From Acidobacterium sp. S8 (GTDB taxonomy: Bacteria > Acidobacteriota > Terriglobia > Terriglobales > Acidobacteriaceae), in assembly GCF_009765985.1 (NCBI RefSeq), contig NZ_LMUM01000015.1, forward strand, positions 124,001-188,000: 64,000 nt of DNA, written 5' to 3'. The translations under genes and the position numbers were made by a program. Of the stretch, positions 1 to 64,000 are shown in pieces. Position 1 is the stretch's first letter, and the number at the start of each line of letters is the position of its first letter. A model generated the notes under the pieces. That model saw only the letters and a program-made list of their open reading frames with translations, was not told where the DNA came from and did not search any database.

Positions 1-46
1 GCAGTCGGCATTATGACTCCTTGATTGCAAACACCGAAGTATATCT

Positions 47-535
47 CTACGAATGGACCGCTCGCCGCGAACGCGTCCTCCACACAACCGTCAACACGGC
101 CAAGAGCAATAGATGCGCCACCAGCGCACCTGCGAAATCGATGCCGACATCGGAAACTTTGCTCGTGCGCCCCGGCAGCAGCGACTGATGCCACTCATCC
201 CAGGAAGCCAGCACCAGCGTGCACAGCAGTGCCAGTGAAGCCGCCATGGCAAAATGCTTTTGGGCGCTTCCTGCTTTCTCGGCAAGGGTCGCACGCCAGC
301 CCTCGAAGAAACCCAGGCTTACCAGCCCGTAGCCCACAAAATGCCCGATCTTGCGAATCCAGTGGTGAATTACCGCCCAGTGCTCCGGGGTCACGGGGCC
401 AAAGAGTTTTGTCCAGATCGGCAGCAGCCAGCGGCTCGTATTCGACGCTGACATCGTCCCCGTCGACTCGATCATTATCACGGCGATACCGATCAGCGCT
501 GGTATCCAGTGCAGCAGCTTGCGTCTTTTTGTCAT
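47..535 (-). CDS. VanZ-like family membrane protein
   Basis: 162 residues with four predicted membrane helices (about residues 8-25, 65-83, 95-115 and 133-152). Two stretches typical of the VanZ family are visible: a helix beginning IRKIGHFVGYG, and the pattern DEWHQSLLPGR followed by DVGIDFAGA. VanZ itself gives low-level teicoplanin resistance, but most family members are uncharacterised inner-membrane proteins, so no resistance role is claimed. The ATG start is at 535. The gene lies 27 bp downstream of the rhodanese-like gene on the same strand and is probably co-transcribed with it. The family call is firm; the function is unknown. Confidence 0.85.
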   Translation of the reverse strand: MTKRRKLLHWIPALIGIAVIMIESTGTMSASNTSRWLLPIWTKLFGPVTPEHWAVIHHWIRKIGHFVGYGLVSLGFFEGWRATLAEKAGSAQKHFAMAASLALLCTLVLASWDEWHQSLLPGRTSKVSDVGIDFAGALVAHLLLLAVLTVVWRTRSRRAVHS

Positions 536-562
536 CTGTCTCGCTTTGGAATCGAAGTTGTG

Positions 563-895
563 TCAGTACCGGGCCACACTGGGATCGACCGATGCAGCCC
601 ACGCATCAATGCCGCCACGGAGGGATTGCGCCTGTTCAAATCCCTGGTTCCGCAGCCAGACGGCCACGTTCATGGATCGCACGCCATGATGGCAGATGGT
701 CACGATATGCGCATCCGGGTCCAGTTCGTGGTTGGCGCGGCTGGGCACATCGCCCATGGGCATCAGCGTACTGCCTTCAATGCGGGCAATCGCAAATTCC
801 CCCGGCTCTCGAACATCCAGCAACACAGTACGCTCCCGCTCCGGCCCCGCGATGATCGCGGCCAGCTGCGACGCAGTAATTTCATAATCAAGCAT
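563..895 (-). CDS. rhodanese-like domain protein
   Basis: A single-domain rhodanese of 110 residues when started at the ATG at 895 (MLDYEI). A longer reading to 970 would add 25 basic, unstructured residues that do not fit the family. The domain shows the LLDVREPGEF motif near residues 25-34 and the active-site loop CHHGVRS, with the predicted persulfide-carrying cysteine at residue 68. Such proteins transfer sulfane sulfur to thiophilic acceptors or act as thiol sensors in the cytoplasm. The acceptor cannot be read from the sequence. It precedes the VanZ-like gene by 27 bp on the same strand. Confidence 0.85.
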   Translation of the reverse strand: MLDYEITASQLAAIIAGPERERTVLLDVREPGEFAIARIEGSTLMPMGDVPSRANHELDPDAHIVTICHHGVRSMNVAVWLRNQGFEQAQSLRGGIDAWAASVDPSVARY

Positions 896-1026
896 GTTTT
901 CAGAATATTGTATCGGACGTCGAGATCGCGCCGCTGAAGGTAGGGAGTAGTTGCGGGGCGCGTCCCCCATCCTTTCGCGTTCTCTGCGAAAGGGTGGGAG
1001 CGAATCATGTCAACGTAATCGGCGAT

Positions 1027-2280
1027 CTAGGAGTGCGGCGTAGAACCGCTCGCCACATATTGCTGGGGAGCCGATCCACTCGTCCCCTGTGGAGACGGAG
1101 ACGATGTAGTTGTAGTTGTAGTTGTAGTTGTAGTCGGCATCGGAGGCGCTGGCTTCTGCTGATCGGAATCCTTCCCCATGCCTGTCGGGAACTGCACCGG
1201 CTGCATCGTAGGACGGTCTTTCTGGTCATCCGTCGGCAGCGTTTCCCCGGGCTTCCGTAACGAAGGCGGAGCCTGCGGAGCCGTTTGCTTGGCCGCTTCC
1301 GCAGGATCTTCATCGCCCAGCTTCACGATGTGAACATTCGGATCGGCCACCGTATTCCAGTAGTTGCCCATTTCATTGTCTGCGCGAATTACCGGAGGCT
1401 TACCCACCTCAGCAGTCTCTACGCGGATCACGCGGTTACCGTTGATGCGCACAAATTCGACCGGCTTCGGAGCTTCGCCGTAGATCCATTCCTCAAACGG
1501 CATCTGCCCTTCCTGCTCGCGAACCTTCTGCTGCGGTGTTCCCATCGCATGGATCACCATCTCTGTGCTCATTCCCACCAGCACATGATGATCGAGAATG
1601 GCCTGCTTCAGCATTGGCGGCAACGTATCGGTATACGCCACAGTAGGAGATTTCACGCCGAATCCCAGCACCGGCGCCAGCAACGCCTCTACCTGCTGGC
1701 CGGAAACATCCGGCACGTCATGCGCAAAAACCAGCGTGATGCGTGAACCCACCGGTTCCTGCCCACTATCCTGCGCAATCGGCGTCGTGTAGTTTGGGTC
1801 GGTCCCCAGCGAGATATGCCGCATCCATTTGTGCTTATGATCCGGGCCGCCGTTCAACAGGAAAACAATCTTGTTTTCCTTGATGCTCACGTCCGTAATG
1901 ATGCAGCGGTCCCCCGGCTTTGCTGAAGTGCCATGTTCGTTCAATTCATTGATGTAATCAGAACCTGTCGGCTGCATATCGCCGTTTGCGTGCAGCGTCA
2001 CACCCTTGCTCGCCAGCGGCAACGGACGCATGGCAAAGCCATGTTCCGCTGTCAGGAATCGAATTAATTCCTGGCGTCCACGCGGAGTCAGTGGCTCTGA
2101 AGGAAGATCGACATGAGTCGGATGGAACTCGAGATAGTGCCCTCCGATTTGCTCAGGGCCGACTGTGAACACCTGAGACATAGCAGTCATCGTAGGGAAA
2201 AACATCAGAGCTGCCGCAGCTACCGCAACTCGCAACGGGCTGTGGCGTCTCGCGCCTTGTGTTGCGAACCCCTGCATCAT
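1027..2280 (-). CDS. secreted protein of unknown function with C-terminal poly-Thr/Pro tail
   Basis: 417 residues beginning MMQG, with GAGGG as ribosome-binding site upstream. An N-terminal hydrophobic segment (about residues 17-36, ending near AMSQ) looks like a cleavable signal peptide, so the protein is probably periplasmic or surface-exposed. The central 300 residues match no domain I recognise; they include a phrase VLVGMSTEMVIHAMGTPQQK like the short helical segments of SmpA/OmlA-type lipoproteins, but that is only suggestive. The last 90 residues are low-complexity and Pro-rich, with ten consecutive Thr at about 383-392 encoded by a hexanucleotide repeat. Genes on either side give no functional clue. 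Confidence 0.7.
   Translation of the reverse strand: MMQGFATQGARRHSPLRVAVAAAALMFFPTMTAMSQVFTVGPEQIGGHYLEFHPTHVDLPSEPLTPRGRQELIRFLTAEHGFAMRPLPLASKGVTLHANGDMQPTGSDYINELNEHGTSAKPGDRCIITDVSIKENKIVFLLNGGPDHKHKWMRHISLGTDPNYTTPIAQDSGQEPVGSRITLVFAHDVPDVSGQQVEALLAPVLGFGVKSPTVAYTDTLPPMLKQAILDHHVLVGMSTEMVIHAMGTPQQKVREQEGQMPFEEWIYGEAPKPVEFVRINGNRVIRVETAEVGKPPVIRADNEMGNYWNTVADPNVHIVKLGDEDPAEAAKQTAPQAPPSLRKPGETLPTDDQKDRPTMQPVQFPTGMGKDSDQQKPAPPMPTTTTTTTTTTSSPSPQGTSGSAPQQYVASGSTPHS
1106..1134. repeat. hexanucleotide microsatellite (GTAGTT)4 plus GTAGT
   Basis: Four perfect GTAGTT units followed by GTAGT, 29 bp in all, inside the coding region 1027-2280. On the coding strand it encodes the Thr run. Because the unit is six bases long, gain or loss of units changes tail length by two residues without shifting the frame. 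Confidence 0.9.
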
Positions 2281-2397
2281 GAGGCCCTCAAATCGTTATG
2301 ACCATAAGCATGGTCCGATTCAATGCAGTTTGCAAGAGCCATAAGGCCAGCCGTGCATGAATTGTTTTGAAGTGGGAAAAAGAAATGTGCGGGATAT

Positions 2398-3450
2398 TTA
2401 TTCGGGGAGCTGGTCGCCGGCCGTCTCCCTGTCTTCCTGCCGCTCGGCAACAGCGCCAGTCGCGCCGTTGAACAACCCCTGCACCGGCAGTATCTGCACC
2501 AACTTCGGCTCTGACGGAGTGACCGCAGCCGCAGGCCCCATAGCCGCCTCGTGCTGTCGCCGCGCCATCGCGTCCACATCCACCGGAATGCCGCCCGGCA
2601 CAATCACCGGCTGGGCATATTTATACGCATAATCCCGCGTGACCTTGATCAAAATAACCATCAGCACCGGTAGCACAATCACAGCAATGGCGCTGCCTTC
2701 CGGCCCATAACTGCCCCCCGTAAACCAGATCGGACCCCGTGCCCTCGACGTTACCACCGGATTGAAGATCGTCAGTCCGCTGACCGGCAACCCGAAAATC
2801 AGTCCCATGCTGGCATTCCAGCCAAAATGGAAGCCCCACGAGAGCCACAGTGCCCGCGTTCTCAGATAAGCAATCGAGAGCAGCCAGCCGGCAAATACGG
2901 TCACCAGCGTACTCGCCGCCGTAGCGTTCGGATTGAGCACATGCATGGAAGCGAAAAGCAGCGACATTACCAGCGTGGCCAATGTTGGGCCCATCGCATC
3001 GATCAGCCGCTGGAAAGGATATCCTCGGAATGCAACTTCTTCCGTCAGCGCCGCCAGTGCCAGGGTCAGAATGTTTACAAACAGCAGAAAAAACTGGTGC
3101 CCATTCGTCCAGAAACTGACAATCAGTCCGCCGAAGAGCGCCATGGGCAACGCACAGGCGACCACTCCGCTCCAGCCCAAGGCTATGCCTAATACGGCTT
3201 CGCGCTTCCAGCCCTCACGGCGGATCAGACCCATCGCCTTCAGCGGTTCTCGCTGCGACTGCCCTGCATAACCCATCGCCGCATAACCAACCAGCAACAG
3301 AAACAGCAGCATGAGACTGCTGACCGGAAGAAGCCAGTCGGCAGAACTCAATCCATTCGCCGCGCGCAGAGATATCTGCTGCGCAAAAGCAAAATAGATG
3401 GCGGCAAGAGCAAACCAGCTAAAGGAGCGCAGGCGTCCCGGAGACTTCAT
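2398..3450 (-). CDS. CPBP family intramembrane metalloprotease
   Basis: 350 residues, mostly membrane helices. The family signature is complete: EEVAFRG at residues 137-143 (paired glutamates and the Arg of motif 1), FASMH ending at His170 (motif 2), and GFHFGWN with His208 (motif 3). These residues form the metal-binding active site of the CAAX-processing/bacteriocin-processing (Abi) superfamily in the inner membrane. Bacterial members process peptides or confer bacteriocin self-immunity; the substrate here is unknown. A polar tail of about 60 residues rich in Ala, Pro and Glu follows the last helix. The gene is single; accA follows upstream on the same strand after 50 bp. Confidence 0.88.
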   Translation of the reverse strand: MKSPGRLRSFSWFALAAIYFAFAQQISLRAANGLSSADWLLPVSSLMLLFLLLVGYAAMGYAGQSQREPLKAMGLIRREGWKREAVLGIALGWSGVVACALPMALFGGLIVSFWTNGHQFFLLFVNILTLALAALTEEVAFRGYPFQRLIDAMGPTLATLVMSLLFASMHVLNPNATAASTLVTVFAGWLLSIAYLRTRALWLSWGFHFGWNASMGLIFGLPVSGLTIFNPVVTSRARGPIWFTGGSYGPEGSAIAVIVLPVLMVILIKVTRDYAYKYAQPVIVPGGIPVDVDAMARRQHEAAMGPAAAVTPSEPKLVQILPVQGLFNGATGAVAERQEDRETAGDQLPE

Positions 3451-3499
3451 AGGCTCACCATGAAAAATCTCCCCGCGTATGACTCACTGAGAACAATCA

Positions 3500-4390
3500 T
3501 TATGTCGTATAAAATTGCGCGATATTGCGGAATTTCTCATAGCGCCGCTGCAGCATTTCTTCGAGTGGCAGCGCCTTTATTTCGTTAAAGTGCCACCTTA
3601 GCTTTTCGTCGATAAGTTGTGCAGCCTCTTCGGGATTCGCCTGTGCGCCGCCCACCGGTTCCGGCACAATATCATCCACGCAGCCGAGCGATTTTACATC
3701 CTGCGCCGTAACCTTCAGCGCCTCAGCCGCCTGTGCCCGCTTGCTCGCGTCGCGCCACATGATCGAAGCGCAGCCCTCCGGCGAGATCACCGAATAGATG
3801 GCATTTTCCAGAATCAGCACCCGATCGGCAACCGCCAGCGCCAGCGCGCCGCCCGAACCGCCTTCGCCCGTGATCGTCGCAATCAGCGGAACGCGCAGCC
3901 GTGACATCTCGATCAGGTTCCGTGCAATCGCCTCCGCCTGGCCGCGCTCTTCCGCGCCAATGCCGGGATTTGCGCCCGCAAGGTCGATGAATGTGAAGAC
4001 TGGACGCCCGAACTTCTCCGCAATCTTCATCGCTCGCAGCGCCTTGCGATAGCCCTCGGGATCGGGTGAGCCGAACTTCCGTTCGATACGCTCCTTCACC
4101 GTGCGACCCTTCAGGTTGCCGATGACCATGACCTCTTCGCCATGAAATCGTGCCATGCCGCACGCCATCGCCGCATCGTCGCCGAAGGCGCGGTCGCCGT
4201 GAATCTCGCTGAAGTCGGTGAATATACTTTCGATAAAGTCCATCGGATACGGTCGCTGCGAATGCCGTGCCAGCTCCGTTTTCACCCACGCCGCAGGCGT
4301 GGCCTCAGCCACCGCCTGCACCTGCTCTAAATTGCCTGCCTGCTCAGTCATAGACGCTGCAAGTCTTACTGTTTGATTGTATGGATTCAT
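3500..4390 (-). CDS. accA: acetyl-CoA carboxylase carboxyltransferase subunit alpha
   Basis: AccA forms, with AccD, the carboxyltransferase that moves the carboxyl group from carboxybiotin-BCCP to acetyl-CoA, giving malonyl-CoA for fatty acid synthesis. The sequence matches the family from LARHSQRPYPMDFI through GAEERGQAEAIARNL, ITGEGGSGGALAL and SVISPEGCASIMW. With the ATG at 4390 the protein is 296 residues, about 22 shorter at the N terminus than the E. coli protein (319 aa): the leading helical segment is reduced. An internal ATG at 4351 is also possible, but neither has a good ribosome-binding site. accD is not in the window. The epoxide-hydrolase-like gene diverges 60 bp away. Confidence 0.95.
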   Translation of the reverse strand: MNPYNQTVRLAASMTEQAGNLEQVQAVAEATPAAWVKTELARHSQRPYPMDFIESIFTDFSEIHGDRAFGDDAAMACGMARFHGEEVMVIGNLKGRTVKERIERKFGSPDPEGYRKALRAMKIAEKFGRPVFTFIDLAGANPGIGAEERGQAEAIARNLIEMSRLRVPLIATITGEGGSGGALALAVADRVLILENAIYSVISPEGCASIMWRDASKRAQAAEALKVTAQDVKSLGCVDDIVPEPVGGAQANPEEAAQLIDEKLRWHFNEIKALPLEEMLQRRYEKFRNIAQFYTT

Positions 4391-4450
4391 CTGCAACTAG
4401 ACAAACATGCTGTCACTATCCTGCTTCTCAAGCATGAGGAGAGAATCTGC

Positions 4451-5332
4451 ATGCCCTCAATCCAAACTCGGTCCCTTGAAATTTGCTATGACGAGGGTGG
4501 CCCTCAAGACGGCTTCCCTGTTCTGTTGCTTCATGGCTGGCCGGATACTGCCCGCGGATGGGCTCCAGTCGCCGCGCTTCTCCAGGCCGCCGGATTCAAA
4601 ACTGTCGCGCCCTGTTTACGCGGTTCTCTTCCTACCCGGTTTCTCTCCGAAAGCATACCGCGCTACGCAGGCGGCGAAGCGCTCGCGCAGGATGCCATCG
4701 ATCTGGCCGACGCTTTGAAGTGGAAGCACTTCGCCGTTGTGGGTCACGATTGGGGAGCACGCGCCGCCTACATCACGGCTGCTCTCTTCCCCGAGCGGAT
4801 AACAGCAATCACAGCCCTCGCGCTTGCCTATCAGCCGCGCGGGTTTTTTAAAGTCCCGGAGTTTCCCCAATCCATGCGCTTCTGGTACCAGTGGTTTCAA
4901 TGTATCGACGGCGGCGTGGAAGCCGTAGGCAAGGATCCCGTCGGATTCGCGCGCATCCAGTGGGAAACATGGAGCCCGCCGGGTTGGTACACCGAAGAAG
5001 AATTTCTAACGACAACAGAGAATTTCATCCATCTAGACTGGATCGCAACCACGCTCAATGGATACAGGCTGCGCTGGCTGCCACAGGAGCCGCGAGATCC
5101 ATCCTTTGAACCTTTACGACGCAGATTGAGCGAAATAGAGAAAATATCCGTTCCCACCTTAATGATTCAAGGTGGCTCAGACTTCTGCGATAGCCCAAAA
5201 GAATCTGAAGGCCAGGAAAAATATTTCACCGGCGGATATCGGCGTATCGTCATCGACGGAGCAGGACATTTCGTTCATCGCGAAGCTCCGCAGGCAGTTG
5301 CCGAAGCCGTGATAGTGCATCTGGCCCATTGA
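4451..5332 (+). CDS. alpha/beta hydrolase, epoxide hydrolase-like
   Basis: 293 residues from the ATG at 4451, chosen because GAGGAGA lies 9 bp upstream; the frame is open further 5' but without a site. The fold is marked by HGWPD at residues 28-32 (oxyanion-hole HGxP motif typical of epoxide hydrolases), the nucleophile elbow VVGHDWG with Asp100, and the C-terminal GAGHFVHRE with the catalytic His at about 273. An Asp nucleophile in the GHDWG context is the pattern of soluble epoxide hydrolases and fluoroacetate/haloalkane dehalogenases rather than esterases, which use Ser. The substrate is unknown. It is divergent from accA and convergent with dnaE (11 bp). Confidence 0.85.
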   Translation: MPSIQTRSLEICYDEGGPQDGFPVLLLHGWPDTARGWAPVAALLQAAGFKTVAPCLRGSLPTRFLSESIPRYAGGEALAQDAIDLADALKWKHFAVVGHDWGARAAYITAALFPERITAITALALAYQPRGFFKVPEFPQSMRFWYQWFQCIDGGVEAVGKDPVGFARIQWETWSPPGWYTEEEFLTTTENFIHLDWIATTLNGYRLRWLPQEPRDPSFEPLRRRLSEIEKISVPTLMIQGGSDFCDSPKESEGQEKYFTGGYRRIVIDGAGHFVHREAPQAVAEAVIVHLAH

Positions 5333-5342
5333 GGGTGGGCGA

Positions 5343-8300
5343 TCAATCCAGCGTCTGCACCATGCCTCGGCCCAGCAACTCTTCCGCGCGATCTACAAAC
5401 CCGCGGTCAGCGCCAACCGTCACGCCCATAGGCTCCAGCATCACGCAGAACTCGCCCTTCTGTTCGAGATTCAACATCAGTTTCCCCGGCCCCGGAGACG
5501 CAGCAATCATTTGCCGCAGTTGCGTTAATGTCGCTTCGCTCGCCCGCTCCAACGGCACACGGATACGAATATTCTGCGGTAGCCGCACCTTCACATCTTC
5601 CAGCGCCTGGATCGACATCACCGCAAGCTTCGGCGCGGCATCTTCTTCAGCGCGCAACTGTCCGCGCACAATCACCGGAACCTCGATCTTCAGCGTCTCT
5701 TTCAGCCGCTCATAGTCTTTTGGGAAACAGATTAGGTCGATCTTCCCCGAAGCATCTTCGAGCGCCGCCTGCGCATACAGCTCGCCAGAGCGCTTCGACC
5801 TCGCCACCTTCAAGCCGACAATCACACCCGCAATCGCTGTATCCGGCTCCGGAGCCTGCCCACGCCGCACCGGACTCGGAGATGGCTTGGTTTCCATCGC
5901 CGTCGCCGTGTCGATCACGCCCGGCAGATTCCGCAGCTTCTCCGCATACTTGTCCAGCGGATGCCCCGAGACAAAAAACCCAAGCACTTCCTTCTCAAAC
6001 TGCAACCGCTGGTGTTCATCCCAATCAGGAATATTCGGCAGATCATCAGCCTTCGCAACCGTTGCCGGATGATCGTCGAAAATTCCGAAAAGTCCATGCT
6101 GCCCCGACTCAAGATCGCGCTGTGTCTTCTGCGCACGCTCCATAGCTTTGTCCACGGAAGCAGCCAACGCTGACCGGCGCCCGAACGAATCCAGCGCTCC
6201 GGCCTTGATCAGAGATTCGATCACGCGTTTGTTCATCAACCGCAGATCGACCTTCTCGCAGAACTCCCAGAACGAAGCGAATGTCTTCTTCTGCTCCGCC
6301 AGTTCATTGCGCGCAGCCAGGATGGAATCAATCGCATTGCGCCCAACGTTCTTAATCGCCGTCAATCCAAAGCGAATCGCCTTGCCGTGCGGCGTAAAAT
6401 CCGCATCGCTGAAGAGCACATCCGGCGGCTCCACTCGAATCTCCATCTCGCGGCATTCCTTGATGTACTTGACAACGTTCTCCGGCTTTGAAATTTCCGA
6501 GGTCAGCAGCGCTGCCATAAACTCCACCGGAAAATGCGTCTTCAGATAGGCCGTGTGATACGCGAGCAGCGCATACGCCGCCGAGTGCGACTTGTTAAAG
6601 CCATATCCGGCAAACTGCTCCATCAGGTCGAAGACCTTGGCCACCGTATCTTTCGGAAACTTATTCGCAGCAGCGCCAGTAACAAATCGCTCACGCTGCT
6701 TCGTCATCTCCTCAAGATTTTTCTTGCCCATCGCGCGCCGCAGCAGGTCGGCTTCGCCCAGCGAGTAGCCCGCGACCGCGTTAGCAATCTGCATTACCTG
6801 TTCCTGGTAGACGATGACGCCCAGCGTCTCCTTGAGAATCGTCTCCATCGGCGGAAGATCGTATTCCACTTTTCTGCGGCCCCACTTGCGCTCGATGAAG
6901 TCGTCAATCATGCCGCCCTGGATCGGCCCCGGACGATACAGCGCATTCAAAGCCGTCAGGTCTTCCACCGACGTCGGCTTATACCGTCGCAGCACATCGC
7001 GCATGCCTCCCGATTCGAACTGAAACACACCGGAAGTCAGCGCCCGATGGAAGACCTGCTCATACGTCAACTGGTCATCCAGCGGAATCGTCGCCATATC
7101 AACCACTTCATCGCGATTGCGCTTTATGAGCTTCAGACAATCATCGATGACCGTCAGTGTGGTCAGCCCAAGGAAGTCCATCTTGAGCAGACCCATTTTT
7201 TCGACCGCCTTCATGTCATAAGCGGTCACAATTTCATCGTTCTTGCTGCGCACCACCGGAACCAGATCCGTCAGCGGACGCGGCGCGATCACTACGCCGG
7301 CCGCATGCACACCAGCGCCGCGCACCAGCCCCTCAAGCTTCTTCGCCGTGTCAATCAGCTCGCGCACCTGGGTATTTGTGTCGTAAGCCTCCTGCAGCGG
7401 CGGCGAATCCTTTAGAGCCTGCTCAATCGTCACGCCAATCGTCGTCGGCACCAGCTTGGCAATGCGGTCCACGTCGCCGTATGGCATATCGAGAGCGCGG
7501 CCTACGTCCTTGATCGCCGCCTTCGCCGCCATCGTGTTGAACGTGATGATCTGCGCCACCTGCTCGCGCCCGTACTTTCGCGTGACGTAATCAATCACCT
7601 CGCCGCGCCGGTTCATATCGAAATCGATATCGATATCCGGCATCGAGATGCGCTCAGGATTCAGAAAGCGTTCAAACAGCAGTGCATTCTGCAGCGGATC
7701 GATATCCGTGATCCCCATCACGTAGCTCACCAGGGATCCTGCCGCCGACCCACGCCCCGGTCCCACCGGAATATTTTGCTCCCGCGCATAGCGAATAAAG
7801 TCCCACACGATCAGGAAGTAGCCGGGAAACTTCATCTGCTTGATGATCGAAAGCTCCCGCTCCAGCCGTGCCTCGTAATCCACGATCGGCTGCCGCAGCA
7901 GCCCGCGATCCTGCAGGTGACGAATGGAAGTATCCAGTCGCTTTCGAAATCCCTCACGGCAGACCTGCTCAAAATAGCTGTCGATCGTATGTCCCGCAGG
8001 AACCGCAAACTCCGGAAACGGATTGTCTACCTTGCTCAGCTTCATGTTGCAGCGCTCGGCAAACTGCATCGTGCGGTTCACCACTTGCGGAGCATGCGAG
8101 AACAGCTTCTCCATCTCCGCAGCCGTCTTCACATAAAACTGATCGGAATCGAACTTGAACCGCTTCGGATCGTGAATCGACGAGGCCGTCTGCACACAGA
8201 GCAGCACTTCATGCGCATGCGAATCGTCTTCGCAGAGATAGTGGCTGTCATTGGTCGCCACCAGCGGAATGTCCAGTTCCTTTTCCAATCGGAACAGGTC

Positions 8301-8861
8301 CGCATGAATCTTCTTCTCAAGTTCCAGCCCTTGGTCCTGAATCTCGAGGAAGAAATTTCCTTTGCCGAAAATATCCTGATACTGAGCCGCCGTCGAACGC
8401 GCCGCCTCGTACTTCCCTGCCATCAGGTTTTCGCAAAGCTCACCCGCCAGGCAACCGGAAAACCCAACTAATCCCTCCGAGTGTTCCGCCAGATATTTCT
8501 TGCTGATGCGAGGCTTGCGATAAAAACCATGCAGCGAAGACTCCGACGTAATCCGCACCAGGTTGCGGTAGCCTTCTTCGCTCTCCGCCAGCACCAGCAG
8601 GTGGTTGTAGTCATCGCCCTGCGGATCAGCGCGATGATCATCCTTTTTGCAGATATAAAGCTCACAGCCCAGAATTGGCTTGATGCCACGTTTCTTCGCC
8701 GCGTCGAAAAAATGCACCGCCCCATAAATATTGCCGTGATCAGTAATGGCAACCGCGCTTTGGCCAATATCGGCCACGCGGTTGACCAGCTTGTCCACGT
8801 CGCACGCCCCGTCGAGCAGCGAGTAATCGGTATGCAGGTGCAGATGGGTAAATTCAGCCAT
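5343..8861 (-). CDS. dnaE: DNA polymerase III subunit alpha (replicative polymerase)
   Basis: 1172 residues, close to the 1160 of E. coli DnaE. It begins directly with the PHP domain (HLHLHTDYSLLDG), then the polymerase core with GPGRGSAAGSLVSYV, the catalytic pair in PDIDIDFD and the further Asp in the MDFLGLTTLTVIDD region. Further C-terminal are the tandem helix-hairpin-helix region and an OB-fold (from about IAGVIVGLKVARSKRSGE). It is DnaE1-type by length and lacks the 3'-5' exonuclease domain of PolC. It catalyses chromosomal DNA synthesis in the Pol III holoenzyme. Start ATG at 8861. It stands alone; the nearest same-strand gene ends 100 bp upstream. Confidence 0.97.
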   Translation of the reverse strand: MAEFTHLHLHTDYSLLDGACDVDKLVNRVADIGQSAVAITDHGNIYGAVHFFDAAKKRGIKPILGCELYICKKDDHRADPQGDDYNHLLVLAESEEGYRNLVRITSESSLHGFYRKPRISKKYLAEHSEGLVGFSGCLAGELCENLMAGKYEAARSTAAQYQDIFGKGNFFLEIQDQGLELEKKIHADLFRLEKELDIPLVATNDSHYLCEDDSHAHEVLLCVQTASSIHDPKRFKFDSDQFYVKTAAEMEKLFSHAPQVVNRTMQFAERCNMKLSKVDNPFPEFAVPAGHTIDSYFEQVCREGFRKRLDTSIRHLQDRGLLRQPIVDYEARLERELSIIKQMKFPGYFLIVWDFIRYAREQNIPVGPGRGSAAGSLVSYVMGITDIDPLQNALLFERFLNPERISMPDIDIDFDMNRRGEVIDYVTRKYGREQVAQIITFNTMAAKAAIKDVGRALDMPYGDVDRIAKLVPTTIGVTIEQALKDSPPLQEAYDTNTQVRELIDTAKKLEGLVRGAGVHAAGVVIAPRPLTDLVPVVRSKNDEIVTAYDMKAVEKMGLLKMDFLGLTTLTVIDDCLKLIKRNRDEVVDMATIPLDDQLTYEQVFHRALTSGVFQFESGGMRDVLRRYKPTSVEDLTALNALYRPGPIQGGMIDDFIERKWGRRKVEYDLPPMETILKETLGVIVYQEQVMQIANAVAGYSLGEADLLRRAMGKKNLEEMTKQRERFVTGAAANKFPKDTVAKVFDLMEQFAGYGFNKSHSAAYALLAYHTAYLKTHFPVEFMAALLTSEISKPENVVKYIKECREMEIRVEPPDVLFSDADFTPHGKAIRFGLTAIKNVGRNAIDSILAARNELAEQKKTFASFWEFCEKVDLRLMNKRVIESLIKAGALDSFGRRSALAASVDKAMERAQKTQRDLESGQHGLFGIFDDHPATVAKADDLPNIPDWDEHQRLQFEKEVLGFFVSGHPLDKYAEKLRNLPGVIDTATAMETKPSPSPVRRGQAPEPDTAIAGVIVGLKVARSKRSGELYAQAALEDASGKIDLICFPKDYERLKETLKIEVPVIVRGQLRAEEDAAPKLAVMSIQALEDVKVRLPQNIRIRVPLERASEATLTQLRQMIAASPGPGKLMLNLEQKGEFCVMLEPMGVTVGADRGFVDRAEELLGRGMVQTLD

Positions 8862-8964
8862 GGGATATGGCTATTTTAGTTCCGCAGCGAGCTCCAGTTC
8901 AGGCGAAGCAAAAGCGCAAGGATCAAATGAGGTGAGGAAAAGCAGTGCCGAAATTGGTGCAAGA

Positions 8965-9441
8965 TCAAACCGGCAGATATTTCCGCCATTCCTCCGACTC
9001 GGCTACCTGCTTGATGAAGGCATTCCGCTCACGCAGAAAACAGCGAAGATATTCCTTCAGCACGAGAGCTTCAGCAATTTTCCCCAGCACCGGAACAGGC
9101 GCGGCAAATTCCAGATTGTCTTTCATCACTGTGCAGTTGCCTTCCGGCCTGAAAAAATGCCGATGCCGAAAGCTGCGAAAGACGCCGGACACCATCGCAT
9201 CCTCAAAGAATGTGGGAGCCGCATAAGCAGTTATTTCGCTTGTGTGCCGCAACATAATGCCGAAATGCCTGCCGCTCCACGTAACGCACTCACCCAGTCC
9301 GATAACCCCTGAGGTTATACCATCAATTGCGCGCTCTCGGGTCTGCGCAGTACTGTCCTGATGAAGATCGATATTGAGTGATAAATAGAAACAGCGTTCA
9401 ACCGGAGCATCAATGTGAGTGTGCTCGACGATTGAGACCAT
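8965..9441 (-). CDS. SRPBCC family (START/Bet v1-like) protein
   Basis: 158 residues with the pattern of the polyketide cyclase/dehydrase-type SRPBCC fold: an opening strand VEHTHIDAPVERCFYLSLNI, a central GVIGLGECVTWSGRHFG strand pair, and a long C-terminal helix (from about VLGKIAEALVLKEYL). Members bind hydrophobic ligands in a deep cavity; no catalytic residue can be assigned. The stop codon of the upstream Uma2 gene (TAA) is immediately followed by this ATG, so translation is probably coupled and the pair forms one operon. The function is unknown. Confidence 0.75.
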   Translation of the reverse strand: MVSIVEHTHIDAPVERCFYLSLNIDLHQDSTAQTRERAIDGITSGVIGLGECVTWSGRHFGIMLRHTSEITAYAAPTFFEDAMVSGVFRSFRHRHFFRPEGNCTVMKDNLEFAAPVPVLGKIAEALVLKEYLRCFLRERNAFIKQVAESEEWRKYLPV

Positions 9442-9954
9442 TTATCTGCGAAGCAGCTTCCCGATCTCGCCGACTTCAAACGAAATCCCGCGCCCAGCCT
9501 CGTCAAAGCGATCGCGGGTCACTAACTGCTTGTTTTCATAGCGGGAGAAGCTGCCATCCTCGGGATCAATCACCCAGATCTGCGGAATGCCCATAGCCGC
9601 ATAGTCTTCGAGCTTGTGCTTCAACCGCTTGACCGTATCCTCAGGCGACAGCACCTCAAACACGGCAAGGGGAGCATGAGTAGTGATCTGCTCAACCGGA
9701 GCAGAAGAATCGAGAACAGCCACGTCAGGAACGCGAAAGCGAGATGCTGCAGCTTGAACTCGCAACTCTGGAAGAACGGTTATATTCCATTCCCGGCTAT
9801 GCTGAAAAAACCAGACAACTATCGCTGCCCGCCAAGCTGCATGGTCCCGTTCGCCCACCGGACGCTCCTCGATCTCGCCGTCCACATACTCCGCATCCGG
9901 CTCGTAGGAAGACCGCAGATATACCTCAATTGGCACATGTGTTGAAGTCGCCAT
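9442..9954 (-). CDS. Uma2 family (DUF820) putative restriction-like endonuclease
   Basis: 170 residues with the Uma2 layout: an N-terminal EYVDGEIEERPVGERDHA motif, then the PD-(D/E)xK-like core in VPDVAVLDSS and AVFEVLSPEDT, followed by Lys in the next helix (KHKLEDYAAMGIPQIWVIDPE). These residues form the nuclease-like active site of the fold, but biochemical roles for the family are largely unproven; many copies occur in cyanobacteria and Acidobacteria. The ATG at 9954 is preceded by AGGAGG, a strong site. It is first in a two-gene unit with the SRPBCC gene, which starts immediately after its stop codon. Confidence 0.85.
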   Translation of the reverse strand: MATSTHVPIEVYLRSSYEPDAEYVDGEIEERPVGERDHAAWRAAIVVWFFQHSREWNITVLPELRVQAAASRFRVPDVAVLDSSAPVEQITTHAPLAVFEVLSPEDTVKRLKHKLEDYAAMGIPQIWVIDPEDGSFSRYENKQLVTRDRFDEAGRGISFEVGEIGKLLRR

Positions 9955-10003
9955 TCAGTCCTCCTATATCTCAGAATATCGCTGCCCGTCTCGATTCCGA
10001 AAG

Positions 10004-10035
10004 CAAAAAGCGGCGCACCCTAAAAGGTACGCCGC
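10004..10035 (-). terminator. Rho-independent terminator of the inositol-3-phosphate synthase gene
   Basis: On the minus strand a stem GCGGCG/CGCCGC is extended by ACC/GGT across one mismatch with a short loop, and a run of Ts follows. It sits about 25 bp after the stop codon at 10058. Confidence 0.75.
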
Positions 10036-10057
10036 AATATTTCCTGTTTAGAAATTC

Positions 10058-11404
10058 CTAGTCGTAATACTCCAGCCCAAGATGCGTGATCAAATCCTCA
10101 CCCATAATGTGCCGCAACGTATTCTTCAGCTTCATCGATTGAATAAACAAATCATGCTCCGGATACAGTCCTTCCGCCGTCATCGGTGACTTGAAGTAGA
10201 AGCTTAGCCATTCCTGAATCCCGCGATGCTTCAATTCCGGAGTACGCTGCGCCAGATCGAGGAACAACACGAGATCGAGAGCAAGCGGTGCCGCCAGTAT
10301 CGAATCACGACAAAGGAAATCGACCTTGATCTGCATCGGATAGCCAAGCCATCCAAAGATATCAATGTTATCCCAACCCTCTTTATTATCACCACGTGGC
10401 GGGTAATAGTTAATCCGGACCTTGTGATAAATGTCCTTATAGAGATCAGGATAAAGCTCCGGCTGCAAAATGAAATCCAGCACGCCCAGCTTCGATTCTT
10501 CCTTCGTCTTGAACGACTCCGGATCGTCCAGCACCTCGCCGTCGCGGTTGCCGAGAATGTTTGTTGAGTACCAGCCTGCGACCCCAAGCATGCGCGTCTT
10601 GAAGGCCGGGGCCAACACCGTCTTCATGAAGGTCTGTCCGGTTTTGAAGTCCTTGCCGCAGATCGGCGCGCCCGTCAACTTGGAAAGCTGCTGCATGCAA
10701 GGCAGATCGACCGTAAGATTCGGCGCGCCGTTTGCGAACGGAACACCTTCCTTCAACGCGGCATAGGCATAAATCTGCGAAGGCGCAATATTTGGATCGT
10801 CGTCGACTAACCCTTTTTCGAATGCCTCAATCGTCTGGTGCACAACCGAAGGCTCAAGAAAGATTTCCGTCGACCCGCACCAGATCACCACTACGCGATC
10901 TACCTGCGCCTTGAATGCCTGAATATCCGAACGAATTTGCTGCGCCAGGTCGCACTTGCTCTTGCCCTGCTTCACGTGCGTGCCATTCAGCCGCTTCACA
11001 TAGTGCTGATCAAAGACCGCAGGCAGCGGCTTGATGCTCTCAAGAAAAGGCTTCATCGTCTTCAGGTGGTCGCGATCAAGAACTGCCGCGTGCTCTGCAG
11101 CCTCATACATGTCTTCCGGGAAAATATCCCACCCGGTGAAGACCACATCGTTCAAATCTGCGAGAGGAGCGAAGTCTTTAATCAGCGGGCTGCGCCCATC
11201 CGTGCGCTTGCCCAATCGAATCGTCCCCATCTGCGTCAGCGACCCAATCGGCTTTGCCAGTCCCTTGCGAACCGCTTCAACTCCGGCGATCAGAGTCGTG
11301 GCCACCGACCCCATTCCTACCGTCATCACTCCCAGCCTTCCCGTCGCCGGCTGGACCTTTGAATCTGCAGCAGCCTTCTGGCCGCCGTCTTGAGGCGTAG
11401 ACAT
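10058..11404 (-). CDS. ino1: inositol-3-phosphate synthase
   Basis: 448 residues of the myo-inositol-1-phosphate synthase family, which converts glucose 6-phosphate to 1D-myo-inositol 3-phosphate with NAD+ as internal redox cofactor. Family features seen are the N-terminal nucleotide-binding start GVMTVGMGSVATTLIAGV, the segment WCGSTEIF, GKDFKTGQTFMKT, and the C-terminal catalytic block INYYPPRGDNKEGWDN. Bacterial enzymes of this type feed inositol into phospholipids or osmolytes. The ATG at 11404 has AAGG motifs upstream. The gene is monocistronic with a terminator after it and about 150 bp of featureless DNA before it. Confidence 0.93.
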   Translation of the reverse strand: MSTPQDGGQKAAADSKVQPATGRLGVMTVGMGSVATTLIAGVEAVRKGLAKPIGSLTQMGTIRLGKRTDGRSPLIKDFAPLADLNDVVFTGWDIFPEDMYEAAEHAAVLDRDHLKTMKPFLESIKPLPAVFDQHYVKRLNGTHVKQGKSKCDLAQQIRSDIQAFKAQVDRVVVIWCGSTEIFLEPSVVHQTIEAFEKGLVDDDPNIAPSQIYAYAALKEGVPFANGAPNLTVDLPCMQQLSKLTGAPICGKDFKTGQTFMKTVLAPAFKTRMLGVAGWYSTNILGNRDGEVLDDPESFKTKEESKLGVLDFILQPELYPDLYKDIYHKVRINYYPPRGDNKEGWDNIDIFGWLGYPMQIKVDFLCRDSILAAPLALDLVLFLDLAQRTPELKHRGIQEWLSFYFKSPMTAEGLYPEHDLFIQSMKLKNTLRHIMGEDLITHLGLEYYD

Positions 11405-11556
11405 TCCTTACGTCGTCCTTCTTTCAAATAAAGATGGTTGGCTGTTCAAACTATGTAGTCTCTGCTCCCAAGGCATGCTTTGGCAAATTCCACATCTCAA
11501 ATGGTAATTTCCATGGTGCGAATGGTGAGAGCGTGCAGTAGTTCGATCTGTTTGTT

Positions 11557-12195
11557 CTACACTTCCTCAGGCCGCACGCGGTTCTTCCAGTGGGTCCATA
11601 CAAACCACACCACTCCAATCACAAGCACAATTTCTACCGCCAGATGGAAGCGATGAAATGCAGCTTTAAAGCGTGGATCCGTCTCCCATGCCTGCCCCAG
11701 CTTCATCCCCACATACGCCAGTGCATAGCACCACGGCCAGGATCCTACAAACGTATAAAGGTGGAAGCGTAGCTGCGGCATTTTTGCAATGCCTGCAGGC
11801 AAGGCAATAAAGGTGCGAACCACCGGCAGCAGCCGACCTACGAAAACCGTAATCCCGCCGTAGCGATTGAAAAAGTGCTCTGCGCGATCAAGGTCATGAT
11901 GGTTCAGCAGCACAAAGCGGCCATATTTCTCAATAAACGGCCGTCCACCCAGCGCGCCAATCCAGTAAGCCAGCAGCGATCCGAGATTGCAGCCAAGAGC
12001 GCCCGCCGTCGCTACCCAGATCAGCTTCAATTGGCCCGTATGCACCAGGTAGCCGGAAAACGGCATGATGATCTCCGACGGCAGTGGAATGCACGTCGAT
12101 TCGATCGCCATCAAAAGCGCGATTCCCACATATCCTGAACTGGAAATGGTGGCGATGATAAAAGAGGCGAGAACGGCCAGGATTTTTTCGGTCAT
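11557..12195 (-). CDS. DedA/VTT-domain family membrane protein
   Basis: 212 residues with several membrane helices and the DedA core: AIESTCIPLPSEIIMPFSGYL (the conserved E-x-PxPSE segment), GCNLGSLLAYWIGALGG, and FVGRLLPVVRTFIALPAGIAKM with the conserved F-x-GR-x-P-R motif. DedA proteins are inner-membrane transporters or flippases; some recycle undecaprenyl phosphate (UptA) or phospholipids, others affect proton-motive force. Which of these applies is not visible. The gene ends 150 bp from the inositol-3-phosphate synthase start. It diverges from the ferredoxin relic, which begins 36 bp away. Confidence 0.9.
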   Translation of the reverse strand: MTEKILAVLASFIIATISSSGYVGIALLMAIESTCIPLPSEIIMPFSGYLVHTGQLKLIWVATAGALGCNLGSLLAYWIGALGGRPFIEKYGRFVLLNHHDLDRAEHFFNRYGGITVFVGRLLPVVRTFIALPAGIAKMPQLRFHLYTFVGSWPWCYALAYVGMKLGQAWETDPRFKAAFHRFHLAVEIVLVIGVVWFVWTHWKNRVRPEEV

Positions 12196-12230
12196 TCAGG
12201 TTGAGTATACCTGCCCCGCATCTAATCTCT

Positions 12231-12538
12231 ATGCCCCGACTCCCGAGCCAATGCGAGCCCAGGGGCTGGCGCCGCTCTGCCTATCATCGATCGCACCGGT
12301 GCGACGGCAAACAGGACTGCGTTGCGGTGTGCCCTTTCGATGTCTTTGCCATGCAGCGAATCACCGCGCTCGACCTCTGCCATGCTGCCCGTGCCGCCTC
12401 GCAAAGCACACAAGCTGGTTGGCAAATGGCAGGCATTCACCGTGAAGCCGGAAGCCTGCCACGCCTGCAATCTCTGCGTCGTAGGCCTGCCCCGAAGACG
12501 CCATCCGGCTAGTCAGGATGGGCAACACCCAGGAATAA
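12231..12538 (+). pseudogene. frameshifted two-cluster 4Fe-4S ferredoxin relic
   Basis: The protein of a bacterial-type ferredoxin can be followed only by changing frame several times. MPRLPSQCE is read in the first frame, then GAALPIIDRT in the second. CDGKQDCVAVCPFDVFAMQ (first Cys cluster) returns to the first frame. KWQAFTVKPEACHACNLCVV (second cluster) is again in the second frame, and CPEDAIRLVRMGNTQE with a stop is in the third. Each junction needs a one-base change. The cluster cysteines and the C-terminal CPEDAIRL are otherwise intact, so decay is recent or the changes are sequencing errors. It lies between divergent dedA and nth. Confidence 0.75.
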
Positions 12539-12605
12539 GTTTTCGTCTACTACTTTATTTTGGCTGGCCTTAACGAGATCCATCGCTTTCCTGTAAAACA
12601 TCCCT

Positions 12606-13385
12606 ATGCCCGTTAAGAAAGCCGCGCCTCTTAAGCCTGCAAAACAATCCAATATGAACGCAGCTCTCGCCAAGTCTGCGGGCAAATCTCTTGCGAAATC
12701 CCCTACGGAAGCCAAAGAACATTTCGACCCGAAGCGCGACCTCGATCCTGCCCGCGTCGCGGAAATCCTGAAGATTCTCGCTGCTACCTACCCCAATGCC
12801 GAGTGCGCCCTGCACCACCGCAACGCCTGGGAATTGCTCGTCGCGACCATCCTTTCCGCGCAATGCACCGATGTCCGCGTCAACATCGTCACGCCCGAAC
12901 TTTTCCGCCAGTTCCCCACACCGAAAGCCATGTCGGAGGCCTCGCTCCCGGCCATCGAAGAGCTCATTCGCTCGACAGGCTTTTATCGCAATAAGGCGAA
13001 ATCCATCCTTGGAGCAGCGAAAAAGATCACCGAAGAATTCAAGGGCAAGGTCCCGTGCACTCTCGCCGAGCTGACCACCGTTCCCGGAGCCGCCCGCAAG
13101 ACAGCCAATGTTGTTTTAGGGGTCGCCTATGGCCTCGCCGAGGGCGTTGTAGTGGACACGCACGTCCTGCGCATCTCGCGCCGCCTGCACCTGACACAGG
13201 CCACCGAGCCCAAACAAGTCGAGCAGGATTTAATGAAGATTATTCCCAAGGACCACTGGATTGCCTACTCGCACGAAATCATCCATCACGGCCGCCAGGT
13301 CTGCATCGCCCGCAAACCGAAATGCGTGGAATGCCCACTTGAAAAGGTCTGCAACTCAGCCGACAAGACGTGGTCAAGCCACTAG
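12606..13385 (+). CDS. nth: endonuclease III (DNA glycosylase/AP lyase)
   Basis: 259 residues. Endonuclease III removes oxidised pyrimidines and cleaves the abasic strand in base excision repair. The core runs from AWELLVATILSAQCTD through the helix-hairpin-helix VPGAARKTANVVLG, which keeps the catalytic Lys in RKTANV, and DTHVLRISRRL with the catalytic Asp. The C-terminal [4Fe-4S] motif is complete with spacing C-x6-C-x2-C-x5-C (CIARKPKCVECPLEKVC). The hairpin reads GAA where the family usually has GVG. About 45 Lys/Ala-rich residues precede the catalytic core, an N-terminal extension over E. coli Nth (211 aa). No clear ribosome-binding site is seen for the ATG at 12606. Confidence 0.95.
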   Translation: MPVKKAAPLKPAKQSNMNAALAKSAGKSLAKSPTEAKEHFDPKRDLDPARVAEILKILAATYPNAECALHHRNAWELLVATILSAQCTDVRVNIVTPELFRQFPTPKAMSEASLPAIEELIRSTGFYRNKAKSILGAAKKITEEFKGKVPCTLAELTTVPGAARKTANVVLGVAYGLAEGVVVDTHVLRISRRLHLTQATEPKQVEQDLMKIIPKDHWIAYSHEIIHHGRQVCIARKPKCVECPLEKVCNSADKTWSSH

Positions 13386-13414
13386 CCTGCACCAACGTGG
13401 CAAGTAGGTAGAAG

Positions 13415-13465
13415 CACCGGGCTTTAGCCCGGTGAATATAGCAGGAATGAAACGGGCTTCAGCCC
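13415..13465. repeat. REP-like pair of intergenic hairpins
   Basis: A perfect 8-bp stem CACCGGGC/GCCCGGTG with loop TTTA (13415-13434) is followed 19 bp later by a shorter hairpin GGGC/GCCC with loop TTCA (13454-13465). The two share the core GGGCTTyAGCCC. The pair lies between the convergent nth and 13475-13978 genes, where it could also act as a bidirectional transcription barrier. Confidence 0.6.
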
Positions 13466-13474
13466 TGGTTCAAA

Positions 13475-13978
13475 TCAGTGCGGCTGCGCGCTGTCGTCCG
13501 AAGGCTTCGGAGCCTCATCCTCGCCGCCGCGCTGCGAATCATTGTGCTTCTCGTAGATCGAATACTGGTGTCCAGGAGGCAGCATCTTCACCGCAATCTC
13601 CTTCGTCGTCGTGTCCGCCACGTAATCGGCGCCATATGTCTGGAAGCCATGCGCAATAATCTGCAGCCGGACCGTATCGCCAACCGGAATCACATCCAGC
13701 TCAGCCTTGCCCTCTTCGTTCGTCTTCAACTCCATGTTGCCGCCGTCTTTACCATCTTTATCGATAGGGTGAAAGACCACGCCGGCATTCTCTACCGGCT
13801 TGCCCGTCGAGCCCTTCGTCACAATCACGGTAATCTTGCAGGTTGGCGGAGGCGGCGTATATTTACGCCCGCGCTTTTCCGTCTGCGCTGAAAGCAGAAG
13901 CGGAACAGCAATAAAAAGACCTAACGACGATACAGCAACACGGCGCAGCATAGAACCCGGAGAAATCAAAGAAGCCAT
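13475..13978 (-). CDS. secreted protein with carboxypeptidase-regulatory-like (transthyretin-type) domain
   Basis: 167 residues. The N terminus MLRRVAVSSLGLFIAVPLLLSAQ is a signal peptide, probably used from an ATG at or close to 13978. Residues about 45-135 form one beta-sandwich of the carboxypeptidase regulatory-like type: ITVIVTKGSTGKPVENAGVV, then TNEEGKAELDVIPVGDTVRL and IIAHGFQTYG. The C-terminal 30 residues are charged and disordered. Such small exported domains are frequent in Acidobacteria and are thought to bind other surface proteins or glycans; no enzymatic residues are present. Confidence 0.75.
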   Translation of the reverse strand: MASLISPGSMLRRVAVSSLGLFIAVPLLLSAQTEKRGRKYTPPPPTCKITVIVTKGSTGKPVENAGVVFHPIDKDGKDGGNMELKTNEEGKAELDVIPVGDTVRLQIIAHGFQTYGADYVADTTTKEIAVKMLPPGHQYSIYEKHNDSQRGGEDEAPKPSDDSAQPH

Positions 13979-14043
13979 TCCTCGATTGTAAGCAAATCTC
14001 AGGTTTCGAGGAAACAGGGAGAATTCACTCTCCCCGACACTCG

Positions 14044-16521
14044 TTATTTCATTTCCTTGCCCAGTGCAAGCCGAAGCCCGATGCGCACGTTATACGGCAG
14101 CGACGGATATCCAATCGGCCCAGTATGCTGATTGCTCGTCGCATTTTCCATCTGCCCGTATATTCCCAGCCAGCGGTTTACCTGGTAGACCCCGCCAAGA
14201 TCGAGCTTGGTAAATCCGTAATCGAGATTCCGGTTCGGCAGCAGCAGCGAATTGCCAAAGTTGGCATCGCTGTTGCCCAGAAACGTCGAGTCATCGCTGC
14301 CGCTTGAAAACGCGGCATTGCCCACCACCGTCCACTGCTTTCCGGTATAGGTCCCCGTAATAAATCCCGTATGCGGAGGCCGATGAAATGGTCGCGCTCC
14401 CCGCAACGGCGAGTACACGCCGATCGGAATATTTGCAAAATTGGAATCCGTATTGTAGGTCGGCCCAACAGCATCGGAAGTAAACGACTGCTGCACTACC
14501 GAATCAAGATAGGTATAGCCGCCACGAAAGAAGATGCTCTTGCCAAGCCCGTATTGCACTTCGCTCTCAAATCCCTGTGCGCGAAACGCCAGAGAATTGA
14601 GCGTCGGATTGAAGTACGAGGCCTGCAGCAGCCCCAGCAACTCCTGCTGCTCATCCGGCGAAAGATTCGGCAGCAGCTGTACTGCCTGGTTGCTCGGAAC
14701 TGTCTCGATCTGGTTGCCGAATTCATTATGGAAATAAGTCACCCGAAACAGCAGACGCTCGCTGAAAAAACTCTGTTCAACACCGCCGTCGTAGCTGCGC
14801 GAGCGCTCCGCGCCAATCGGTTGAATTCCATATTGCGCAACCGCCTGCTGCCCGCCGTACTGGTAAAGAAAGTCATAGAGCGAGCTGAACTGATCGTTCA
14901 GATTCGGCTCCTTGACGCCCTTCGCAAAGTTGAATATCAGCTTCGTCCCGCGAAAATGCCCCGCGCCCGGGCGCACCACGTAATATGACAATCCAACACG
15001 CGGCGTTCCTTCCGTTCCGTAGAGCTGGTTCTTCTCAATCCCGCCGCCAAGCGAGTAAAACACCCGGTTCCAGAAGTCGCCGCCCACCTGCAGCATGTAG
15101 TCGTAATTGCTGCGCTCCAGGGTGTCGTTCGTGTAGCCCGGATAGCGATCCGCGCCGCGCTCGTTCTCATAGCGGAAACCGGCAATCGCCAGCAGGTGCG
15201 GCGTGAACTGGTAATCCGTCTGCCCATAAATGTTGTCGCGGTTCGACACCAGCTCCGACACAATCGGATACGTCACGCCATAGTTGTCATAGTTCAGAAT
15301 GGCTTGCCCGCTAACCGAATATCCATTCCCGCCCTTGATCGTGACCGGCAGGCCAAGATAAATCCCGTCGTCTACATCATGAATACCCGTAGGCGACCAC
15401 TGCGCATACTGCTCACGCTTCCGCGCCAGTCCATAGCGCGCCAGCCCATGCCATCGATCGGAGAAGTTATGATCGATCGAGCCCGCGAGAAAAATATTCT
15501 GGTTCGACTGCTTCGCATCATTAGCAATCTGGTAGAAGTCGTACGCGTTCGGCGATCCCGTTGCAATATCGGCGTTGCGCGCGCTTACGCGAAGCGTCGT
15601 TGCCGAAGACCACGCATAGCCCAGGTTCGCGGTCTCCACGATGTTGTGGTATTCGCTGCTTGGAATCGAGTTCTTCGTCTGCAAATCGTTGAAGCCGCCG
15701 TAGTAATCGAAGCTGCGATGCGTGCCGCCAAGCTGCACCTGGTTGCGATACGTCCCGAAATTCCCCGCGTCGCCCTCATACAGCAGCGATGGAAACGGCG
15801 TCGATCCACGCGGCGTACTGAAGCTGACCACACCCGCCGCGGCATCCGATCCATACAGAACGCTGTTCGGCCCGCGATACGCCTCCACATTCGATACGCC
15901 GGTCGTTGCAATCGTGGACAAGTCAAACGTTCCGCCCACATCTTCAATCGGCACACCATCGAAAAGAATCTTGTTCGCGTCCGAGTTTCCGCCGCGCACA
16001 AAGACGCTCGCCAAGCCGCCGCGCTGCCCCGTCTGCACCACGTTAGTGCCGGGCACCTGTCGCATCGCATCCACCAGATCGGTGCGATTGATAAAGTCTG
16101 TCTTCGTGAGATTAGTAATCGACGCGCTCAATTGCCCCTGCGGCAGCGGTGTTCCCGTAGCCGTCACAACAACCGACTGGCGCACCCACTCCGGCTCAAG
16201 CACAATGTTCTGATCTACTCCGTCCAGCGCCCCGCCATAAAAGCTCTGCGTCGCAAGTTGACGAAAAGAATCGCCGCCCGCAAGGACGTAAAAACGTCCT
16301 GAGGCCGCGCTGGAAAGCTGATAGGTGCCGTCATTCTGAGTCCTGGAGGCAACAACCACCTTGCCATCCTGAATCAGGGAGATATTCGCACTGGCAATAG
16401 GTCGTCCGAGCGAATCGGTCACGCGGCCTCGAACCACTACGGCATGAATGGGAGCACTGGCAAACAACAGGCAAGCAGAAAACAGGGCAATGCGGCTCAC
16501 TGGCCGCTTTTTCTTACTCAT
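14044..16521 (-). CDS. TonB-dependent receptor, probably for cobalamin/corrinoids
   Basis: 825 residues from the ATG at 16521, preceded by GGAGGATCT; longer readings run into the riboswitch and are rejected. A signal peptide (ISRIALFS-like, ending near IHA) is followed by a carboxypeptidase-regulatory-like domain (VVVRGRVTDSLGRPIASANI), a TonB plug (DLVDAMRQVPGTNVV, GGLASVFVRGGNSDANKILFDGVPIEDVGG, short phrases of which are diagnostic) and a beta-barrel of about 600 residues. The plug phrase VFVRGGNSD is BtuB-like. The assignment to corrinoid uptake rests mainly on the cobalamin riboswitch directly upstream. It acts in the outer membrane with TonB-ExbBD, which are not in the window. Confidence 0.88.
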   Translation of the reverse strand: MSKKKRPVSRIALFSACLLFASAPIHAVVVRGRVTDSLGRPIASANISLIQDGKVVVASRTQNDGTYQLSSAASGRFYVLAGGDSFRQLATQSFYGGALDGVDQNIVLEPEWVRQSVVVTATGTPLPQGQLSASITNLTKTDFINRTDLVDAMRQVPGTNVVQTGQRGGLASVFVRGGNSDANKILFDGVPIEDVGGTFDLSTIATTGVSNVEAYRGPNSVLYGSDAAAGVVSFSTPRGSTPFPSLLYEGDAGNFGTYRNQVQLGGTHRSFDYYGGFNDLQTKNSIPSSEYHNIVETANLGYAWSSATTLRVSARNADIATGSPNAYDFYQIANDAKQSNQNIFLAGSIDHNFSDRWHGLARYGLARKREQYAQWSPTGIHDVDDGIYLGLPVTIKGGNGYSVSGQAILNYDNYGVTYPIVSELVSNRDNIYGQTDYQFTPHLLAIAGFRYENERGADRYPGYTNDTLERSNYDYMLQVGGDFWNRVFYSLGGGIEKNQLYGTEGTPRVGLSYYVVRPGAGHFRGTKLIFNFAKGVKEPNLNDQFSSLYDFLYQYGGQQAVAQYGIQPIGAERSRSYDGGVEQSFFSERLLFRVTYFHNEFGNQIETVPSNQAVQLLPNLSPDEQQELLGLLQASYFNPTLNSLAFRAQGFESEVQYGLGKSIFFRGGYTYLDSVVQQSFTSDAVGPTYNTDSNFANIPIGVYSPLRGARPFHRPPHTGFITGTYTGKQWTVVGNAAFSSGSDDSTFLGNSDANFGNSLLLPNRNLDYGFTKLDLGGVYQVNRWLGIYGQMENATSNQHTGPIGYPSLPYNVRIGLRLALGKEMK

Positions 16522-16565
16522 AGATCCTCCGTCCCCCTCGGAACGCGGTTGGTCGACTTCATAGC

Positions 16566-16745
16566 AGTGAGACCGGTCTCCTGACTTGCGCGCTGCCCGG
16601 CCGCCTTCCCGGATCTCTCCAGTGGCCTTCAGGTCTGGCATGCACTGCGCATCTTCTGAAATGACAGACGCGCAGTATCGCGCTTACAGTTGCGGGGCAG
16701 TGACGGATTCCCACCGTCTTCCCGAGCATCTCCTGCGTTGAACGT
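16566..16745 (-). promoter_or_regulatory. cobalamin (AdoCbl) riboswitch
   Basis: Read on the minus strand, the leader contains the conserved blocks of the class in order: GGGAAGACGGTGGGAATCC, then CACTGCCCCGCAACTGTAAG, CCACTGG, and finally AAGTCAGGAGACC near the 3' end (the B12-box-like element). The 3' boundary is about 45 bp before the TonB receptor start, so binding of cobalamin is expected to reduce expression of that gene. Boundaries are approximate. Confidence 0.93.
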
Positions 16746-16795
16746 TCTAATAGTTATGCGGAAATGCAGCCAGCAATCCGCATGCAGTCAAAAAA

Positions 16796-16922
16796 TGGTG
16801 ACTCCGGGAGGATTTGAACTTCCGACCTGCGGTTAAGGAAACCGTCCTAGGTCACTTCGCATAGAATAGCAGAGCTCTGCATGGAGTCACTATGCGGCTT
16901 GTTTTAAGTCTCTCACCGCGAA
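16796..16922 (-). repeat. attachment-site-like repeat A with 3' half of a tRNA (CCT anticodon loop)
   Basis: On the minus strand this carries an anticodon arm (CGGT stem, CCT in the loop), variable loop, a T-arm GGAAG-TTCAAAT-CTTCC-like and the acceptor end up to CGGAGTCACC, but no matching 5' acceptor or D-arm upstream. It is therefore not a functional tRNA. It is about 80% identical over its length to 21346-21472 in the same orientation. Similarity continues past the tRNA part to about 16922. The 50 bp before it and the 180 bp after it (to 17104) hold nothing I recognise. Confidence 0.7.
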
Positions 16923-17104
16923 AACTGATTGTTGATCGAAGTTTCTCGACCTGGTCGGCTCGCAGGACAAGAAATGTCCTCGGTCGGGAAAATACTCATT
17001 CTGGTGACATCAGATTGCGTTTGTTTTATCCAAATCATGAAGCGATTTCGAATGAATAAAAGAGAGTAAGCAGTGAGTGCTTCTCAACCTTTACTCCTTC
17101 TTTC

Positions 17105-17560
17105 TTAAGCGTTCTTTGCCAATATCTTCGTAAAATAAAATGTCATCGTCGTCGATCCTGTGTTCACAATCCCGTGCAGCACGTTCGCCTCGGCGTACAT
17201 CATGTCGCCTGCCGTCACCTGCGTCGCGACACTGTCCACTTCGATCTCTCCGGTTCCAGCCGTGACGATCACGAATTCTTCTTCAGGGTGACGGTGAGGC
17301 GGATGCGGCCTGGAGCCAGGCTCAAGCGTCACGACCCCGGTTGCCACCGCTGCCAGTTGCCTTGTGGGACCGTTGAAATGCACTCTCGCTTTGGCTCCGG
17401 GGCTGTTTCCCTCCGTCGAAAGATCTGCACCTTTCACGACCGAACTCTTGAGAGGTGGACCAGTTTGCAGCGTATCGACGTGAGTGATCTGCTGCGGTGC
17501 CTGCATAAAAGCACTGGGAAGTGCAGCACAGTAAGTAAGGAAATCTCTTCGATCTAACAT
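17105..17560 (-). CDS. exported cupin-domain protein
   Basis: 151 residues starting MLDRRDFLTYCAALP, a short Tat/Sec-like leader, with AAGGGG before the ATG. The cupin beta-barrel is shown by motif 1 PHPPHRHPEEEFVIVTAGTGEIE (His-x-His and Glu metal ligands; key residues H, H, E) and motif 2 GDMMYAEANVLHGIVN (His). This arrangement binds a divalent metal in the periplasm. The substrate is unknown; single-domain cupins serve as isomerases, dioxygenases or sugar binders. It is the first gene inside the tRNA-fragment-flanked islet and has no clear operon partner. Confidence 0.8.
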   Translation of the reverse strand: MLDRRDFLTYCAALPSAFMQAPQQITHVDTLQTGPPLKSSVVKGADLSTEGNSPGAKARVHFNGPTRQLAAVATGVVTLEPGSRPHPPHRHPEEEFVIVTAGTGEIEVDSVATQVTAGDMMYAEANVLHGIVNTGSTTMTFYFTKILAKNA

Positions 17561-17606
17561 ATCTGGCCCCTTTTCCTACGAAAATATTGTCAGGCGTCAG
17601 AAGATA

Positions 17607-17810
17607 TCAATCCAGATCGACGACAGAGAGCGTCACCTGCTTCAGGCCCGTAACCATATTCAGAAGGCTAACACCGGCCGTTTGAAGAGGTGCCTCTATG
17701 AATGAAATTACCACCGCCTTCTCAGCCGTTTCTTCGGCCCCGATGTATGTGACGGCATAAATACCGCCTGTTTTTTCTTGTATAAGCTCATCAAGGCACG
17801 CGCTTTCCAA
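17607..17810 (-). CDS. small ORF of unknown function
   Basis: 67 residues from a TTG codon, opening MESACLDELIQEKTGG and continuing with a plausible alternation of helix and strand (IYAVTYIGAEETAEKAVVISF). I do not recognise it. It lacks a good ribosome-binding site and may be the surviving C-terminal part of an older gene. It lies in the 386-bp space between the cupin gene and the divergent histidine kinase, where nothing else is seen. Confidence 0.3.
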   Translation of the reverse strand: MESACLDELIQEKTGGIYAVTYIGAEETAEKAVVISFIEAPLQTAGVSLLNMVTGLKQVTLSVVDLD

Positions 17811-17946
17811 ATACCGAAAAAGCTGGTGTGCGTTAGCATGTTAGAAACATTGACCGTACCGCGTCGTCGCCGGATTTTAGGATTCGAATCCAGCGAAGCA
17901 AAAGTTAGCCTGCGGCCGAAAACATCAATGCGTATGAGAATGCACG

Positions 17947-19968
17947 ATGGTTGGGCCTGTTAATTTCATGAACGGACAAACGCTCACAGCACGGACCAAA
18001 ACCTTGATTACCGGCGACAGTGAGTTGGCGGGCCGCATACGCGCGTACAAATGGTCGGAAACACCTCTTGGACCGATTGAAGACTGGTCCGAGACGCTGC
18101 TCGCGACCGTGAACCTGATGCTGCATTCGCCATTTCCGACGATTCTGTCGTGGGGACCGGAGATGGTCTTCTTGTACAACGACGCGGCCATTTCTACTTT
18201 GACGGTGAAGCACCCGAGCGCCCTGGGCGGTCTGTATCGAGATGTCTTCCATGAGGCATGGGACCTGGTGAGCGGCGATCTTGAAGCCTGTTTCTATCGC
18301 GGTGAGACGGCCGTACGGGATAACATGTTCATCCCCATCCTCTTTAATGGTGCTCTCGAAGACCATTATTGGAGCTACTCCCTCATCCCGGTTTACGAGA
18401 ATGGCGCAATCGCTGGCGTTTACGACGCCTTTCGCAACACCACCGAAATCGTGATGGGGGCGCGACGTCTTCTCGAAAGCGAAACCCGGCTGAAAATGGC
18501 AACGGAGGTTGCCCGGCTCGGAGTCTTCGCATGGCACCCGGTCGAAGACCGTGTGAATTGGGAAAACGATCTGATCTACGAGATCTTCGGACGGAAACCC
18601 GAGGATGGTCCGATCAATGGCACTATGTTCTTCAACGAGGTCGTCCATCCTGATTGCCGGGAGGCCTTCAGGCGTGCGATAGAGTCGACTTTACAAAACG
18701 GAGAAGCATTCGATTTTGAGGCCATGATCTGTCTACTGGATAGGACGTTTCGTTGGATCGAGGTGAAAGGACACCTTCAATCCAGGACCGAAGGCGGGAC
18801 AGGACAAATTCTCGGTACTGTACGCGATATTACGGAGATCAAGCGAAGCGAGCAGATATTGCGAGAGAACTTCAAACACCTTGGCGAACTCGCAGCCATT
18901 GTCGAATCCTCCGAAGACGTGATTTTGAGCAAGGATCTCAACGGCATCATTACAAGCTGGAATGCTGCAGCCACTCGTCTTTTCGGCTATTCGGCGGAAG
19001 AAATGATTGGAGTCTCGATTCTCAAGCTCATTCCGGCCGATCTTCATTCTGATGAAAAGACAATTATGGAGAGTATTCGTGCCGGATGCCGCATCGAGCA
19101 CTTTGAAACCAAGCGTCTCACGAAGAGCGGTCAGTTGCTCGATGTCTCTCTTACCATCTCTCCGGTAAGAGATGAACACGGCAGGGTGATCGGGGCGTCC
19201 AAGATTTTGCGGGATGTTTCGATGCGCCGGCGGATCGAGCAATCCTTGTTGCAGGCCGAAAAGATTGCAGCGACCGGACGAATGGCGGCGACGATCGCCC
19301 ATGAAATCAACAACCCTCTAGAAGCTGTGATGACTTTGATGTATCTTCTTCGTCCGATGATTGCCGACCCCGTAGGTATCAATTACTTTGAGTCCGTCGA
19401 GACTGAACTCGGGCGTGTCTCGCACATAGCCAAACAAACTCTTGGTTATTACCGCGAACACACAGCCGCAAGCAGCATCTCCCTTTCAGAGATCGCTCTC
19501 CATGCCATCACGATCTATGAGCCGAGGTGCATTGCCAGCGGCATTGAGATTAGAAAAACACTCAATTCATCGAGAAAAATCGTACTGCGTCGCGGAGAGA
19601 TGATGCAGGTCGTTTCAAACCTCATCATGAACTCGATTTACGCCATGCCGGCGGGCGGTGTTTTGTCCATCTCCATCAAGGATACGATGGAGTCTCGAGA
19701 TGGCATCATCCTGACCATTCGGGACAATGGCGCCGGAATAGCGGAGGCTGATCTGCCAAGAGTATTCGAAGCTTTCTTCACCACTCGCAGCACCGTGGGA
19801 ACAGGCATCGGCTTATTTGTCGCGAAGCAGTTTGTTGAAGGCCACGGAGGCCAGATTCAGATTGAAAGCATCCGGGACACAGAAGAGCACGGTACGACCG
19901 TTCGCGTCTTTCTGCCAATATCGACAACCTATGACTCCTCTGGCAATGTTGTCCGCTCCAGGGATTGA
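17947..19968 (+). CDS. multi-PAS sensor histidine kinase
   Basis: 673 residues without membrane helices, hence a cytoplasmic sensor. There are three PAS-type modules: about 30-165 (WSETPLGPIEDWSETLLA), 180-300 with its PAC end GTVRDITEIKRSE, and 310-430 (ESSEDVILSKDLNGIITSWN, ending ILRDVSMRRR). The kinase core follows: H-box AATIAHEINNPLEAV with phospho-acceptor His452, N-box NLIMNSIYA, G1 DNGAGI, F-box VFEAFFTT and G2 GTGIGLFV. It should autophosphorylate and pass phosphate to a response regulator. The only regulator nearby is the decayed one at 20811-21176. Its 3' end overlaps the convergent second kinase by 40 bp. Confidence 0.9.
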   Translation: MVGPVNFMNGQTLTARTKTLITGDSELAGRIRAYKWSETPLGPIEDWSETLLATVNLMLHSPFPTILSWGPEMVFLYNDAAISTLTVKHPSALGGLYRDVFHEAWDLVSGDLEACFYRGETAVRDNMFIPILFNGALEDHYWSYSLIPVYENGAIAGVYDAFRNTTEIVMGARRLLESETRLKMATEVARLGVFAWHPVEDRVNWENDLIYEIFGRKPEDGPINGTMFFNEVVHPDCREAFRRAIESTLQNGEAFDFEAMICLLDRTFRWIEVKGHLQSRTEGGTGQILGTVRDITEIKRSEQILRENFKHLGELAAIVESSEDVILSKDLNGIITSWNAAATRLFGYSAEEMIGVSILKLIPADLHSDEKTIMESIRAGCRIEHFETKRLTKSGQLLDVSLTISPVRDEHGRVIGASKILRDVSMRRRIEQSLLQAEKIAATGRMAATIAHEINNPLEAVMTLMYLLRPMIADPVGINYFESVETELGRVSHIAKQTLGYYREHTAASSISLSEIALHAITIYEPRCIASGIEIRKTLNSSRKIVLRRGEMMQVVSNLIMNSIYAMPAGGVLSISIKDTMESRDGIILTIRDNGAGIAEADLPRVFEAFFTTRSTVGTGIGLFVAKQFVEGHGGQIQIESIRDTEEHGTTVRVFLPISTTYDSSGNVVRSRD

Positions 19969-20705
19969 ACGGGCAGCAAAATACGAAAGACCGTTCCGCT
20001 CCTGCCGAAAACACTGCTGCTCCGATATCGAATTGTTCCACCGTGACCGTGAACGATCTCTTTTACAATCCAGAGACCAAGTCCGTTTCCCTCAGATTTA
20101 TTACTCTTGAAAGAATCGAAGAGCGTCCTGCGCATCGACTCTGGGATCCCAGCTCCATTGTCCGCAATCGTGATGATGGCATTGTATGGATGCGTGACGA
20201 CACGTACATGTAGTTTCCCGGAATGTGGCAACGCCTCGATGGAGTTGAGTAGAAGATTCGTAATCGCCTGGAAGATTTCACCCTTTTTTACGCAGGCCAA
20301 TGCTGCCTCCGAAGACCGCGTCTGAACGTTGATTCTCTTTTTTGCAATCTGCTCGTGATGAAGGCGAAGAGCCGAATTAGCCAGATCGACCAAATCGATC
20401 TCCTTTGCTTCCATATCCAGGCGAATGAAGGAGAGGCTTCTGCCGGTAATCTCGCCAAGACTACGCAATTGACTGTCCGCCTCGTCCAGATAGTCAACGT
20501 TCTGAAGTGGGGACGCGGCAAAGGTCCTAGCCAGAAAGATGAGGTTGGTCAGTGCTGCCAGACGATTATTGACTTCATGCATGGTCGCGCCGACCAGTCT
20601 GCCTGCCATGGCAAGCTGATGGTATCGGCGGAGATTTTCTTCACAGGCTTTGAGCTTTTGACCTTCGTCGTCAAAGGAACCGCGAGGAGGAGAGGCCGAG
20701 TCCAT
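19929..20705 (-). CDS. histidine kinase without recognisable sensor domain
   Basis: 258 residues. A short N-terminal coiled segment (about 14-30) leads into an H-box-like ATMHEVNNRLAALTNLI with His43, in which the usual NP is replaced by NR. The ATPase domain then shows NLLLNSIEALP (N-box), DNGAGIP (G1) and GNGLGLWIVKEIV (G2). There is no PAS, GAF or membrane segment, so input must come from a partner protein. The decayed response regulator lies 105 bp upstream on the same strand, suggesting the two once formed a pair. The 3' end overlaps that of the multi-PAS kinase tail to tail by 40 bp. Confidence 0.85.
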   Translation of the reverse strand: MDSASPPRGSFDDEGQKLKACEENLRRYHQLAMAGRLVGATMHEVNNRLAALTNLIFLARTFAASPLQNVDYLDEADSQLRSLGEITGRSLSFIRLDMEAKEIDLVDLANSALRLHHEQIAKKRINVQTRSSEAALACVKKGEIFQAITNLLLNSIEALPHSGKLHVRVVTHPYNAIITIADNGAGIPESMRRTLFDSFKSNKSEGNGLGLWIVKEIVHGHGGTIRYRSSSVFGRSGTVFRILLPVQSLERTTLPEES

Positions 20706-20810
20706 GTCTATCTGAGGAGAGTGGAGGAATAAAGGTTGGCCCTCGAAATTCGTTTGAGCCTTTACACCCTAAACACGGGTTGTGCCAGACAAATATTCGG
20801 CCCGGCGCAT

Positions 20811-21176
20811 TCAAACTCGGAGCTTTGCCAGAAGGTCTGCGGGGTGGACGGGTTTGGACAGTAGATCGAAGTCGTAACCCTCCGAGCGAGCCTCTTCGAG
20901 AAGGTCTGCGGTTGAAGCCTGCCCAGAAAAGAGCAGGACCTTGCATTCAGGTTGAGTTCTACGGAAATGAATGGCCAACTCAACGCCGGTCATTCCAGGC
21001 ATCATGACATCGCTAATAAGGAGAGCCGAAGTCAGCTCGGCGCTGGCGGCAAGGGCCTTCTCCGGTGATCGAAAGCACTTGCCCGAAAGCCAGCTTGATT
21101 CAGGATGAGGACAAGGGTTTAGGCGATCACCGCTTCATCCCTCTACGATGAAGGCGACACGATTTGTGTCCGGCAC
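20811..21176 (-). pseudogene. decayed response regulator (receiver domain)
   Basis: The C-terminal two thirds are intact: LLISDVMMPGMTGVEL with the phospho-acceptor Asp, VLLFSGQAS, and LLSKPV with the conserved Lys. A GTG at 21176 with AAGGAG upstream opens PDTNRVAFIVE, but a single-base insertion shifts the frame. Beyond it DEAVIA is followed by TAA (one change from CAA) and then TLVLILNQAGFRASAF. A further shift leads back to RSPEKALAAS and the intact part. At least three lesions mean it is no longer a functional regulator, though a 64-residue fragment from 21005 could still be translated. Confidence 0.8.
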
Positions 21177-21345
21177 CTGGTCTCCTTATCTCTGTACCCA
21201 GATCTCTGTATCCAGGATATTCCGTGCGAGATACAGAGCCTATCGGCCATAGGAGACCATGCGGATTTATCGTTTGTTTACAAATATCAAATGACAACTG
21301 CGGTCTTTCGATCAAACCCAAAGGCGGGGTTGAATGATTGATTAT

Positions 21346-21472
21346 ATGGTGACCCCGGGAAGATTCGAACTTCCGACCTGCGGTTTAGGAAACCGTCCAA
21401 GGGCACATGCATAGAGTAGCAGAGTGCCGCATGGTGTCCGTATGTGGCTTATTTTGAGCCTCTTACCTCGAA
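21346..21472 (-). repeat. attachment-site-like repeat B with 3' half of a tRNA (CCT anticodon loop)
   Basis: Second copy of the element at 16796-16922, same orientation. It has the better preserved tRNA part: loop TTCCTAA between CGGT and ACCG, T-arm GGAAG-TTCGAAT-CTTCC, and acceptor end CGGGGTCACC. No 5' half is present. The two copies bracket 4.4 kb. Confidence 0.7.
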
Positions 21473-21518
21473 CGCATTTTGCATGGAGATGCAGGAAATT
21501 GCTCAAAAGTACAATTCA

Positions 21519-21540
21519 AACTGACACCAGAACTGACACC
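21519..21540 (+). repeat. tandem decamer AACTGACACC, period 12
   Basis: Two perfect AACTGACACC copies separated by AG, 47 bp outside repeat B. Short direct repeats at this distance resemble integrase arm-type binding sites. The stretch 21541-22019 after it is AT-richer DNA with no gene, RNA or further repeat that I can support. Confidence 0.45.
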
Positions 21541-22019
21541 AACTTTTCCGTCGGGCCTGCGGTTTTTAAGTTTTTGGATAACATCGTAGTCTATGATAAA
21601 TGAGCTTAAGCCAGCTTGACCCCAAGTTCACGTCCACCAGACATTTATCGTGATGAAGCATAATTTGGCCAAACTAATGTCTGTACCTAAAATTTGTGCC
21701 CGAAATCGGTGCGGTTTACATTCGTCTAGTGCTGCAATTGCAGTATGAAGCTACTGCAATCTAGCATTAATCTCCATAAATCGACTTCGGAGAAGCTATT
21801 TCTCCACTAGCAAACTGTCGCAGATCACCTGAAGAAACCGCTCACAAACTAGCCCCTACTATATCTGCGAATGGAAGCACTACCGAGCTTATCTAGCCTA
21901 ATAGACGGATGCGAGCGTGAACTTTCTCCACGGCTAACCAAGGTATTTCTAATTGATCTCTTGACCCGCTGCTGGGTGAGGGGCGGTCAAAAAAGCACTT
22001 TATAGTCCTCAACCCTGGA

Positions 22020-22319
22020 CTATGCAAGAATGTGTGGTGGCTGGCCCCGCAAAGTAAGCATCGCCTTCGTCTGTTGGATCAAATTCGCAGCGCTGAGCAA
22101 CCAAGCCGGGAATTGGATTGGATCGAGAAAAGAAACTCGCCAAACATACGAAATCTCGCACGTCTCCGGATCGAGCGATGCGCCTTTGATGGAGGATTTT
22201 TCTAAATCAATAACTATGAATCTCAAGAGATCCTCGGCCGGACCTGCAACCCGCAAATGTCTCGACCATTCAAAGCCGGGAATGTTCCGAAACGCATGAC
22301 TCTCGAAGAGATGGAGGGA
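22020..22319 (-). pseudogene. orphan open frame without start, possible gene remnant
   Basis: An open frame of about 100 codons with protein-like composition (phrases NIPGFEWSRHLRVAGPAEDL and SYVWRVSFLDPIQFPAWLL) begins directly after an in-frame TAG at about 22320 and has no ATG or ribosome-binding site near its 5' end. It ends just beyond the last codon of the GH2 gene at 22333. I do not recognise a family. It could be the C terminus of a gene cut off when the glycan locus was inserted. Confidence 0.3.
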
Positions 22320-22332
22320 CGTTCCCTAAGCC

Positions 22333-25300
22333 CTAGTCCATATATCCAATTTTCTTCAGCTGATCATCCCAATCAGATGGAAGCGCTACGGCTTCTCCCT
22401 TTGGCAGGGTGCCGGCATATTGAATGAGATTGAGAAGCATCCGATCCGCCACAGGATGCTGATCAATGTGCTCGAGCATAGGAAAGCTGTTCACGATAAA
22501 CGCGCCTGCATGGAACGAATATTTGCCCAGTAGGACCCCAGATGCATAACCACCCGGCGCGGTATATCCTGCTGCGAACGCAGCAGCTATTACTTCGTCT
22601 GGCGTATCCTGACCGTCAAATACGTAGCTCGGCAGAACCGATCCAAAATAATACCAATCGAGGATGCCATTGGCTTCGATTCCTTCAAAGACCGGATGTG
22701 GTTTCGCTACACACTCCTTGTGATAAAGAAAGTCGCTAAATTTATAGATGCGGCCCTTCTTCGTCAGAGGAAGCCAAGCCGCATTCTCTTTTTCGCGAGC
22801 GAATGCCAGTGGGGACAAGAAGATTACAGTAGATCCGGTCGCGATATCTCTGGCTAGAGATGTCCATTGACTCGCTGTAGATTGATTTTGCGGAATATCG
22901 CCAACAAGAATGACTTTATGTTTTTGCAGTGGCGCAGCACTCGTAAAGGAAACGGAAGCTACACCGTGTGCGTTGAGCCATGTCTCCACATCGCGCGGAA
23001 TTCCCAACGTGACAACATCCTGGTGCAAATGCGGCAGCGATGCGGGATCCGAGATATAGAACCGGCATGATGTCTCTGGCGGAGCAACTCCCTTCTGTAT
23101 CGAGGGAATGAGCTTATAGCTGCCAGCCGGGCCGTGTATGGTAGCGCTTTCTTTCATCACAGGTATGGCAAGCGGTGGATTTTCCGCCGCCTTGTCAGGG
23201 ATGGAGATTACCGCCTGTTTGTCCCATGCCATTCCTTTCGGGCCCCACACTCTGAATGTCGCACTGTAATTGCCCGCCTGCAGCACGTCTTCGTTGGCGA
23301 GCACAGCTTCCAGCGTTATCGGACGGCCAGCGTAGGTATGGGTTGGCTCTACAAATAGACACCAGCGCACTGGTGCCCATCCATCTCGCATCACATCGAA
23401 TATGCCGGGCTTCCAGTCTCTCCAGAAACGCCAGACGCCTTCTCCGACCAGTGCATGATCGAGCATTCCGGTCAAATTGAAACCACAGATGTTAGGGTTA
23501 GAGCGAATCAGATTGAATCCCAATAAACGATGTTGCCCCATCTTCTTCTGGCTCATCTCCAACAACGTTTCTGGATAGGGGTAAACGACGTCCATGCCAA
23601 AACGAGACCAATCGGCAGTAAAGTGGTCGGCCATGTACCGCACCAGAACGAAATCCTCAGCATCTTCGGGAATGTCCGCCTGCTCATACATTCGGAGCTC
23701 GTGAATGACATTCATCATGCTTCCGATTCCATATTCGGAAAGAAACACCGGCTTGCTGCCTTTACCCAGATCCCGCATCATCTGGTTGGTTTCCTGTGTT
23801 TGCGGAACATTCGGATAAAGGTGAAAGTCTCCGGAACCTAATCCGGAGGGATATTTCATCGCGACGGAGGCCATCCCGGCCTCTTCTTTTCCCCACACAT
23901 ATTCCCAGGATGAGCTGTCCGGGTTGCTTGTCGAGCCGATGTCAAGGTGCCCGTCGAACCGTCCGCTCGAGAGAAGAACAAGACGCGTCGAGTCCAGTGA
24001 GCGGACGAGCGGCAGCGCACCCACGGCTTCGCGAAACACCGGACCGTCTTCCGTCTCATTTAATAAACCCCATATGGTAAGACTGGGATGGTTGCGATCG
24101 CGAATGATCATTTCGCGCACAGAGTTTTCATAGCGCCGTTTCATTTGCGGTGAATCTTTAAGCAGCCAGCTTCCCTGGGATTCTTCATAGACCATGAGTC
24201 CCAACTCGTCGCATAAATCAAGTTGATAGGGATAGGCGACGCCGGCTAAAAAGCGAACGGTATTAAATCCTGATGCCTTGGCATACAACAGATCACGTCT
24301 GAGAAGGTCCGTGTAGCCATCCGGCGGAATCACCACTCCAAATGGCACATGGTTTCCCCCATGTGTACAGCGTAGAAACAAGCGTTTGCCGTTCAGGTGA
24401 AAATAGCCATTTACCAAACGAAAATCTCGAAAGCCGAAAGCTGTTGTGATTGCATGAGACCCCTCTAACGCATCGGATTCAATCCGCAGATGAAGACGGT
24501 ATAGCCAAGGATTGTCAAGATCCCAAAGCTGATGTTTCTTGATGCTCATTTCATGATGAGCAATGGTCGTTCCCGTCGGAACATCCAGCGTGATCGTATC
24601 GATGGAGTCGGCATCGCCCAGAACATCCTGCGTTACGGTAAAGTGGAGCCGCGCGGAGACCGGCTTACTGGATTCATTCGTTACCTCTGCCTCGAGCCGG
24701 ATGTCTCCTGTCTTCCAATCTGCCCTCACATAAATATCGGACAGGTGGAACGCCGGCACGAAAAGAAGCTCCACCGATGCAATGATGCCGCCGTAGTCAA
24801 ATGTCATTCCATTTGAGTAGTTCACGACCTTGTTGTGGTGTGGCGTTTCCAGAAGCAGAATGCCATCAATCGCTGTATCGTCAGGATTCAAAACACGCAC
24901 AGCTAGCCGGTTGCTTTGCTCCGGACGAATAGTTTCCGTTACATCTAATGCAAATGGGGTCTCTCCGCCTTCGTGCATGCCGACGTGTGCTCCATTCAGC
25001 CAGACGTCTGCTAGGTAATCCACGGCATGAAAGCGAAGGAGATACCTTCCTTCTTTCCACGGATTGCGCTGTGGCTCGAACTCAAGCCAATACCAGGCTA
25101 CGCCGTGATATTTAGGATACGACTGCTGAATGATCGACGGAATGCGTGTCGCCTTGGCATTTGCCTGAGGACTTTGGAACCAAGCTGCACTTCTTCCTAC
25201 ATTCTCGGGATCTATAGCCATCGACCAGCCCTCGTCGAGCGGCATGATCAACTCTTGCACTGCGGAAACTCTATTAGCTTGCGCCCCCGTTTTGACAAGT

Positions 25301-25392
25301 GCGGCGGCATCCAACGGATTTAGAAATGGAACTGCTGTGCCAAGTCCTGCACCCAGTTGGCCTGTAATCTTCAAAAACTGCCGACGCTGCAT
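22333..25392 (-). CDS. Tat-exported GH2 family glycoside hydrolase (paralogue a)
   Basis: 1019 residues from the ATG at 25392, preceded by GGAGGTGG. The leader MQRRQFLKITGQLG is a Tat signal, so it is exported folded. The GH2 sugar-binding jelly roll (about 55-220, with DYLADVWLNGAHVG), an Ig-like domain, and a TIM barrel follow. The barrel holds RNHPSLTIWGLLNE (acid/base Glu) and PVFLSEYG (nucleophile Glu). A C-terminal region of about 250 residues (VILVGDIPQ, TVIFLSPLAF, DWYYFGSVLPSYVFDGQDT) resembles a class I glutamine-amidotransferase-like fold of the kind found in some beta-galactosidases. Exact linkage specificity (beta-galactoside, glucuronide or other) is unknown. It is the last gene of the SDR-Ldh2-GH2-GH2 unit. 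Confidence 0.88.
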   Translation of the reverse strand: MQRRQFLKITGQLGAGLGTAVPFLNPLDAAALVKTGAQANRVSAVQELIMPLDEGWSMAIDPENVGRSAAWFQSPQANAKATRIPSIIQQSYPKYHGVAWYWLEFEPQRNPWKEGRYLLRFHAVDYLADVWLNGAHVGMHEGGETPFALDVTETIRPEQSNRLAVRVLNPDDTAIDGILLLETPHHNKVVNYSNGMTFDYGGIIASVELLFVPAFHLSDIYVRADWKTGDIRLEAEVTNESSKPVSARLHFTVTQDVLGDADSIDTITLDVPTGTTIAHHEMSIKKHQLWDLDNPWLYRLHLRIESDALEGSHAITTAFGFRDFRLVNGYFHLNGKRLFLRCTHGGNHVPFGVVIPPDGYTDLLRRDLLYAKASGFNTVRFLAGVAYPYQLDLCDELGLMVYEESQGSWLLKDSPQMKRRYENSVREMIIRDRNHPSLTIWGLLNETEDGPVFREAVGALPLVRSLDSTRLVLLSSGRFDGHLDIGSTSNPDSSSWEYVWGKEEAGMASVAMKYPSGLGSGDFHLYPNVPQTQETNQMMRDLGKGSKPVFLSEYGIGSMMNVIHELRMYEQADIPEDAEDFVLVRYMADHFTADWSRFGMDVVYPYPETLLEMSQKKMGQHRLLGFNLIRSNPNICGFNLTGMLDHALVGEGVWRFWRDWKPGIFDVMRDGWAPVRWCLFVEPTHTYAGRPITLEAVLANEDVLQAGNYSATFRVWGPKGMAWDKQAVISIPDKAAENPPLAIPVMKESATIHGPAGSYKLIPSIQKGVAPPETSCRFYISDPASLPHLHQDVVTLGIPRDVETWLNAHGVASVSFTSAAPLQKHKVILVGDIPQNQSTASQWTSLARDIATGSTVIFLSPLAFAREKENAAWLPLTKKGRIYKFSDFLYHKECVAKPHPVFEGIEANGILDWYYFGSVLPSYVFDGQDTPDEVIAAAFAAGYTAPGGYASGVLLGKYSFHAGAFIVNSFPMLEHIDQHPVADRMLLNLIQYAGTLPKGEAVALPSDWDDQLKKIGYMD

Positions 25393-25608
25393 CTTGCCAC
25401 CTCCAAACTTGAATTGCATTACGAATCGAATCCATGGCTCAATACTGCACCCGCGGATCTCCTCGTGCAATAGTCCGCTTCTCTTGGTCCGATTTGTTGC
25501 ACATCCACTGACACAAGTTGAGCCGGGCACGCCACCTGGGACCGTGTGCCGCCAGATAAAGTAGTCCTTGAAGAAACGAGGAAAATTAGCTAATACTCCC
25601 CACAAGCC

Positions 25609-28600
25609 TTAGTCTAAATATCCAATTTCTTTGAGCTTGATATCAAAGTCTGCCGGAAGTGCTGCGGGCTTTACTTGGGACACGGTGTCCGCATAGCGAA
25701 TGAGATTCAGAAGCAGGCGATCCGCTACCGGATGCTTATCGATGTGCTCAAGGACTGGAAAACTGTTCACAACAAACTGGCCCGCACCAAATAAATAAGC
25801 GCCCAGCAGGATCCCGGAGGCATAGCCACCCGGAGTTGAATACCCTGCAGCAAATGCCGCTGCAATCACGTCGTGTGGAGTATCCTGGCCGTCAAATAAA
25901 TAGGAGGGCAGAACCGGTCCGAAATAATACCAATCGAGGATACCGTTGGCTTCCAGTCCTTCAAACACCTGGTGGGGCTTGGCCACACACTCCTTGTGAT
26001 AAAGCCAATCGTGGAATCTATAAACTCTCCCCTTGTTCGCTAGGGGCAGCCATGCCGAAGTCTTTTCATCACGTGCAAATACTAATGGAGAGAGAAAGAT
26101 AACAGTCGATCCGGTCGCCATGTGCTTCGCAAGTGATCTCCACTCACTCGTTGTAGGCTTGCCAGATGGGATGTCCCCCACAAGGATGACATCCCGCTTC
26201 TCAGTCGGCTCACCTGCAAATGGTCTCGCACTGACTCCGTGAGACTTGAGCCAAGTTTCAACGTCATGCGAAACACCAAGCGTCACTATATCTTGCTGTA
26301 AAAACGGCAACGACGTAGGGTCTGAGATATAGAACCGGCATGACGTTTCCGGAGGAGCAACCCCCTTTTTTATTGAAGGGACGAGCTCATATCTTCCGGC
26401 TGGACCATGTATGACAGCCTCTTCTTTCATTACCGGTAGGGCAAACGGGGTATCTTCGGATGTCTTGTCAGGGATGGAGATTACAGCTGGTTTATCCCAG
26501 GCGATCCCGTTTGGCCCCCACACTCGGAATGTTGCAGGATAACTGCCCGCCTGCAGCGCATCTTCGTTGGCGAGAACAGCTTCCAACGTAATCGGGCGCC
26601 CCGCATAGGTATGCATTGGCTCTACAAAAAGGCACCAGCGCACAGGTGCCCATCCATCCCGCATCGCATCGAACATTCCGGGCTTCCAATCGCGCCAGAA
26701 TCGCCAGACGCCCTCTCCGGTCATGGCATGATCGAGCATTCCCGTAAGGTTAAATCCACAAATCTTTGGGTTCGAGCGAATCAGATTGAATCCGAGCAGA
26801 CGATGTTGAGCCATTTTCTTCTGGCTCATCTCCAAGAGTATTTCCGGATAAGGATAAGCTGCATCCATGCCGAAACGGATCCAATCCGCTGAAAGCTTTT
26901 CAGCCATGGATTGCATGAGGACAAAGTCCTCGGCATTTTCAGGAATACCGGCCTGCTCGTACATCCTGAGTTCGTGAATGACGTTCATCATGCTGCCGAT
27001 TCCGTATTCAGAGAGAAAAATCGGCTTGCTGTCTTCACCCAAAGTTCGCATCATCTGGTTCCTTTCCTGGGTCTGCGGAACAGTGGGATAAAGGTGGAAA
27101 TCTCCGGAACCTGATCCGGACGCGAAATAGGCCATAGCAACGTGCCCGGCTCCGGGCTGTTCTTTTCCCCATACGTATTCCCATGTCGAGTTCTTTGGAT
27201 TACTTGCCGAGCCAATCTCAAGATGACCGTCAAATCGCCCACTTGAGAGCAGTACGAGGCGCGTGTCATCCAGAGAACGGACAAGAGGAAGACAAGCCTC
27301 AGCCTCACGAAAGACCGGGCCTTCTCCCGTCTCGTTCAACAATCCCCAAATGGCGACGCTTGGATGATTACGATCGCGCACGATCATTTCGCGCAAGGAG
27401 TCTTCATAGCGTCTCTTCATTTGCGGTGAATCTTTGAGCAGCCAGCTTCCCGACGATTCCTCATAAACAAGCAGGCCAAGTTCATCGCACAAATCAAGTT
27501 GATAGGGTAATGCGACGCCTGATAGGAAACGAATGGCATTAAATCCAGAGGCTTTGGCATACAGCAAATCTCGCCGGAGAAGATCAGCATACCCATCTGG
27601 CGGAATCACCTGTCCAAACGGAACATGGTTTCCAGTGTGTGTGCAGCGTAAGAACCTACGCTTGCCATTCAGGCGAAAATAACCATTGACGAGACGAAAG
27701 TCTCGAAATCCGAATGAGGTTGAAACCTCATGGGTCCCTTCCGCGCCGTCGGAATCGATCCAAAGGTGAAGGCGGTACAGATATGGATCGTCGAGATCCC
27801 AAAGGTGATGATTCTTGATATTCATTTCGTGATGGGCAGCCGTACTCCCAACCGGAGCCTTGAACGCGATGGCATCTGTCGAGTGAGAGTCACCTGTGGC
27901 CTCTGATATCACGGAAAAATGCAGGCCTGCGGAGATCGGCTTCCCAGAATCGTTATGCACAGTCGCCCGGACGCGGAGATTTCCCGTCTGCCAGTCGGGG
28001 CTTACACAAATATCGGACAGATGAAAGGCAGGCACGAAAAGAAGTTCGACCGGCTCGATGATGCCGCCATAGTCGTAAAAGTTTCCGTTCGCGAAGTTTA
28101 CGACCTTGTTGCGATGCGGGGTTTCGGCAAGCATGATACCGTCTATCGGCAGATCGTCGGGATTCAAAACGCGCACTGCGAGCTTGTTGTTCCGGTCAGG
28201 ATGCAGCGTATCCGTTACATCGAATACAAAAGGCGTTTCGCCACCTTCGTGCGTACCTACATGCTTTCCATTCAACCAAACATCGGCCAGGTAATCCACG
28301 GCATGAAAGCGAAGCAGATACCTGCCCCTGGTCCATGGATTGCGCTGTGGTTTGAACTCAAGCCAATACCAGGCCAAACCGTGATACCTGGGGTACGCCT
28401 GCTGAATTGTCGATGGAATGGGCACTTCTTTTGCACTTGGTTGGGCCTGCTGGAACCAGGCGTTGTTTCTGCCAACATTGTCGGGATCGATGCTAATCGA
28501 CCATCCCTCGTTGAGCGGCATTACCAGGCCTCGTGCTACGGAACTTTTGTTCGGGTCATGCGTCCTGGTTGTAGCAAGCGATTCAGAGGCAAATGGTCCG

Positions 28601-28671
28601 AACAGCGGAACGGCTGTCCCAAGGCCAGCCCCAAATTGGCCCGTGACTTTCAAAAATCGACGGCGATGCAT
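25609..28671 (-). CDS. Tat-exported GH2 family glycoside hydrolase (paralogue b)
   Basis: 1020 residues from the ATG at 28671; a GTG three bases earlier shares the AGGAGG site. It is a close paralogue of the neighbouring GH2 gene over its full length, with the same Tat leader (MHRRRFLKVTGQFG), GH2 sugar-binding and Ig-like domains, acid/base Glu in WGLLNETGEGPV and nucleophile Glu in PIFLSEYG, and the same C-terminal amidotransferase-like region. Differences concentrate in the Ig-like and C-terminal parts, suggesting altered substrate fit rather than decay. A spacer of 216 bp without an operator palindrome separates it from paralogue a; 82 bp separates it from the upstream dehydrogenase. Confidence 0.88.
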   Translation of the reverse strand: MHRRRFLKVTGQFGAGLGTAVPLFGPFASESLATTRTHDPNKSSVARGLVMPLNEGWSISIDPDNVGRNNAWFQQAQPSAKEVPIPSTIQQAYPRYHGLAWYWLEFKPQRNPWTRGRYLLRFHAVDYLADVWLNGKHVGTHEGGETPFVFDVTDTLHPDRNNKLAVRVLNPDDLPIDGIMLAETPHRNKVVNFANGNFYDYGGIIEPVELLFVPAFHLSDICVSPDWQTGNLRVRATVHNDSGKPISAGLHFSVISEATGDSHSTDAIAFKAPVGSTAAHHEMNIKNHHLWDLDDPYLYRLHLWIDSDGAEGTHEVSTSFGFRDFRLVNGYFRLNGKRRFLRCTHTGNHVPFGQVIPPDGYADLLRRDLLYAKASGFNAIRFLSGVALPYQLDLCDELGLLVYEESSGSWLLKDSPQMKRRYEDSLREMIVRDRNHPSVAIWGLLNETGEGPVFREAEACLPLVRSLDDTRLVLLSSGRFDGHLEIGSASNPKNSTWEYVWGKEQPGAGHVAMAYFASGSGSGDFHLYPTVPQTQERNQMMRTLGEDSKPIFLSEYGIGSMMNVIHELRMYEQAGIPENAEDFVLMQSMAEKLSADWIRFGMDAAYPYPEILLEMSQKKMAQHRLLGFNLIRSNPKICGFNLTGMLDHAMTGEGVWRFWRDWKPGMFDAMRDGWAPVRWCLFVEPMHTYAGRPITLEAVLANEDALQAGSYPATFRVWGPNGIAWDKPAVISIPDKTSEDTPFALPVMKEEAVIHGPAGRYELVPSIKKGVAPPETSCRFYISDPTSLPFLQQDIVTLGVSHDVETWLKSHGVSARPFAGEPTEKRDVILVGDIPSGKPTTSEWRSLAKHMATGSTVIFLSPLVFARDEKTSAWLPLANKGRVYRFHDWLYHKECVAKPHQVFEGLEANGILDWYYFGPVLPSYLFDGQDTPHDVIAAAFAAGYSTPGGYASGILLGAYLFGAGQFVVNSFPVLEHIDKHPVADRLLLNLIRYADTVSQVKPAALPADFDIKLKEIGYLD

Positions 28672-28753
28672 CACTCTGCCCTCCTGATGATCGTGAATCG
28701 CGTTTCTCTATCCGGTCTCGAATGCGGCTCGCTTCGATCAAGTGAGTCGGCGT

Positions 28754-29827
28754 TTAGTCCAGCAGGTTCGGATCTACACCACGCTCTTCGCCTGCACGAT
28801 ATAGACTTGCGAGAACTGCTGCCGGCAATGGAATGCCATTTCTAAGGCAATCTTCTCTTCTTTCCCATTCAATCTCACCGGGCACATAGATGCGATCAGA
28901 GCCTTTCGCTTTCGGTGCCTGGCGAAGTTGCCGGATCAAGCTATCGACTCGCTGCTGAAAGCTTTCCACGGGCAGTAAGGCTCCTACATTGATTGCAATA
29001 AAACCCTGGCCGAGGGACGCTTTCTCACCAGGCGTAAAGACCCAACTCTTCAATTCCCCAAGCAAACCTGCCCCCGTCATCAGGCCTGCCAGGACCTCGA
29101 CAAGAATCGCAATTCCGTAGCCTTTATGGCCTGCCATCGGCATCATGGATCCAGTTGCGGGCCAATTGCTGAGATCGTTCGTCGGCAAGCCGTCCGTATC
29201 GGTAATCCAGTTCAGCGGTATGGACTGGCCCTGTGTCTTCATCGCCGTGATCTTGCCATAGGCAACCGCGCTCAGAGCAATATCAAGAAGTATCGGACGC
29301 TCCTTTCCCGCGGGCACAGCATATGCCAGAGGGTTGTTACCGATGGTGTGCCCTCGGGTGCCTGGAATCGTCATGTTCGGATCAGCATTGCTCATCGCAA
29401 TCCCGATCACGTTTTGATCGGCCGCCAGGTTTGCATAGTATCCCGCTTCGCCAAAGTGACTTCCGTTTCGCACACCAGTCCAGGCAATGGTGCAGGTTCT
29501 CGCTTTCTCGATGGCAAGGTTCATGGCCATGCAGCAACTCGGCATTCCCCTGCCGGAACGGCCGTCAATGATTGCCCAGGATGGCCCCTCAGAGAGAACC
29601 TCGGGCTGCGCCGAACGATCAATTCCACCTGCCTGTAAGGCATGCGTATAATTCAGCAGCGCACCGGTGCCATGTGAAAATGTTCCCCAGGTATCAGTCA
29701 TTACCAGGACGTCAGCAGTCGTCTTTGCGTTAGCCGTCGTTAAACCGGCCTTCATAAGAACTTCGACACAGAAACTGTTCAGCTTCTGGACCGCAATACG
29801 TCTGTCGCCACTCGTTTTTTTGCTCAT
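28754..29827 (-). CDS. Ldh2 (malate/L-lactate/ureidoglycolate) family NAD(P)-dependent dehydrogenase, copy 1
   Basis: 357 residues of the Ldh_2/MDH2 family, a fold unrelated to classical lactate dehydrogenases. Characteristic segments are DTWGTFSHGTGALLNY near the N terminus, GVRNGSHFGEAGYYA with the catalytic His, and PMAGHKGYGIAILVEVL. Members reversibly oxidise 2-hydroxy acids such as L-lactate, malate, ureidoglycolate or 2,3-diketogulonate. In this setting oxidation of L-lactate to pyruvate, or of a sugar-derived hydroxy acid, is likely but not proven. It starts 12 bp after the SDR gene, in the same operon. A second copy, very similar throughout, is at 60493-61551. Confidence 0.88.
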   Translation of the reverse strand: MSKKTSGDRRIAVQKLNSFCVEVLMKAGLTTANAKTTADVLVMTDTWGTFSHGTGALLNYTHALQAGGIDRSAQPEVLSEGPSWAIIDGRSGRGMPSCCMAMNLAIEKARTCTIAWTGVRNGSHFGEAGYYANLAADQNVIGIAMSNADPNMTIPGTRGHTIGNNPLAYAVPAGKERPILLDIALSAVAYGKITAMKTQGQSIPLNWITDTDGLPTNDLSNWPATGSMMPMAGHKGYGIAILVEVLAGLMTGAGLLGELKSWVFTPGEKASLGQGFIAINVGALLPVESFQQRVDSLIRQLRQAPKAKGSDRIYVPGEIEWERREDCLRNGIPLPAAVLASLYRAGEERGVDPNLLD

Positions 29828-29839
29828 TTGTGGAGATAG

Positions 29840-30691
29840 TCAAGGTCGTTGCGCGTTCGGAACATAATCGACCCCGAACCTGGCGGCCGACTCATCACGA
29901 AAATTCGAAATAAGAGACATGAGAGCAGTCGTTCCTCCATCAAGAACCAGTGTTTGTCCCACCATAAAAGCAGATTCTTCAGAGCAGAGAAACGCAGCCA
30001 GCAGCGCTACATCGCGTGGGATACCATAACGTGCAACTGGAACCGAGTCATATGCACCCTGTTTCGCTCCGTCTTCCGTCAGCCCGGGAATTGCCCTGAA
30101 GTGGTTCTCAACTGAAATCCATCCTGGTGCGATTGCATTGACGCGAACTCCTTTATGAGCCAGTTCCACAGCCAACGCCCTGGTCTGAGCGATGATGGCG
30201 CCCTTAGTTGCCGCGTAAAGGGAATGTTCCGGCGCACCTTGCAGACCGTGTATCGACGAAATGTTGCAGATGGTTCCACCTTCATGTTTCATCATGTTCT
30301 CAACGATATTCTGCGTCACGAAATACGGCGCACGGACGTTCACATTAAACAGAGTGTCGAACTGTTCAGACAGCACTGCTAAGAAGGGACAATTAAAGGT
30401 AATGCCCGCATTATTGACAAGGCAGTCGATAACTCCCATCGCATCGATGGCCTGAGCAGCGAGAGACTGAGCCTGACCAAGGTCATTGAAGTCCGCACCA
30501 ATCACTATCGCCCTGCGTCCCAGTGCTTTTATCTCTTCAGCGTGTTTCAAGGCGTTACTCTGATGGTGGCAGTAGTGAAGCACTACGTCCGCGCCTTGTC
30601 GTGCAAACTCAACCGCTATCTCGCATCCAATGCCAATGTCGGAACCGGTCACGAGGGCCTTTTTACCTTCAAGCTTCCGCTGCTTACTCAT
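29840..30691 (-). CDS. SDR family oxidoreductase, copy 1
   Basis: 283 residues with the classical SDR plan: nucleotide-binding TGSDIGIG, NNAG, and the catalytic SSIHGLQGAPEHSLYAATK (Ser, Tyr-x3-Lys), then PGWISVENHF and a C-terminal VLDGGTTALMSLI. Its closest visible relative is the copy at 59589-60440. In known non-phosphorylative deoxy-sugar pathways such enzymes oxidise L-fucose/L-rhamnose to the lactone or 2-keto-3-deoxy-aldonate at C4. Which step applies is an inference. It is first in the operon that continues with Ldh2 and two GH2 genes, and is driven by the operator-linked promoter at 30833-30880. Confidence 0.9.
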   Translation of the reverse strand: MSKQRKLEGKKALVTGSDIGIGCEIAVEFARQGADVVLHYCHHQSNALKHAEEIKALGRRAIVIGADFNDLGQAQSLAAQAIDAMGVIDCLVNNAGITFNCPFLAVLSEQFDTLFNVNVRAPYFVTQNIVENMMKHEGGTICNISSIHGLQGAPEHSLYAATKGAIIAQTRALAVELAHKGVRVNAIAPGWISVENHFRAIPGLTEDGAKQGAYDSVPVARYGIPRDVALLAAFLCSEESAFMVGQTLVLDGGTTALMSLISNFRDESAARFGVDYVPNAQRP

Positions 30692-30832
30692 AGTTTTTCT
30701 TTTCCCGTCTACAGGTCACTATCGTGTTGTCTACGCGATAGTTCACCCGTCTGCAGGGGCCATATGATTCACTGAGAAAAGCAGCACGGCTAAGATTTCC
30801 GGGAGTGGCGGCATCACAGATCATTGAGACTA

Positions 30833-30880
30833 AATACAGCCTTTACAAATGGCGCTGTCCACCTCTTTCAACGTATTGAA
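30833..30880 (-). promoter_or_regulatory. operator palindrome plus promoter of the SDR-Ldh2-GH2-GH2 operon
   Basis: The palindrome TTCAACGTATTGAA (30867-30880) is followed on the minus strand after 5 bp by the -35 box TGGACA (30856-30861). After 17 bp comes the -10 box TGTATT (30833-30838). This is one of seven strong members of a shared motif set. The rest of 30692-31225 holds only this and the divergent site at 31015. Confidence 0.8.
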
Positions 30881-31014
30881 CAGAATTGGGTTCAGCTACG
30901 GAGTCAGGTCTATTTCCACGCCGATCTAAGAAGTAATCGGCTTCCCCTTCACCTTCCGGGCGGATATATGGTGCTAGCGAAGCGCTTCGGGTAATCCATT
31001 TCCGCATTTCGCTG

Positions 31015-31062
31015 TTCAATACGCTGAAATTGATTGACACTCGCTGTGGTGAACCCTAAAAG
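31015..31062 (+). promoter_or_regulatory. operator palindrome plus promoter of RhaT-like copy 1
   Basis: TTCAATACGCTGAA (31015-31028), 5 bp, TTGACA (31034-31039), 17 bp, TAAAAG (31057-31062). The 12 bp from the end of the palindrome through -35 are identical to those upstream of the second RhaT copy (55273-55320). Confidence 0.85.
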
Positions 31063-31225
31063 GGGGTATCAATGAACGCTTTAACAGCGCGGAAGCGTAC
31101 GGAACTTGACAGCGCTATCTCACTCTTATGTCTTTTTGGCTCGTAACTGTAATCCCGCATACATCTTTGAACCACGTTGCGAAAATTTGCTTTGCGATCG
31201 GTCAGATAAGGATTTGTGAATACAC

Positions 31226-32287
31226 GTGAATAACATCGCAGGATTCGTCTTAACCTTGGTCGCAGGTGCAAGTGTCGGTGTCAGCATGTGGCCGCTGAAG
31301 TGGGCAAGGATATGGAAATGGGAGAACTTCTGGCTCTTCTATTCAATCTTCGCCTTGATAATTGCCCCTTTTGTTCTAGCCTTTTCAGTTCTTCCTCACT
31401 TAAGTACTGTCTATTCATCACTTACCTTGAATGAGATACTCTGGCCTTTTTTCCTTGGTTTCCTCTGGGGAATCGCACAGCTGGGAGCGGGAATCTGTGT
31501 ACATCGCCTCGGGATTGGAGTTGCTGGAGCAGTATTAAATGGGACGGGTGCGGCATTCGGAACGATTATTCCGTTACTCGGATTGCACCATGAGGCCATC
31601 TTTCAAATAAGCGGCATCCTCATCCTAAGTGGAGTGGGAATGCTTTTGGTCGGTGCGACCTTTTGTGGCAGAAGCGGATACCTGCGGGAGGTTGAGGCCC
31701 GGAAGCTCGGCGCCGGAGCAGGATTTGGAAGAGAAGAGGCTGCGATGCGGCAGTCATCGTATTCCTCGTCTGCCTACCTGTTGACGCTTGCCATCTGCAT
31801 TGGCTCGGGAGTACTGTCTTCGCTTCTAAATATTGCGCTTGCCTACGGAGGACATATCATGAAGGTGGCCGAAGGACAAGGAGGCCAGGTCTCGTGGACT
31901 CCATTCGCGGTGTGGCCTATCGCGCTCCTGGGCGGCTCCATTGCAAATATAGGTTATGCGGTGTACCTGATCTCCAGAAACAAGACTTGGGGAAACTTTA
32001 ATAGCAAGTTCTTTAAAGAGCTGTTCAATCCCGTTCTAGCTGGCTGTCTTTGGATGGCGGGAATCGCACTATATAGCAGTGGTACCACATATCTTGGAAG
32101 TCTCGGAGTATCTATCGGATTTGCGATCTACATGATCAGCATGGTCGTGAGTGGGCAGATCACCGGCCTGGCAACGGGTGAATGGCGGCTGATGACCCCG
32201 AAGGCGTATACCCCGCTGCTTGTAGGTGTGGGCCTTCTGATACTCGCAGTAGTAGCGATCAGTCTCTCGAGGTCTTACTCGGTTTAG
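31226..32287 (+). CDS. L-rhamnose/proton symporter (RhaT)-like permease, copy 1
   Basis: 353 residues with about ten membrane helices in the drug/metabolite-transporter plan of RhaT. Conserved phrases are GASVGVSMWPLKWARIWKWENFW near the N terminus and GAGICVHRLGIGVAGAVLNG. It should import a 6-deoxyhexose such as L-rhamnose or a related sugar with protons across the inner membrane. The GTG start at 31226 is chosen because the other RhaT copy also opens GTG-AAT-AAC; the ribosome-binding site (AAGGA) is weak and 13 bp away. It diverges from the SDR operon. The copy at 54123-55181 is highly similar. Confidence 0.87.
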   Translation: MNNIAGFVLTLVAGASVGVSMWPLKWARIWKWENFWLFYSIFALIIAPFVLAFSVLPHLSTVYSSLTLNEILWPFFLGFLWGIAQLGAGICVHRLGIGVAGAVLNGTGAAFGTIIPLLGLHHEAIFQISGILILSGVGMLLVGATFCGRSGYLREVEARKLGAGAGFGREEAAMRQSSYSSSAYLLTLAICIGSGVLSSLLNIALAYGGHIMKVAEGQGGQVSWTPFAVWPIALLGGSIANIGYAVYLISRNKTWGNFNSKFFKELFNPVLAGCLWMAGIALYSSGTTYLGSLGVSIGFAIYMISMVVSGQITGLATGEWRLMTPKAYTPLLVGVGLLILAVVAISLSRSYSV

Positions 32288-32389
32288 GATGGCATCCGCC
32301 GACGATATTTCACAGCCATGACGATATCCTCATCAGAAAAAGGGTTCGATCCACAGCAAGACAAGGTCGCCACCATATCTCTGTATCGC

Positions 32390-32728
32390 AAGACGGTGCC
32401 ATGTGTCTCGACGGCGTCTTCTATTGTTCAAGAGCTGCCTTAAAATAAATGTAGAGCGCCAGAATGGAACGATTGTCCAGATCAGTTCAGTGATCGGAGT
32501 GGTTCCCGCAGGTCTCCAATGTGCCTACACAGCAGCCAAAGCGGGGCGTCATCGATTTCACTCGCTCCCAGACGGCACCAAGTCCCTTTTCTATAATTGG
32601 AAGCAAATCAAAAAGCCAATAGGCTTTTGACCACATACCATTCGGTAGGAGCGGCAGCACCGCAGGCATTCACCGCCGCGCTTCTATATCTCGTGTCTGA
32701 TGGATGCGAAGTACGCGAAAAGAGATAG
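32390..32728 (+). pseudogene. SDR oxidoreductase relic
   Basis: Pieces of a classical SDR appear in succession across frames. LDGVFYCSRAALK stops at TAA. NGTIVQISSVIGVVPAG with CAYTAAKAG (the catalytic Ser, Tyr and Lys segment) is in another frame. A C-terminal AALLYLVSDGCEVREKR ends at TAG. The N-terminal nucleotide-binding part is missing. It is clearly non-functional. Together with the P450 relic it fills most of the 1.1 kb between the RhaT-like gene and the TonB receptor. Confidence 0.6.
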
Positions 32729-32875
32729 CCTGCCCGAAGCAGAGCTACCTAATGCCTGAATCACACTACTGGGGCGGATCATGAGACCACAACATCTTTC
32801 ATTGGCAACGGAACTTATTTGCCGCTGTTACATCCTCAGCAAAGACATCGCCTCACGAGGGAACCCTCGCTTCTG

Positions 32876-33233
32876 CCGTCTCGATTGAAGACATTCTCCG
32901 CTACGAAAGCCCGGGCGCGCGGCATTCACGCCTTATCAAGCAGGAGTGTTTAACTATCTGGCAAGCGTTATTGAAAAAGAACAAGTGGTGTTCGATGCCC
33001 AATGCTGCAAACCGGGATCCCGCCTATTTCAGAAACCCGGATACGTTGAGACTGGCAGGCAAAAGTTTGGCCACATCGCTTTCGATTCACGTATCCATTT
33101 TTGTGTTGGCGCGATCCTTTCCCGACCAGAAGGTCAAATTGTATTTGACGCTCTAAGGGATAACGCCCCGAGCATGCGACTTGTTCACAACGTGCCTGCC
33201 TGGGATTTTAAAAAACTAATTCGCGAATGCTAA
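32876..33233 (+). pseudogene. cytochrome P450 relic (C-terminal part)
   Basis: The K-helix phrase VSIEDILRYESPGARHSRL is in one frame. After shifts come EKEQVVFDA and AANRDPAYFRNPDTL, then the heme-loop region HIAFDSRIHFCVGAILSR and EGQIVFDALRDNAPSMRL, to a stop at 33233. In the heme loop the ligand Cys survives but the usual FGxG glycines have become D and R. The N-terminal two thirds are not found. The remaining 33234-33401 shows nothing. Confidence 0.65.
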
Positions 33234-33401
33234 AGGCGTTACCCGTTCTATTTAATTAGCTCTCCGTTCTCCTTTCGAACGATTGATTGGTTCACGCTAT
33301 CGCGGAATTTATAGGAACCAGATCGGTCAAGGCTGAGTTCTCGTCGCCCCCAAGAATCGTAGCTGACTCGACAAAGTAAAGTGTGCCATCCTAGCCCCAA
33401 G

Positions 33402-36400
33402 TTAAAAAAGATACTTGAGACTAAACTGAATCAACCTAGGATCCGCGGCACTCGTGATCTGCCCGAACGAAGGGGAGTTTACTGTGTTGCTTGGATTAGA
33501 AAAGCGCACCTGATTCAGCACGTTGTAGAACTCTGCCCGGAACTGGAGGCTTCCCAGGCGGTCACTGACGAGAAAATTCTTCAGGACCGAAAGGTCTGAG
33601 TTAAACTGTGCTGGTCCTCGCAGTAGGTTTCGAGTTGAATCGCCAACTCTGCCGATCGGATTTACTTGAAATGCGCTGACGTTAAACCACTCCTGAACTC
33701 GCTCGGGACGGGACCGACCGCTCGAAAGGTTGGGATTTCCGATTAGGTCAGCCCGGTCCTGATTCTCCCCGTTCAGCGAATTGTTCACACCGGAGAAGAT
33801 GGTATAGGGTGCGCCGCTGGTGAGCCTAGTAATTCCCGATACTTCCCATCCGCCAGTAACCTGCTCTAACACGCGGCCTGCATGGCCCATTAGCGGATCG
33901 GGAACTTGATAGATATACGACAGCGCGAAAACGTTGGTAAGATCAAAATCCGAAACTCCTCGCTGTCCGCGGAGATTGTTAAAAGGATCCTGCGCGTTAA
34001 TGCTGCCGTCAGCAAAGGTGGATACTGTATCAATCGACTTCGACCAGGTATACGCGGCCGTAAAGGACAGGCCACGGCGCAGGCGGTACTCTGCACTAGC
34101 CTCGAGAGCGTTGAAATTGGCTCTACCTATACTCTGGGACTCGCGGATCTGGGCAAAAGTAGGAGCATAGATTCTCCGGCTGTTTACGTTGCCAGTTGTC
34201 GAGAGTGGATTGCCGTCGCCGTCGACTCCTGGAATATAGAGCGCGGGGTTACGCTGGACACTCTGGGTTAGCCGTTCGCTTGTTTTCCCTGCATATGCGA
34301 TGTCTAACACGAAATTTTCTGACAGCTGTTGTTGAAAATCGGCTGTCCACGCTTGAACTAGCGGCTGCCGGTAAAATGCATTTTGCGAAACCACAGCTAC
34401 TGGATAGTAATAAGTCGGGTCTTGCATCTGATAGGCGCGATAAGGAATTGGATTGGGAAAACCCAGCTCGGTATTCACTACGCCTCCGGGAGGGGCGTTA
34501 TAAGTGTCAAAGAGGATGAAGGGCTGGTTCTGATTCAACTGTCCGGTAAGGTCGGGGATACTAACAGAGTGAAAAACACCATACGCCATGCGGACCGCGC
34601 TCTTTGCGTTGCCCCGAACGTCCCAGGCCAGCCCCACGCGGGGTTCGAAGTCCTTCCGGTCGGTGTCAACTACTCCCCGGGGAATACCGGCATCGTGAAT
34701 ATAAACGAGTCCAGTCGGTGCGCCTGGATAGACCGTGGACTGCTGGCCAGGACGAAAGACGGCTTTTCCATCATGGCCATTTGGCGTGGGACCGATCACG
34801 CCGTCAGTAATGTCCGGAGTCTGGAGGAAGTAACGAAACCCCAAGTTCAAGGTCAACCGCGGCGTAACCCGCCAGTCGTCCTGAAAATACCCGCCGAACA
34901 ACCAGTGAAGAACCTCCTGCCCACCGAAAGACGTCCGAGTGTAGCTGTTCGGACGACCGACCAGGAAGTCGGCCATAGTGCTCCCTGTGAGAAATCCGTC
35001 GAATGAATACTGGCCTTCCGTTCCGCAGCAATGCGCGATGATAGCCGTGCTCAGCTTCTCCAGGTCCCCGCCGAATTTGAACGAGTGCTGGCCCCGTATC
35101 CAGGTCAGGTTATCTGATGCCTGCCGGCTGATACTATTTTCGTAGATACCGCACAAACCCGCAGCCAGAGTAAAATCCCCGGCGACGTTCATCGTCGGAT
35201 TGTAGGGGGGATTCAGCGGATCGCGAATAAAGCTGATCGAACCCAGATCTTTCAGGTCCATCTGGGGATTGGTGCATGTCTGAGGTTCTTTGAGTCGGGC
35301 ATAGGAAACTCGGGCATAATTCAACAAGGAAGGAGTGAAGGCGTAAGTAAAAGTTCCTGTGAACAACGATGAATTGTTACTGGCAATGAGGTGCTCATAA
35401 TTAGGAATGGAGTTGCCGTTCGGTAAAGAGTCCTCGCGTCCTGTGCGATCGGTCAGCAACGTAAAACTCAGCGAATCCTTCTGCGTAATGTGGCCGTCCG
35501 CCTTTGCCACGAACTGGTCGGTATTGACGTGAATAGGCCCAAGAAAAGTAACTTTGCCGTCCGACGACTGCGGAATTGGGATATTAAAGTTATTCAGAAC
35601 GTTCTGGACGACCGGATCGAAGCGGGTGGGACTAATGAAATATTCTCCCTGCCCGCTGGGCGCAATTGGTTGCCCGGTGGTGGGATCGTTTATTGGCGTC
35701 GGGAAATAGCCGTTTCGCTCCGCCGCAGTTGGCAAAAAGGACGTTGCGATGTCCTGTTGAGCGATACGCAAACCTTGGTATGATCCAAACCAGAATAACC
35801 TGTTCTTAATAGCCGGCCCTCCAGCCGTGAACCCAAACTGGTTCTGGTCTAACTTCGCCGGGCTTCCTATTAGAAAATAATTTCTCGCATTCAGTTTGTC
35901 ATTTCTCAGAAATTCCCAGGCAGCGCCATGGATTTGATTCGTACCGGACTTGATCACAGTGTTAAAGATCGAACCTGAGTTCCGGCCATACTCGGCTGGA
36001 AAGTTATTGGTAATGAGTTTGAATTCCGCAAGAGCGTCGGGAGACGGGAGGTTAAGCCCATTGTTTTGGTACCCTCCGGCATAAGTAGCTCCATCAACCT
36101 GAAACTGAGTCTCATTGGTGCGGGATCCGTTGACAGACAGGGTTGAGCCGCCTCGCCACGTGAAAACCGCCGGAGCGGTGATCTGCGTAACCCCAGCCAC
36201 GAGGCTGGCAAGTTGAGTCGCATTTCTTCCGTTCAGAGGAATTTGCTCAATGGTTCTTGAATCAATCACCGCACCTAGAGCGGAAGCCCGAGTGTCAATC
36301 GTTGGTGCTTCTCCCGTGACTATAGCTGTTTCCGTAACTGCACCCACTGCCATTTTGACATCGACGCGGATATTATCATTTACCTGTAGCACAATCCCGC

Positions 36401-36692
36401 GCTGCAGGAATTTCCGGAATCCTTGCACTTCAACCGCAACGGCATATCTATCGCCAATAGGGAGAAGCGGAAACAGATAGCTACCCGTCGCATCGGTCGT
36501 GGCCGTGTGAGAGAGGCCAGTCGCTTCGTTAGTAGTGATAACCACTGCTCCGGCGAGTGGTGCTCCGTTAGGATCGGATACTATACCCAAAATCGTCGCG
36601 GTGATGTTTTGGCCAGTCATCATTGCCGTTGGCAGCAACGTGAATAGCAAGCAAACAGATACAAGTAGAATCGCGTGCCGGCCTGAACGCAT
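33402..36692 (-). CDS. Oar-type TonB-dependent outer-membrane receptor
   Basis: 1096 residues from the ATG at 36692, preceded by AAGGGAG; an ATG at 36710 is less well placed. A signal peptide (to about residue 28) is followed by a carboxypeptidase-regulatory-like domain (ITATILGIVSDPNGAPLAGA), a TonB plug (IEQIPLNGRNATQLASLVAG) and a long beta-barrel ending in Phe (SLKYLF), as expected for an outer-membrane protein. In Acidobacteria this receptor class often sits in glycan loci without a SusD partner, and none is present here. It probably imports oligosaccharides released outside the cell. It is driven by the operator-linked promoter at 36798-36845, so it belongs to the same regulon as the sugar genes. 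Confidence 0.9.
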   Translation of the reverse strand: MRSGRHAILLVSVCLLFTLLPTAMMTGQNITATILGIVSDPNGAPLAGAVVITTNEATGLSHTATTDATGSYLFPLLPIGDRYAVAVEVQGFRKFLQRGIVLQVNDNIRVDVKMAVGAVTETAIVTGEAPTIDTRASALGAVIDSRTIEQIPLNGRNATQLASLVAGVTQITAPAVFTWRGGSTLSVNGSRTNETQFQVDGATYAGGYQNNGLNLPSPDALAEFKLITNNFPAEYGRNSGSIFNTVIKSGTNQIHGAAWEFLRNDKLNARNYFLIGSPAKLDQNQFGFTAGGPAIKNRLFWFGSYQGLRIAQQDIATSFLPTAAERNGYFPTPINDPTTGQPIAPSGQGEYFISPTRFDPVVQNVLNNFNIPIPQSSDGKVTFLGPIHVNTDQFVAKADGHITQKDSLSFTLLTDRTGREDSLPNGNSIPNYEHLIASNNSSLFTGTFTYAFTPSLLNYARVSYARLKEPQTCTNPQMDLKDLGSISFIRDPLNPPYNPTMNVAGDFTLAAGLCGIYENSISRQASDNLTWIRGQHSFKFGGDLEKLSTAIIAHCCGTEGQYSFDGFLTGSTMADFLVGRPNSYTRTSFGGQEVLHWLFGGYFQDDWRVTPRLTLNLGFRYFLQTPDITDGVIGPTPNGHDGKAVFRPGQQSTVYPGAPTGLVYIHDAGIPRGVVDTDRKDFEPRVGLAWDVRGNAKSAVRMAYGVFHSVSIPDLTGQLNQNQPFILFDTYNAPPGGVVNTELGFPNPIPYRAYQMQDPTYYYPVAVVSQNAFYRQPLVQAWTADFQQQLSENFVLDIAYAGKTSERLTQSVQRNPALYIPGVDGDGNPLSTTGNVNSRRIYAPTFAQIRESQSIGRANFNALEASAEYRLRRGLSFTAAYTWSKSIDTVSTFADGSINAQDPFNNLRGQRGVSDFDLTNVFALSYIYQVPDPLMGHAGRVLEQVTGGWEVSGITRLTSGAPYTIFSGVNNSLNGENQDRADLIGNPNLSSGRSRPERVQEWFNVSAFQVNPIGRVGDSTRNLLRGPAQFNSDLSVLKNFLVSDRLGSLQFRAEFYNVLNQVRFSNPSNTVNSPSFGQITSAADPRLIQFSLKYLF

Positions 36693-36797
36693 GGAGTACT
36701 CCCTTTCCATGTCGAAAAGATATTTGCTCTTTGACTTGGACTGGATAGATTGAAGTCCTCTGCAACGCGCACCGAAGGGTGACGCGAAGATATACAG

Positions 36798-36845
36798 GTT
36801 CTAAGGCCGTCGATAGGCACTGTCAATGCATTTCAACCCATTGAA
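36798..36845 (-). promoter_or_regulatory. operator palindrome plus promoter of the Oar-type receptor
   Basis: TTCAACCCATTGAA (36832-36845), 5 bp, then on the minus strand TTGACA (36821-36826), 17 bp, TAGAAC (36798-36803). Nearly identical to the GH36 promoter at 39941-39988. The remaining 36846-37224 holds a 62-codon minus-strand frame (36899-37087) with no recognisable product and nothing else. Confidence 0.85.
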
Positions 36846-37224
36846 CAGTAATCTCCACTCATTTAATTAGGACAATCTGTTTGCTACAGGGGTGCCAGTC
36901 AAAACATGAAATTTATGTTCACGCCGTCAGTGATATCCCAATGCACTAATTGATGATTTTCATTCCACGAGTTATTGGTGAAAACCACTACAAATGTGAA
37001 GTCGTTCGAAGAGGCGTCGACGGCAATTTGGATAACAGCAGGAAAATAAGCGGGTAAATTGTGCGCCCGATTCAAGGCACGGGGCATCCATTCAAAGACA
37101 TAGCCGTTTTAGTTGTTAGAGGGGGAGTATCCGTTGACTTCGGCTATTGAACGAAGACTTCAATCACGTATATGCGAAGATCAGCTGCGATCGAGTGGTT
37201 TCACATTGTGGCGCGTAAGTCTCA

Positions 37225-39744
37225 TCAGGGTAACCTGTGATAGACAATAACTTGAGAACTCGGCTTTTCCGGCATCGATACAGTTAGGCCAACTGATGTG
37301 AGCTCCGCACCTGAATGGGTTTCACTGGATTGCGTATCGAGGTTAGTGATGGTGTATTTTGAGTCATGATCTAACCCGTGCAGTGGCAGCCGTACCTCTG
37401 TGGTGGCGCTATTCTCGCGCCGGAATGCTTGTACGAAACCCTCTCCCTTCTCCTGATTATCGAACTGCCATGCCATCCAGGCATCATTCGTGGGGCTGTA
37501 AGGGAGAAGCGGATAATAGTCTCTCAGCATATCGGGGGCAACGCTGCGCCACTGCGCGACGGCTTTTCGCATCCAGTCGTAATCCAGGTCAGTTCTCCGC
37601 ATATCCCAGGCGAGATAAATCTGAGGCGACCATGCACTACGAAAAACATAATTATCGCGCGAAAGGTCAGGGCCGCCGGAGTAAGGAACCCAAAAAGCCA
37701 ACCCGAAACCAATGTTCTGGTTCCCGATAGGGTCATCGTTATAGTCACTGCGATGCATGGGAACAGCACGACGCAATGTTTCTAAATCGTCGCGTCTTCC
37801 GCCCGATGCGCACGTGTCGATCATTAAATTCGGGTGCCTCTTTTTCAATTCGTCGAGATATCCCAGAAACCCCTCGACATAACGGATCTCCGTGATTCCC
37901 TGACGGTCCGGAGCGTCATTGTTCCTCCAAAATGCCAGTGGCTCGATATTGAAATCGATGCGATAGACGTCAATTCCTTGTTCAGTAATGTAGCGGTCGA
38001 GCAGATCCACGATCCATTGCTGCACAGCGGGAAGGCCAAGGTTGAGTAACCTATTTCCACCCTTCTCATGCAAGGGGTCGGTGAGCAGCCAATCGGGATG
38101 CTCTTTCCAGAGGGTACTGTCGTGATTTACCCGCTCCAGCTCAAACCAGACAATGGTCTGTAATTCCATACTGTGGGCCAGATCGGTAATCGGCCGCAGG
38201 CCCTTAGGAAATCGCTGCGGGTCGATCTTCCAGGTTCCTGTGTTCACCCACGAGCCATTGTTGACGTACCAACCCGCGTCCATCCACCAGAAGTCAAGCT
38301 TGATGCCGGCGGCTCGATAGCGATTGATAAAGAGTTTCTGATTTTCTTCATTCCCCTCAACCATAACGTTGGTCCAGTACGCACTGGTACCCGCCAGATG
38401 AGGCTGGATTGTTCCGTCGGAAAAGTTCGGCATATTATAAGCAAGCATCCATTTACGCCAGAGATTTTGTCCGTGAATCCAATCGCCATTCCAGAACAAA
38501 AGCGCAACCAGGGGAGAGCGCACTTTTTCTCCAGGATGAAGCTTGAAGTGCGTGAGTTCCTGGCCTGCCTGCAGACGTACCGTGCGGCCGCTGTCGCGAA
38601 TGAAATCCGCATCCCATTGGCCGGGCCAGCCGAGCCCAACAATAATACCTTTCTGCTGCTCTTCGAGATTGAAATAGCACATCGCCTTATCCGTCGGACG
38701 CCCTCCGGAAGTCGCAAGATGCAAGGTGCTGCCTTTAGTCAATTCCGTCTGGAATGGTTCAAAATCCGTCGCTTGTGAAGGACTGCCCCGGAAGTGATGA
38801 AGATTGAATTCACCATAGTCCCGTCGTTCAAAACTGGTATCGATAGCGCGGATCTTCTCGAGGATTGGAGTATCGGCAGATCCTGAGTTCTCGAAGTAAA
38901 CCGTCCACTCTATAACCGGATAGTCGCGATAGCTCTTGCCTATCCAGGTCACAATAAGACCGGTATCAGGATCACTGAAGCTTATCTGGTACTCTACGCG
39001 GTCGTTATCCAGAGCCTTCGTACTGCTAGTCTTCTTCCATAGCTTCAGCAATTCGCTGGAGGGTCTTCCTCCATATACGAACGAAAATGGAGGTTCCTGA
39101 TCCGGACCTGCGACGGCCTGGCCAACTGGCAGTTCCCCCAAAGAGAGTTGACTGCCGTCCTGTAGCACAACTTTCGCATTGGCCCAGACCGCTTCCCTGC
39201 ACCATTGATGACCGGCGGCATTCCGTAGCGTGAAGAAATTTGCTCCCTCCAGATCTACATGGATTGGAAGGGGGGCCTTCCCCACTTCGAGTGTTTGACT
39301 TTGAAACACGACTTTGTGATCGACCTGGACCAGAAACTCCTGCTGCTGATTGCTACCACCACATTGATTCGAGCGTCCGTCGAGACCGATGATGGCGTCC
39401 AGACTCTTCGCCGGAGCGGTCAGATGCACCGACACTGCCTCCGCATTCCCCATATAGAGTCCCGATGCATAATCATTTGTGTTGATTCGCAGAGCTCGTC
39501 CGAAATGGCTGTTCTTCTGGAAATCCTGCGCAAAGCCCATATTCTCAAAGCCCGTATAGTACGCTTCGACAACTAGGAAGCTTTCCGGCGCATCTGGCTT
39601 CATCTCACCGGTAAACTTCATGGTCGCCCAACGGTCGGCTCGCTGTAGCTCGGGTTTCTGTACCGTAACTCCAAAGCACACCATGAGCGAGAGGGTTAAT
39701 ATGGAGAAGAGACCGAACCCTGACCGTGCAACATTATTCATCAT
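37225..39744 (-). CDS. exported GH36-like alpha-galactosidase with NPCBM domain
   Basis: 839 residues with a signal peptide (hydrophobic to about residue 27). Residues about 45-200 form an NPCBM-type carbohydrate-binding domain. An N-terminal beta-supersandwich follows (215-450) and then a clan GH-D TIM barrel. The barrel shows WWMDAGWY (487-493), the nucleophile in DVYRIDFN (Asp597) and the acid/base region CASGGRRDD (Asp653). The family retains configuration and removes alpha-linked galactose or related residues such as N-acetylgalactosamine. The exact sugar is unknown. Two ATGs (39744 and 39741) share AGGAG. It is monocistronic, with its own operator-linked promoter 190 bp upstream. Confidence 0.88.
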   Translation of the reverse strand: MMNNVARSGFGLFSILTLSLMVCFGVTVQKPELQRADRWATMKFTGEMKPDAPESFLVVEAYYTGFENMGFAQDFQKNSHFGRALRINTNDYASGLYMGNAEAVSVHLTAPAKSLDAIIGLDGRSNQCGGSNQQQEFLVQVDHKVVFQSQTLEVGKAPLPIHVDLEGANFFTLRNAAGHQWCREAVWANAKVVLQDGSQLSLGELPVGQAVAGPDQEPPFSFVYGGRPSSELLKLWKKTSSTKALDNDRVEYQISFSDPDTGLIVTWIGKSYRDYPVIEWTVYFENSGSADTPILEKIRAIDTSFERRDYGEFNLHHFRGSPSQATDFEPFQTELTKGSTLHLATSGGRPTDKAMCYFNLEEQQKGIIVGLGWPGQWDADFIRDSGRTVRLQAGQELTHFKLHPGEKVRSPLVALLFWNGDWIHGQNLWRKWMLAYNMPNFSDGTIQPHLAGTSAYWTNVMVEGNEENQKLFINRYRAAGIKLDFWWMDAGWYVNNGSWVNTGTWKIDPQRFPKGLRPITDLAHSMELQTIVWFELERVNHDSTLWKEHPDWLLTDPLHEKGGNRLLNLGLPAVQQWIVDLLDRYITEQGIDVYRIDFNIEPLAFWRNNDAPDRQGITEIRYVEGFLGYLDELKKRHPNLMIDTCASGGRRDDLETLRRAVPMHRSDYNDDPIGNQNIGFGLAFWVPYSGGPDLSRDNYVFRSAWSPQIYLAWDMRRTDLDYDWMRKAVAQWRSVAPDMLRDYYPLLPYSPTNDAWMAWQFDNQEKGEGFVQAFRRENSATTEVRLPLHGLDHDSKYTITNLDTQSSETHSGAELTSVGLTVSMPEKPSSQVIVYHRLP

Positions 39745-39829
39745 TCTCCTTTGGTCTGAGCGAAACTTTACGAGGCTTTCCGAGATGAGAGCTTGATTAC
39801 AGAACGCAACAGTGTACCTTTACTTCCAG

Positions 39830-39843
39830 TTCAGGCTATTGAA
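39830..39843. promoter_or_regulatory. additional operator-like palindrome
   Basis: TTCAGGCTATTGAA matches the regulon palindrome except for GG in the left half, but no TTGACA box stands 5 bp from either end. It lies within the 600-bp space 39745-40343 that separates the divergent GH36 and GH29 genes, between the GH36 start and its promoter. Confidence 0.5.
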
Positions 39844-39940
39844 TCTAAACTGACACTGAAGCCTTAAACTTTCTACAAAGAGCGCTAAACAAATCTAAGC
39901 CTCTGTCTCTCTAACCATAACGGCATAACGGTCGCCAATG

Positions 39941-39988
39941 GTTCTATGGCCGTCAGTAGCTACTGTCAATGCAATTCAATCCATTGAA
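39941..39988 (-). promoter_or_regulatory. operator palindrome plus promoter of the GH36-like gene
   Basis: TTCAATCCATTGAA (39975-39988), 5 bp, on the minus strand TTGACA (39964-39969), 17 bp, TAGAAC (39941-39946). The palindrome is perfect. Confidence 0.85.
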
Positions 39989-40151
39989 CAGGAACTTCCA
40001 TTGCTCATATGCGACGATCCATCACAAGAAAAAAGCTTCATACTCGCAATGTTGAATCGCCTTTCATCGTGGATTAATTCTGTGTGAAAATTGCACGGTC
40101 CCGTGAAACTCTTTTCAGAATGTAATGAACTCTATATATCCCATGTTTTAG

Positions 40152-40200
40152 TTCAAACTATTGAATTCTATTGACAGTCCAATGCATGACGCAGCCACAT
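40152..40200 (+). promoter_or_regulatory. operator palindrome plus promoter of the GH29-AKR genes
   Basis: TTCAAACTATTGAA (40152-40165), 5 bp, TTGACA (40171-40176). A -10 box is poor: CCACAT at 18 bp or CACATA at 19 bp. The palindrome-to--35 geometry is identical to the other members. Confidence 0.75.
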
Positions 40201-40343
40201 AGACAAGCCGGCAGCATGAAGTAGTCAGCAAACTTGGCTGTCCTTGCTTAAGAAATCGATCGCCTTGAGAAACTGCATATGATCAAAAAATGCATGGCTC
40301 TAGCCGCGATCAGAAACAACCGATGCATCAGGAATAGCAATCA

Positions 40344-41726
40344 ATGAACCGTCGTAGATTTATTTGCTCCTTTCTCGGTACAACGTCACTTATCCCTCTA
40401 AGTGGTGTTTATCCACTGCTTGCGGGCAAGGCCTACGCTGATGCAGTTCCAACGCTGCCGTCACCGACGGCCGATCAGCTTGCATGGCAGGATCTGGAAA
40501 TAGGAATGTTCATCCATTTCGCGCCGAATACCTGGCAGGATAAGGAACTAGATGATCTCTCTACGCCACTGTCACAAATCAACCCCGAGCTTCTAGACAC
40601 AGATCAATGGGTAGCCAGCGCCATGGACCTCGGCGCGAAATACATCGTCTTTGTGGCAAAGCATGTCGGCGGCTTCTGCATGTGGCAGACGGATACAACC
40701 GACTACGGCATACGTAAGACATCCTGGCGTGGCGGCCATGGCGATGTATTGGCCGATCTTGCTGGGTCTTGCCGCAAAGTTGGCATGAAGTTCGGTGTAT
40801 ATATTTCTCCGCGCGACGACAAGTTCGGAGCAGGAGGCGGCGGACGCTGTAAGACTCCCGAAAAACAGAATGCCTACAATATCATCTATCGCCAGCAACT
40901 GACTGAGATCCTCTCCCGTTATGGCGAGATGTTTGAGGTATGGTTCGACGGCTCAAATGTCGTTCACATATCCGACATACTTAAGAAGTATGCGCCTCAT
41001 GCAATGATTTACGAATCGGGGCCGAATGCAACCATCCGTGGCGTTGGCAATGAAGAAGGCTTTGCCGTCTACCCGGCATGGAATACGGTAACCACTGCGG
41101 ATGCGAAAACAGGTGGAGAAACAGCATTACACGGAGACCCCAATGGAAGTGTGTGGCTCCCGAATGAGGCGCATGTGTCCATCCTGCGACCAGACTGGTT
41201 TTGGAGCACGACAAACGAGAACTACTTGCTCTCGCTGGACACGCTACTGGATATCTATTACCGCACAAATGGGCGAGGTGCGCAGCTCATTGTGAATGTT
41301 CCGCCAGACAACAAAGGGCTGATCCCCGACTCGTACCGAGCACGCATGCGGGAATTCCGTAGCGAGATCCAACGCAGATTCGGACATAGCGTGGCAGAGA
41401 CGTCCGGATCAGGCGATTCAATTTCGCTTCCGCTGCCCAACAATACTCGAATCGATCATGTGATCATGCAGGAGAACTGCGCCTCAGGAGAACGTGTTCG
41501 AGGCTATCGCGTGGAAGCTCAGAGCAAAGAAGAATGGAAGGTCCTGGGAACCGGCTCAGCAATCGGACATAAGCGAATCCAACCTGTCGAGCCAACTATG
41601 GCGGGGGCGATAAGACTGGTTATAACTGAAAGCGCTGGTCGACCCGAAATTCGACGGCTGGCCGTATTTAACACAAATTCTCTACCGCCATCCACATGGA
41701 ATGCCGACACTAAGGTACCGGCATGA
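40344..41726 (+). CDS. exported alpha-L-fucosidase, GH29
   Basis: 460 residues. The N terminus MNRRRFICSFLGTTSLIPLSG is an export leader with a Tat-like RRR. The GH29 barrel shows GMFIHFAPNTW with His58, AKHVGGFCMW with His107, and the nucleophile in EVWFDGS (Asp202). The acid/base is not conserved in sequence in this family and cannot be placed. C-terminal residues about 350-445 form a small beta-sandwich. GH29 enzymes retain configuration and release L-fucose from glycans, which fits the deoxy-sugar permeases and oxidative enzymes of the locus. The aldo/keto reductase follows within about 30 bp. Confidence 0.9.
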   Translation: MNRRRFICSFLGTTSLIPLSGVYPLLAGKAYADAVPTLPSPTADQLAWQDLEIGMFIHFAPNTWQDKELDDLSTPLSQINPELLDTDQWVASAMDLGAKYIVFVAKHVGGFCMWQTDTTDYGIRKTSWRGGHGDVLADLAGSCRKVGMKFGVYISPRDDKFGAGGGGRCKTPEKQNAYNIIYRQQLTEILSRYGEMFEVWFDGSNVVHISDILKKYAPHAMIYESGPNATIRGVGNEEGFAVYPAWNTVTTADAKTGGETALHGDPNGSVWLPNEAHVSILRPDWFWSTTNENYLLSLDTLLDIYYRTNGRGAQLIVNVPPDNKGLIPDSYRARMREFRSEIQRRFGHSVAETSGSGDSISLPLPNNTRIDHVIMQENCASGERVRGYRVEAQSKEEWKVLGTGSAIGHKRIQPVEPTMAGAIRLVITESAGRPEIRRLAVFNTNSLPPSTWNADTKVPA

Positions 41727-41756
41727 TGAAGTTGGTGTATGAGGAAAGCGCTCAAA

Positions 41757-42773
41757 ATGAAGAATCCAAGGGGGCATCAGGTGGAGACTCCGAGATCACT
41801 TATGAAGCGTTACAACATACCTAAGACCGATCTGTCGGTTTCATCCCTCTGCTACGGTGTGATGCGCTTCGGCGCCAGAGTCCACGGCGCAGACATGCAC
41901 GAGCTTTATCGAGTTTACTGTGAGGTCGGCGGCAATTTCTTTGATACCGCGCACTCTTATGCCTGTTGGTACCCGAACGGGGACGGCTGCAGCGAACGCT
42001 CACTAGGCGAATGTCTCCGCAAATTTGGTAATCGAAACGAGGTCGTAATCAGCACGAAGGGTGCGCTTCCCGGTCAAGGAAAGGTTTATCCTCGTCCCGA
42101 TGACTGCATGACGGCAGAGGTGATCGCCTCCGATATCACGACAAGTCTGGAGCGATTACAGATCGACCAGATCGATCTCTACACTCTCCATCGTGATGAC
42201 GTGCGACACGCTGCGGGGGAGATCATCGAAATACTCAACGCCGAGATTGCGCGCGGACGTATTCGTTATATCGGGGCGAGCAATTGGACGGCGGAGCGTC
42301 TGGCCGAAGCCAATTCTTATGCTGCGGAGCATTCGCTGCATGGTTTTGTAGCTTCATCTCCGCAATGGAATTTAGGGCGAGCTAATCACAATCCGATTGG
42401 ATGGGACGGTCAGTTCGATTCCACAGCGCATATGATGACCGAGGAGGACATCGCATGGCATCGCCAAACCCAGGTGGCGGTGATGCCATGGACTCCCACA
42501 GCGTACGGTTTTTTCGATGGAGCCACAGGACGGAATCCCGAATCCTTCGATAATCCGGAGAACCGGGAACGACGGGAACGCGCGCGAAAACTAGCGGAGG
42601 AACTGAACGCAACCGCGAATCAGGTCGCTATGGCGTATCTTTTAGCCTATGATTTTCCAGTCTTCCCGATTTTGGGCACAACAAATATGGCTCATCTCGT
42701 CGACTCACTCGGGGCGGATCCTCTTTCGCTCAGTCCGAAGCAGCGGGACTGGCTGCTCACAGGTCGGGCCTGA
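41757..42773 (+). CDS. aldo/keto reductase family oxidoreductase
   Basis: 338 residues from the ATG at 41757, preceded by GAGGAAAG; starts at 41739 or 41802 are possible, the latter matching the usual family N terminus (MKRYNIPKTDLSVSSLCYG). The catalytic tetrad can be read: Asp and Tyr in FFDTAHSYACW, Lys in EVVISTKGA and His in YTLHRDD. NADP-binding residues lie near the C terminus (PILGTTNMAHL). AKRs reduce or oxidise sugars at C1; in some bacteria L-fucose dehydrogenase belongs to this family. Its place 30 bp after the fucosidase gene suggests it acts on the released sugar. Confidence 0.87.
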   Translation: MKNPRGHQVETPRSLMKRYNIPKTDLSVSSLCYGVMRFGARVHGADMHELYRVYCEVGGNFFDTAHSYACWYPNGDGCSERSLGECLRKFGNRNEVVISTKGALPGQGKVYPRPDDCMTAEVIASDITTSLERLQIDQIDLYTLHRDDVRHAAGEIIEILNAEIARGRIRYIGASNWTAERLAEANSYAAEHSLHGFVASSPQWNLGRANHNPIGWDGQFDSTAHMMTEEDIAWHRQTQVAVMPWTPTAYGFFDGATGRNPESFDNPENRERRERARKLAEELNATANQVAMAYLLAYDFPVFPILGTTNMAHLVDSLGADPLSLSPKQRDWLLTGRA

Positions 42774-42776
42774 TCG

Positions 42777-43550
42777 TTAGTCATAAAGTGGACGGTCGGT
42801 AATTGAATACCCTCCATCGACTACCAGAGAAGCTCCCGTAACGAAATCAGATCCGGCACCAGCTAGAAATACCGCTGCGCCCACCATATCATCCGGCTTG
42901 CCCCAACGACCTGCAGGTGTTTTCCGGCGTATAAAATCAAAGCTGGGAGAGCTCTTTAAATGCTGGGTCATCTCTGTCTCGCAAAAGCCCGGCAGAATCG
43001 CATTTACCTGAATGTTGTGAACACCTAGCTCCACCGCCATGGATCGCGTCAAACCCACAATTCCGTGCTTCGTAGCTCCGTAGGCAACGCCATTGGGAAC
43101 ACCGGCCAGGGAATACACCGAGCCGATGTTAATGATCTTGCCGCCCTTTTCCGCAGCCTTCATCGCGCGTGCCGCGTGCTTGGAACACAAGAATGCGCCG
43201 GTGAGATTGACATGCACAGTCGCCTCCCATACTTCCAGGGGAAGATCTGTGACAACTGACCGCTTGCCTAAGCCCGCGTTATTGATCAATATGTTGAGTC
43301 CGCCGAACTTCTCCACTACCTGCGCAATAGTTTGCTCGACAGCGTTCTCATCATAGACTTCCATCGATACCACAAGATCCGGCGAATTAGGCCCTTTGGG
43401 GATCGCTGCATTCTTTTCAGGATTGCGTCCCGTGACGATTACCTGTGCACCAGCTTGTTTCAAACCCTGCGCCATCGCCAGCCCCAGGCCGCCATTGCCT
43501 CCGGTAACAAGAACTGTCTTTCCTTGAAGCGAAAATAAATTGGGTGTCAT
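42777..43550 (-). CDS. SDR family oxidoreductase, FabG/gluconate-5-dehydrogenase-like
   Basis: 257 residues from the ATG at 43550, which has GAAGGAGATT upstream; the longer frame to 43649 has no site. Classical SDR with TGGNGGLG, NNAG, Ser in NIGSVYSLAG, YGATKHG (Tyr, Lys) and PGFCETEMT. It belongs to a different subgroup from the two paralogous SDRs of the locus, closer to 2-deoxy-gluconate or 3-ketoacyl-ACP-type reductases. A role in oxidising a hexose or a keto-deoxy-aldonate is likely. It is convergent with the aldo/keto reductase (stops 4 bp apart) and has an operator-like site 117 bp upstream. Confidence 0.88.
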   Translation of the reverse strand: MTPNLFSLQGKTVLVTGGNGGLGLAMAQGLKQAGAQVIVTGRNPEKNAAIPKGPNSPDLVVSMEVYDENAVEQTIAQVVEKFGGLNILINNAGLGKRSVVTDLPLEVWEATVHVNLTGAFLCSKHAARAMKAAEKGGKIINIGSVYSLAGVPNGVAYGATKHGIVGLTRSMAVELGVHNIQVNAILPGFCETEMTQHLKSSPSFDFIRRKTPAGRWGKPDDMVGAAVFLAGAGSDFVTGASLVVDGGYSITDRPLYD

Positions 43551-43666
43551 AATCTCCTTCAATTCGACAGTGCGACTGCCCGGTCCGCTGAACCTACTCG
43601 TTGATGATAAGAGGGGACAATTCACTCTCCGTAGAGTAGTCTTGACCATCAGCTTTCGACGAAGTG

Positions 43667-43680
43667 TTCAATCTAATGAA
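43667..43680 (-). promoter_or_regulatory. operator-like palindrome upstream of the SDR gene
   Basis: TTCAATCTAATGAA keeps both TTCA/TGAA arms, but no good -35 stands at the usual 5-bp distance. The rest of 43681-44137 (about 450 bp) holds no gene, RNA or repeat that I can support. Confidence 0.5.
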
Positions 43681-44137
43681 TATTATCTAAAGCAATCCTG
43701 TCACTCTTGGGATATCAGAGGACCTCATGAAATTGATCAGCAGAAGAAAAAGCCGCTAGAGGAGGGCCAACCTGAACGCGACGCGATAGGATTGCACCAT
43801 GAAGCCCATTGAGTAAAGAAGTCGCCCAGTAAGATAATTTTAGTGCGGCCCAAGCGGACCACCCAGCCCGGATTAACTTAATAATTTCTTAGTGAAGCTG
43901 ACAGGTTCATAGATGCACGTTGTCATAACAATGAAGCGTAGCAAATCGTTGTGCGCTGAAGGGGAATCCGACAGAGGTAAAATCAGGATGATCGCGCAGA
44001 AAACGAAAAACTCCTCGGCTAAGGCCGCTCTTTGCTCGCGCGGCACTCCCGCAAGCAGATAACAGGATTCACACTCGACATCTCCAGATAGGACTGATGA
44101 ACAAGAAGTGAATGCTTACGCTTTTGTTGCGAAGCAC

Positions 44138-46732
44138 TCATCCCGCTGGGATAGGTGGCCCAAACGACGCTTTTCCCTCGGTGTAGTACAGCTCGAATCC
44201 GCTAATCGTGAATGGCTTGCCTCGCGGTAAATAGATGCGCACGTAACGCGCGCGAAATGCCGGCACAGTCCGTGCCACACGCGTCATAGGGATTCCATAG
44301 TAATGTTCGAGCGGATCGCTGGCACTGCTAACGGTGTCCACGTCTGTCCAGTGAAATCTTTCGTCGCTCTTCTGCAGAGTAAAGCTGGTCACACGGTATG
44401 GTGGATTCGCGGTCTGCGAACAGACGACGTAGTTGTCGATCATGTACGTCTGCTCCAGATCCACTTCCAGCCAGTCGTCACCTGTGGAGAGCTTGTCATC
44501 CGCGTGAATACTAAAAGAAGTGTTCAGATCTCCATCTACAGCATAGAAAGGGCAATAGCTGGAAACTAATACCTTGGAGCGCGCACATTTATGCCGTGCC
44601 AGATCGCGCGCGCTCGGTCTATTTGGCTGCCATACCGGCGGTACGCTTTTCATGTATGTAATAACCGGGTCCCAGACTACTTTGCGATCCTCATCAGGCC
44701 TCGTGCGATCGCCGTTGTCGCTAACTATGAAGCTTAGGTCGTCTCCCTGAATGAGGGTCAGCTCAACATCATATGGGCTATTCGTAGTTGAGGTCGCCTC
44801 TCTGGGCCAGACAATTTCATCGTTCTTGTAGATGCGAGCCGTCATTCCTACGGGGCATGCTGCAGTCCCCTCGATGCGCACGGTGCCACAGTGTGGCACG
44901 GCCCATGTACGCACAGCATCCGAATCGCCGGTGATTGCAAAGTCCGGACCGATCCTGCAGCCTCCGCTTCCTGACCAATAAAATTTAGGATGATCCTCAT
45001 CTACCGTAAAGGCCAGGTCGGTCAGCTTTGATCCTGTGCCCTGTCGATAATGCCAGTTGTTCTTGCCCATGAGTCCCGAGAAACCGGCGGAAGCTTTGTA
45101 GCTCTCTGATGAAAATTCGAATGCCACATGGCTGATGGTTGTGCCGGACGACTTGGTATGCTTTTTGCCCGTGGCCGCAATCCTGATGCTGTGCCGGGTC
45201 TGAGGCGATAGGTTTTTTCTGATATAAAGAAACTGCTCCCAGGAAGTGCTGCGAGGACTGTAGCAATCCACTTCCCCTGCAAAGATTCCGTCGATGTAGA
45301 CATTCGCCTTTCCGCTTGCGGGTGAATGCAGGGCGCGCCAGTAAATCTCTGTTCCTTCAAAGAAAAATTCCGCAGTGCTGTTTGGTGAAGCAGCCTCCTT
45401 TGCCCTTCCTTCGTACGAATCTCGCTCGTTGCGCTCCTTCCAATCGCCTGCATACTTCACCTCCGAATGCATACAGCCTACGATTCGAGTCTTGCGCCCC
45501 AATGTCGGATCGGATGACTCAGGGTGTGGCTCAAAAAGGAAACGAGGTTGCAGATCAACGACGCTCGTCTGTCCCTTCGTCAGCGTGAAATCAAGGCGCT
45601 GAAAATCATTCTCTGCAAAATAGGTATAGAGACGGAAACCGTCAGCGCAGGTACGCGCGACATCAGTGCCGTCATTGTTGATGAGGTTCATGAATCCGAA
45701 CATGGCTTCCTGGCAATGTCCCCAAACCCAATCCTGCTTACCCAGATCAGTGCAGCAGCCGATACAAATGCCATCGATATTCTCGCCAACCGGAGGATCC
45801 TGGTTTGCCGTGAACATGCATATGTATTTTTCCAGTACGGTGGAATACGTGATGCCCCAGAAGTGACTTGGCGCAACGATAGACGATTTGCCGCCGAGAG
45901 CAGACTCTGTCCACTCGCCTTGGTAGAAGTAGGTCCACTTGCCTGGCGCCATCTTGTCACGTGTGGCGCACCTCGCAACACGGCTGTTCCAACGCATGCC
46001 ACGAGTTGACCATGGAGCCCACCCTTCATCCGGGAAAATATAGAAATATCCGCCGCGCTCGTCTGCATAAAAGCCGAAATCGGCTACACCGATGCCATAA
46101 CTGGCCCCCGAAAACTTAAAGAAGTCGTAAGGATAGTAATAGGTCTCCGACGTGACGATATCGCCCTCATACCGCCACGTCCGGCCTTTATCCATGCTCG
46201 TTGCCAAGGCGATCTTCCGCGAAAACGGATAACTTCGCCGCGGACCATCGTGCTCTATGTGCATAGGGGCATAGAGTTTCTTCTCCTGCTCGTCATACCA
46301 CATGCCGCCAAGAAACCAGCATGAGCTCATGCCATCAGGATAGATTCCATCCTCGTCTCGGGACATGTGATCGATATCTGGTCCTTTGTAGCGCGCCATA
46401 GTACCGAGGTTGATGATCCACTGACTGCGGAATTCCCATATCTCGTCATCCATGCGGATGAAAACTTGGCAGTTGTCGGGATTAAGCTGATGCGAGAAAT
46501 CCAGGCCTGACGGCTTGGGCATAGGCGAGAGCTTTGCAGAATAAGAGAAGGGTAGAACTACCTCTCCGGCCGCATATTCAAAGCTGGCTTTTGGAAGCGG
46601 CGTCTTCGCGGCCTCCTTCTTATCCGGAAAGAGTGTGTGTGGCAACGCCAAAGCCGCGCCGGCTCTCCCGCTTCGTAACAGGAACTCGCGCCGTGAAAGC
46701 CCGAAGTCAAAGGTTGATCCGTCGTCGCTCAT
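44138..46732 (-). CDS. Tat-exported multidomain protein: beta-propeller-like, carbohydrate-binding and F5/8-type C domains
   Basis: 864 residues starting with a Tat leader (LSRREFLLRSGRAGAALALP). Residues about 75-400 look like a GH43/sialidase-type propeller, with an Asp-box-like phrase ALATSMDKGRTW and many Trp/Tyr-rich blades. About 420-530 contain a beta-sandwich typical of carbohydrate-binding modules (EIYWRALHSPASGKANVYI). A third sandwich follows at 540-690, and residues 720-850 form an F5/8-type C (CBM32-like) domain (YAVDGDLNTSFSIH, ARYVRIYLPRG). No catalytic residue can be assigned with confidence. It may be an unusual glycosidase or a glycan-binding surface protein. It has its own operator-linked promoter. 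Confidence 0.7.
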   Translation of the reverse strand: MSDDGSTFDFGLSRREFLLRSGRAGAALALPHTLFPDKKEAAKTPLPKASFEYAAGEVVLPFSYSAKLSPMPKPSGLDFSHQLNPDNCQVFIRMDDEIWEFRSQWIINLGTMARYKGPDIDHMSRDEDGIYPDGMSSCWFLGGMWYDEQEKKLYAPMHIEHDGPRRSYPFSRKIALATSMDKGRTWRYEGDIVTSETYYYPYDFFKFSGASYGIGVADFGFYADERGGYFYIFPDEGWAPWSTRGMRWNSRVARCATRDKMAPGKWTYFYQGEWTESALGGKSSIVAPSHFWGITYSTVLEKYICMFTANQDPPVGENIDGICIGCCTDLGKQDWVWGHCQEAMFGFMNLINNDGTDVARTCADGFRLYTYFAENDFQRLDFTLTKGQTSVVDLQPRFLFEPHPESSDPTLGRKTRIVGCMHSEVKYAGDWKERNERDSYEGRAKEAASPNSTAEFFFEGTEIYWRALHSPASGKANVYIDGIFAGEVDCYSPRSTSWEQFLYIRKNLSPQTRHSIRIAATGKKHTKSSGTTISHVAFEFSSESYKASAGFSGLMGKNNWHYRQGTGSKLTDLAFTVDEDHPKFYWSGSGGCRIGPDFAITGDSDAVRTWAVPHCGTVRIEGTAACPVGMTARIYKNDEIVWPREATSTTNSPYDVELTLIQGDDLSFIVSDNGDRTRPDEDRKVVWDPVITYMKSVPPVWQPNRPSARDLARHKCARSKVLVSSYCPFYAVDGDLNTSFSIHADDKLSTGDDWLEVDLEQTYMIDNYVVCSQTANPPYRVTSFTLQKSDERFHWTDVDTVSSASDPLEHYYGIPMTRVARTVPAFRARYVRIYLPRGKPFTISGFELYYTEGKASFGPPIPAG

Positions 46733-46767
46733 CCCGTCAGTCCGCCGCCTCGCAGCAAGATAATGAC

Positions 46768-46813
46768 CCTGTAAATCAGCAGAATAGGAGTGTCAAACGT
46801 TCAATATATTGAT
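46768..46813 (-). promoter_or_regulatory. operator-like palindrome plus promoter of the multidomain exported protein
   Basis: TTCAATATATTGAT (46800-46813; inner TCAATATATTGA is perfect) is followed on the minus strand after only 3 bp by TTGACA (46791-46796), then 17 bp and TACAGG (46768-46773). The spacing differs by 2 bp from the other members. Confidence 0.7.
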
Positions 46814-46852
46814 CTGGCTTCATATCCAGAAGCAGGCAATTCAATGTACGAG

Positions 46853-47743
46853 TCACATTGCTTTCACTGGATTCGAGAGGCGACCGATGCCGTCAATTTC
46901 GACAACAACCTCGTCTCCATCATGAAGAAATACGGGAGGATTATGAGCGAAGCCAACGCCATGCGGGGTGCCGGTGCTGATCAAGTCTCCGGGGTAGAGA
47001 GTGACGCCGCGTGAGATGAAGGCAATGAGCTCTCGAACACCAAAGATCATCTTGCTGGTATTCGAGTTCTGGAGCAAGCGTCCGTTTACCGTGCAACGGA
47101 TGGGCAACACCTGCGGGTCGGGTATTTCCGTCTTGGTCACGAGGTAGGGTCCAAATGGTCCAAATGTGTCCTGACTTTTGGCTCGCACCCATTGGCCGTC
47201 GCCGCGCTGGAAGTCGCGCGCGCTCACATCATTCATGCAAGTATAGCCTGCCACATAATCCAGCGCCGTTTCGGCAGAGACGCTGCGGCAACGGCGGCCA
47301 ATCACGACTGCTAGTTCGGCCTCATAGTCTACTTCCGTTGTATCCGGGGGGAGAACAATTGGGGCATGATTCTCTGACGCCGCATTGACCCACTTCGCGA
47401 AGAAGACCGGTTGCTGCGGCAGCGGAGTCTTGCTTTCCTCAACATGGTCTTTATAGTTGAGGCCGACACAAAGAATATTTCGTGGAGCATAGAGTTGAGT
47501 GAAAGCTACTTGATTCTCGGGACGGATATATTTCTGAATATCCGGGTGACTGAGAATGGAACTGGCCTGCGACTCCATCTCAGCAAAGCTACCATCTGAT
47601 GCCAACGCTTCCTGCAGCGTGAGCGGCAGAGCTGGTTTTCTCTTTTGTGACAACTTTTCAGTTTCTGAAAAAATCACGATGCCAGCATCAACTTTTGCGG
47701 CAAGCCGGGGTCCATCCGGAGTTGTAACTGAAAGCAATTTCAT
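46853..47743 (-). CDS. fumarylacetoacetate hydrolase (FAH) family protein
   Basis: 296 residues. The C-terminal FAH domain shows LCVGLNYKDHVEES, the metal ligands E141 and E143 in VDYEAELAVVIG and D172 in MNDVSARDFQ, and GTPHGVGFA near the end. The family cleaves C-C bonds of 2,4-diketo acids. In the known non-phosphorylative L-fucose and L-rhamnose routes a member hydrolyses 2,4-diketo-3-deoxy-L-fuconate/rhamnonate to pyruvate and L-lactate, which is the best guess here. AAGGAA precedes the ATG. It follows the D-2-hydroxyacid dehydrogenase by 51 bp, in one operon. Confidence 0.9.
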   Translation of the reverse strand: MKLLSVTTPDGPRLAAKVDAGIVIFSETEKLSQKRKPALPLTLQEALASDGSFAEMESQASSILSHPDIQKYIRPENQVAFTQLYAPRNILCVGLNYKDHVEESKTPLPQQPVFFAKWVNAASENHAPIVLPPDTTEVDYEAELAVVIGRRCRSVSAETALDYVAGYTCMNDVSARDFQRGDGQWVRAKSQDTFGPFGPYLVTKTEIPDPQVLPIRCTVNGRLLQNSNTSKMIFGVRELIAFISRGVTLYPGDLISTGTPHGVGFAHNPPVFLHDGDEVVVEIDGIGRLSNPVKAM

Positions 47744-47794
47744 TGCAGTTCCTTCACCTGTGAGAGGGTTTCATTCTTGAAGCAAGGGGTCCAG

Positions 47795-48760
47795 TCACTG
47801 GTATGGCCAGACGAGTGCACCTTCGGGACGAACACCCAATAGAAAATCTCTGGCTGATTCAGCAGCCTTTATTTGCAAAGACTCAACAGAGCGGGTGGAT
47901 ACAGAGGCAGCATGACTCGTCAGAATCACATTCGGCAGGCCACGTAACACGCTGCTCGCAGGCAATGGCTCTTCTTCGAAGACGTCCAGGCCAGCACCAA
48001 GCACGCGCCCGCTTTGCAGTGCTCCAATAAGATGCGGCTCACAAATGATTTGCCCACGCGAAGTGTTCACGATGATGACGCCCCGTTTCATGGCGCTGAT
48101 TGCGGCCTCATCAATCAGATGCGTCGTTTCTTTCACGAGCGGGCAATGTAGCGAGATGATATTCGCGTTTGCGAGCAGTTCTTTCAGCTCCAGACTCTGA
48201 ACACCACGTTCTTCAAACACTTCGGGCTTCACGTAAGGATCAGCGGCAGCCATGTTAAACCCGAAGACCTTGGCCTTGTCAGCAACACGGCGTGCGATGG
48301 CACCGAATCCTACAAGCCCCAAAGTGAGGTCTGTAAACGCGGGAATCGGGAGCAGTGGAGCAACACCCCATTCGCCGTGCGCAATTCTATAGTGGTCATG
48401 CGGAATGCGGCGAGCCAGGCTCAGGATCATGGTCACCGCGTGGTTCGATACTTCTTCAATGCAATAGGTAGGTATATTGGCAACGCCAATGCGAAGATCT
48501 TTTGCTGCATCGAGATCGATATTATTGACGCCAATCCCGTAGCGCACAACTCCTCGGAGCTTAGGCAGACTACCGAGAACGTGCCGAGTGATTGGAGCCC
48601 ACTGAACCAGTAATACATCTGCATCAGCGCAGCGATCAATCACTTCATCTTCATTCCTACAACCGGGCTGCACCTCTTCCAGTTCAAATCCTGCTGACTC
48701 TAATACTCCCTTTTGCAAATCAATGGATGGGAAGAGATGATCGCTAATGACGGCTCGCAT
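47795..48760 (-). CDS. D-isomer-specific 2-hydroxyacid dehydrogenase, copy 1
   Basis: 321 residues from the ATG at 48760; a GTG at 48778 is possible but less well supported. The NAD-binding motif GLVGFGAIARRVAD, catalytic Arg in NTSRGQIICE, Glu in DVFEEEPLP and His in LTSHAAS are all present, as in phosphoglycerate/hydroxypyruvate dehydrogenases. The substrate is probably a 2-keto or 2-hydroxy acid from sugar breakdown. It is only moderately similar to the second enzyme of this class at 58455-59549, so the two may act on different acids. It starts the operon with the FAH gene; an operator-linked promoter is 30 bp upstream. Confidence 0.88.
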   Translation of the reverse strand: MRAVISDHLFPSIDLQKGVLESAGFELEEVQPGCRNEDEVIDRCADADVLLVQWAPITRHVLGSLPKLRGVVRYGIGVNNIDLDAAKDLRIGVANIPTYCIEEVSNHAVTMILSLARRIPHDHYRIAHGEWGVAPLLPIPAFTDLTLGLVGFGAIARRVADKAKVFGFNMAAADPYVKPEVFEERGVQSLELKELLANANIISLHCPLVKETTHLIDEAAISAMKRGVIIVNTSRGQIICEPHLIGALQSGRVLGAGLDVFEEEPLPASSVLRGLPNVILTSHAASVSTRSVESLQIKAAESARDFLLGVRPEGALVWPYQ

Positions 48761-48789
48761 CTTCGAGTGACCTTTCACACATGGTCAAG

Positions 48790-48837
48790 AAGGTAACGAA
48801 CCATATCGAAATCTTCTACTCATTTCAATTAGCTGAA
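48790..48837 (-). promoter_or_regulatory. operator palindrome plus promoter of the 2-hydroxyacid dehydrogenase-FAH operon
   Basis: TTCAATTAGCTGAA (48824-48837), 5 bp, on the minus strand TAGAAG (48813-48818), 17 bp, TACCTT (48790-48795). The boxes are weaker than elsewhere but the geometry is exact. The palindrome abuts the stop codon of the mutarotase-like gene. Confidence 0.65.
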
Positions 48838-48838
48838 C

Positions 48839-49882
48839 CTATAGCGCTGAGCAGAGCAGAAGCCTCGCTGCGCTGGCGACTGCGTCCCTCGGTCCAGTGA
48901 AGGCCCAAAGCTGGGATACGTCGTCGCAACTGGAGAGTCCGCTTGTGCCACCAATCGCCGGAGCATGATATTCCAGCTCCGAAAATGCTCCTAGATTGCT
49001 GTCGATATTGCACGCCTGCACCGCAGCACCTGCAGGCATTGGCGAGTTCCACGGCATGTCAAGATATTTAGCCGAAGGATTCACAGCAATATTGCGAATG
49101 ACAAGAGAGGCGTTCCGACCATCAGTGCGCAAGTAGCCGACACGACCAGCAAGGCAGAGGGAAGAGACGCCTATTTTATTTTCTCCTTCGGCTCGCATCT
49201 TGTAACGGATGTATTGATCGGTTACTTCCAGATCTTCGTCGGCGATTGTTCCCATGAAATGTACTACTGAAGCTCGCGAAAAGGTGGGAATGATGAGATC
49301 GCCCCCATGCGGAAGTTGCAGCAGGCTCCAGAGGTTAAGCTCGACCGGTCCTGTGCTCTCAAATATCTCTAAGCGCGTTTGAAGGGTGAAGCCGGCATAC
49401 TCCAACTGAGAAAAAGTGCCTGCATCCACTTCACGCAGCGGGTCGAGCGCCGCGCTAATACGCTTCGTGATTCGCATCCGAGCGGTGTCTTTTGAGCGTG
49501 AGAGCCTGGAGGTAAAAGTATTCGTCAGCGCCAGCTCTCTATTTTCGGTGGTTAGCTCATAGGTGCCTGGATCGAACTCGCGCGGCTGAAAGTAGGTATC
49601 GAACGAAGGGAAATTAGGGATGAAGAAATCTACTTCGGGAGAGAGCCAGGTGCGATCTCCGCCTGAATTGTGCCAGCTGGAGCTTTGATAAAAAGCGCGT
49701 GCAGAGTCAACAGCTTCGAGCGCAGGATGCGTCCAGAAGAAATTTTTGTCGGAGGCCGACGTAAACAATCCAAGAATTCGCCCCCCATATGGCAGTGCAA
49801 GAATTCTGCTGCCATCGGAACTGGTCCACATTGTTGGAGCCTTATCGATACCGGTGAGCGTGTCAATCAGGTGAGTGATCAT
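48839..49882 (-). CDS. aldose-epimerase-like (galactose mutarotase fold) protein
   Basis: 347 residues. The opening GSRILALPYGGRILGLF followed by NFFWTHP resembles the beta-supersandwich of mutarotases and of uncharacterised families with that fold (DUF4432/DUF6786 type). Later strands such as GPVELNLWSLLQLPHGGD fit. The classical mutarotase His/Glu pair is not evident, so the reaction is uncertain; sugar or lactone epimerisation is plausible. The start overlaps the stop of the metallo-beta-lactamase-fold gene by 4 bp (ATGA), which shows translational coupling. It is the last gene of the unit that begins with the RhaT-like copy 2. Confidence 0.65.
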   Translation of the reverse strand: MITHLIDTLTGIDKAPTMWTSSDGSRILALPYGGRILGLFTSASDKNFFWTHPALEAVDSARAFYQSSSWHNSGGDRTWLSPEVDFFIPNFPSFDTYFQPREFDPGTYELTTENRELALTNTFTSRLSRSKDTARMRITKRISAALDPLREVDAGTFSQLEYAGFTLQTRLEIFESTGPVELNLWSLLQLPHGGDLIIPTFSRASVVHFMGTIADEDLEVTDQYIRYKMRAEGENKIGVSSLCLAGRVGYLRTDGRNASLVIRNIAVNPSAKYLDMPWNSPMPAGAAVQACNIDSNLGAFSELEYHAPAIGGTSGLSSCDDVSQLWAFTGPRDAVASAARLLLCSAL

Positions 49883-50658
49883 GCGGGTTTCTGAAACAGA
49901 AGCTCCTCCCCCGGTTTCATCAGAACTGCTTTCGTATCCGAAGCAAGGCGCGAACAGAGATCGAGAAATCTAGCGGGATCGCCGTTCTGCTCAACAAACA
50001 TCCAGAAGTGCGTAGGAATCACGACGTCCGGCATGGCCAGCGCGGTGAGCGCAGCGGCATCACCAGCATTCATATTCCCAAACGCTCCATTGATGCAGGG
50101 CAGCAGGACATGAGGCTTCATTGCGAGAGCAGGCTTGAACTCATCGATACGAAGAGCTGTGTCGCCGGTGTGATAGACGCGGATGCCATCAAAATCGATG
50201 ACAACGCCCAGAGCGTCCGGCGCCAGCTCCCCGTGATCGGCATAGACCGCGTGGACCTCGATGTCGCCAAAGCACAGCGATTTTCCCTCTTCCAGCAGAT
50301 GGCAGCGTTCGGCCGGAATCTCCTGCTTCTGGAATTCCTTCATGCACTCAATTGGCCCTGCAAAGTGGATGCGCTCATTCCTGGCCAAAGCTGGGAGTGC
50401 GTCCGTATCCATGTGGTCAAGATGTTCGTGCGTGCAAATGATCAGGTCGGCAGCCACCTCATCGAGCGCGATGGGAGAGGCCATCATGCGCTTAAATCCG
50501 ACCAGGCGCTCGACAACATCTGTGAGATAGGGATCGACGAAGACGACTTGATTCTTACTAGTCTTGAAGGCGAAACCAGCCTGGCAGAGCCAATAGATTG
50601 CCAGATGATTGTCGGGAACAATGCGCGTCGCAATCGTCTGGCTTAAGCTTGTCATCAT
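49879..50658 (-). CDS. metallo-beta-lactamase-fold hydrolase, UlaG-like (copy 1)
   Basis: 259 residues. The metal-binding motif CTHEHLDHMD (HxHxDH) and further ligands in YADHGEL, VYHTGDTAL and VIPTHFW place it in the UlaG-like group, whose founder hydrolyses L-ascorbate-6-phosphate lactone. Here it could open a sugar lactone made by the dehydrogenases of the locus. It starts immediately after the E2 stop codon (TAA-ATG-ATG) and overlaps the next gene by 4 bp, so it is tightly built into the E1alpha-E1beta-E2 operon. A distant paralogue is at 56274-57074. Confidence 0.87.
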   Translation of the reverse strand: MMTSLSQTIATRIVPDNHLAIYWLCQAGFAFKTSKNQVVFVDPYLTDVVERLVGFKRMMASPIALDEVAADLIICTHEHLDHMDTDALPALARNERIHFAGPIECMKEFQKQEIPAERCHLLEEGKSLCFGDIEVHAVYADHGELAPDALGVVIDFDGIRVYHTGDTALRIDEFKPALAMKPHVLLPCINGAFGNMNAGDAAALTALAMPDVVIPTHFWMFVEQNGDPARFLDLCSRLASDTKAVLMKPGEELLFQKPA

Positions 50659-51894
50659 TTATTTGCCTCGCGTCCCTGCATCAACATTCCATAACAACTG
50701 ATACGGATTTTCGATCGCCTCCGCTACTTGACTCAAGAATTGAGCTGCAATCGCTCCGTCTACAATACGGTGATCCACAGAGAGATTGAGAATAAGCGTG
50801 GTAGTCACAGTGAGTGCGTTGTCAACGACCCAGGGCCGCTTCTTTAGCTGTCCCACGGCAAGAATGAATGTCTGGCCCGGAGTAATAATTCCTTCAAAAC
50901 GATCGATGCGATACATGCCGAGATTACTGAGAGTGCCTGAGGCTCCCTCCAGATCTTCAAAGGTTAATCTGCCCTCGCGAGCTTTTTGTGTAGCCTTGAC
51001 GCGCGATTGAGCTAGCTGCTCCATGGGTAACGTATCGACACTTTTGAGGACTGGCGCAACGACTCCACGGTCCGTGGCCACTGCCATTGCAAGCGTTGCT
51101 TCTAACAATCGCTGCGGCGCGCCATTTTCCGAGAGAGCGTTCATCTCCGGAGTCTGCACCAAACCTATTGAAAGTGCCTTCAAGAGCAGATCTGTATATG
51201 TGAGCTTAACGCCGGCAACTTGCTCAATCCGTACCCTGAGATTTTCATATAGAGCAACCAAATGCTGTGCGTCGACCTCGACAGAGACGGAGAAGGCTGG
51301 GATCGTATTGATGCTCTCAACCATTCTATCGGCGATCAGCTGACGTCGCCTTGCATTTCCATCGACGATCGGCTCTTTCGAAACACGTTGCTGCGGTAAC
51401 GCTGCCTCTACATCCGCTGCGACAATCCTCCCATACGGTCCACTGCCTTTGACGATGCCAAGATCGATACCACCCGCTGCAGCCAGCTTTTTCGCCCGAG
51501 GAGATGCAAGTATGCGTCCTTCTCGTATGTTCGGTCTTGCGCCAGCCTCGGGTACTCTTACCCGTAAAGACTGTTCTTTCTCCGATGGCATTGGCTTCTC
51601 TTGCTTAGCATCCGCTGCCGCTGCAGGCGACTCAGCGTGCGCCTCGGGCTCGTCTCCATCGACAATGATGTGCGTCAACACAGTGCCAACGGGGACTGTG
51701 ATTCCAGCATCGATGAGAATCTTTCCCAGAATGCCGTCCGTGGGCGACTCCACATCCATGTCAACCTTGTCCGTCGCAACCGCTAGGATGATCTCATCTT
51801 TATTTACCGAGTCACCTGGCTTTTTGATCCATGTGCTGACGCTCCCCTCAGTCATCGTGAGGCCCAGCTGCGGCATGACAATCTCAACACTCAT
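50659..51894 (-). CDS. dihydrolipoamide acyltransferase (E2) of a 2-oxoacid/acetoin dehydrogenase complex
   Basis: 411 residues in the standard order. A lipoyl domain (residues 1-78) has the lipoylated Lys in ATDKVDMDVESP. An Ala/Glu-rich linker is followed by a peripheral-subunit-binding domain (ILASPRAKKLAAAGGIDL to GRIVAADVE), and then the catalytic acyltransferase core ending with SVDHRIVDGAIAAQFL (catalytic His and Asp in DHRxxDG). It transfers the acyl group to CoA. Only one lipoyl domain is present. No E3 (lipoamide dehydrogenase) is encoded nearby, so a housekeeping E3 must be shared. It lies 47 bp after E1beta. Confidence 0.92.
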   Translation of the reverse strand: MSVEIVMPQLGLTMTEGSVSTWIKKPGDSVNKDEIILAVATDKVDMDVESPTDGILGKILIDAGITVPVGTVLTHIIVDGDEPEAHAESPAAAADAKQEKPMPSEKEQSLRVRVPEAGARPNIREGRILASPRAKKLAAAGGIDLGIVKGSGPYGRIVAADVEAALPQQRVSKEPIVDGNARRRQLIADRMVESINTIPAFSVSVEVDAQHLVALYENLRVRIEQVAGVKLTYTDLLLKALSIGLVQTPEMNALSENGAPQRLLEATLAMAVATDRGVVAPVLKSVDTLPMEQLAQSRVKATQKAREGRLTFEDLEGASGTLSNLGMYRIDRFEGIITPGQTFILAVGQLKKRPWVVDNALTVTTTLILNLSVDHRIVDGAIAAQFLSQVAEAIENPYQLLWNVDAGTRGK

Positions 51895-51941
51895 TCAGGG
51901 CGATCTCCAGTTCCGTTCCCGTTGCAGCTACCCGGGGAGAC

Positions 51942-52982
51942 TTAAATCTTTTTCCCGACCAAGTCAGCGACTTCGCTGACAATACGATCTACCGACGGCA
52001 CCAGGTATGCATCGGTCGATGGACTGAAAGTGTGCGGCGTGGGACGTGTGCAGATCCGAAGTATCGGCGCATCCAACTCATCCAGAGCCTCACCCGCGAC
52101 CAGTGCCGCCACTTCCGCAGACACTCCGCAACTTGCATACGCTTCATCGACAATCGCCAGCCTGCCTGTCTTGGCAACTGAGGCGAAGATTGTCTCCTTG
52201 TCCAAAGGAACCAGCGTGCGAAGGTCGATGACTTCAACCGATATTCCGCTCTCAGTAAGCTTGGCAGCCGCATCGAGTGATCGCTGCACCATCATCCCAA
52301 GCGTAACCAGGGTTACGTGCTTACCGGCGCGCGCAATGCGTGCTTCTCCAAACGGGATCAGGTACTCCTCTTCCGGTACGTGGCCCTTGGTATTGTACAG
52401 TCCCTTGTGCTCGATAAACATGACCGGATTCTCATCTCGCAATGCAGTCTTGATGAGGCCCTTCACATCAGCGGGAGCAGAGGGCACCGCAACCTTGAGG
52501 CCGGGAATGTGCGCGAAGAACGACCAGAAAGTGTGGGAATGATGTGGTCCAGTGCTGCGTACGCCTCCACCCGCAGCGCGCAATAGCATGGGAACCTTAT
52601 ATCGACCATTTGAGATGTAGTGAATTGTGGATGCCTGCTGGACGATCTCGCCCATCGCTTCGAGGGTAAAGTCGAGGAAGACAATGTCGATAATGGGGTG
52701 GCTGCCGGCAAGTGCGGCTCCCACTCCCATGCCGGCCTGTGCCCGTTCAGCGATGGGCGTATCGCGCACGCGCTCTTCGCCGAATTCTTCCCACAGCCCA
52801 CGGCTTTGCTGGAAGTTTCCGCCACGCGGACCAATTCCCTGGCCGATATAAAAGATGTCGGGATTACGCCGCATCTCTTCGCGAACCCCTTCTACCCCTG
52901 CCTGCGCATAGGTGATGATTCGCTCTGCCTGGCGTGAGGGCGTTTCGGAAGCACTGGAAATTAGAGTTGTTGTCTCAGACAT
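51942..52982 (-). CDS. E1 beta subunit of a thiamine-diphosphate 2-oxoacid/acetoin dehydrogenase
   Basis: 346 residues, heterotetrameric E1beta type (AcoB/PdhB-like). Recognisable segments are DTPIAERAQAGMGVGAALAG with the Glu that activates ThDP, HHSHTFWSFFAHIPGLKV and VIDLRTLVPLD. The N-terminal segment reads YIGQGIGPRGGNF where related subunits usually have GEDVG; this departure from the family is conserved in no neighbour that I can compare. An N-terminal extension of about 20 residues precedes the core. It pairs with the E1alpha gene 46 bp upstream. Confidence 0.92.
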   Translation of the reverse strand: MSETTTLISSASETPSRQAERIITYAQAGVEGVREEMRRNPDIFYIGQGIGPRGGNFQQSRGLWEEFGEERVRDTPIAERAQAGMGVGAALAGSHPIIDIVFLDFTLEAMGEIVQQASTIHYISNGRYKVPMLLRAAGGGVRSTGPHHSHTFWSFFAHIPGLKVAVPSAPADVKGLIKTALRDENPVMFIEHKGLYNTKGHVPEEEYLIPFGEARIARAGKHVTLVTLGMMVQRSLDAAAKLTESGISVEVIDLRTLVPLDKETIFASVAKTGRLAIVDEAYASCGVSAEVAALVAGEALDELDAPILRICTRPTPHTFSPSTDAYLVPSVDRIVSEVADLVGKKI

Positions 52983-52996
52983 GAATAGCTTCCCCG

Positions 52997-53036
52997 CTCG
53001 TCGTTCCTGATTCGTCGTTCCTAGTTCGTCAGTCAG
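52997..53036. repeat. 14-bp imperfect tandem repeat between E1alpha and E1beta
   Basis: CTCGTCGTTCCTGA and TTCGTCGTTCCTAG are followed by a partial TTCGTCAGTCAG. The third unit overlaps the stop codon of E1alpha. It fills most of the intercistronic gap. Confidence 0.65.
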
Positions 53037-54042
53037 CCGCTGGATTGAAGTAAACGTGATCGAGTGCCGTCTCGTTTTTTTCTAGAGGGCTCGAAAGCGC
53101 GAACTCAGCCGCGTCCTCAAGCTCTCCCTTGATGTCAACATCGATCTGCTTGAATTCCTGCTCCGATGCAAGTTTGGCAGCGATGGCGTCGTCATGCAAT
53201 TTTTGAATCGGATCGCGCGCCTTCCATGCTGCGATTTCTTCCTTGGTCCGATAAGCAACGCCCGGATCGCCCTCATGATGACCGAACCAACGGTAGGTAA
53301 GGCATTCAATCAGGGTCGGACCCTCGCCCCTGCGCGCCCGCGCAACCGCTTCGCCCGTCTTCTCGTAGACCTCAAGGACATTATTTCCATCAACCTGAAC
53401 TCCAGGAATGCCATAGGCAGCAGCACGGCTGGCAATGTTGGTATTTTTTGTCGCCTTTGCGAACGGCATCTCTGTCGCGTACATATTGTTTTCGCAAACA
53501 AAGATGACAGGAATATCCCAGGTCGCTGCCATGTTCAGGCCTTCATGAAAGGCGCCGTTATTGGAGCCACCGTCACCGAAGAAAGCAACCGCAACCTGAT
53601 CCCCGCCTTTGAGCTTTGCGCTCAACCCCGCGCCGGTAGCGATCAGAATTCCCGGAGGAACAACACCGTTTGAGCCCAGGAATCCTACCGTAGGATCATA
53701 GAGATGCATCGTGCCGCCACGACCACCGGAGCACCCTGTCACCACGCCCATGAGCTCAGCCATGGCGTCCCGGGCCGAGATTCCCTTGGCCAAAGCATGG
53801 CCGTGCCCGCGATGCGTGCTGGCCACATAGTCATCCTTGCGTAGCTGGCCGCATACTCCAGTGGCTACCGCTTCTTCGCCGATGTATACATGAATGAATC
53901 CCGGCATTCTGCCGCTGCGAAAGACCTCTTTCGCCTTCAACTCGAACTCCCGGATCAACACCATGGTCCGGTATAGCCTCAGGACTAGTTCCTTGCTGTG
54001 CTTTCCTATCGACGTGCTATCTGCTGTTGAAGCCCGCGCCAT
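53029..54042 (-). CDS. E1 alpha subunit of a thiamine-diphosphate 2-oxoacid/acetoin dehydrogenase
   Basis: 337 residues. The ThDP-binding motif runs from FFGDGGSNNGAFHEGLNMAA to VCENN. STHRGHGHALAKG and GGRGGTMHLYDP are typical of E1alpha. The segment TYRWFGHHEGDPG is closer to acetoin dehydrogenase (AcoA) than to pyruvate dehydrogenase, which usually reads RGHSxSDP. The enzyme decarboxylates a 2-oxoacid or cleaves acetoin and acylates the E2 lipoyl group. In this locus pyruvate or another sugar-derived 2-oxoacid is the likely substrate. It starts 80 bp after the RhaT-like copy 2 stops, with no operator between, so both are probably one transcript. Confidence 0.92.
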   Translation of the reverse strand: MARASTADSTSIGKHSKELVLRLYRTMVLIREFELKAKEVFRSGRMPGFIHVYIGEEAVATGVCGQLRKDDYVASTHRGHGHALAKGISARDAMAELMGVVTGCSGGRGGTMHLYDPTVGFLGSNGVVPPGILIATGAGLSAKLKGGDQVAVAFFGDGGSNNGAFHEGLNMAATWDIPVIFVCENNMYATEMPFAKATKNTNIASRAAAYGIPGVQVDGNNVLEVYEKTGEAVARARRGEGPTLIECLTYRWFGHHEGDPGVAYRTKEEIAAWKARDPIQKLHDDAIAAKLASEQEFKQIDVDIKGELEDAAEFALSSPLEKNETALDHVYFNPAAD

Positions 54043-54122
54043 AATCTATGCCCCAATCAATTGGTAAACAAGCTTTCTAAATACGATGAACGTTTTGTAG
54101 TTAGCTAAAAGCGAATTCGTAT

Positions 54123-55181
54123 TCAAGCTTCAAAGTATTTCGAAAGACCGATCGTTAAGACTGCAAGTATCAACAACCCTACGCCTACAGCGAAAGAAAT
54201 GTAGGTCCTCGGCTTCATCAAGCGCCATTCCCCGGTAACCAATCCAGTGAACTGGCCACTAACGATCATTGTGATCATAAAGACGGCAAAGCCGATGGAA
54301 ACGCCGAGGCTTCCCAGATAGGTCGTCCCGCTGCTGTAAAGCGCAATTCCCGCCATCCACAAGCATGCCGCTAAAGCAGGGTAAAACACCTCCGGGAAAA
54401 ATCCGATGCGGAAATTCCCCCACGTCTTATTCTTCGAGAGCAGATACACGGCATAGCCGATGTTCGCCAGCGATCCGCCCAGCAGGGCGATTGGCCACAC
54501 CGCAAAGGGAGTCCAAGACGGCTGGCCGCCCTGTTGCTCCGCGAGCTTCATGATATGACCGCTATAAGCGAGAGCAATATTGAGCAGTGAAGACAACACG
54601 CCCGAGCCAATTGCAATACCGAGAGTAAAGATATAGGCCCTCGCCGAATAAGAAGCCTGACGCATGGCTGCCTGTTCTTCACCAAAGCCCGCTCCTCCAC
54701 GCTGCCTTGCCTCAATCTCCCGCAGGTATCCGCTCCAGCCGCAAAACGCCGCGCCTGCCAGCATCATGACGACGCCGGCAACGATCAACGTGCCGCTCGT
54801 CCGTAGCAACGCATCGCGATGTAGAGACAACAGAGGAATGATCGTTCCGAAGGCGGCACCAGTTCCGTTCAGTACCGCGCCTGCCACTCCAATACCGAGC
54901 CGATGTACACAGATGCCCGCACCTAGCTGGGCAAATCCCCACAGAACCCCCATAAACAAGGGCCAGAGAATTTCACTCAATGCGAGGGATGAATATACGT
55001 TGCTGAGATTTGGTAGAACCGCGAATGCCAGGCCGAATGGAACGACGATGAGAGAAAAGATTGCGTAATAGAACCAGAAATTTTCCCATTTCCAGGCTCT
55101 GGCCCACTTTAAAGGCCACATGCTGATGCCTACACTTGCACCCGCGATCAGGGTTAAAGAAAATCCAAATATGTTATTCAC
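54123..55181 (-). CDS. L-rhamnose/proton symporter (RhaT)-like permease, copy 2
   Basis: 352 residues, about ten membrane helices, and very similar to the copy at 31226-32287 along the whole length, including GASVGISMWPLKWARAWKW and AGICVHRLGIGVAGAVLNG. The GTG start at 55181 is the same codon context (GTG-AAT-AAC) as copy 1. It should import a 6-deoxyhexose or related monosaccharide. It leads the unit RhaT-E1alpha-E1beta-E2-UlaG-like-mutarotase-like and is driven by the operator-linked promoter at 55273-55320. Retention of two near-identical permeases suggests separate regulation or slightly different sugars. Confidence 0.88.
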   Translation of the reverse strand: MNNIFGFSLTLIAGASVGISMWPLKWARAWKWENFWFYYAIFSLIVVPFGLAFAVLPNLSNVYSSLALSEILWPLFMGVLWGFAQLGAGICVHRLGIGVAGAVLNGTGAAFGTIIPLLSLHRDALLRTSGTLIVAGVVMMLAGAAFCGWSGYLREIEARQRGGAGFGEEQAAMRQASYSARAYIFTLGIAIGSGVLSSLLNIALAYSGHIMKLAEQQGGQPSWTPFAVWPIALLGGSLANIGYAVYLLSKNKTWGNFRIGFFPEVFYPALAACLWMAGIALYSSGTTYLGSLGVSIGFAVFMITMIVSGQFTGLVTGEWRLMKPRTYISFAVGVGLLILAVLTIGLSKYFEA

Positions 55182-55272
55182 GAATACTCACAGCCCACTG
55201 ATTTGCCGCTGAAGGAAGGCCGGTTGAGCATGATAGACATCCCTCGTTTCGACCTTGGCTCATCGTTTCCTT

Positions 55273-55320
55273 CTTGTAGAGTTGGAACCTACGAGTGTCA
55301 ATCAATTTCAGCCTATTGAA
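55273..55320 (-). promoter_or_regulatory. operator palindrome plus promoter of the RhaT-E1-E2 operon
   Basis: TTCAGCCTATTGAA (55307-55320), 5 bp, on the minus strand TTGACA (55296-55301), 17 bp, TACAAG (55273-55278). It lies between the permease and the divergent FadR-type regulator, so it could also influence that gene. No further palindrome is seen in 55321-55470. Confidence 0.85.
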
Positions 55321-55470
55321 CAAGACTAGACAGGACGGGCGATTGAATATTCTCTAACCTGTTCATAGCAAACGCGAATGGAGTGTAGGTGAAAGATTTG
55401 TGCTTGTAACTGCGAGCGAAAGCTGCTATATCATGCCCGCAAAGATGTGCGCCAGTGAGGGAAATCAGAA

Positions 55471-56250
55471 ATGACTCCGCGTCCCGATAAAGGATTGAAT
55501 CAAGCTTCCGCACTGACCCGGCTGGCAAAGGAAATGGGGCCTATTCGGACCGAGGACTTGACCGAAAACGTGGTCAGTCAACTTAAGGCAAGCATTCTCC
55601 GAGGAGTAATCAAGCCAGGTGAACGCCTTCCCCCAGAACGCGAATTGGCAGCTCTCTTGAAGATCTCACGAGGCTCTCTTCGCCAAGCATTAAAGGCCTT
55701 GCAGATCATGGGCGTTCTGGAGGTCATCCACGGCTCCGGCACTTATCTCGCGGATGCAGCCGAAGCGGTCCTCCGCGATCCTGAAGATCTGCTCGTTCCC
55801 TCACGCGGGCACTCTTTTGCTGAGATGTATGAGGCCAGGCGCGCCATGGAGGCTGAATCTGCCGCCTCGGCAGCCTTGCGCGCTACCGAGCAGGATCTGC
55901 AGAAGATGCATTCTGAAATTGAAGCGATGCGTAAGTCGCTGACCAACACGCGCCGGTTTATCGAGCGCGACAAGGCATTTCACCACCACATTGCAGTCGC
56001 GTCAGGAAACAGCGTTTTTATCTGGTTCATCGAGCTGCTGCAAAAAGTGCTTGCCCAAGGCCAGTTAATCCACGCTCGCTCGGAACGGATGCATATCCTC
56101 GTCGATGAACATTTGCGGATTCTGAATGCGATTGAGACTCGCGAGCCCGATGCTGCGCGCAACGAAATGCTCTCTCATTTAACCCTAAGCAAGGCCTATA
56201 CCGATCAGGAAACAGGTTTTGAGTTACGTGTTATTCCGCCGGGCCGCTAA
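55471..56250 (+). CDS. GntR/FadR-type transcription regulator (FCD domain)
   Basis: 259 residues. The N-terminal winged helix-turn-helix spans about 25-95 (LRGVIKPGERLPPERELAAL, ISRGSLRQALKAL, IHGSGTYL). The FCD effector domain follows (EMYEARRAMEAESAASAALR, and RDKAFHHHIAVASGNSVF with putative metal-binding Asp and His). FCD regulators commonly bind sugar acids or other carboxylates. It is the only DNA-binding regulator within the glycan locus and is therefore the first candidate to recognise the shared palindrome, which is inference. GAGGG precedes the ATG. The UlaG-like gene follows after 23 bp. Confidence 0.92.
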   Translation: MTPRPDKGLNQASALTRLAKEMGPIRTEDLTENVVSQLKASILRGVIKPGERLPPERELAALLKISRGSLRQALKALQIMGVLEVIHGSGTYLADAAEAVLRDPEDLLVPSRGHSFAEMYEARRAMEAESAASAALRATEQDLQKMHSEIEAMRKSLTNTRRFIERDKAFHHHIAVASGNSVFIWFIELLQKVLAQGQLIHARSERMHILVDEHLRILNAIETREPDAARNEMLSHLTLSKAYTDQETGFELRVIPPGR

Positions 56251-56273
56251 GGCCAGAGAAAACAAGGAGAAGA

Positions 56274-57074
56274 ATGAAGCTAGCGGATCAAATCGCCTCG
56301 AAGAGTGTAAGCGCAGGACATGTGTCCTGCTGGTGGCTGGGTGGATCGGGGTTTGCCTTCAAGGCGCCAAACGGCGCCGTTGTTTACATCGACCCCTATC
56401 TTTCAAATTCAGTAAAGACGATTTTCGGCGCAGACCGGGCCTTTCCACCGCCAGTTTCGCCGGAGGATGTTAGGGCAGATGCGGTCGTATCAACCCATTG
56501 GCACGAAGATCACCTCGACCCGGGCTCGATTCCTGTGATCTCGCAGAACAACCCTGAAGCCCTGTTCATCATGCCTCCCAGCGCTTCGGCCCATGCGTTG
56601 AGCTGGGGTCTGAATCGTGAACATGTCATCAAGCTTCAGCATGGACAAACCAAGACGGTGAAAGACATCACCGTTGAAGCAACGCCCGCGCGCCACGAGG
56701 CAGGGATTCCAGGCTGGGAAGTACCGGACGCCATGGGTGTGCTGCTGCAAATCGGTGATATTACGATTTACCACTGCGGAGATACCGAATACGACGTTCG
56801 GCTAAGGCGCCTTAAATCGCGGAAGCCGACCGCTGCTCTACTCTGCATCAACGGCGTCAGCGGCAACATGGATGCCCACGAAGCGGCGTTGCTCGCCTGG
56901 CACCTGGGTGCATCTGTCGTCATTCCCATTCATCACCACCTCTGGGCCAGCAATACTGGAACTGCTGAAGAGACGCTTGACCCGACGCTATTTACCGGGA
57001 CATATGCCCGTCTCGGCGGTAAAGGAAAAGCGATCATTCCCCAGCTCGGAGCAGAGATCGACCTGACGACTTAA
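56274..57074 (+). CDS. metallo-beta-lactamase-fold hydrolase, UlaG-like (copy 2)
   Basis: 266 residues with the HxHxDH motif in STHWHEDHLDPGS. Further ligands lie in ARHEAGIPG, IYHCGDTEYD and IPIHHHLWA. As with the copy at 49879-50658, the nearest characterised relative is the L-ascorbate-6-phosphate lactonase UlaG, so opening of an aldonolactone is the working guess. The phrase SCWWLGGSGFAFK near the N terminus is typical. AAGGAGAAG stands before the ATG. It is translated from the regulator's transcript (23-bp gap), separate from the enolase operon whose promoter lies after it. Confidence 0.87.
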   Translation: MKLADQIASKSVSAGHVSCWWLGGSGFAFKAPNGAVVYIDPYLSNSVKTIFGADRAFPPPVSPEDVRADAVVSTHWHEDHLDPGSIPVISQNNPEALFIMPPSASAHALSWGLNREHVIKLQHGQTKTVKDITVEATPARHEAGIPGWEVPDAMGVLLQIGDITIYHCGDTEYDVRLRRLKSRKPTAALLCINGVSGNMDAHEAALLAWHLGASVVIPIHHHLWASNTGTAEETLDPTLFTGTYARLGGKGKAIIPQLGAEIDLTT

Positions 57075-57094
57075 GTATGTGAATCCAATTCACG

Positions 57095-57142
57095 TTCAAT
57101 ACACTGAAACTCGTTGACAATGCTATCCTGCAACTCTAAAAG
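57095..57142 (+). promoter_or_regulatory. operator palindrome plus promoter of the dehydratase-SDR-Ldh2-GH2 operon
   Basis: TTCAATACACTGAA (57095-57108), 5 bp, TTGACA (57114-57119), 17 bp, TAAAAG (57137-57142). The -10 box is identical to that of the RhaT copy 1 promoter. Confidence 0.85.
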
Positions 57143-57180
57143 CGATACTGACCATGGATCTAAGACCATGATCGGATCGC

Positions 57181-58452
57181 ATGAAAATAGTTAAAGTTGA
57201 AACCATCTGGTTTGAGGCGGTTCCGGAAGCGATCTGGCGCGAGCGCGAGCCTCACGCACGCCAGGCATTGCCCAATAATTTATGGGTCCGCCTGTATACC
57301 GACGACGGACTGATTGGCCTGGGAGAAACATACTATCTTCCCCGTGCGGTCAGTGCGATCATCCACGACCTCTTCGCTCCCCTTCTGATCGGCCGCGACG
57401 CCTTCGATACGGAGAACCACTGGAACAATCTGTTCTCTGTAATCAATTTTTGCGGATTCGCTGGTGCGGAGCTGCGGGCTATCTCAGCAATTGACGTAGC
57501 GCTGTGGGATTTAGTCGGCCAACATCTGCAACAACCTATCTACAACGTATTAGGTGGTCGCAATCGCGATCGCATCCCCGTCTATAACACCTGCGTAGGA
57601 TCCGGACGATACGCTGACTACACAGCGTGGACCCAGGGGAAGGCTGGGGAGCTTGCCAAAGACCTGCTAAACCAGGGCATCACTGCGATGAAACTGTGGC
57701 CCTTCGATCAATTTGGCAACACTGTCGCCGGCCCTGATAAACCACGGGAAAAGGTCTCGATCTGGGGGCAGGAGACGGCAGCGGGACCACTGGCGCATTC
57801 GATCAGTAGCGCCGAGTTGAAAAAAGGTCTTGGCATTATTGAAGACATCCGAAATAAATGTGGCGACACAATGGCGATTGCCATTGAGGGACATGCCCGA
57901 TGGGACCTTCCCTGCTCGATTCAGATTGCACGAGCGCTTGAGCCCTATAACGTCCTGTGGCTTGAGGAGATTATGCCACCAGACAATATCGATGCATTCG
58001 TGCGGCTGAAGGCGGCGACTTCGGTTCGCATCTGTCAGAGCGAGCGCGCGTTCACCCGCTTCAGGTTTCGCGAATACGTCGAGAAGAATGCGGCCGACAT
58101 CATCATGCCGGATCTTTCCTGGGGCGGCGGCTTTACCGAGACGCGTAAGGTCTGCAGTCTCGCCGACACCTATTACCTGCCGATCACGTTACATGACACC
58201 ATCGGCCCTGTCGCGCTTTGCGCGGCGCTGCATCTGATGCTGCACATCCCGAATGCGATGATCCAGGAAATCGTACGAGGTTACATCGATAGCTGGTACA
58301 AGGATGTCTTGGACGAACCGTTCCTGCTGGAAGACGGCCACCTGCGTTTAAATGGCAAGCCTGGCCTTGGAATGGCGCTTCGGAGCGACTTCACTTCGCG
58401 GCCTGGAGCACAGGTCACCATCACCACCGAAGACGATCTGAAGAGGTGGTAA
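57181..58452 (+). CDS. enolase-superfamily sugar-acid dehydratase (mandelate racemase/muconate lactonizing enzyme family)
   Basis: 423 residues: an N-terminal capping domain, then the barrel. Visible active-site residues are Lys171 (TAMKLWPFD), metal ligands Glu236 (IEGHARWD), Glu262 (WLEEIMPP) and Glu288 (CQSERAF), and the catalytic His338 (LHDTIGP). This set fits acid-sugar dehydratases that make 2-keto-3-deoxy-aldonates. L-fuconate or L-rhamnonate would fit the locus, but substrate cannot be decided from motifs. It is the first gene of the operon behind the promoter at 57095-57142, and its stop codon lies 2 bp before the start of the next gene. Confidence 0.9.
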   Translation: MKIVKVETIWFEAVPEAIWREREPHARQALPNNLWVRLYTDDGLIGLGETYYLPRAVSAIIHDLFAPLLIGRDAFDTENHWNNLFSVINFCGFAGAELRAISAIDVALWDLVGQHLQQPIYNVLGGRNRDRIPVYNTCVGSGRYADYTAWTQGKAGELAKDLLNQGITAMKLWPFDQFGNTVAGPDKPREKVSIWGQETAAGPLAHSISSAELKKGLGIIEDIRNKCGDTMAIAIEGHARWDLPCSIQIARALEPYNVLWLEEIMPPDNIDAFVRLKAATSVRICQSERAFTRFRFREYVEKNAADIIMPDLSWGGGFTETRKVCSLADTYYLPITLHDTIGPVALCAALHLMLHIPNAMIQEIVRGYIDSWYKDVLDEPFLLEDGHLRLNGKPGLGMALRSDFTSRPGAQVTITTEDDLKRW

Positions 58453-58454
58453 GA

Positions 58455-59549
58455 GTGCGCCCCTTCAAAGCAATGTTCACAGGCGACTACCTCGATGAAT
58501 CCGGGCAGATGAGAGGTCAGGACATCGGCGTCGATGCTCTCAACGCCACTGGATTTATCGAGACTGGCTTCCTGCTCGACCAGAAACCGACGCAAGGTGA
58601 CTCGACCTATTGGGACCGTTTGTACTCGCTGGAAATTACCGCGGAGCACATTGCCAATGCCAACGCGATTGTGATCATAAGGCCATGGCTGAAGGCCGAA
58701 GCTTTTTCCAAAGGTGCCGAGAACCTGATCGTGATCGCACGAGCAGGTGCAGGTTACGACAAGATCGATACCAAGGCCTGCACGAAAAACAACGTAGTCG
58801 TCTTCAATGCTCCTGATAGTCTCACCCATTCCACTGCCTCGGCGGCATTTACGTTCATGCTTGCGTTGGCAAAGAGGCTTCCGCAGCAGGAAGCTGTTCT
58901 TAGAAGCGGCCGCTGGGACAGGCAGTCCGAGATATACGGTGATGACTTGATCGGAAAAACACTTGGTATTATCGGCCTCGGCAAAACAGGCCTGGAGCTT
59001 GCCCGCCTCGCGGCACCTTTTCACATGAAGATTCTTGCTTACTCGCCACGCGCTGATCGGTTTGCCGCCGAAGCCTTGGGTGTCGAACTGGTATCCAATC
59101 TCGAAACGCTGCTTTCTGTTTCTGATTTTGTGAGCCTGCATTGCAGACTGGAAAAACATACTAGGGGCTTGCTGGATGCTCAAAGGCTGAAGCTACTGAA
59201 ACCGACCGCATACCTCATCAATGTGGCGCGCGGAGAGATCATTGATGAAGAAGCCCTGGTGAAAGTCCTTCAGGAGAATGCAATTGCGGGAGCTGGCCTG
59301 GATGTCTTCGATACGGAGCCTCTTCCGCCCTCGAGTTGCCTTCTCGCGCTCGATAACGTCATCCTTACGCCGCACTGGCTTCCCAGTACGCGCCGCGCAG
59401 CGCAGGCAACCAGGGAAGTGATCGTTCAGAACCTGATCCGTGTAGCGACCGGGCAGATACCGCAAAACATATTAAACCCGGAAGTGCTGGGCCAGCCTGA
59501 GTTTCGGCAGAAGCTCGCTCAATTTGAAGAGAATCGGCACAATGGCTGA
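58455..59549 (+). CDS. D-isomer-specific 2-hydroxyacid dehydrogenase, copy 2
   Basis: 364 residues from the GTG at 58455, chosen because GAAGAGGTGG stands 5 bp upstream; a GTG at 58446 would overlap the dehydratase. The NAD-binding motif is GIIGLGKTGLELA. Catalytic Arg lies in INVARGEIIDE, Glu in DVFDTEPLP and His in LTPHWLP. It carries about 30 more N-terminal residues than the enzyme at 47795-48760 and differs considerably from it. It probably oxidises or reduces a sugar-derived 2-hydroxy/2-keto acid in the step after dehydration. Position between dehydratase and SDR supports this. Confidence 0.88.
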   Translation: MRPFKAMFTGDYLDESGQMRGQDIGVDALNATGFIETGFLLDQKPTQGDSTYWDRLYSLEITAEHIANANAIVIIRPWLKAEAFSKGAENLIVIARAGAGYDKIDTKACTKNNVVVFNAPDSLTHSTASAAFTFMLALAKRLPQQEAVLRSGRWDRQSEIYGDDLIGKTLGIIGLGKTGLELARLAAPFHMKILAYSPRADRFAAEALGVELVSNLETLLSVSDFVSLHCRLEKHTRGLLDAQRLKLLKPTAYLINVARGEIIDEEALVKVLQENAIAGAGLDVFDTEPLPPSSCLLALDNVILTPHWLPSTRRAAQATREVIVQNLIRVATGQIPQNILNPEVLGQPEFRQKLAQFEENRHNG

Positions 59550-59588
59550 TGCAGGCCCAATGCCACCAGATGAGGAAGAGCAAAGATT

Positions 59589-60440
59589 ATGAGCGAGGAA
59601 CTTAGGTTAGTCGGTAAAAAAGCACTCGTGACAGGAGCCGATACCGGCATTGGCCGAGAGATCGCGATCGAGTTTGCAAGGAATGGCGCAGATGTCGTCC
59701 TCCACTACAGCCATCACGAGCAAGGGGCCAGCAGCGCAGTCGAAGAGATCAAGGCGTTGGGGCGGAAAGCCGTCGCAATCGGCGCGGACTTTAACGATCT
59801 TCAACAGGCGTTATCCCTTGCCAAAGGCGCCATCGCCGCCCTAGGCGCCATCAACTGCCTCGTCAATAATGCGGGCGTCACTTTTAACTGCCCCTATGCG
59901 GAGATGCAACCTGCGCAGTTTGACACGCTCTTCAACGTGAATGTGCGTGCACCTTACTTCATCACCCAGAAGATCGTCGCTGACATGATGAGGCATGGAG
60001 GCGGCGCGATTTGTAATATTTCATCGATCCACGGATTGCAGGGAGCCCCGGAACACTCGGCGTACGCAGCCACGAAGGGCGCCATCATAGCCCAGACAAG
60101 GGCATTGGCTGTAGAACTCGCCCACCATGGCATTCGAGTCAATGCGATTGCACCCGGATGGATCACCGTAGAAAACTATTTCAGTGCAATTCCTGGATTT
60201 TCGGAAGCCGAAGCAAAGAAAAGTGCTTTTAACTCCGTACCCGCAGCGCGTTATGGAGTACCGCACGACATCGCCGCCCTCGCAGTGCTTCTGTGTGGTG
60301 ACGATGCCAGCTTCATTGTAGGACAGACGATCGTTGTAGACGGTGGAACGACGGCTCTTATGTCTTTGATTTCGAACTTCCGGGAGAAGTCGTCCGCACG
60401 ATTCGGCGCCCGCTATCTTGGGAAGGACGCGCGCGAGTGA
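59589..60440 (+). CDS. SDR family oxidoreductase, copy 2
   Basis: 283 residues, the same length as the copy at 29840-30691 and very similar to it. The nucleotide-binding motif is TGADTGIG, with NNAG at 93-96 and the catalytic Ser146, Tyr159 and Lys163 (HSAYAATKG). The C terminus LMSLISNFREKSSARFG is shared with copy 1 and unusual for SDRs, so both belong to one narrow subgroup. Likely role: oxidation of a deoxy sugar or of 2-keto-3-deoxy-aldonate with NAD(P)+. It is followed by Ldh2 and GH2, the same order as in copy 1. Confidence 0.9.
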   Translation: MSEELRLVGKKALVTGADTGIGREIAIEFARNGADVVLHYSHHEQGASSAVEEIKALGRKAVAIGADFNDLQQALSLAKGAIAALGAINCLVNNAGVTFNCPYAEMQPAQFDTLFNVNVRAPYFITQKIVADMMRHGGGAICNISSIHGLQGAPEHSAYAATKGAIIAQTRALAVELAHHGIRVNAIAPGWITVENYFSAIPGFSEAEAKKSAFNSVPAARYGVPHDIAALAVLLCGDDASFIVGQTIVVDGGTTALMSLISNFREKSSARFGARYLGKDARE

Positions 60441-60492
60441 CAAGAATAGCGATTGCACATGCGATCTCCAAAACACAACGAGAAAGAAGTGA

Positions 60493-61551
60493 ATGCAAAA
60501 CAATATCAAGGTCGATCATCTGACCCGATTCTGCGAGGACGTCCTTCTCAAAGAGGGCTTGCGGCCGAGCGACGCCACGACGATTGCTGATGTTCTGGTG
60601 ATGACGGATACCTGGGGAACCTTCTCCCACGGTACCGGCGCGCTGTTGAACTATGTTCATGCTATGCGGGCCGGCGGCATCGAATCGTCGGTCACTCCTG
60701 AGATCGTAGCCGAGGGGCCTTCATGGGCTGTCATCGACGGCCATGCAGGCATGGCGATGTCGAGTTGTAGCGTGGCGATGAACCTAGCGATTGAAAAGGC
60801 ACGCTCCTGCACGATTGCCTGGGTTGGTGTGAGAAACAGCAGCCACTTTGGCGCAGCGGGCTATTACGCAAACATGGCAGCACAGAAAAAGATGATCGGG
60901 ATCGCGATGAGCGCTGCAGATCCCAACATGGTCATTCCCGGCGCGCGTGGACACGTCATCGGGAACAATCCGCTCGCATATGCCGTTCCTGCAGGCAAAG
61001 AGCATCCCATCCTTCTCGACATCGCGCTCAGTGCCAGTGCATTCGGAAAAATTATGGGAATGAAAACCAGCGGGAAACCAATCCCGCAAAACTGGGTAAC
61101 AGATGACGACGGGCTGGCAACGACCAGTCTTGAAAATTGGCCCGCCACAGGATCGATGATGCCGATGGCAGGGCACAAAGGCTATGGCCTCGCGATCCTT
61201 GTAGAGGTTCTGACTGGCTTGCTGGTGGGCGGCTCCACGCTTGCAGAGATGAAGAGCTGGGTGAACAATCCCACGGAGAAGGCCAATCTCGGACAGGCTT
61301 TCATTGCCATCAACGCAGGCACAATCCTTCCCTTCCAGAACTTTGAACAACGGGTAGAGGAGATGATTCAGCAGTTGCGCGGCGCACCGAAGGCAAAGGG
61401 ATCAGATCGCATTTTTGTGCCGGGCGAGATCGAGTGGGAAAATCGAGAGAACGCTCTGCAGCATGGAGTTCCCTTGCCGGATGCTGTCATGGCATCGTTG
61501 CATCGCGCCGGTGAGGAATGTGGCATTGATCCGGCCATCCTTCATCAATGA
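60493..61551 (+). CDS. Ldh2 (malate/L-lactate/ureidoglycolate) family dehydrogenase, copy 2
   Basis: 352 residues with the family segments DTWGTFSHGTGALLNY, GVRNSSHFGAAGYYA with the catalytic His, IGNNPLAYAVPAGKEHP and PMAGHKGYGLAILVEVL. It is highly similar to the copy at 28754-29827, differing mainly at the two termini. If the pathway ends in pyruvate plus L-lactate, this enzyme could return lactate to pyruvate; alternatively it acts on another 2-hydroxy acid. It starts 52 bp after the SDR. A 205-bp gap without a recognisable operator precedes the GH2 gene, which may have its own promoter. Confidence 0.88.
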   Translation: MQNNIKVDHLTRFCEDVLLKEGLRPSDATTIADVLVMTDTWGTFSHGTGALLNYVHAMRAGGIESSVTPEIVAEGPSWAVIDGHAGMAMSSCSVAMNLAIEKARSCTIAWVGVRNSSHFGAAGYYANMAAQKKMIGIAMSAADPNMVIPGARGHVIGNNPLAYAVPAGKEHPILLDIALSASAFGKIMGMKTSGKPIPQNWVTDDDGLATTSLENWPATGSMMPMAGHKGYGLAILVEVLTGLLVGGSTLAEMKSWVNNPTEKANLGQAFIAINAGTILPFQNFEQRVEEMIQQLRGAPKAKGSDRIFVPGEIEWENRENALQHGVPLPDAVMASLHRAGEECGIDPAILHQ

Positions 61552-61552
61552 C

Positions 61553-61579
61553 TTGTCATCCTGAGCGAAGTCGAGGAGC
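61553..61579 (+). repeat. intergenic dispersed-repeat-like segment
   Basis: The sequence TTGTCATCCTGAGCGAAGTC shortly after the Ldh2 stop codon has the form of dispersed intergenic elements common in Acidobacteria. Only one copy is in this window, so its repeat status rests on general knowledge. The rest of 61580-61756 shows no gene or operator. Confidence 0.35.
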
Positions 61580-61756
61580 TGCAGTTTGCGGTATCGCATA
61601 GGGTTCACCGTAGACGTATTCGGGCGAAGAGTTGTTGCAGTAAGAACTGCACAAAGTGCAAGTCCCTACGCTCCGCGCTACGGACCAGGATGGCAAAGAA
61701 ACCGGCAGAAGTGAGGGCGGGTACGGAACCAGACCCGCGCAGCAAGAGAGGCAAAC

Positions 61757-64000
61757 ATGATGCAGCGTCGTGGATTTTTAAAGATTGCCGGTCGCCTCGG
61801 CGCTGGCATTGGCGTGGCCAGTCCACTGTTTGGACAGTTAGCCGGAGCCGGACAAGCGGACACGGATACTGCACGGCCTCAGGAATTGATCCGGGCCCTC
61901 GACAAAGGTTGGTCCATTGCGACTGATCCGAATAATGTCGGCCGGGAGCAGTCCTGGTTCCAGGAGGCCCGGTCCAACGCCAAGGCCACTCCGGTGCCAT
62001 CCATCATCCAGGAGCTTTATCCTGCCTATCACGGTGTTGCCTGGTATTGGGTGGACTTCAAGGCCAACACAAATCCATTTGCAAAGGGGCGAACGCTGCT
62101 TCGCTTCCAGGCCGTCGACTATCTGGCGGATGTGTGGCTCAATGGCCATCATGTGGGCTCGCATGAAGGAGGTGAAACACCATTCGTCCTGGACGTAACC
62201 GATATCGTTCGCCCTGATCAGAGCAACAAGCTTGCCGTAAGAGTTCTGAACCCGGATGATCGCAGCATTGATGGAATTGTCCTGAAAGAGACGCCTCACC
62301 GGAATAAAGTCGTCAAATTCTCGAACGGCAGCCTCTATGATTTCGGAGGCATTCTTCAACCTGTTGAGCTTGCTTATGTGCCTGCTGTTCGCATCTCGAA
62401 CCTGCATATCGTTCCGGACTGGAAGACGGGCGATGTCGCCATCCGGATTACCGTGCAGAATGCCTTATCTAAATCCGTCCGTGCTACTTTGCAACTGCTG
62501 GTTTCGCAGGATGCAGGTCAAACCGTATTGCAGGACACGCTGAAGACTACGATCGCAGCCGGCGAATCGCAGGTAAGCCATCAGATCACGTTCAAGCAGT
62601 TCAGGCTGTGGGATCTTGATACTCCTAACCTCTATCAGCTTCAAGTGACGCTCGATTCCGCTGACATGGACGGCTCATTTGCGATCGCGGATACCTTCGG
62701 CTTCCGCGATTTTCGACTCGTCAATGGATACTTCCGCCTGAATGGACGACGCCTCTTTCTCCGCTGCACACACACCGGCAATCACGTTCCTTTTCGCCAG
62801 GTGATTCCGCCGGATGGATATGAGGACATGCTGCGGCGTGATCTTCTCTACGCCAAGGCTTCGGGATTTAATACGGTTCGCTTTATTTCCGGCGTCGCCT
62901 ATCCCTACCAGTTAGACCTGTGCGATGAGCTTGGTCTCATGGTGTACCAGGAATCATCCGCGAGCTGGTTGCTGAAGGATTCGCCAAGGATGAAAACCCT
63001 TTACGAAAACTCTGTGCGCGAGATGATTGTGCGTGATCGCAATCACCCCAGCGTAACGATCTGGGGCATGCTGAATGAAACGGAAGACGGGCCCGTCTCG
63101 CGTGAAGGTCAGGCAGCTCTACCTTTTGTAAGGACTCTCGACGATTCAAGGCTGGTGCTCTATTCCAGCGGACGCTTCGACGGACGTCTCGATACCGGCT
63201 CAGCGAGCAATCCGAAGACGAACGAGTGGGAGCACGTGTGGGGAAAGGAAGCGCCAGGAGCAAGCCGCGTCGCCATGGTTTCTCCCTCCGGACCTGGCAT
63301 CGGCGATTTTCATCTCTACCCGAAGGTTCCCCAGACGCAGGAAACAAATCACATGATGCGCACTCTGGGTGAAGGCGGCAAACCTGTTTTCCTCTCTGAG
63401 TACGGCATTGGCAGCATGATGAATGTTCTTCACGAGCTACGCATGTATGAGCAGGCCGGAATACCGGAAAATGCCGAAGACCTCGTACTGGTGCGATCGA
63501 TGGCGGAACACCTTGTCGCGGACTGGGCGCGACTCGGAATGGACACAGCTTACCCTTTTCCCGAGACTCTTCTGGAGATGAGTCAGGAAATGATGGGCCG
63601 CCATCGACTGCTGGGCTTTAACCTGATCCGCTCCAACCCCCTGATCTGCGGCTTCAATCTAACGGGAATGCTGGATCATGCCCTGACGGGTGAAGGTATC
63701 TGGCGCTTCTGGCGGGATTGGAAGCCAGGACTCTTCGATGTAATGCGAGATGGATGGGCACCCGTTCGCTGGTGTCTCTTTGTCGAGCCTGCACATACCT
63801 ATCTTGGCCGGCCGCTGACGCTTGAAGCCGTCCTGGCGAACGAAGATGCCATTCGCCCCGGCGAATATTCGGCGCAGTTTCGCATATGGGGTCCGCAAGG
63901 CACAGCCTGGAAAAAACAGACCGTCATCTCCATTCCAGATAACAAGAGCACCGACGGACCGCTGGCCGTTCCGGTCATGAAAGAGTCGGTCGCCCTTGAA
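61757..64000 (+). CDS. Tat-exported GH2 family glycoside hydrolase (paralogue c), truncated by the window end
   Basis: The first 748 codons are present and open to the last base; the gene continues beyond the window. Two ATGs (61757, 61760) follow GAGAGG. The Tat leader MQRRGFLKIAGRLG is followed by the sugar-binding domain (DYLADVWLNGHHVG at about 120-133), the Ig-like domain, and a barrel with acid/base Glu440 in WGMLNETEDG and nucleophile Glu547 in PVFLSEYG (numbered from 61760). It is the third paralogue of the GH2 pair at 22333-28671 and stands in the same relative position after SDR and Ldh2. Specificity is unknown. Confidence 0.9.
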   Translation, partial: MMQRRGFLKIAGRLGAGIGVASPLFGQLAGAGQADTDTARPQELIRALDKGWSIATDPNNVGREQSWFQEARSNAKATPVPSIIQELYPAYHGVAWYWVDFKANTNPFAKGRTLLRFQAVDYLADVWLNGHHVGSHEGGETPFVLDVTDIVRPDQSNKLAVRVLNPDDRSIDGIVLKETPHRNKVVKFSNGSLYDFGGILQPVELAYVPAVRISNLHIVPDWKTGDVAIRITVQNALSKSVRATLQLLVSQDAGQTVLQDTLKTTIAAGESQVSHQITFKQFRLWDLDTPNLYQLQVTLDSADMDGSFAIADTFGFRDFRLVNGYFRLNGRRLFLRCTHTGNHVPFRQVIPPDGYEDMLRRDLLYAKASGFNTVRFISGVAYPYQLDLCDELGLMVYQESSASWLLKDSPRMKTLYENSVREMIVRDRNHPSVTIWGMLNETEDGPVSREGQAALPFVRTLDDSRLVLYSSGRFDGRLDTGSASNPKTNEWEHVWGKEAPGASRVAMVSPSGPGIGDFHLYPKVPQTQETNHMMRTLGEGGKPVFLSEYGIGSMMNVLHELRMYEQAGIPENAEDLVLVRSMAEHLVADWARLGMDTAYPFPETLLEMSQEMMGRHRLLGFNLIRSNPLICGFNLTGMLDHALTGEGIWRFWRDWKPGLFDVMRDGWAPVRWCLFVEPAHTYLGRPLTLEAVLANEDAIRPGEYSAQFRIWGPQGTAWKKQTVISIPDNKSTDGPLAVPVMKESVALE

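Follow-up and report, generated by a model that had tools for sequence, protein, structure and literature searches.

Which events leave two copies of the 3' half of a tRNA gene, in the same orientation, on either side of a few signalling genes? This question is raised by a locus of Acidobacterium sp. S8, contained in a 64,000-nucleotide stretch of DNA that was analysed as a whole (the window). A first-pass annotation had taken the two repeats, here called R1 and R2, for integrase attachment sites, and had attributed them either to repeated insertions at the same tRNA gene or to movement of an element end. We consider it very probable that one tRNA gene received two site-specific islands by tandem accretion, and that the locus now consists of an older 4.4-kb remnant, E1 (R1 to R2), beside an 85-kb island, E2. 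Stacked insertion at one tRNA gene is a well-known route of bacterial genome growth, and the repeat pair would record two layers of island history at such a gene.

Both repeats join a tRNA-Arg(CCT) 3' half to an element end

BLASTN of a 116-kb stretch aligned R1 (16795-16922) with R2 (21346-21472) at 83.6% identity over 128 columns (E 3e-33), with a spacing of 4423 bp. This rules out a chance repeat and agrees with the annotated pair of same-orientation repeats of about 125 bp. Each copy consists of the 3' half of tRNA-Arg(CCT), comprising the anticodon arm, the T arm, the acceptor 3' strand and CCA, and of about 75 bp of an element end. ARAGORN called no tRNA at either repeat, since both are tRNA 3' halves. 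That the similarity extends beyond the tRNA part, as had been noticed, was corroborated with the 80-bp arm of R1 alone, which matched both R2 (E 1e-11) and an element end in a congener (E 3e-9); its local alignment score against R2 was 40, compared with at most 14 in 1000 shuffles.

A search of the own genome (5.44 Mb in 38 contigs) with the R1 region returned three places at E ≤0.001, namely R1, R2 and the intact tRNA-Arg(CCT) gene, and a query based on R2 added one weak match (35 bp, 86%, contig C17). This excludes a dispersed repeat; many copies unrelated to tRNA genes, which would have spoken against attachment sites, were not found in this genome. The intact gene that the annotation had suggested locating was found outside the window, on the same contig and in the same orientation as the repeats, 85 kb beyond R2 (Table 1).

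In R1 and R2 alike the element arm is followed by the tRNA sequence from anticodon arm to CCA and then by the outer DNA, and judged by this layout both resemble the distal junction of an integrated element. The order implies that R2 closes the 85-kb island E2 and that R1 closes the older E1. The attachment-site reading is thus upheld insofar as the repeats are island junctions, but R1 and R2 do not bound one complete element: E1 showed no integrase, and the partner of R2 is the tRNA gene.

Table 1. Positions of the features at the locus, on the scale of the window; values above 64000 lie outside it.
Feature	Position	Strand	Evidence or remark
TonB-dependent receptor gene, btuB-like (flank)	14044..16641	-	ORF; region conserved in G001, 76% DNA identity
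Cobalamin riboswitch in front of btuB	16553..16766	-	Rfam RF00174, 73.4 bits
R1 tRNA half (displaced tRNA-Arg(CCT) 3' half)	16795..16846	-	4 changes in 52 columns against the intact gene
R1 element-end arm, inner part only	16847..16922		Homologous to R2 arm and to element ends of two congeners
Cupin-domain protein (E1 cargo)	17105..17560	-	Pfam PF07883, 2e-18
PAS-domain sensor histidine kinase HK1 (E1 cargo)	17947..19968	+	Pfam PAS and HATPase_c
Histidine kinase HK2 (E1 cargo)	19929..20705	-	Pfam HATPase_c, 4e-23
Decayed response regulator	20823..21134	-	Receiver domain PF00072, 2.1e-11, profile positions 28-108 of 111
E2, part within the window	21346..64000		Continues to 106525 outside
R2 tRNA half (displaced tRNA-Arg(CCT) 3' half)	21346..21397	-	0 changes in 52 columns against the intact gene
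R2 element-end arm of E2	21398..21571		Homologous to G001 and G002 distal ends
Double repeat AACTGACACCAGAACTGACACCA, putative arm-type integrase binding sites	21519..21541	+	Distal end of E2
E2 relaxase	100331..103135	-	TrwC
E2 integrase	105378..106442	-	PF00589
Intact tRNA-Arg(CCT)	106526..106602	-	G000:C14:230526-230602(-)

R2 and the intact tRNA gene border an 85-kb island

E2 extends from R2 to the intact tRNA gene (21346-106525). It has what defines a tRNA island: the intact gene at one end, a fragment of it in the same orientation at the other, and a tyrosine integrase inside. Exact borders can thereby be given for an 85-kb island with integrase, relaxase and sugar-catabolism cargo. Along the minus strand the order is tRNA, integrase, a NikA-like protein, a 281-aa protein, TrwC relaxase, cargo, R2, islet, R1, cobalamin riboswitch and btuB-like gene. 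The integrase is a 354-aa ORF of the tyrosine type (5e-35) whose start lies 83 or about 100 bp from the 3' end of the tRNA, depending on the start codon. The relaxase (Pfam 2e-78) is of the TrwC type, which we take to be MOBF. The NikA-like protein scored 24.5 bits, under Pfam's cut-off of 27 bits, and the 281-aa protein had no Pfam match. The double repeat is present at both ends of E2, with the second copy at 106459-106480.

The Pfam scan of E2 covered 23 ORFs, 19 of them cargo. Among the latter were GH2, melibiase-type and fucosidase-type enzymes, outer-membrane beta-barrel proteins and a RhaT-type transporter, together with a GntR regulator, an enolase-superfamily enzyme, a KDPG-type aldolase and a carbohydrate kinase, so that the cargo reads as a sugar-uptake and catabolism set; the other scanned cargo comprised a P450, a GDSL lipase, a PIN protein, a GH15 enzyme and a GMC oxidoreductase. 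TrwC homologues gave 10 matches in the own genome, including that of E2 itself and fragments, and the best two others were 78% and 70% identical. The VirB4-type family PF03135 had no match on the contig of E2, and because its matches in the own genome are confined to contigs C24 and C29, E2 looks mobilizable rather than self-transmissible.

The outer flank is compared with other genera and with congeners

On the outer side, R1 is separated by about 30 bp from the cobalamin riboswitch. The TonB-dependent receptor gene behind it is presumably btuB-like, a name suggested by the riboswitch; its listed start may be too early, as the ORF overlaps the riboswitch. We compared 28 loci of other genera from among the matches of the R2-based query, each reaching only about 1.5 kb, and found an intact tRNA-Arg(CCT) gene in 27. 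A btuB homologue lies 3' of the tRNA in four loci (G104, G085, G020 and G090, the last two of one genus). Between tRNA and riboswitch lie about 140 bp in G104, about 120 bp in G085, and about 0.85 kb in G020 and G090. The other 23 loci say little because of their short reach; in G022 (locus L096) a btuB homologue lies on the 5' side of the tRNA instead. The tRNA-Arg(CCT)-riboswitch-btuB junction of G104 and G085 is the empty site with the ancestral order, and the riboswitch, as the ancestral neighbour of the tRNA gene, belongs to the chromosomal flank on the outer side. Within the genus (four genomes, including the own) an empty site was not found.

Within the genus, G001 shares both flanks with the own genome and carries a 26-kb element at the tRNA. 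R2 with its arm is 81% identical to the distal end of this element over 240 bp. Of the integrase of this element, truncated at both ends, about residues 60-320 of 348 are left, and the proximal arm is gone. No second tRNA half was found in the 3.7 kb between the distal end (att) and the riboswitch. G002 has a tRNA-adjacent integrase 94% identical to that of E2; the distal end in G002, located on a different contig, matches R2 and its arm at 91% identity over 235 bp. The repeats were unmatched in G003. By these similarities, two congeners carry E2-type elements at the same tRNA gene. The intact tRNA gene with an integrase 85 kb beyond the repeats, the empty site in other genera and the congener elements all favour repeated insertion at the same tRNA gene, the first of the two origins that had been proposed.

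The arms of R1 and R2 differ far more than their tRNA halves

R1 and R2 share 48 of 52 columns in the tRNA halves and 60 of the next 80 in the arm. Conservation of the R1 arm ends after about 77 bp, and the outer arm with the double repeat is unrecognisable there: in the outer columns, which hold the double repeat in E2, G001 and G002, R1 and R2 are identical in 33 of 87, compared with 64 of 87 for R2 and G001 and 79 of 88 for R2 and G002. E1 and E2 probably arrived as distinct elements, given that divergence is so much stronger in the arms than in the tRNA halves, and movement of an element end, the second proposed origin, is not needed to explain the locus.

The same comparison bears on whether R1 is merely a duplicate of the end of E2, or of the whole of E2, left after a deletion and not an independent older insertion. 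The identical layout of R1 and R2 and the homology of their arms would fit such a duplication, yet the arms differ out of proportion to the tRNA halves, the R2 arm is nearer to that of G002 (64 of 77) than to that of R1, and the divergence between R1 and R2 about equals that between R2 and the element of another species, G001 (56 of 77). We therefore regard a duplication as very unlikely, and the comparison of the four arms rules out a recent duplication of one end. We find it still harder to believe that the whole stretch between R1 and the tRNA began as one island, with R2 a secondary crossover site inside it. The tRNA-adjacent integrase is indeed the sole one recognised in the stretches scanned, but the distal arm of R2 is complete and includes the double repeat, like the ends in G001 and G002, and the tRNA half of R2 is unmutated, which fits an origin at the tRNA gene itself.

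For the accretion of two islands we infer the following course. An integrase would recombine the anticodon-loop region of tRNA-Arg(CCT) with an attP bearing a copy of the tRNA 3' half, and each insertion would rebuild the tRNA at one end and join the old 3' half to the element arm at the other. E1 would have inserted first, bringing R1 beside the btuB riboswitch, and E2, a relative of E1, would have inserted later, at the same gene or at the attachment site of E1, giving rise to R2. E1 would have shed the integrase and parts of both ends, namely the tRNA-proximal arm and the outer distal arm, leaving a 4.4-kb relic with two kinase genes and a cupin gene.

E1 is probably an inert remnant

The gene content reported for the islet, a cupin, two histidine kinases and a decayed response regulator without an integrase, was confirmed by Pfam matches, by an in-frame stop in front of the receiver domain of the response regulator, which is open behind it, and by the lack of an integrase among islet ORFs of at least 80 aa. 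As in cis-mobilizable elements (CIMEs), genes for integration and transfer are absent from E1 according to the ORF list and the Pfam matches of the islet proteins. Copies of the tRNA core flank E1 on both sides, and neither the outer arm of R1 nor the proximal arm of E1 is recognisable. The tRNA-proximal 200 bp of E1 showed no likeness to those of E2 (score 9, shuffled mean 8.8). In the controls against E2, G002 scored 159 (positive control) and G001, where the proximal arm is deleted, scored 9. The inner end of E1 is therefore recognised by its tRNA half alone. The double repeat was likewise not found in these 200 bp of E1. As the conservation of the R1 arm breaks off so early, the DNA now adjoining R1 may differ from the original content of E1.

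Matches of the islet DNA occurred in 14 of 120 family genomes, including the own, and those outside the own cover single genes; HK2 was present in 3 of 120 at E 1e-50. HK1 has relatives at six loci among the genome contigs. The four nearest had no cupin match, no tRNA and no tRNA half, and their HK2 matches, at 29-31%, fell on the HK1 relative itself. Among plasmids, 50 records matched islet DNA, with no place reaching 80% coverage; the best matches were plasmids of Granulicella tundricola and Acidisarcina polymorpha, and the annotated rows among the five matches listed held kinase genes alone. The identity of E1 as an element of its own is unproven, because HK1, HK2 and the cupin gene were not found side by side elsewhere among the matches of relatives examined. 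The GC content of the islet (50-54% in the bins of 17001-21000) differs weakly from that of the flank (52-58% in the bins of 10001-16000).

The changes in the tRNA half of R1, the lost outer and proximal arms and the in-frame stop suggest that E1 is probably a fossil, a CIME-like and inert remnant. Alternatively, the islet could be a passive cassette with two usable ends, a live CIME or satellite moved in trans or in cis by the integrase of its neighbour. The tRNA core kept at both ends and the lack of a visible integrase of its own are in keeping with such a cassette, and accretion-mobilisation is described for CIMEs in the available part of PMC5704250. However, the core in R1 is changed in the anticodon loop and at three other positions, R1 is devoid of the outer arm and the double repeat, and the response regulator is broken, which makes a live cassette unlikely.

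The stacked islands belong to a known class of structures

No paper naming this element was found in the part of the literature covered, and the stacking of E1 and E2 is a new case within a known class. PMC5704250, in the part available, cites ICESt1-related elements of Streptococcus and gives a three-step scheme in which an element integrates, decays to a CIME and is followed by another that integrates at the shared att site. The CIME-IME/ICE tandems described there resemble E1 and E2 in that a decayed, att-flanked element without integrase or transfer genes lies beside an element with integrase and relaxase in one target gene. In contrast to them, the present tandem involves another host group, another integrase and another target, tRNA-Arg(CCT), and the ends of E1 look too eroded to act. 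The islands compiled by Islander, as far as the available part of PMC4383910 describes them, are like E2 marked by an intact tRNA gene and a displaced tDNA fragment, with an anticodon-centred crossover. That compilation holds 125 tandems of two or more, but requires an integrase in each member, so that E1 would be missed. With integrative and mobilizable elements (IMEs) that have a TrwC-type relaxase, E2 shares the combination of integrase and TrwC relaxase and the lack of a PF03135 match on its contig; its large sugar-catabolism cargo sets it apart.

The tRNA-Arg(CCT) gene was also considered as a hotspot in a sample of 20 loci from 11 genomes, nearly all picked for more than one match, so that the counts are not a rate for the family. 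A 3'-half match outside the ARAGORN tRNA gene occurred in 8 of these 11 genomes (10 fragments), and 6 fragments in 5 genomes had at least 88% identity.

The double repeat marks ends in part of the integrase subfamily

The double repeat AACTGACACCnnAACTGACACC was found at 12 sites in 8 of 120 family genomes; three of these sites (two in the own genome and one in G001) are the source of the motif, and the pattern read backwards had 0 occurrences. Five sites lie beside an intact tRNA and a subfamily integrase (L132, L129, L133, L131 and L134; Arg, Met twice and Lys twice), two beside a tRNA-Arg 3' half (L124 and L125) and five beside an apparent tRNA 5' half (L126, L127, L128, L130 and L135). Two of these 5' halves, both from the one genome G088, were checked against the intact gene. 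That of tRNA-Lys has 40 identical bases ending in the anticodon loop region, and that of tRNA-Met has 32 identical bases, a one-base gap and then continues through the anticodon arm. For the other three (Leu twice and Sec) the assignment was made by eye and is weakest for L128. At 22 integrase loci the double repeat was exact in 4, had 1-4 mismatches in 7 and was not found in 11; it thus marks ends in part of the subfamily and is not universal. At L059, one of the seven loci with mismatches, it does not lie beside the integrase. Searching for the arm repeat offers a simple way to find some islands of this subfamily.

The side of the integrase was counted at 23 loci, the 22 from the integrase search and L134, found via the repeat. 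A tRNA was present in the fetched flank of 18, and these divide equally into 9 integrases 5' of the tRNA and 9 integrases 3' of it. The position of an integrase next to a tRNA is no proof of where its element ends, and members of one clade are not independent. All nine 5'-side integrases have their C-terminal end towards the tRNA. The side followed the integrase tree, which is midpoint-rooted and contains five open branches and a long row (L052): its label required 2 changes, compared with a shuffled mean of 6.2-6.3, and shuffles as low occurred once in 500 for the 5' label and in 0 for the 3' label. Tentatively, and with somewhat less than even confidence, we propose that this anticodon-loop integrase subfamily, part of which carries two copies of AACTGACACC spaced 12 bp apart, has changed the identity of its target tRNA (Arg, Met, Leu, Lys, Asp, Ser and perhaps Sec) as well as its side of entry. 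Members entering from the 5' side would replace the 5' half of the tRNA together with its promoter, and element DNA would come to drive an essential tRNA gene. The 5'-side share of 9 of 18 tRNA-adjacent members is high compared with the 159 of 3919 islands that have a 5' fragment in Islander, according to the available part of PMC4383910, and makes side-switching of integrases at tRNA genes testable.

Double repeat at the element ends, and integrases of the E2 subfamily

The double repeat AACTGACACCnnAACTGACACC was located at 12 sites among the 120 genomes of the family, every one at a tRNA gene or tRNA half (three of the halves being judged by eye only). It was not found in 11 of the 22 integrase loci of the subfamily to which the tyrosine integrase of the 85-kb island E2 belongs. 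The repeats are likely arm-type sites serving part of one integrase subfamily. For nine integrases of this subfamily, the neighbouring tRNA gene (Met, Leu, Asp, Arg, Ser or Lys) has the integrase on its 5’ side, and tRNA 5’-half remnants were verified in genome G088.

Just inside the island of the congener G002 we observed part of a second, truncated integrase (49% identity along 55 aa), and also a variant double repeat whose halves each deviate at a single position; together they are perhaps one more accretion layer. In three other genomes of the family, a match to the tRNA-Arg(CCT) 3’ half lies 1 to 3.4 kb past an intact gene, and these matches may be other small islets or remnants at this tRNA.

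Cargo of E2 and related relaxases

By eye, the ORF list of E2 includes several similar GH2-type genes, as well as sugar transporter and dehydrogenase genes whose copies are paired, a pattern that looks as if the cargo had been doubled. Since further TrwC relaxases, 50-78% identical to that of E2, are encoded in the same genome, it perhaps carries several related mobilizable elements or plasmids; contig C24 additionally contains a VirB4-type match.

Coordinates of the features (L, fetched loci; C, contigs of the studied genome)
Feature	Location	Remark
Double repeat	window 21519-21541	one of 12 sites (L124-L135)
5’-side integrases	L049, L050, L053, L058, L060, L061, L064, L066, L134	E2 subfamily
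G002 integrase fragment and double-repeat version	L016 8847-9011 and 9064-9085	
G036 3’-half match and intact gene	L105 1572-1616 and 4446-4522	91% (3’-half match)
G106 3’-half match and intact gene	L110 1568-1609 and 2678-2754	83% (3’-half match)
G039 3’-half match and intact gene	L113 1054-1099 and 4483-4559	80% (3’-half match)
GH2-type, transporter and dehydrogenase genes	window 22333-28674 and 61757 onward	E2
Further TrwC relaxases	C4:207233-210031; C20:29034-31811; C24:16029-18704; C3:129905-131740
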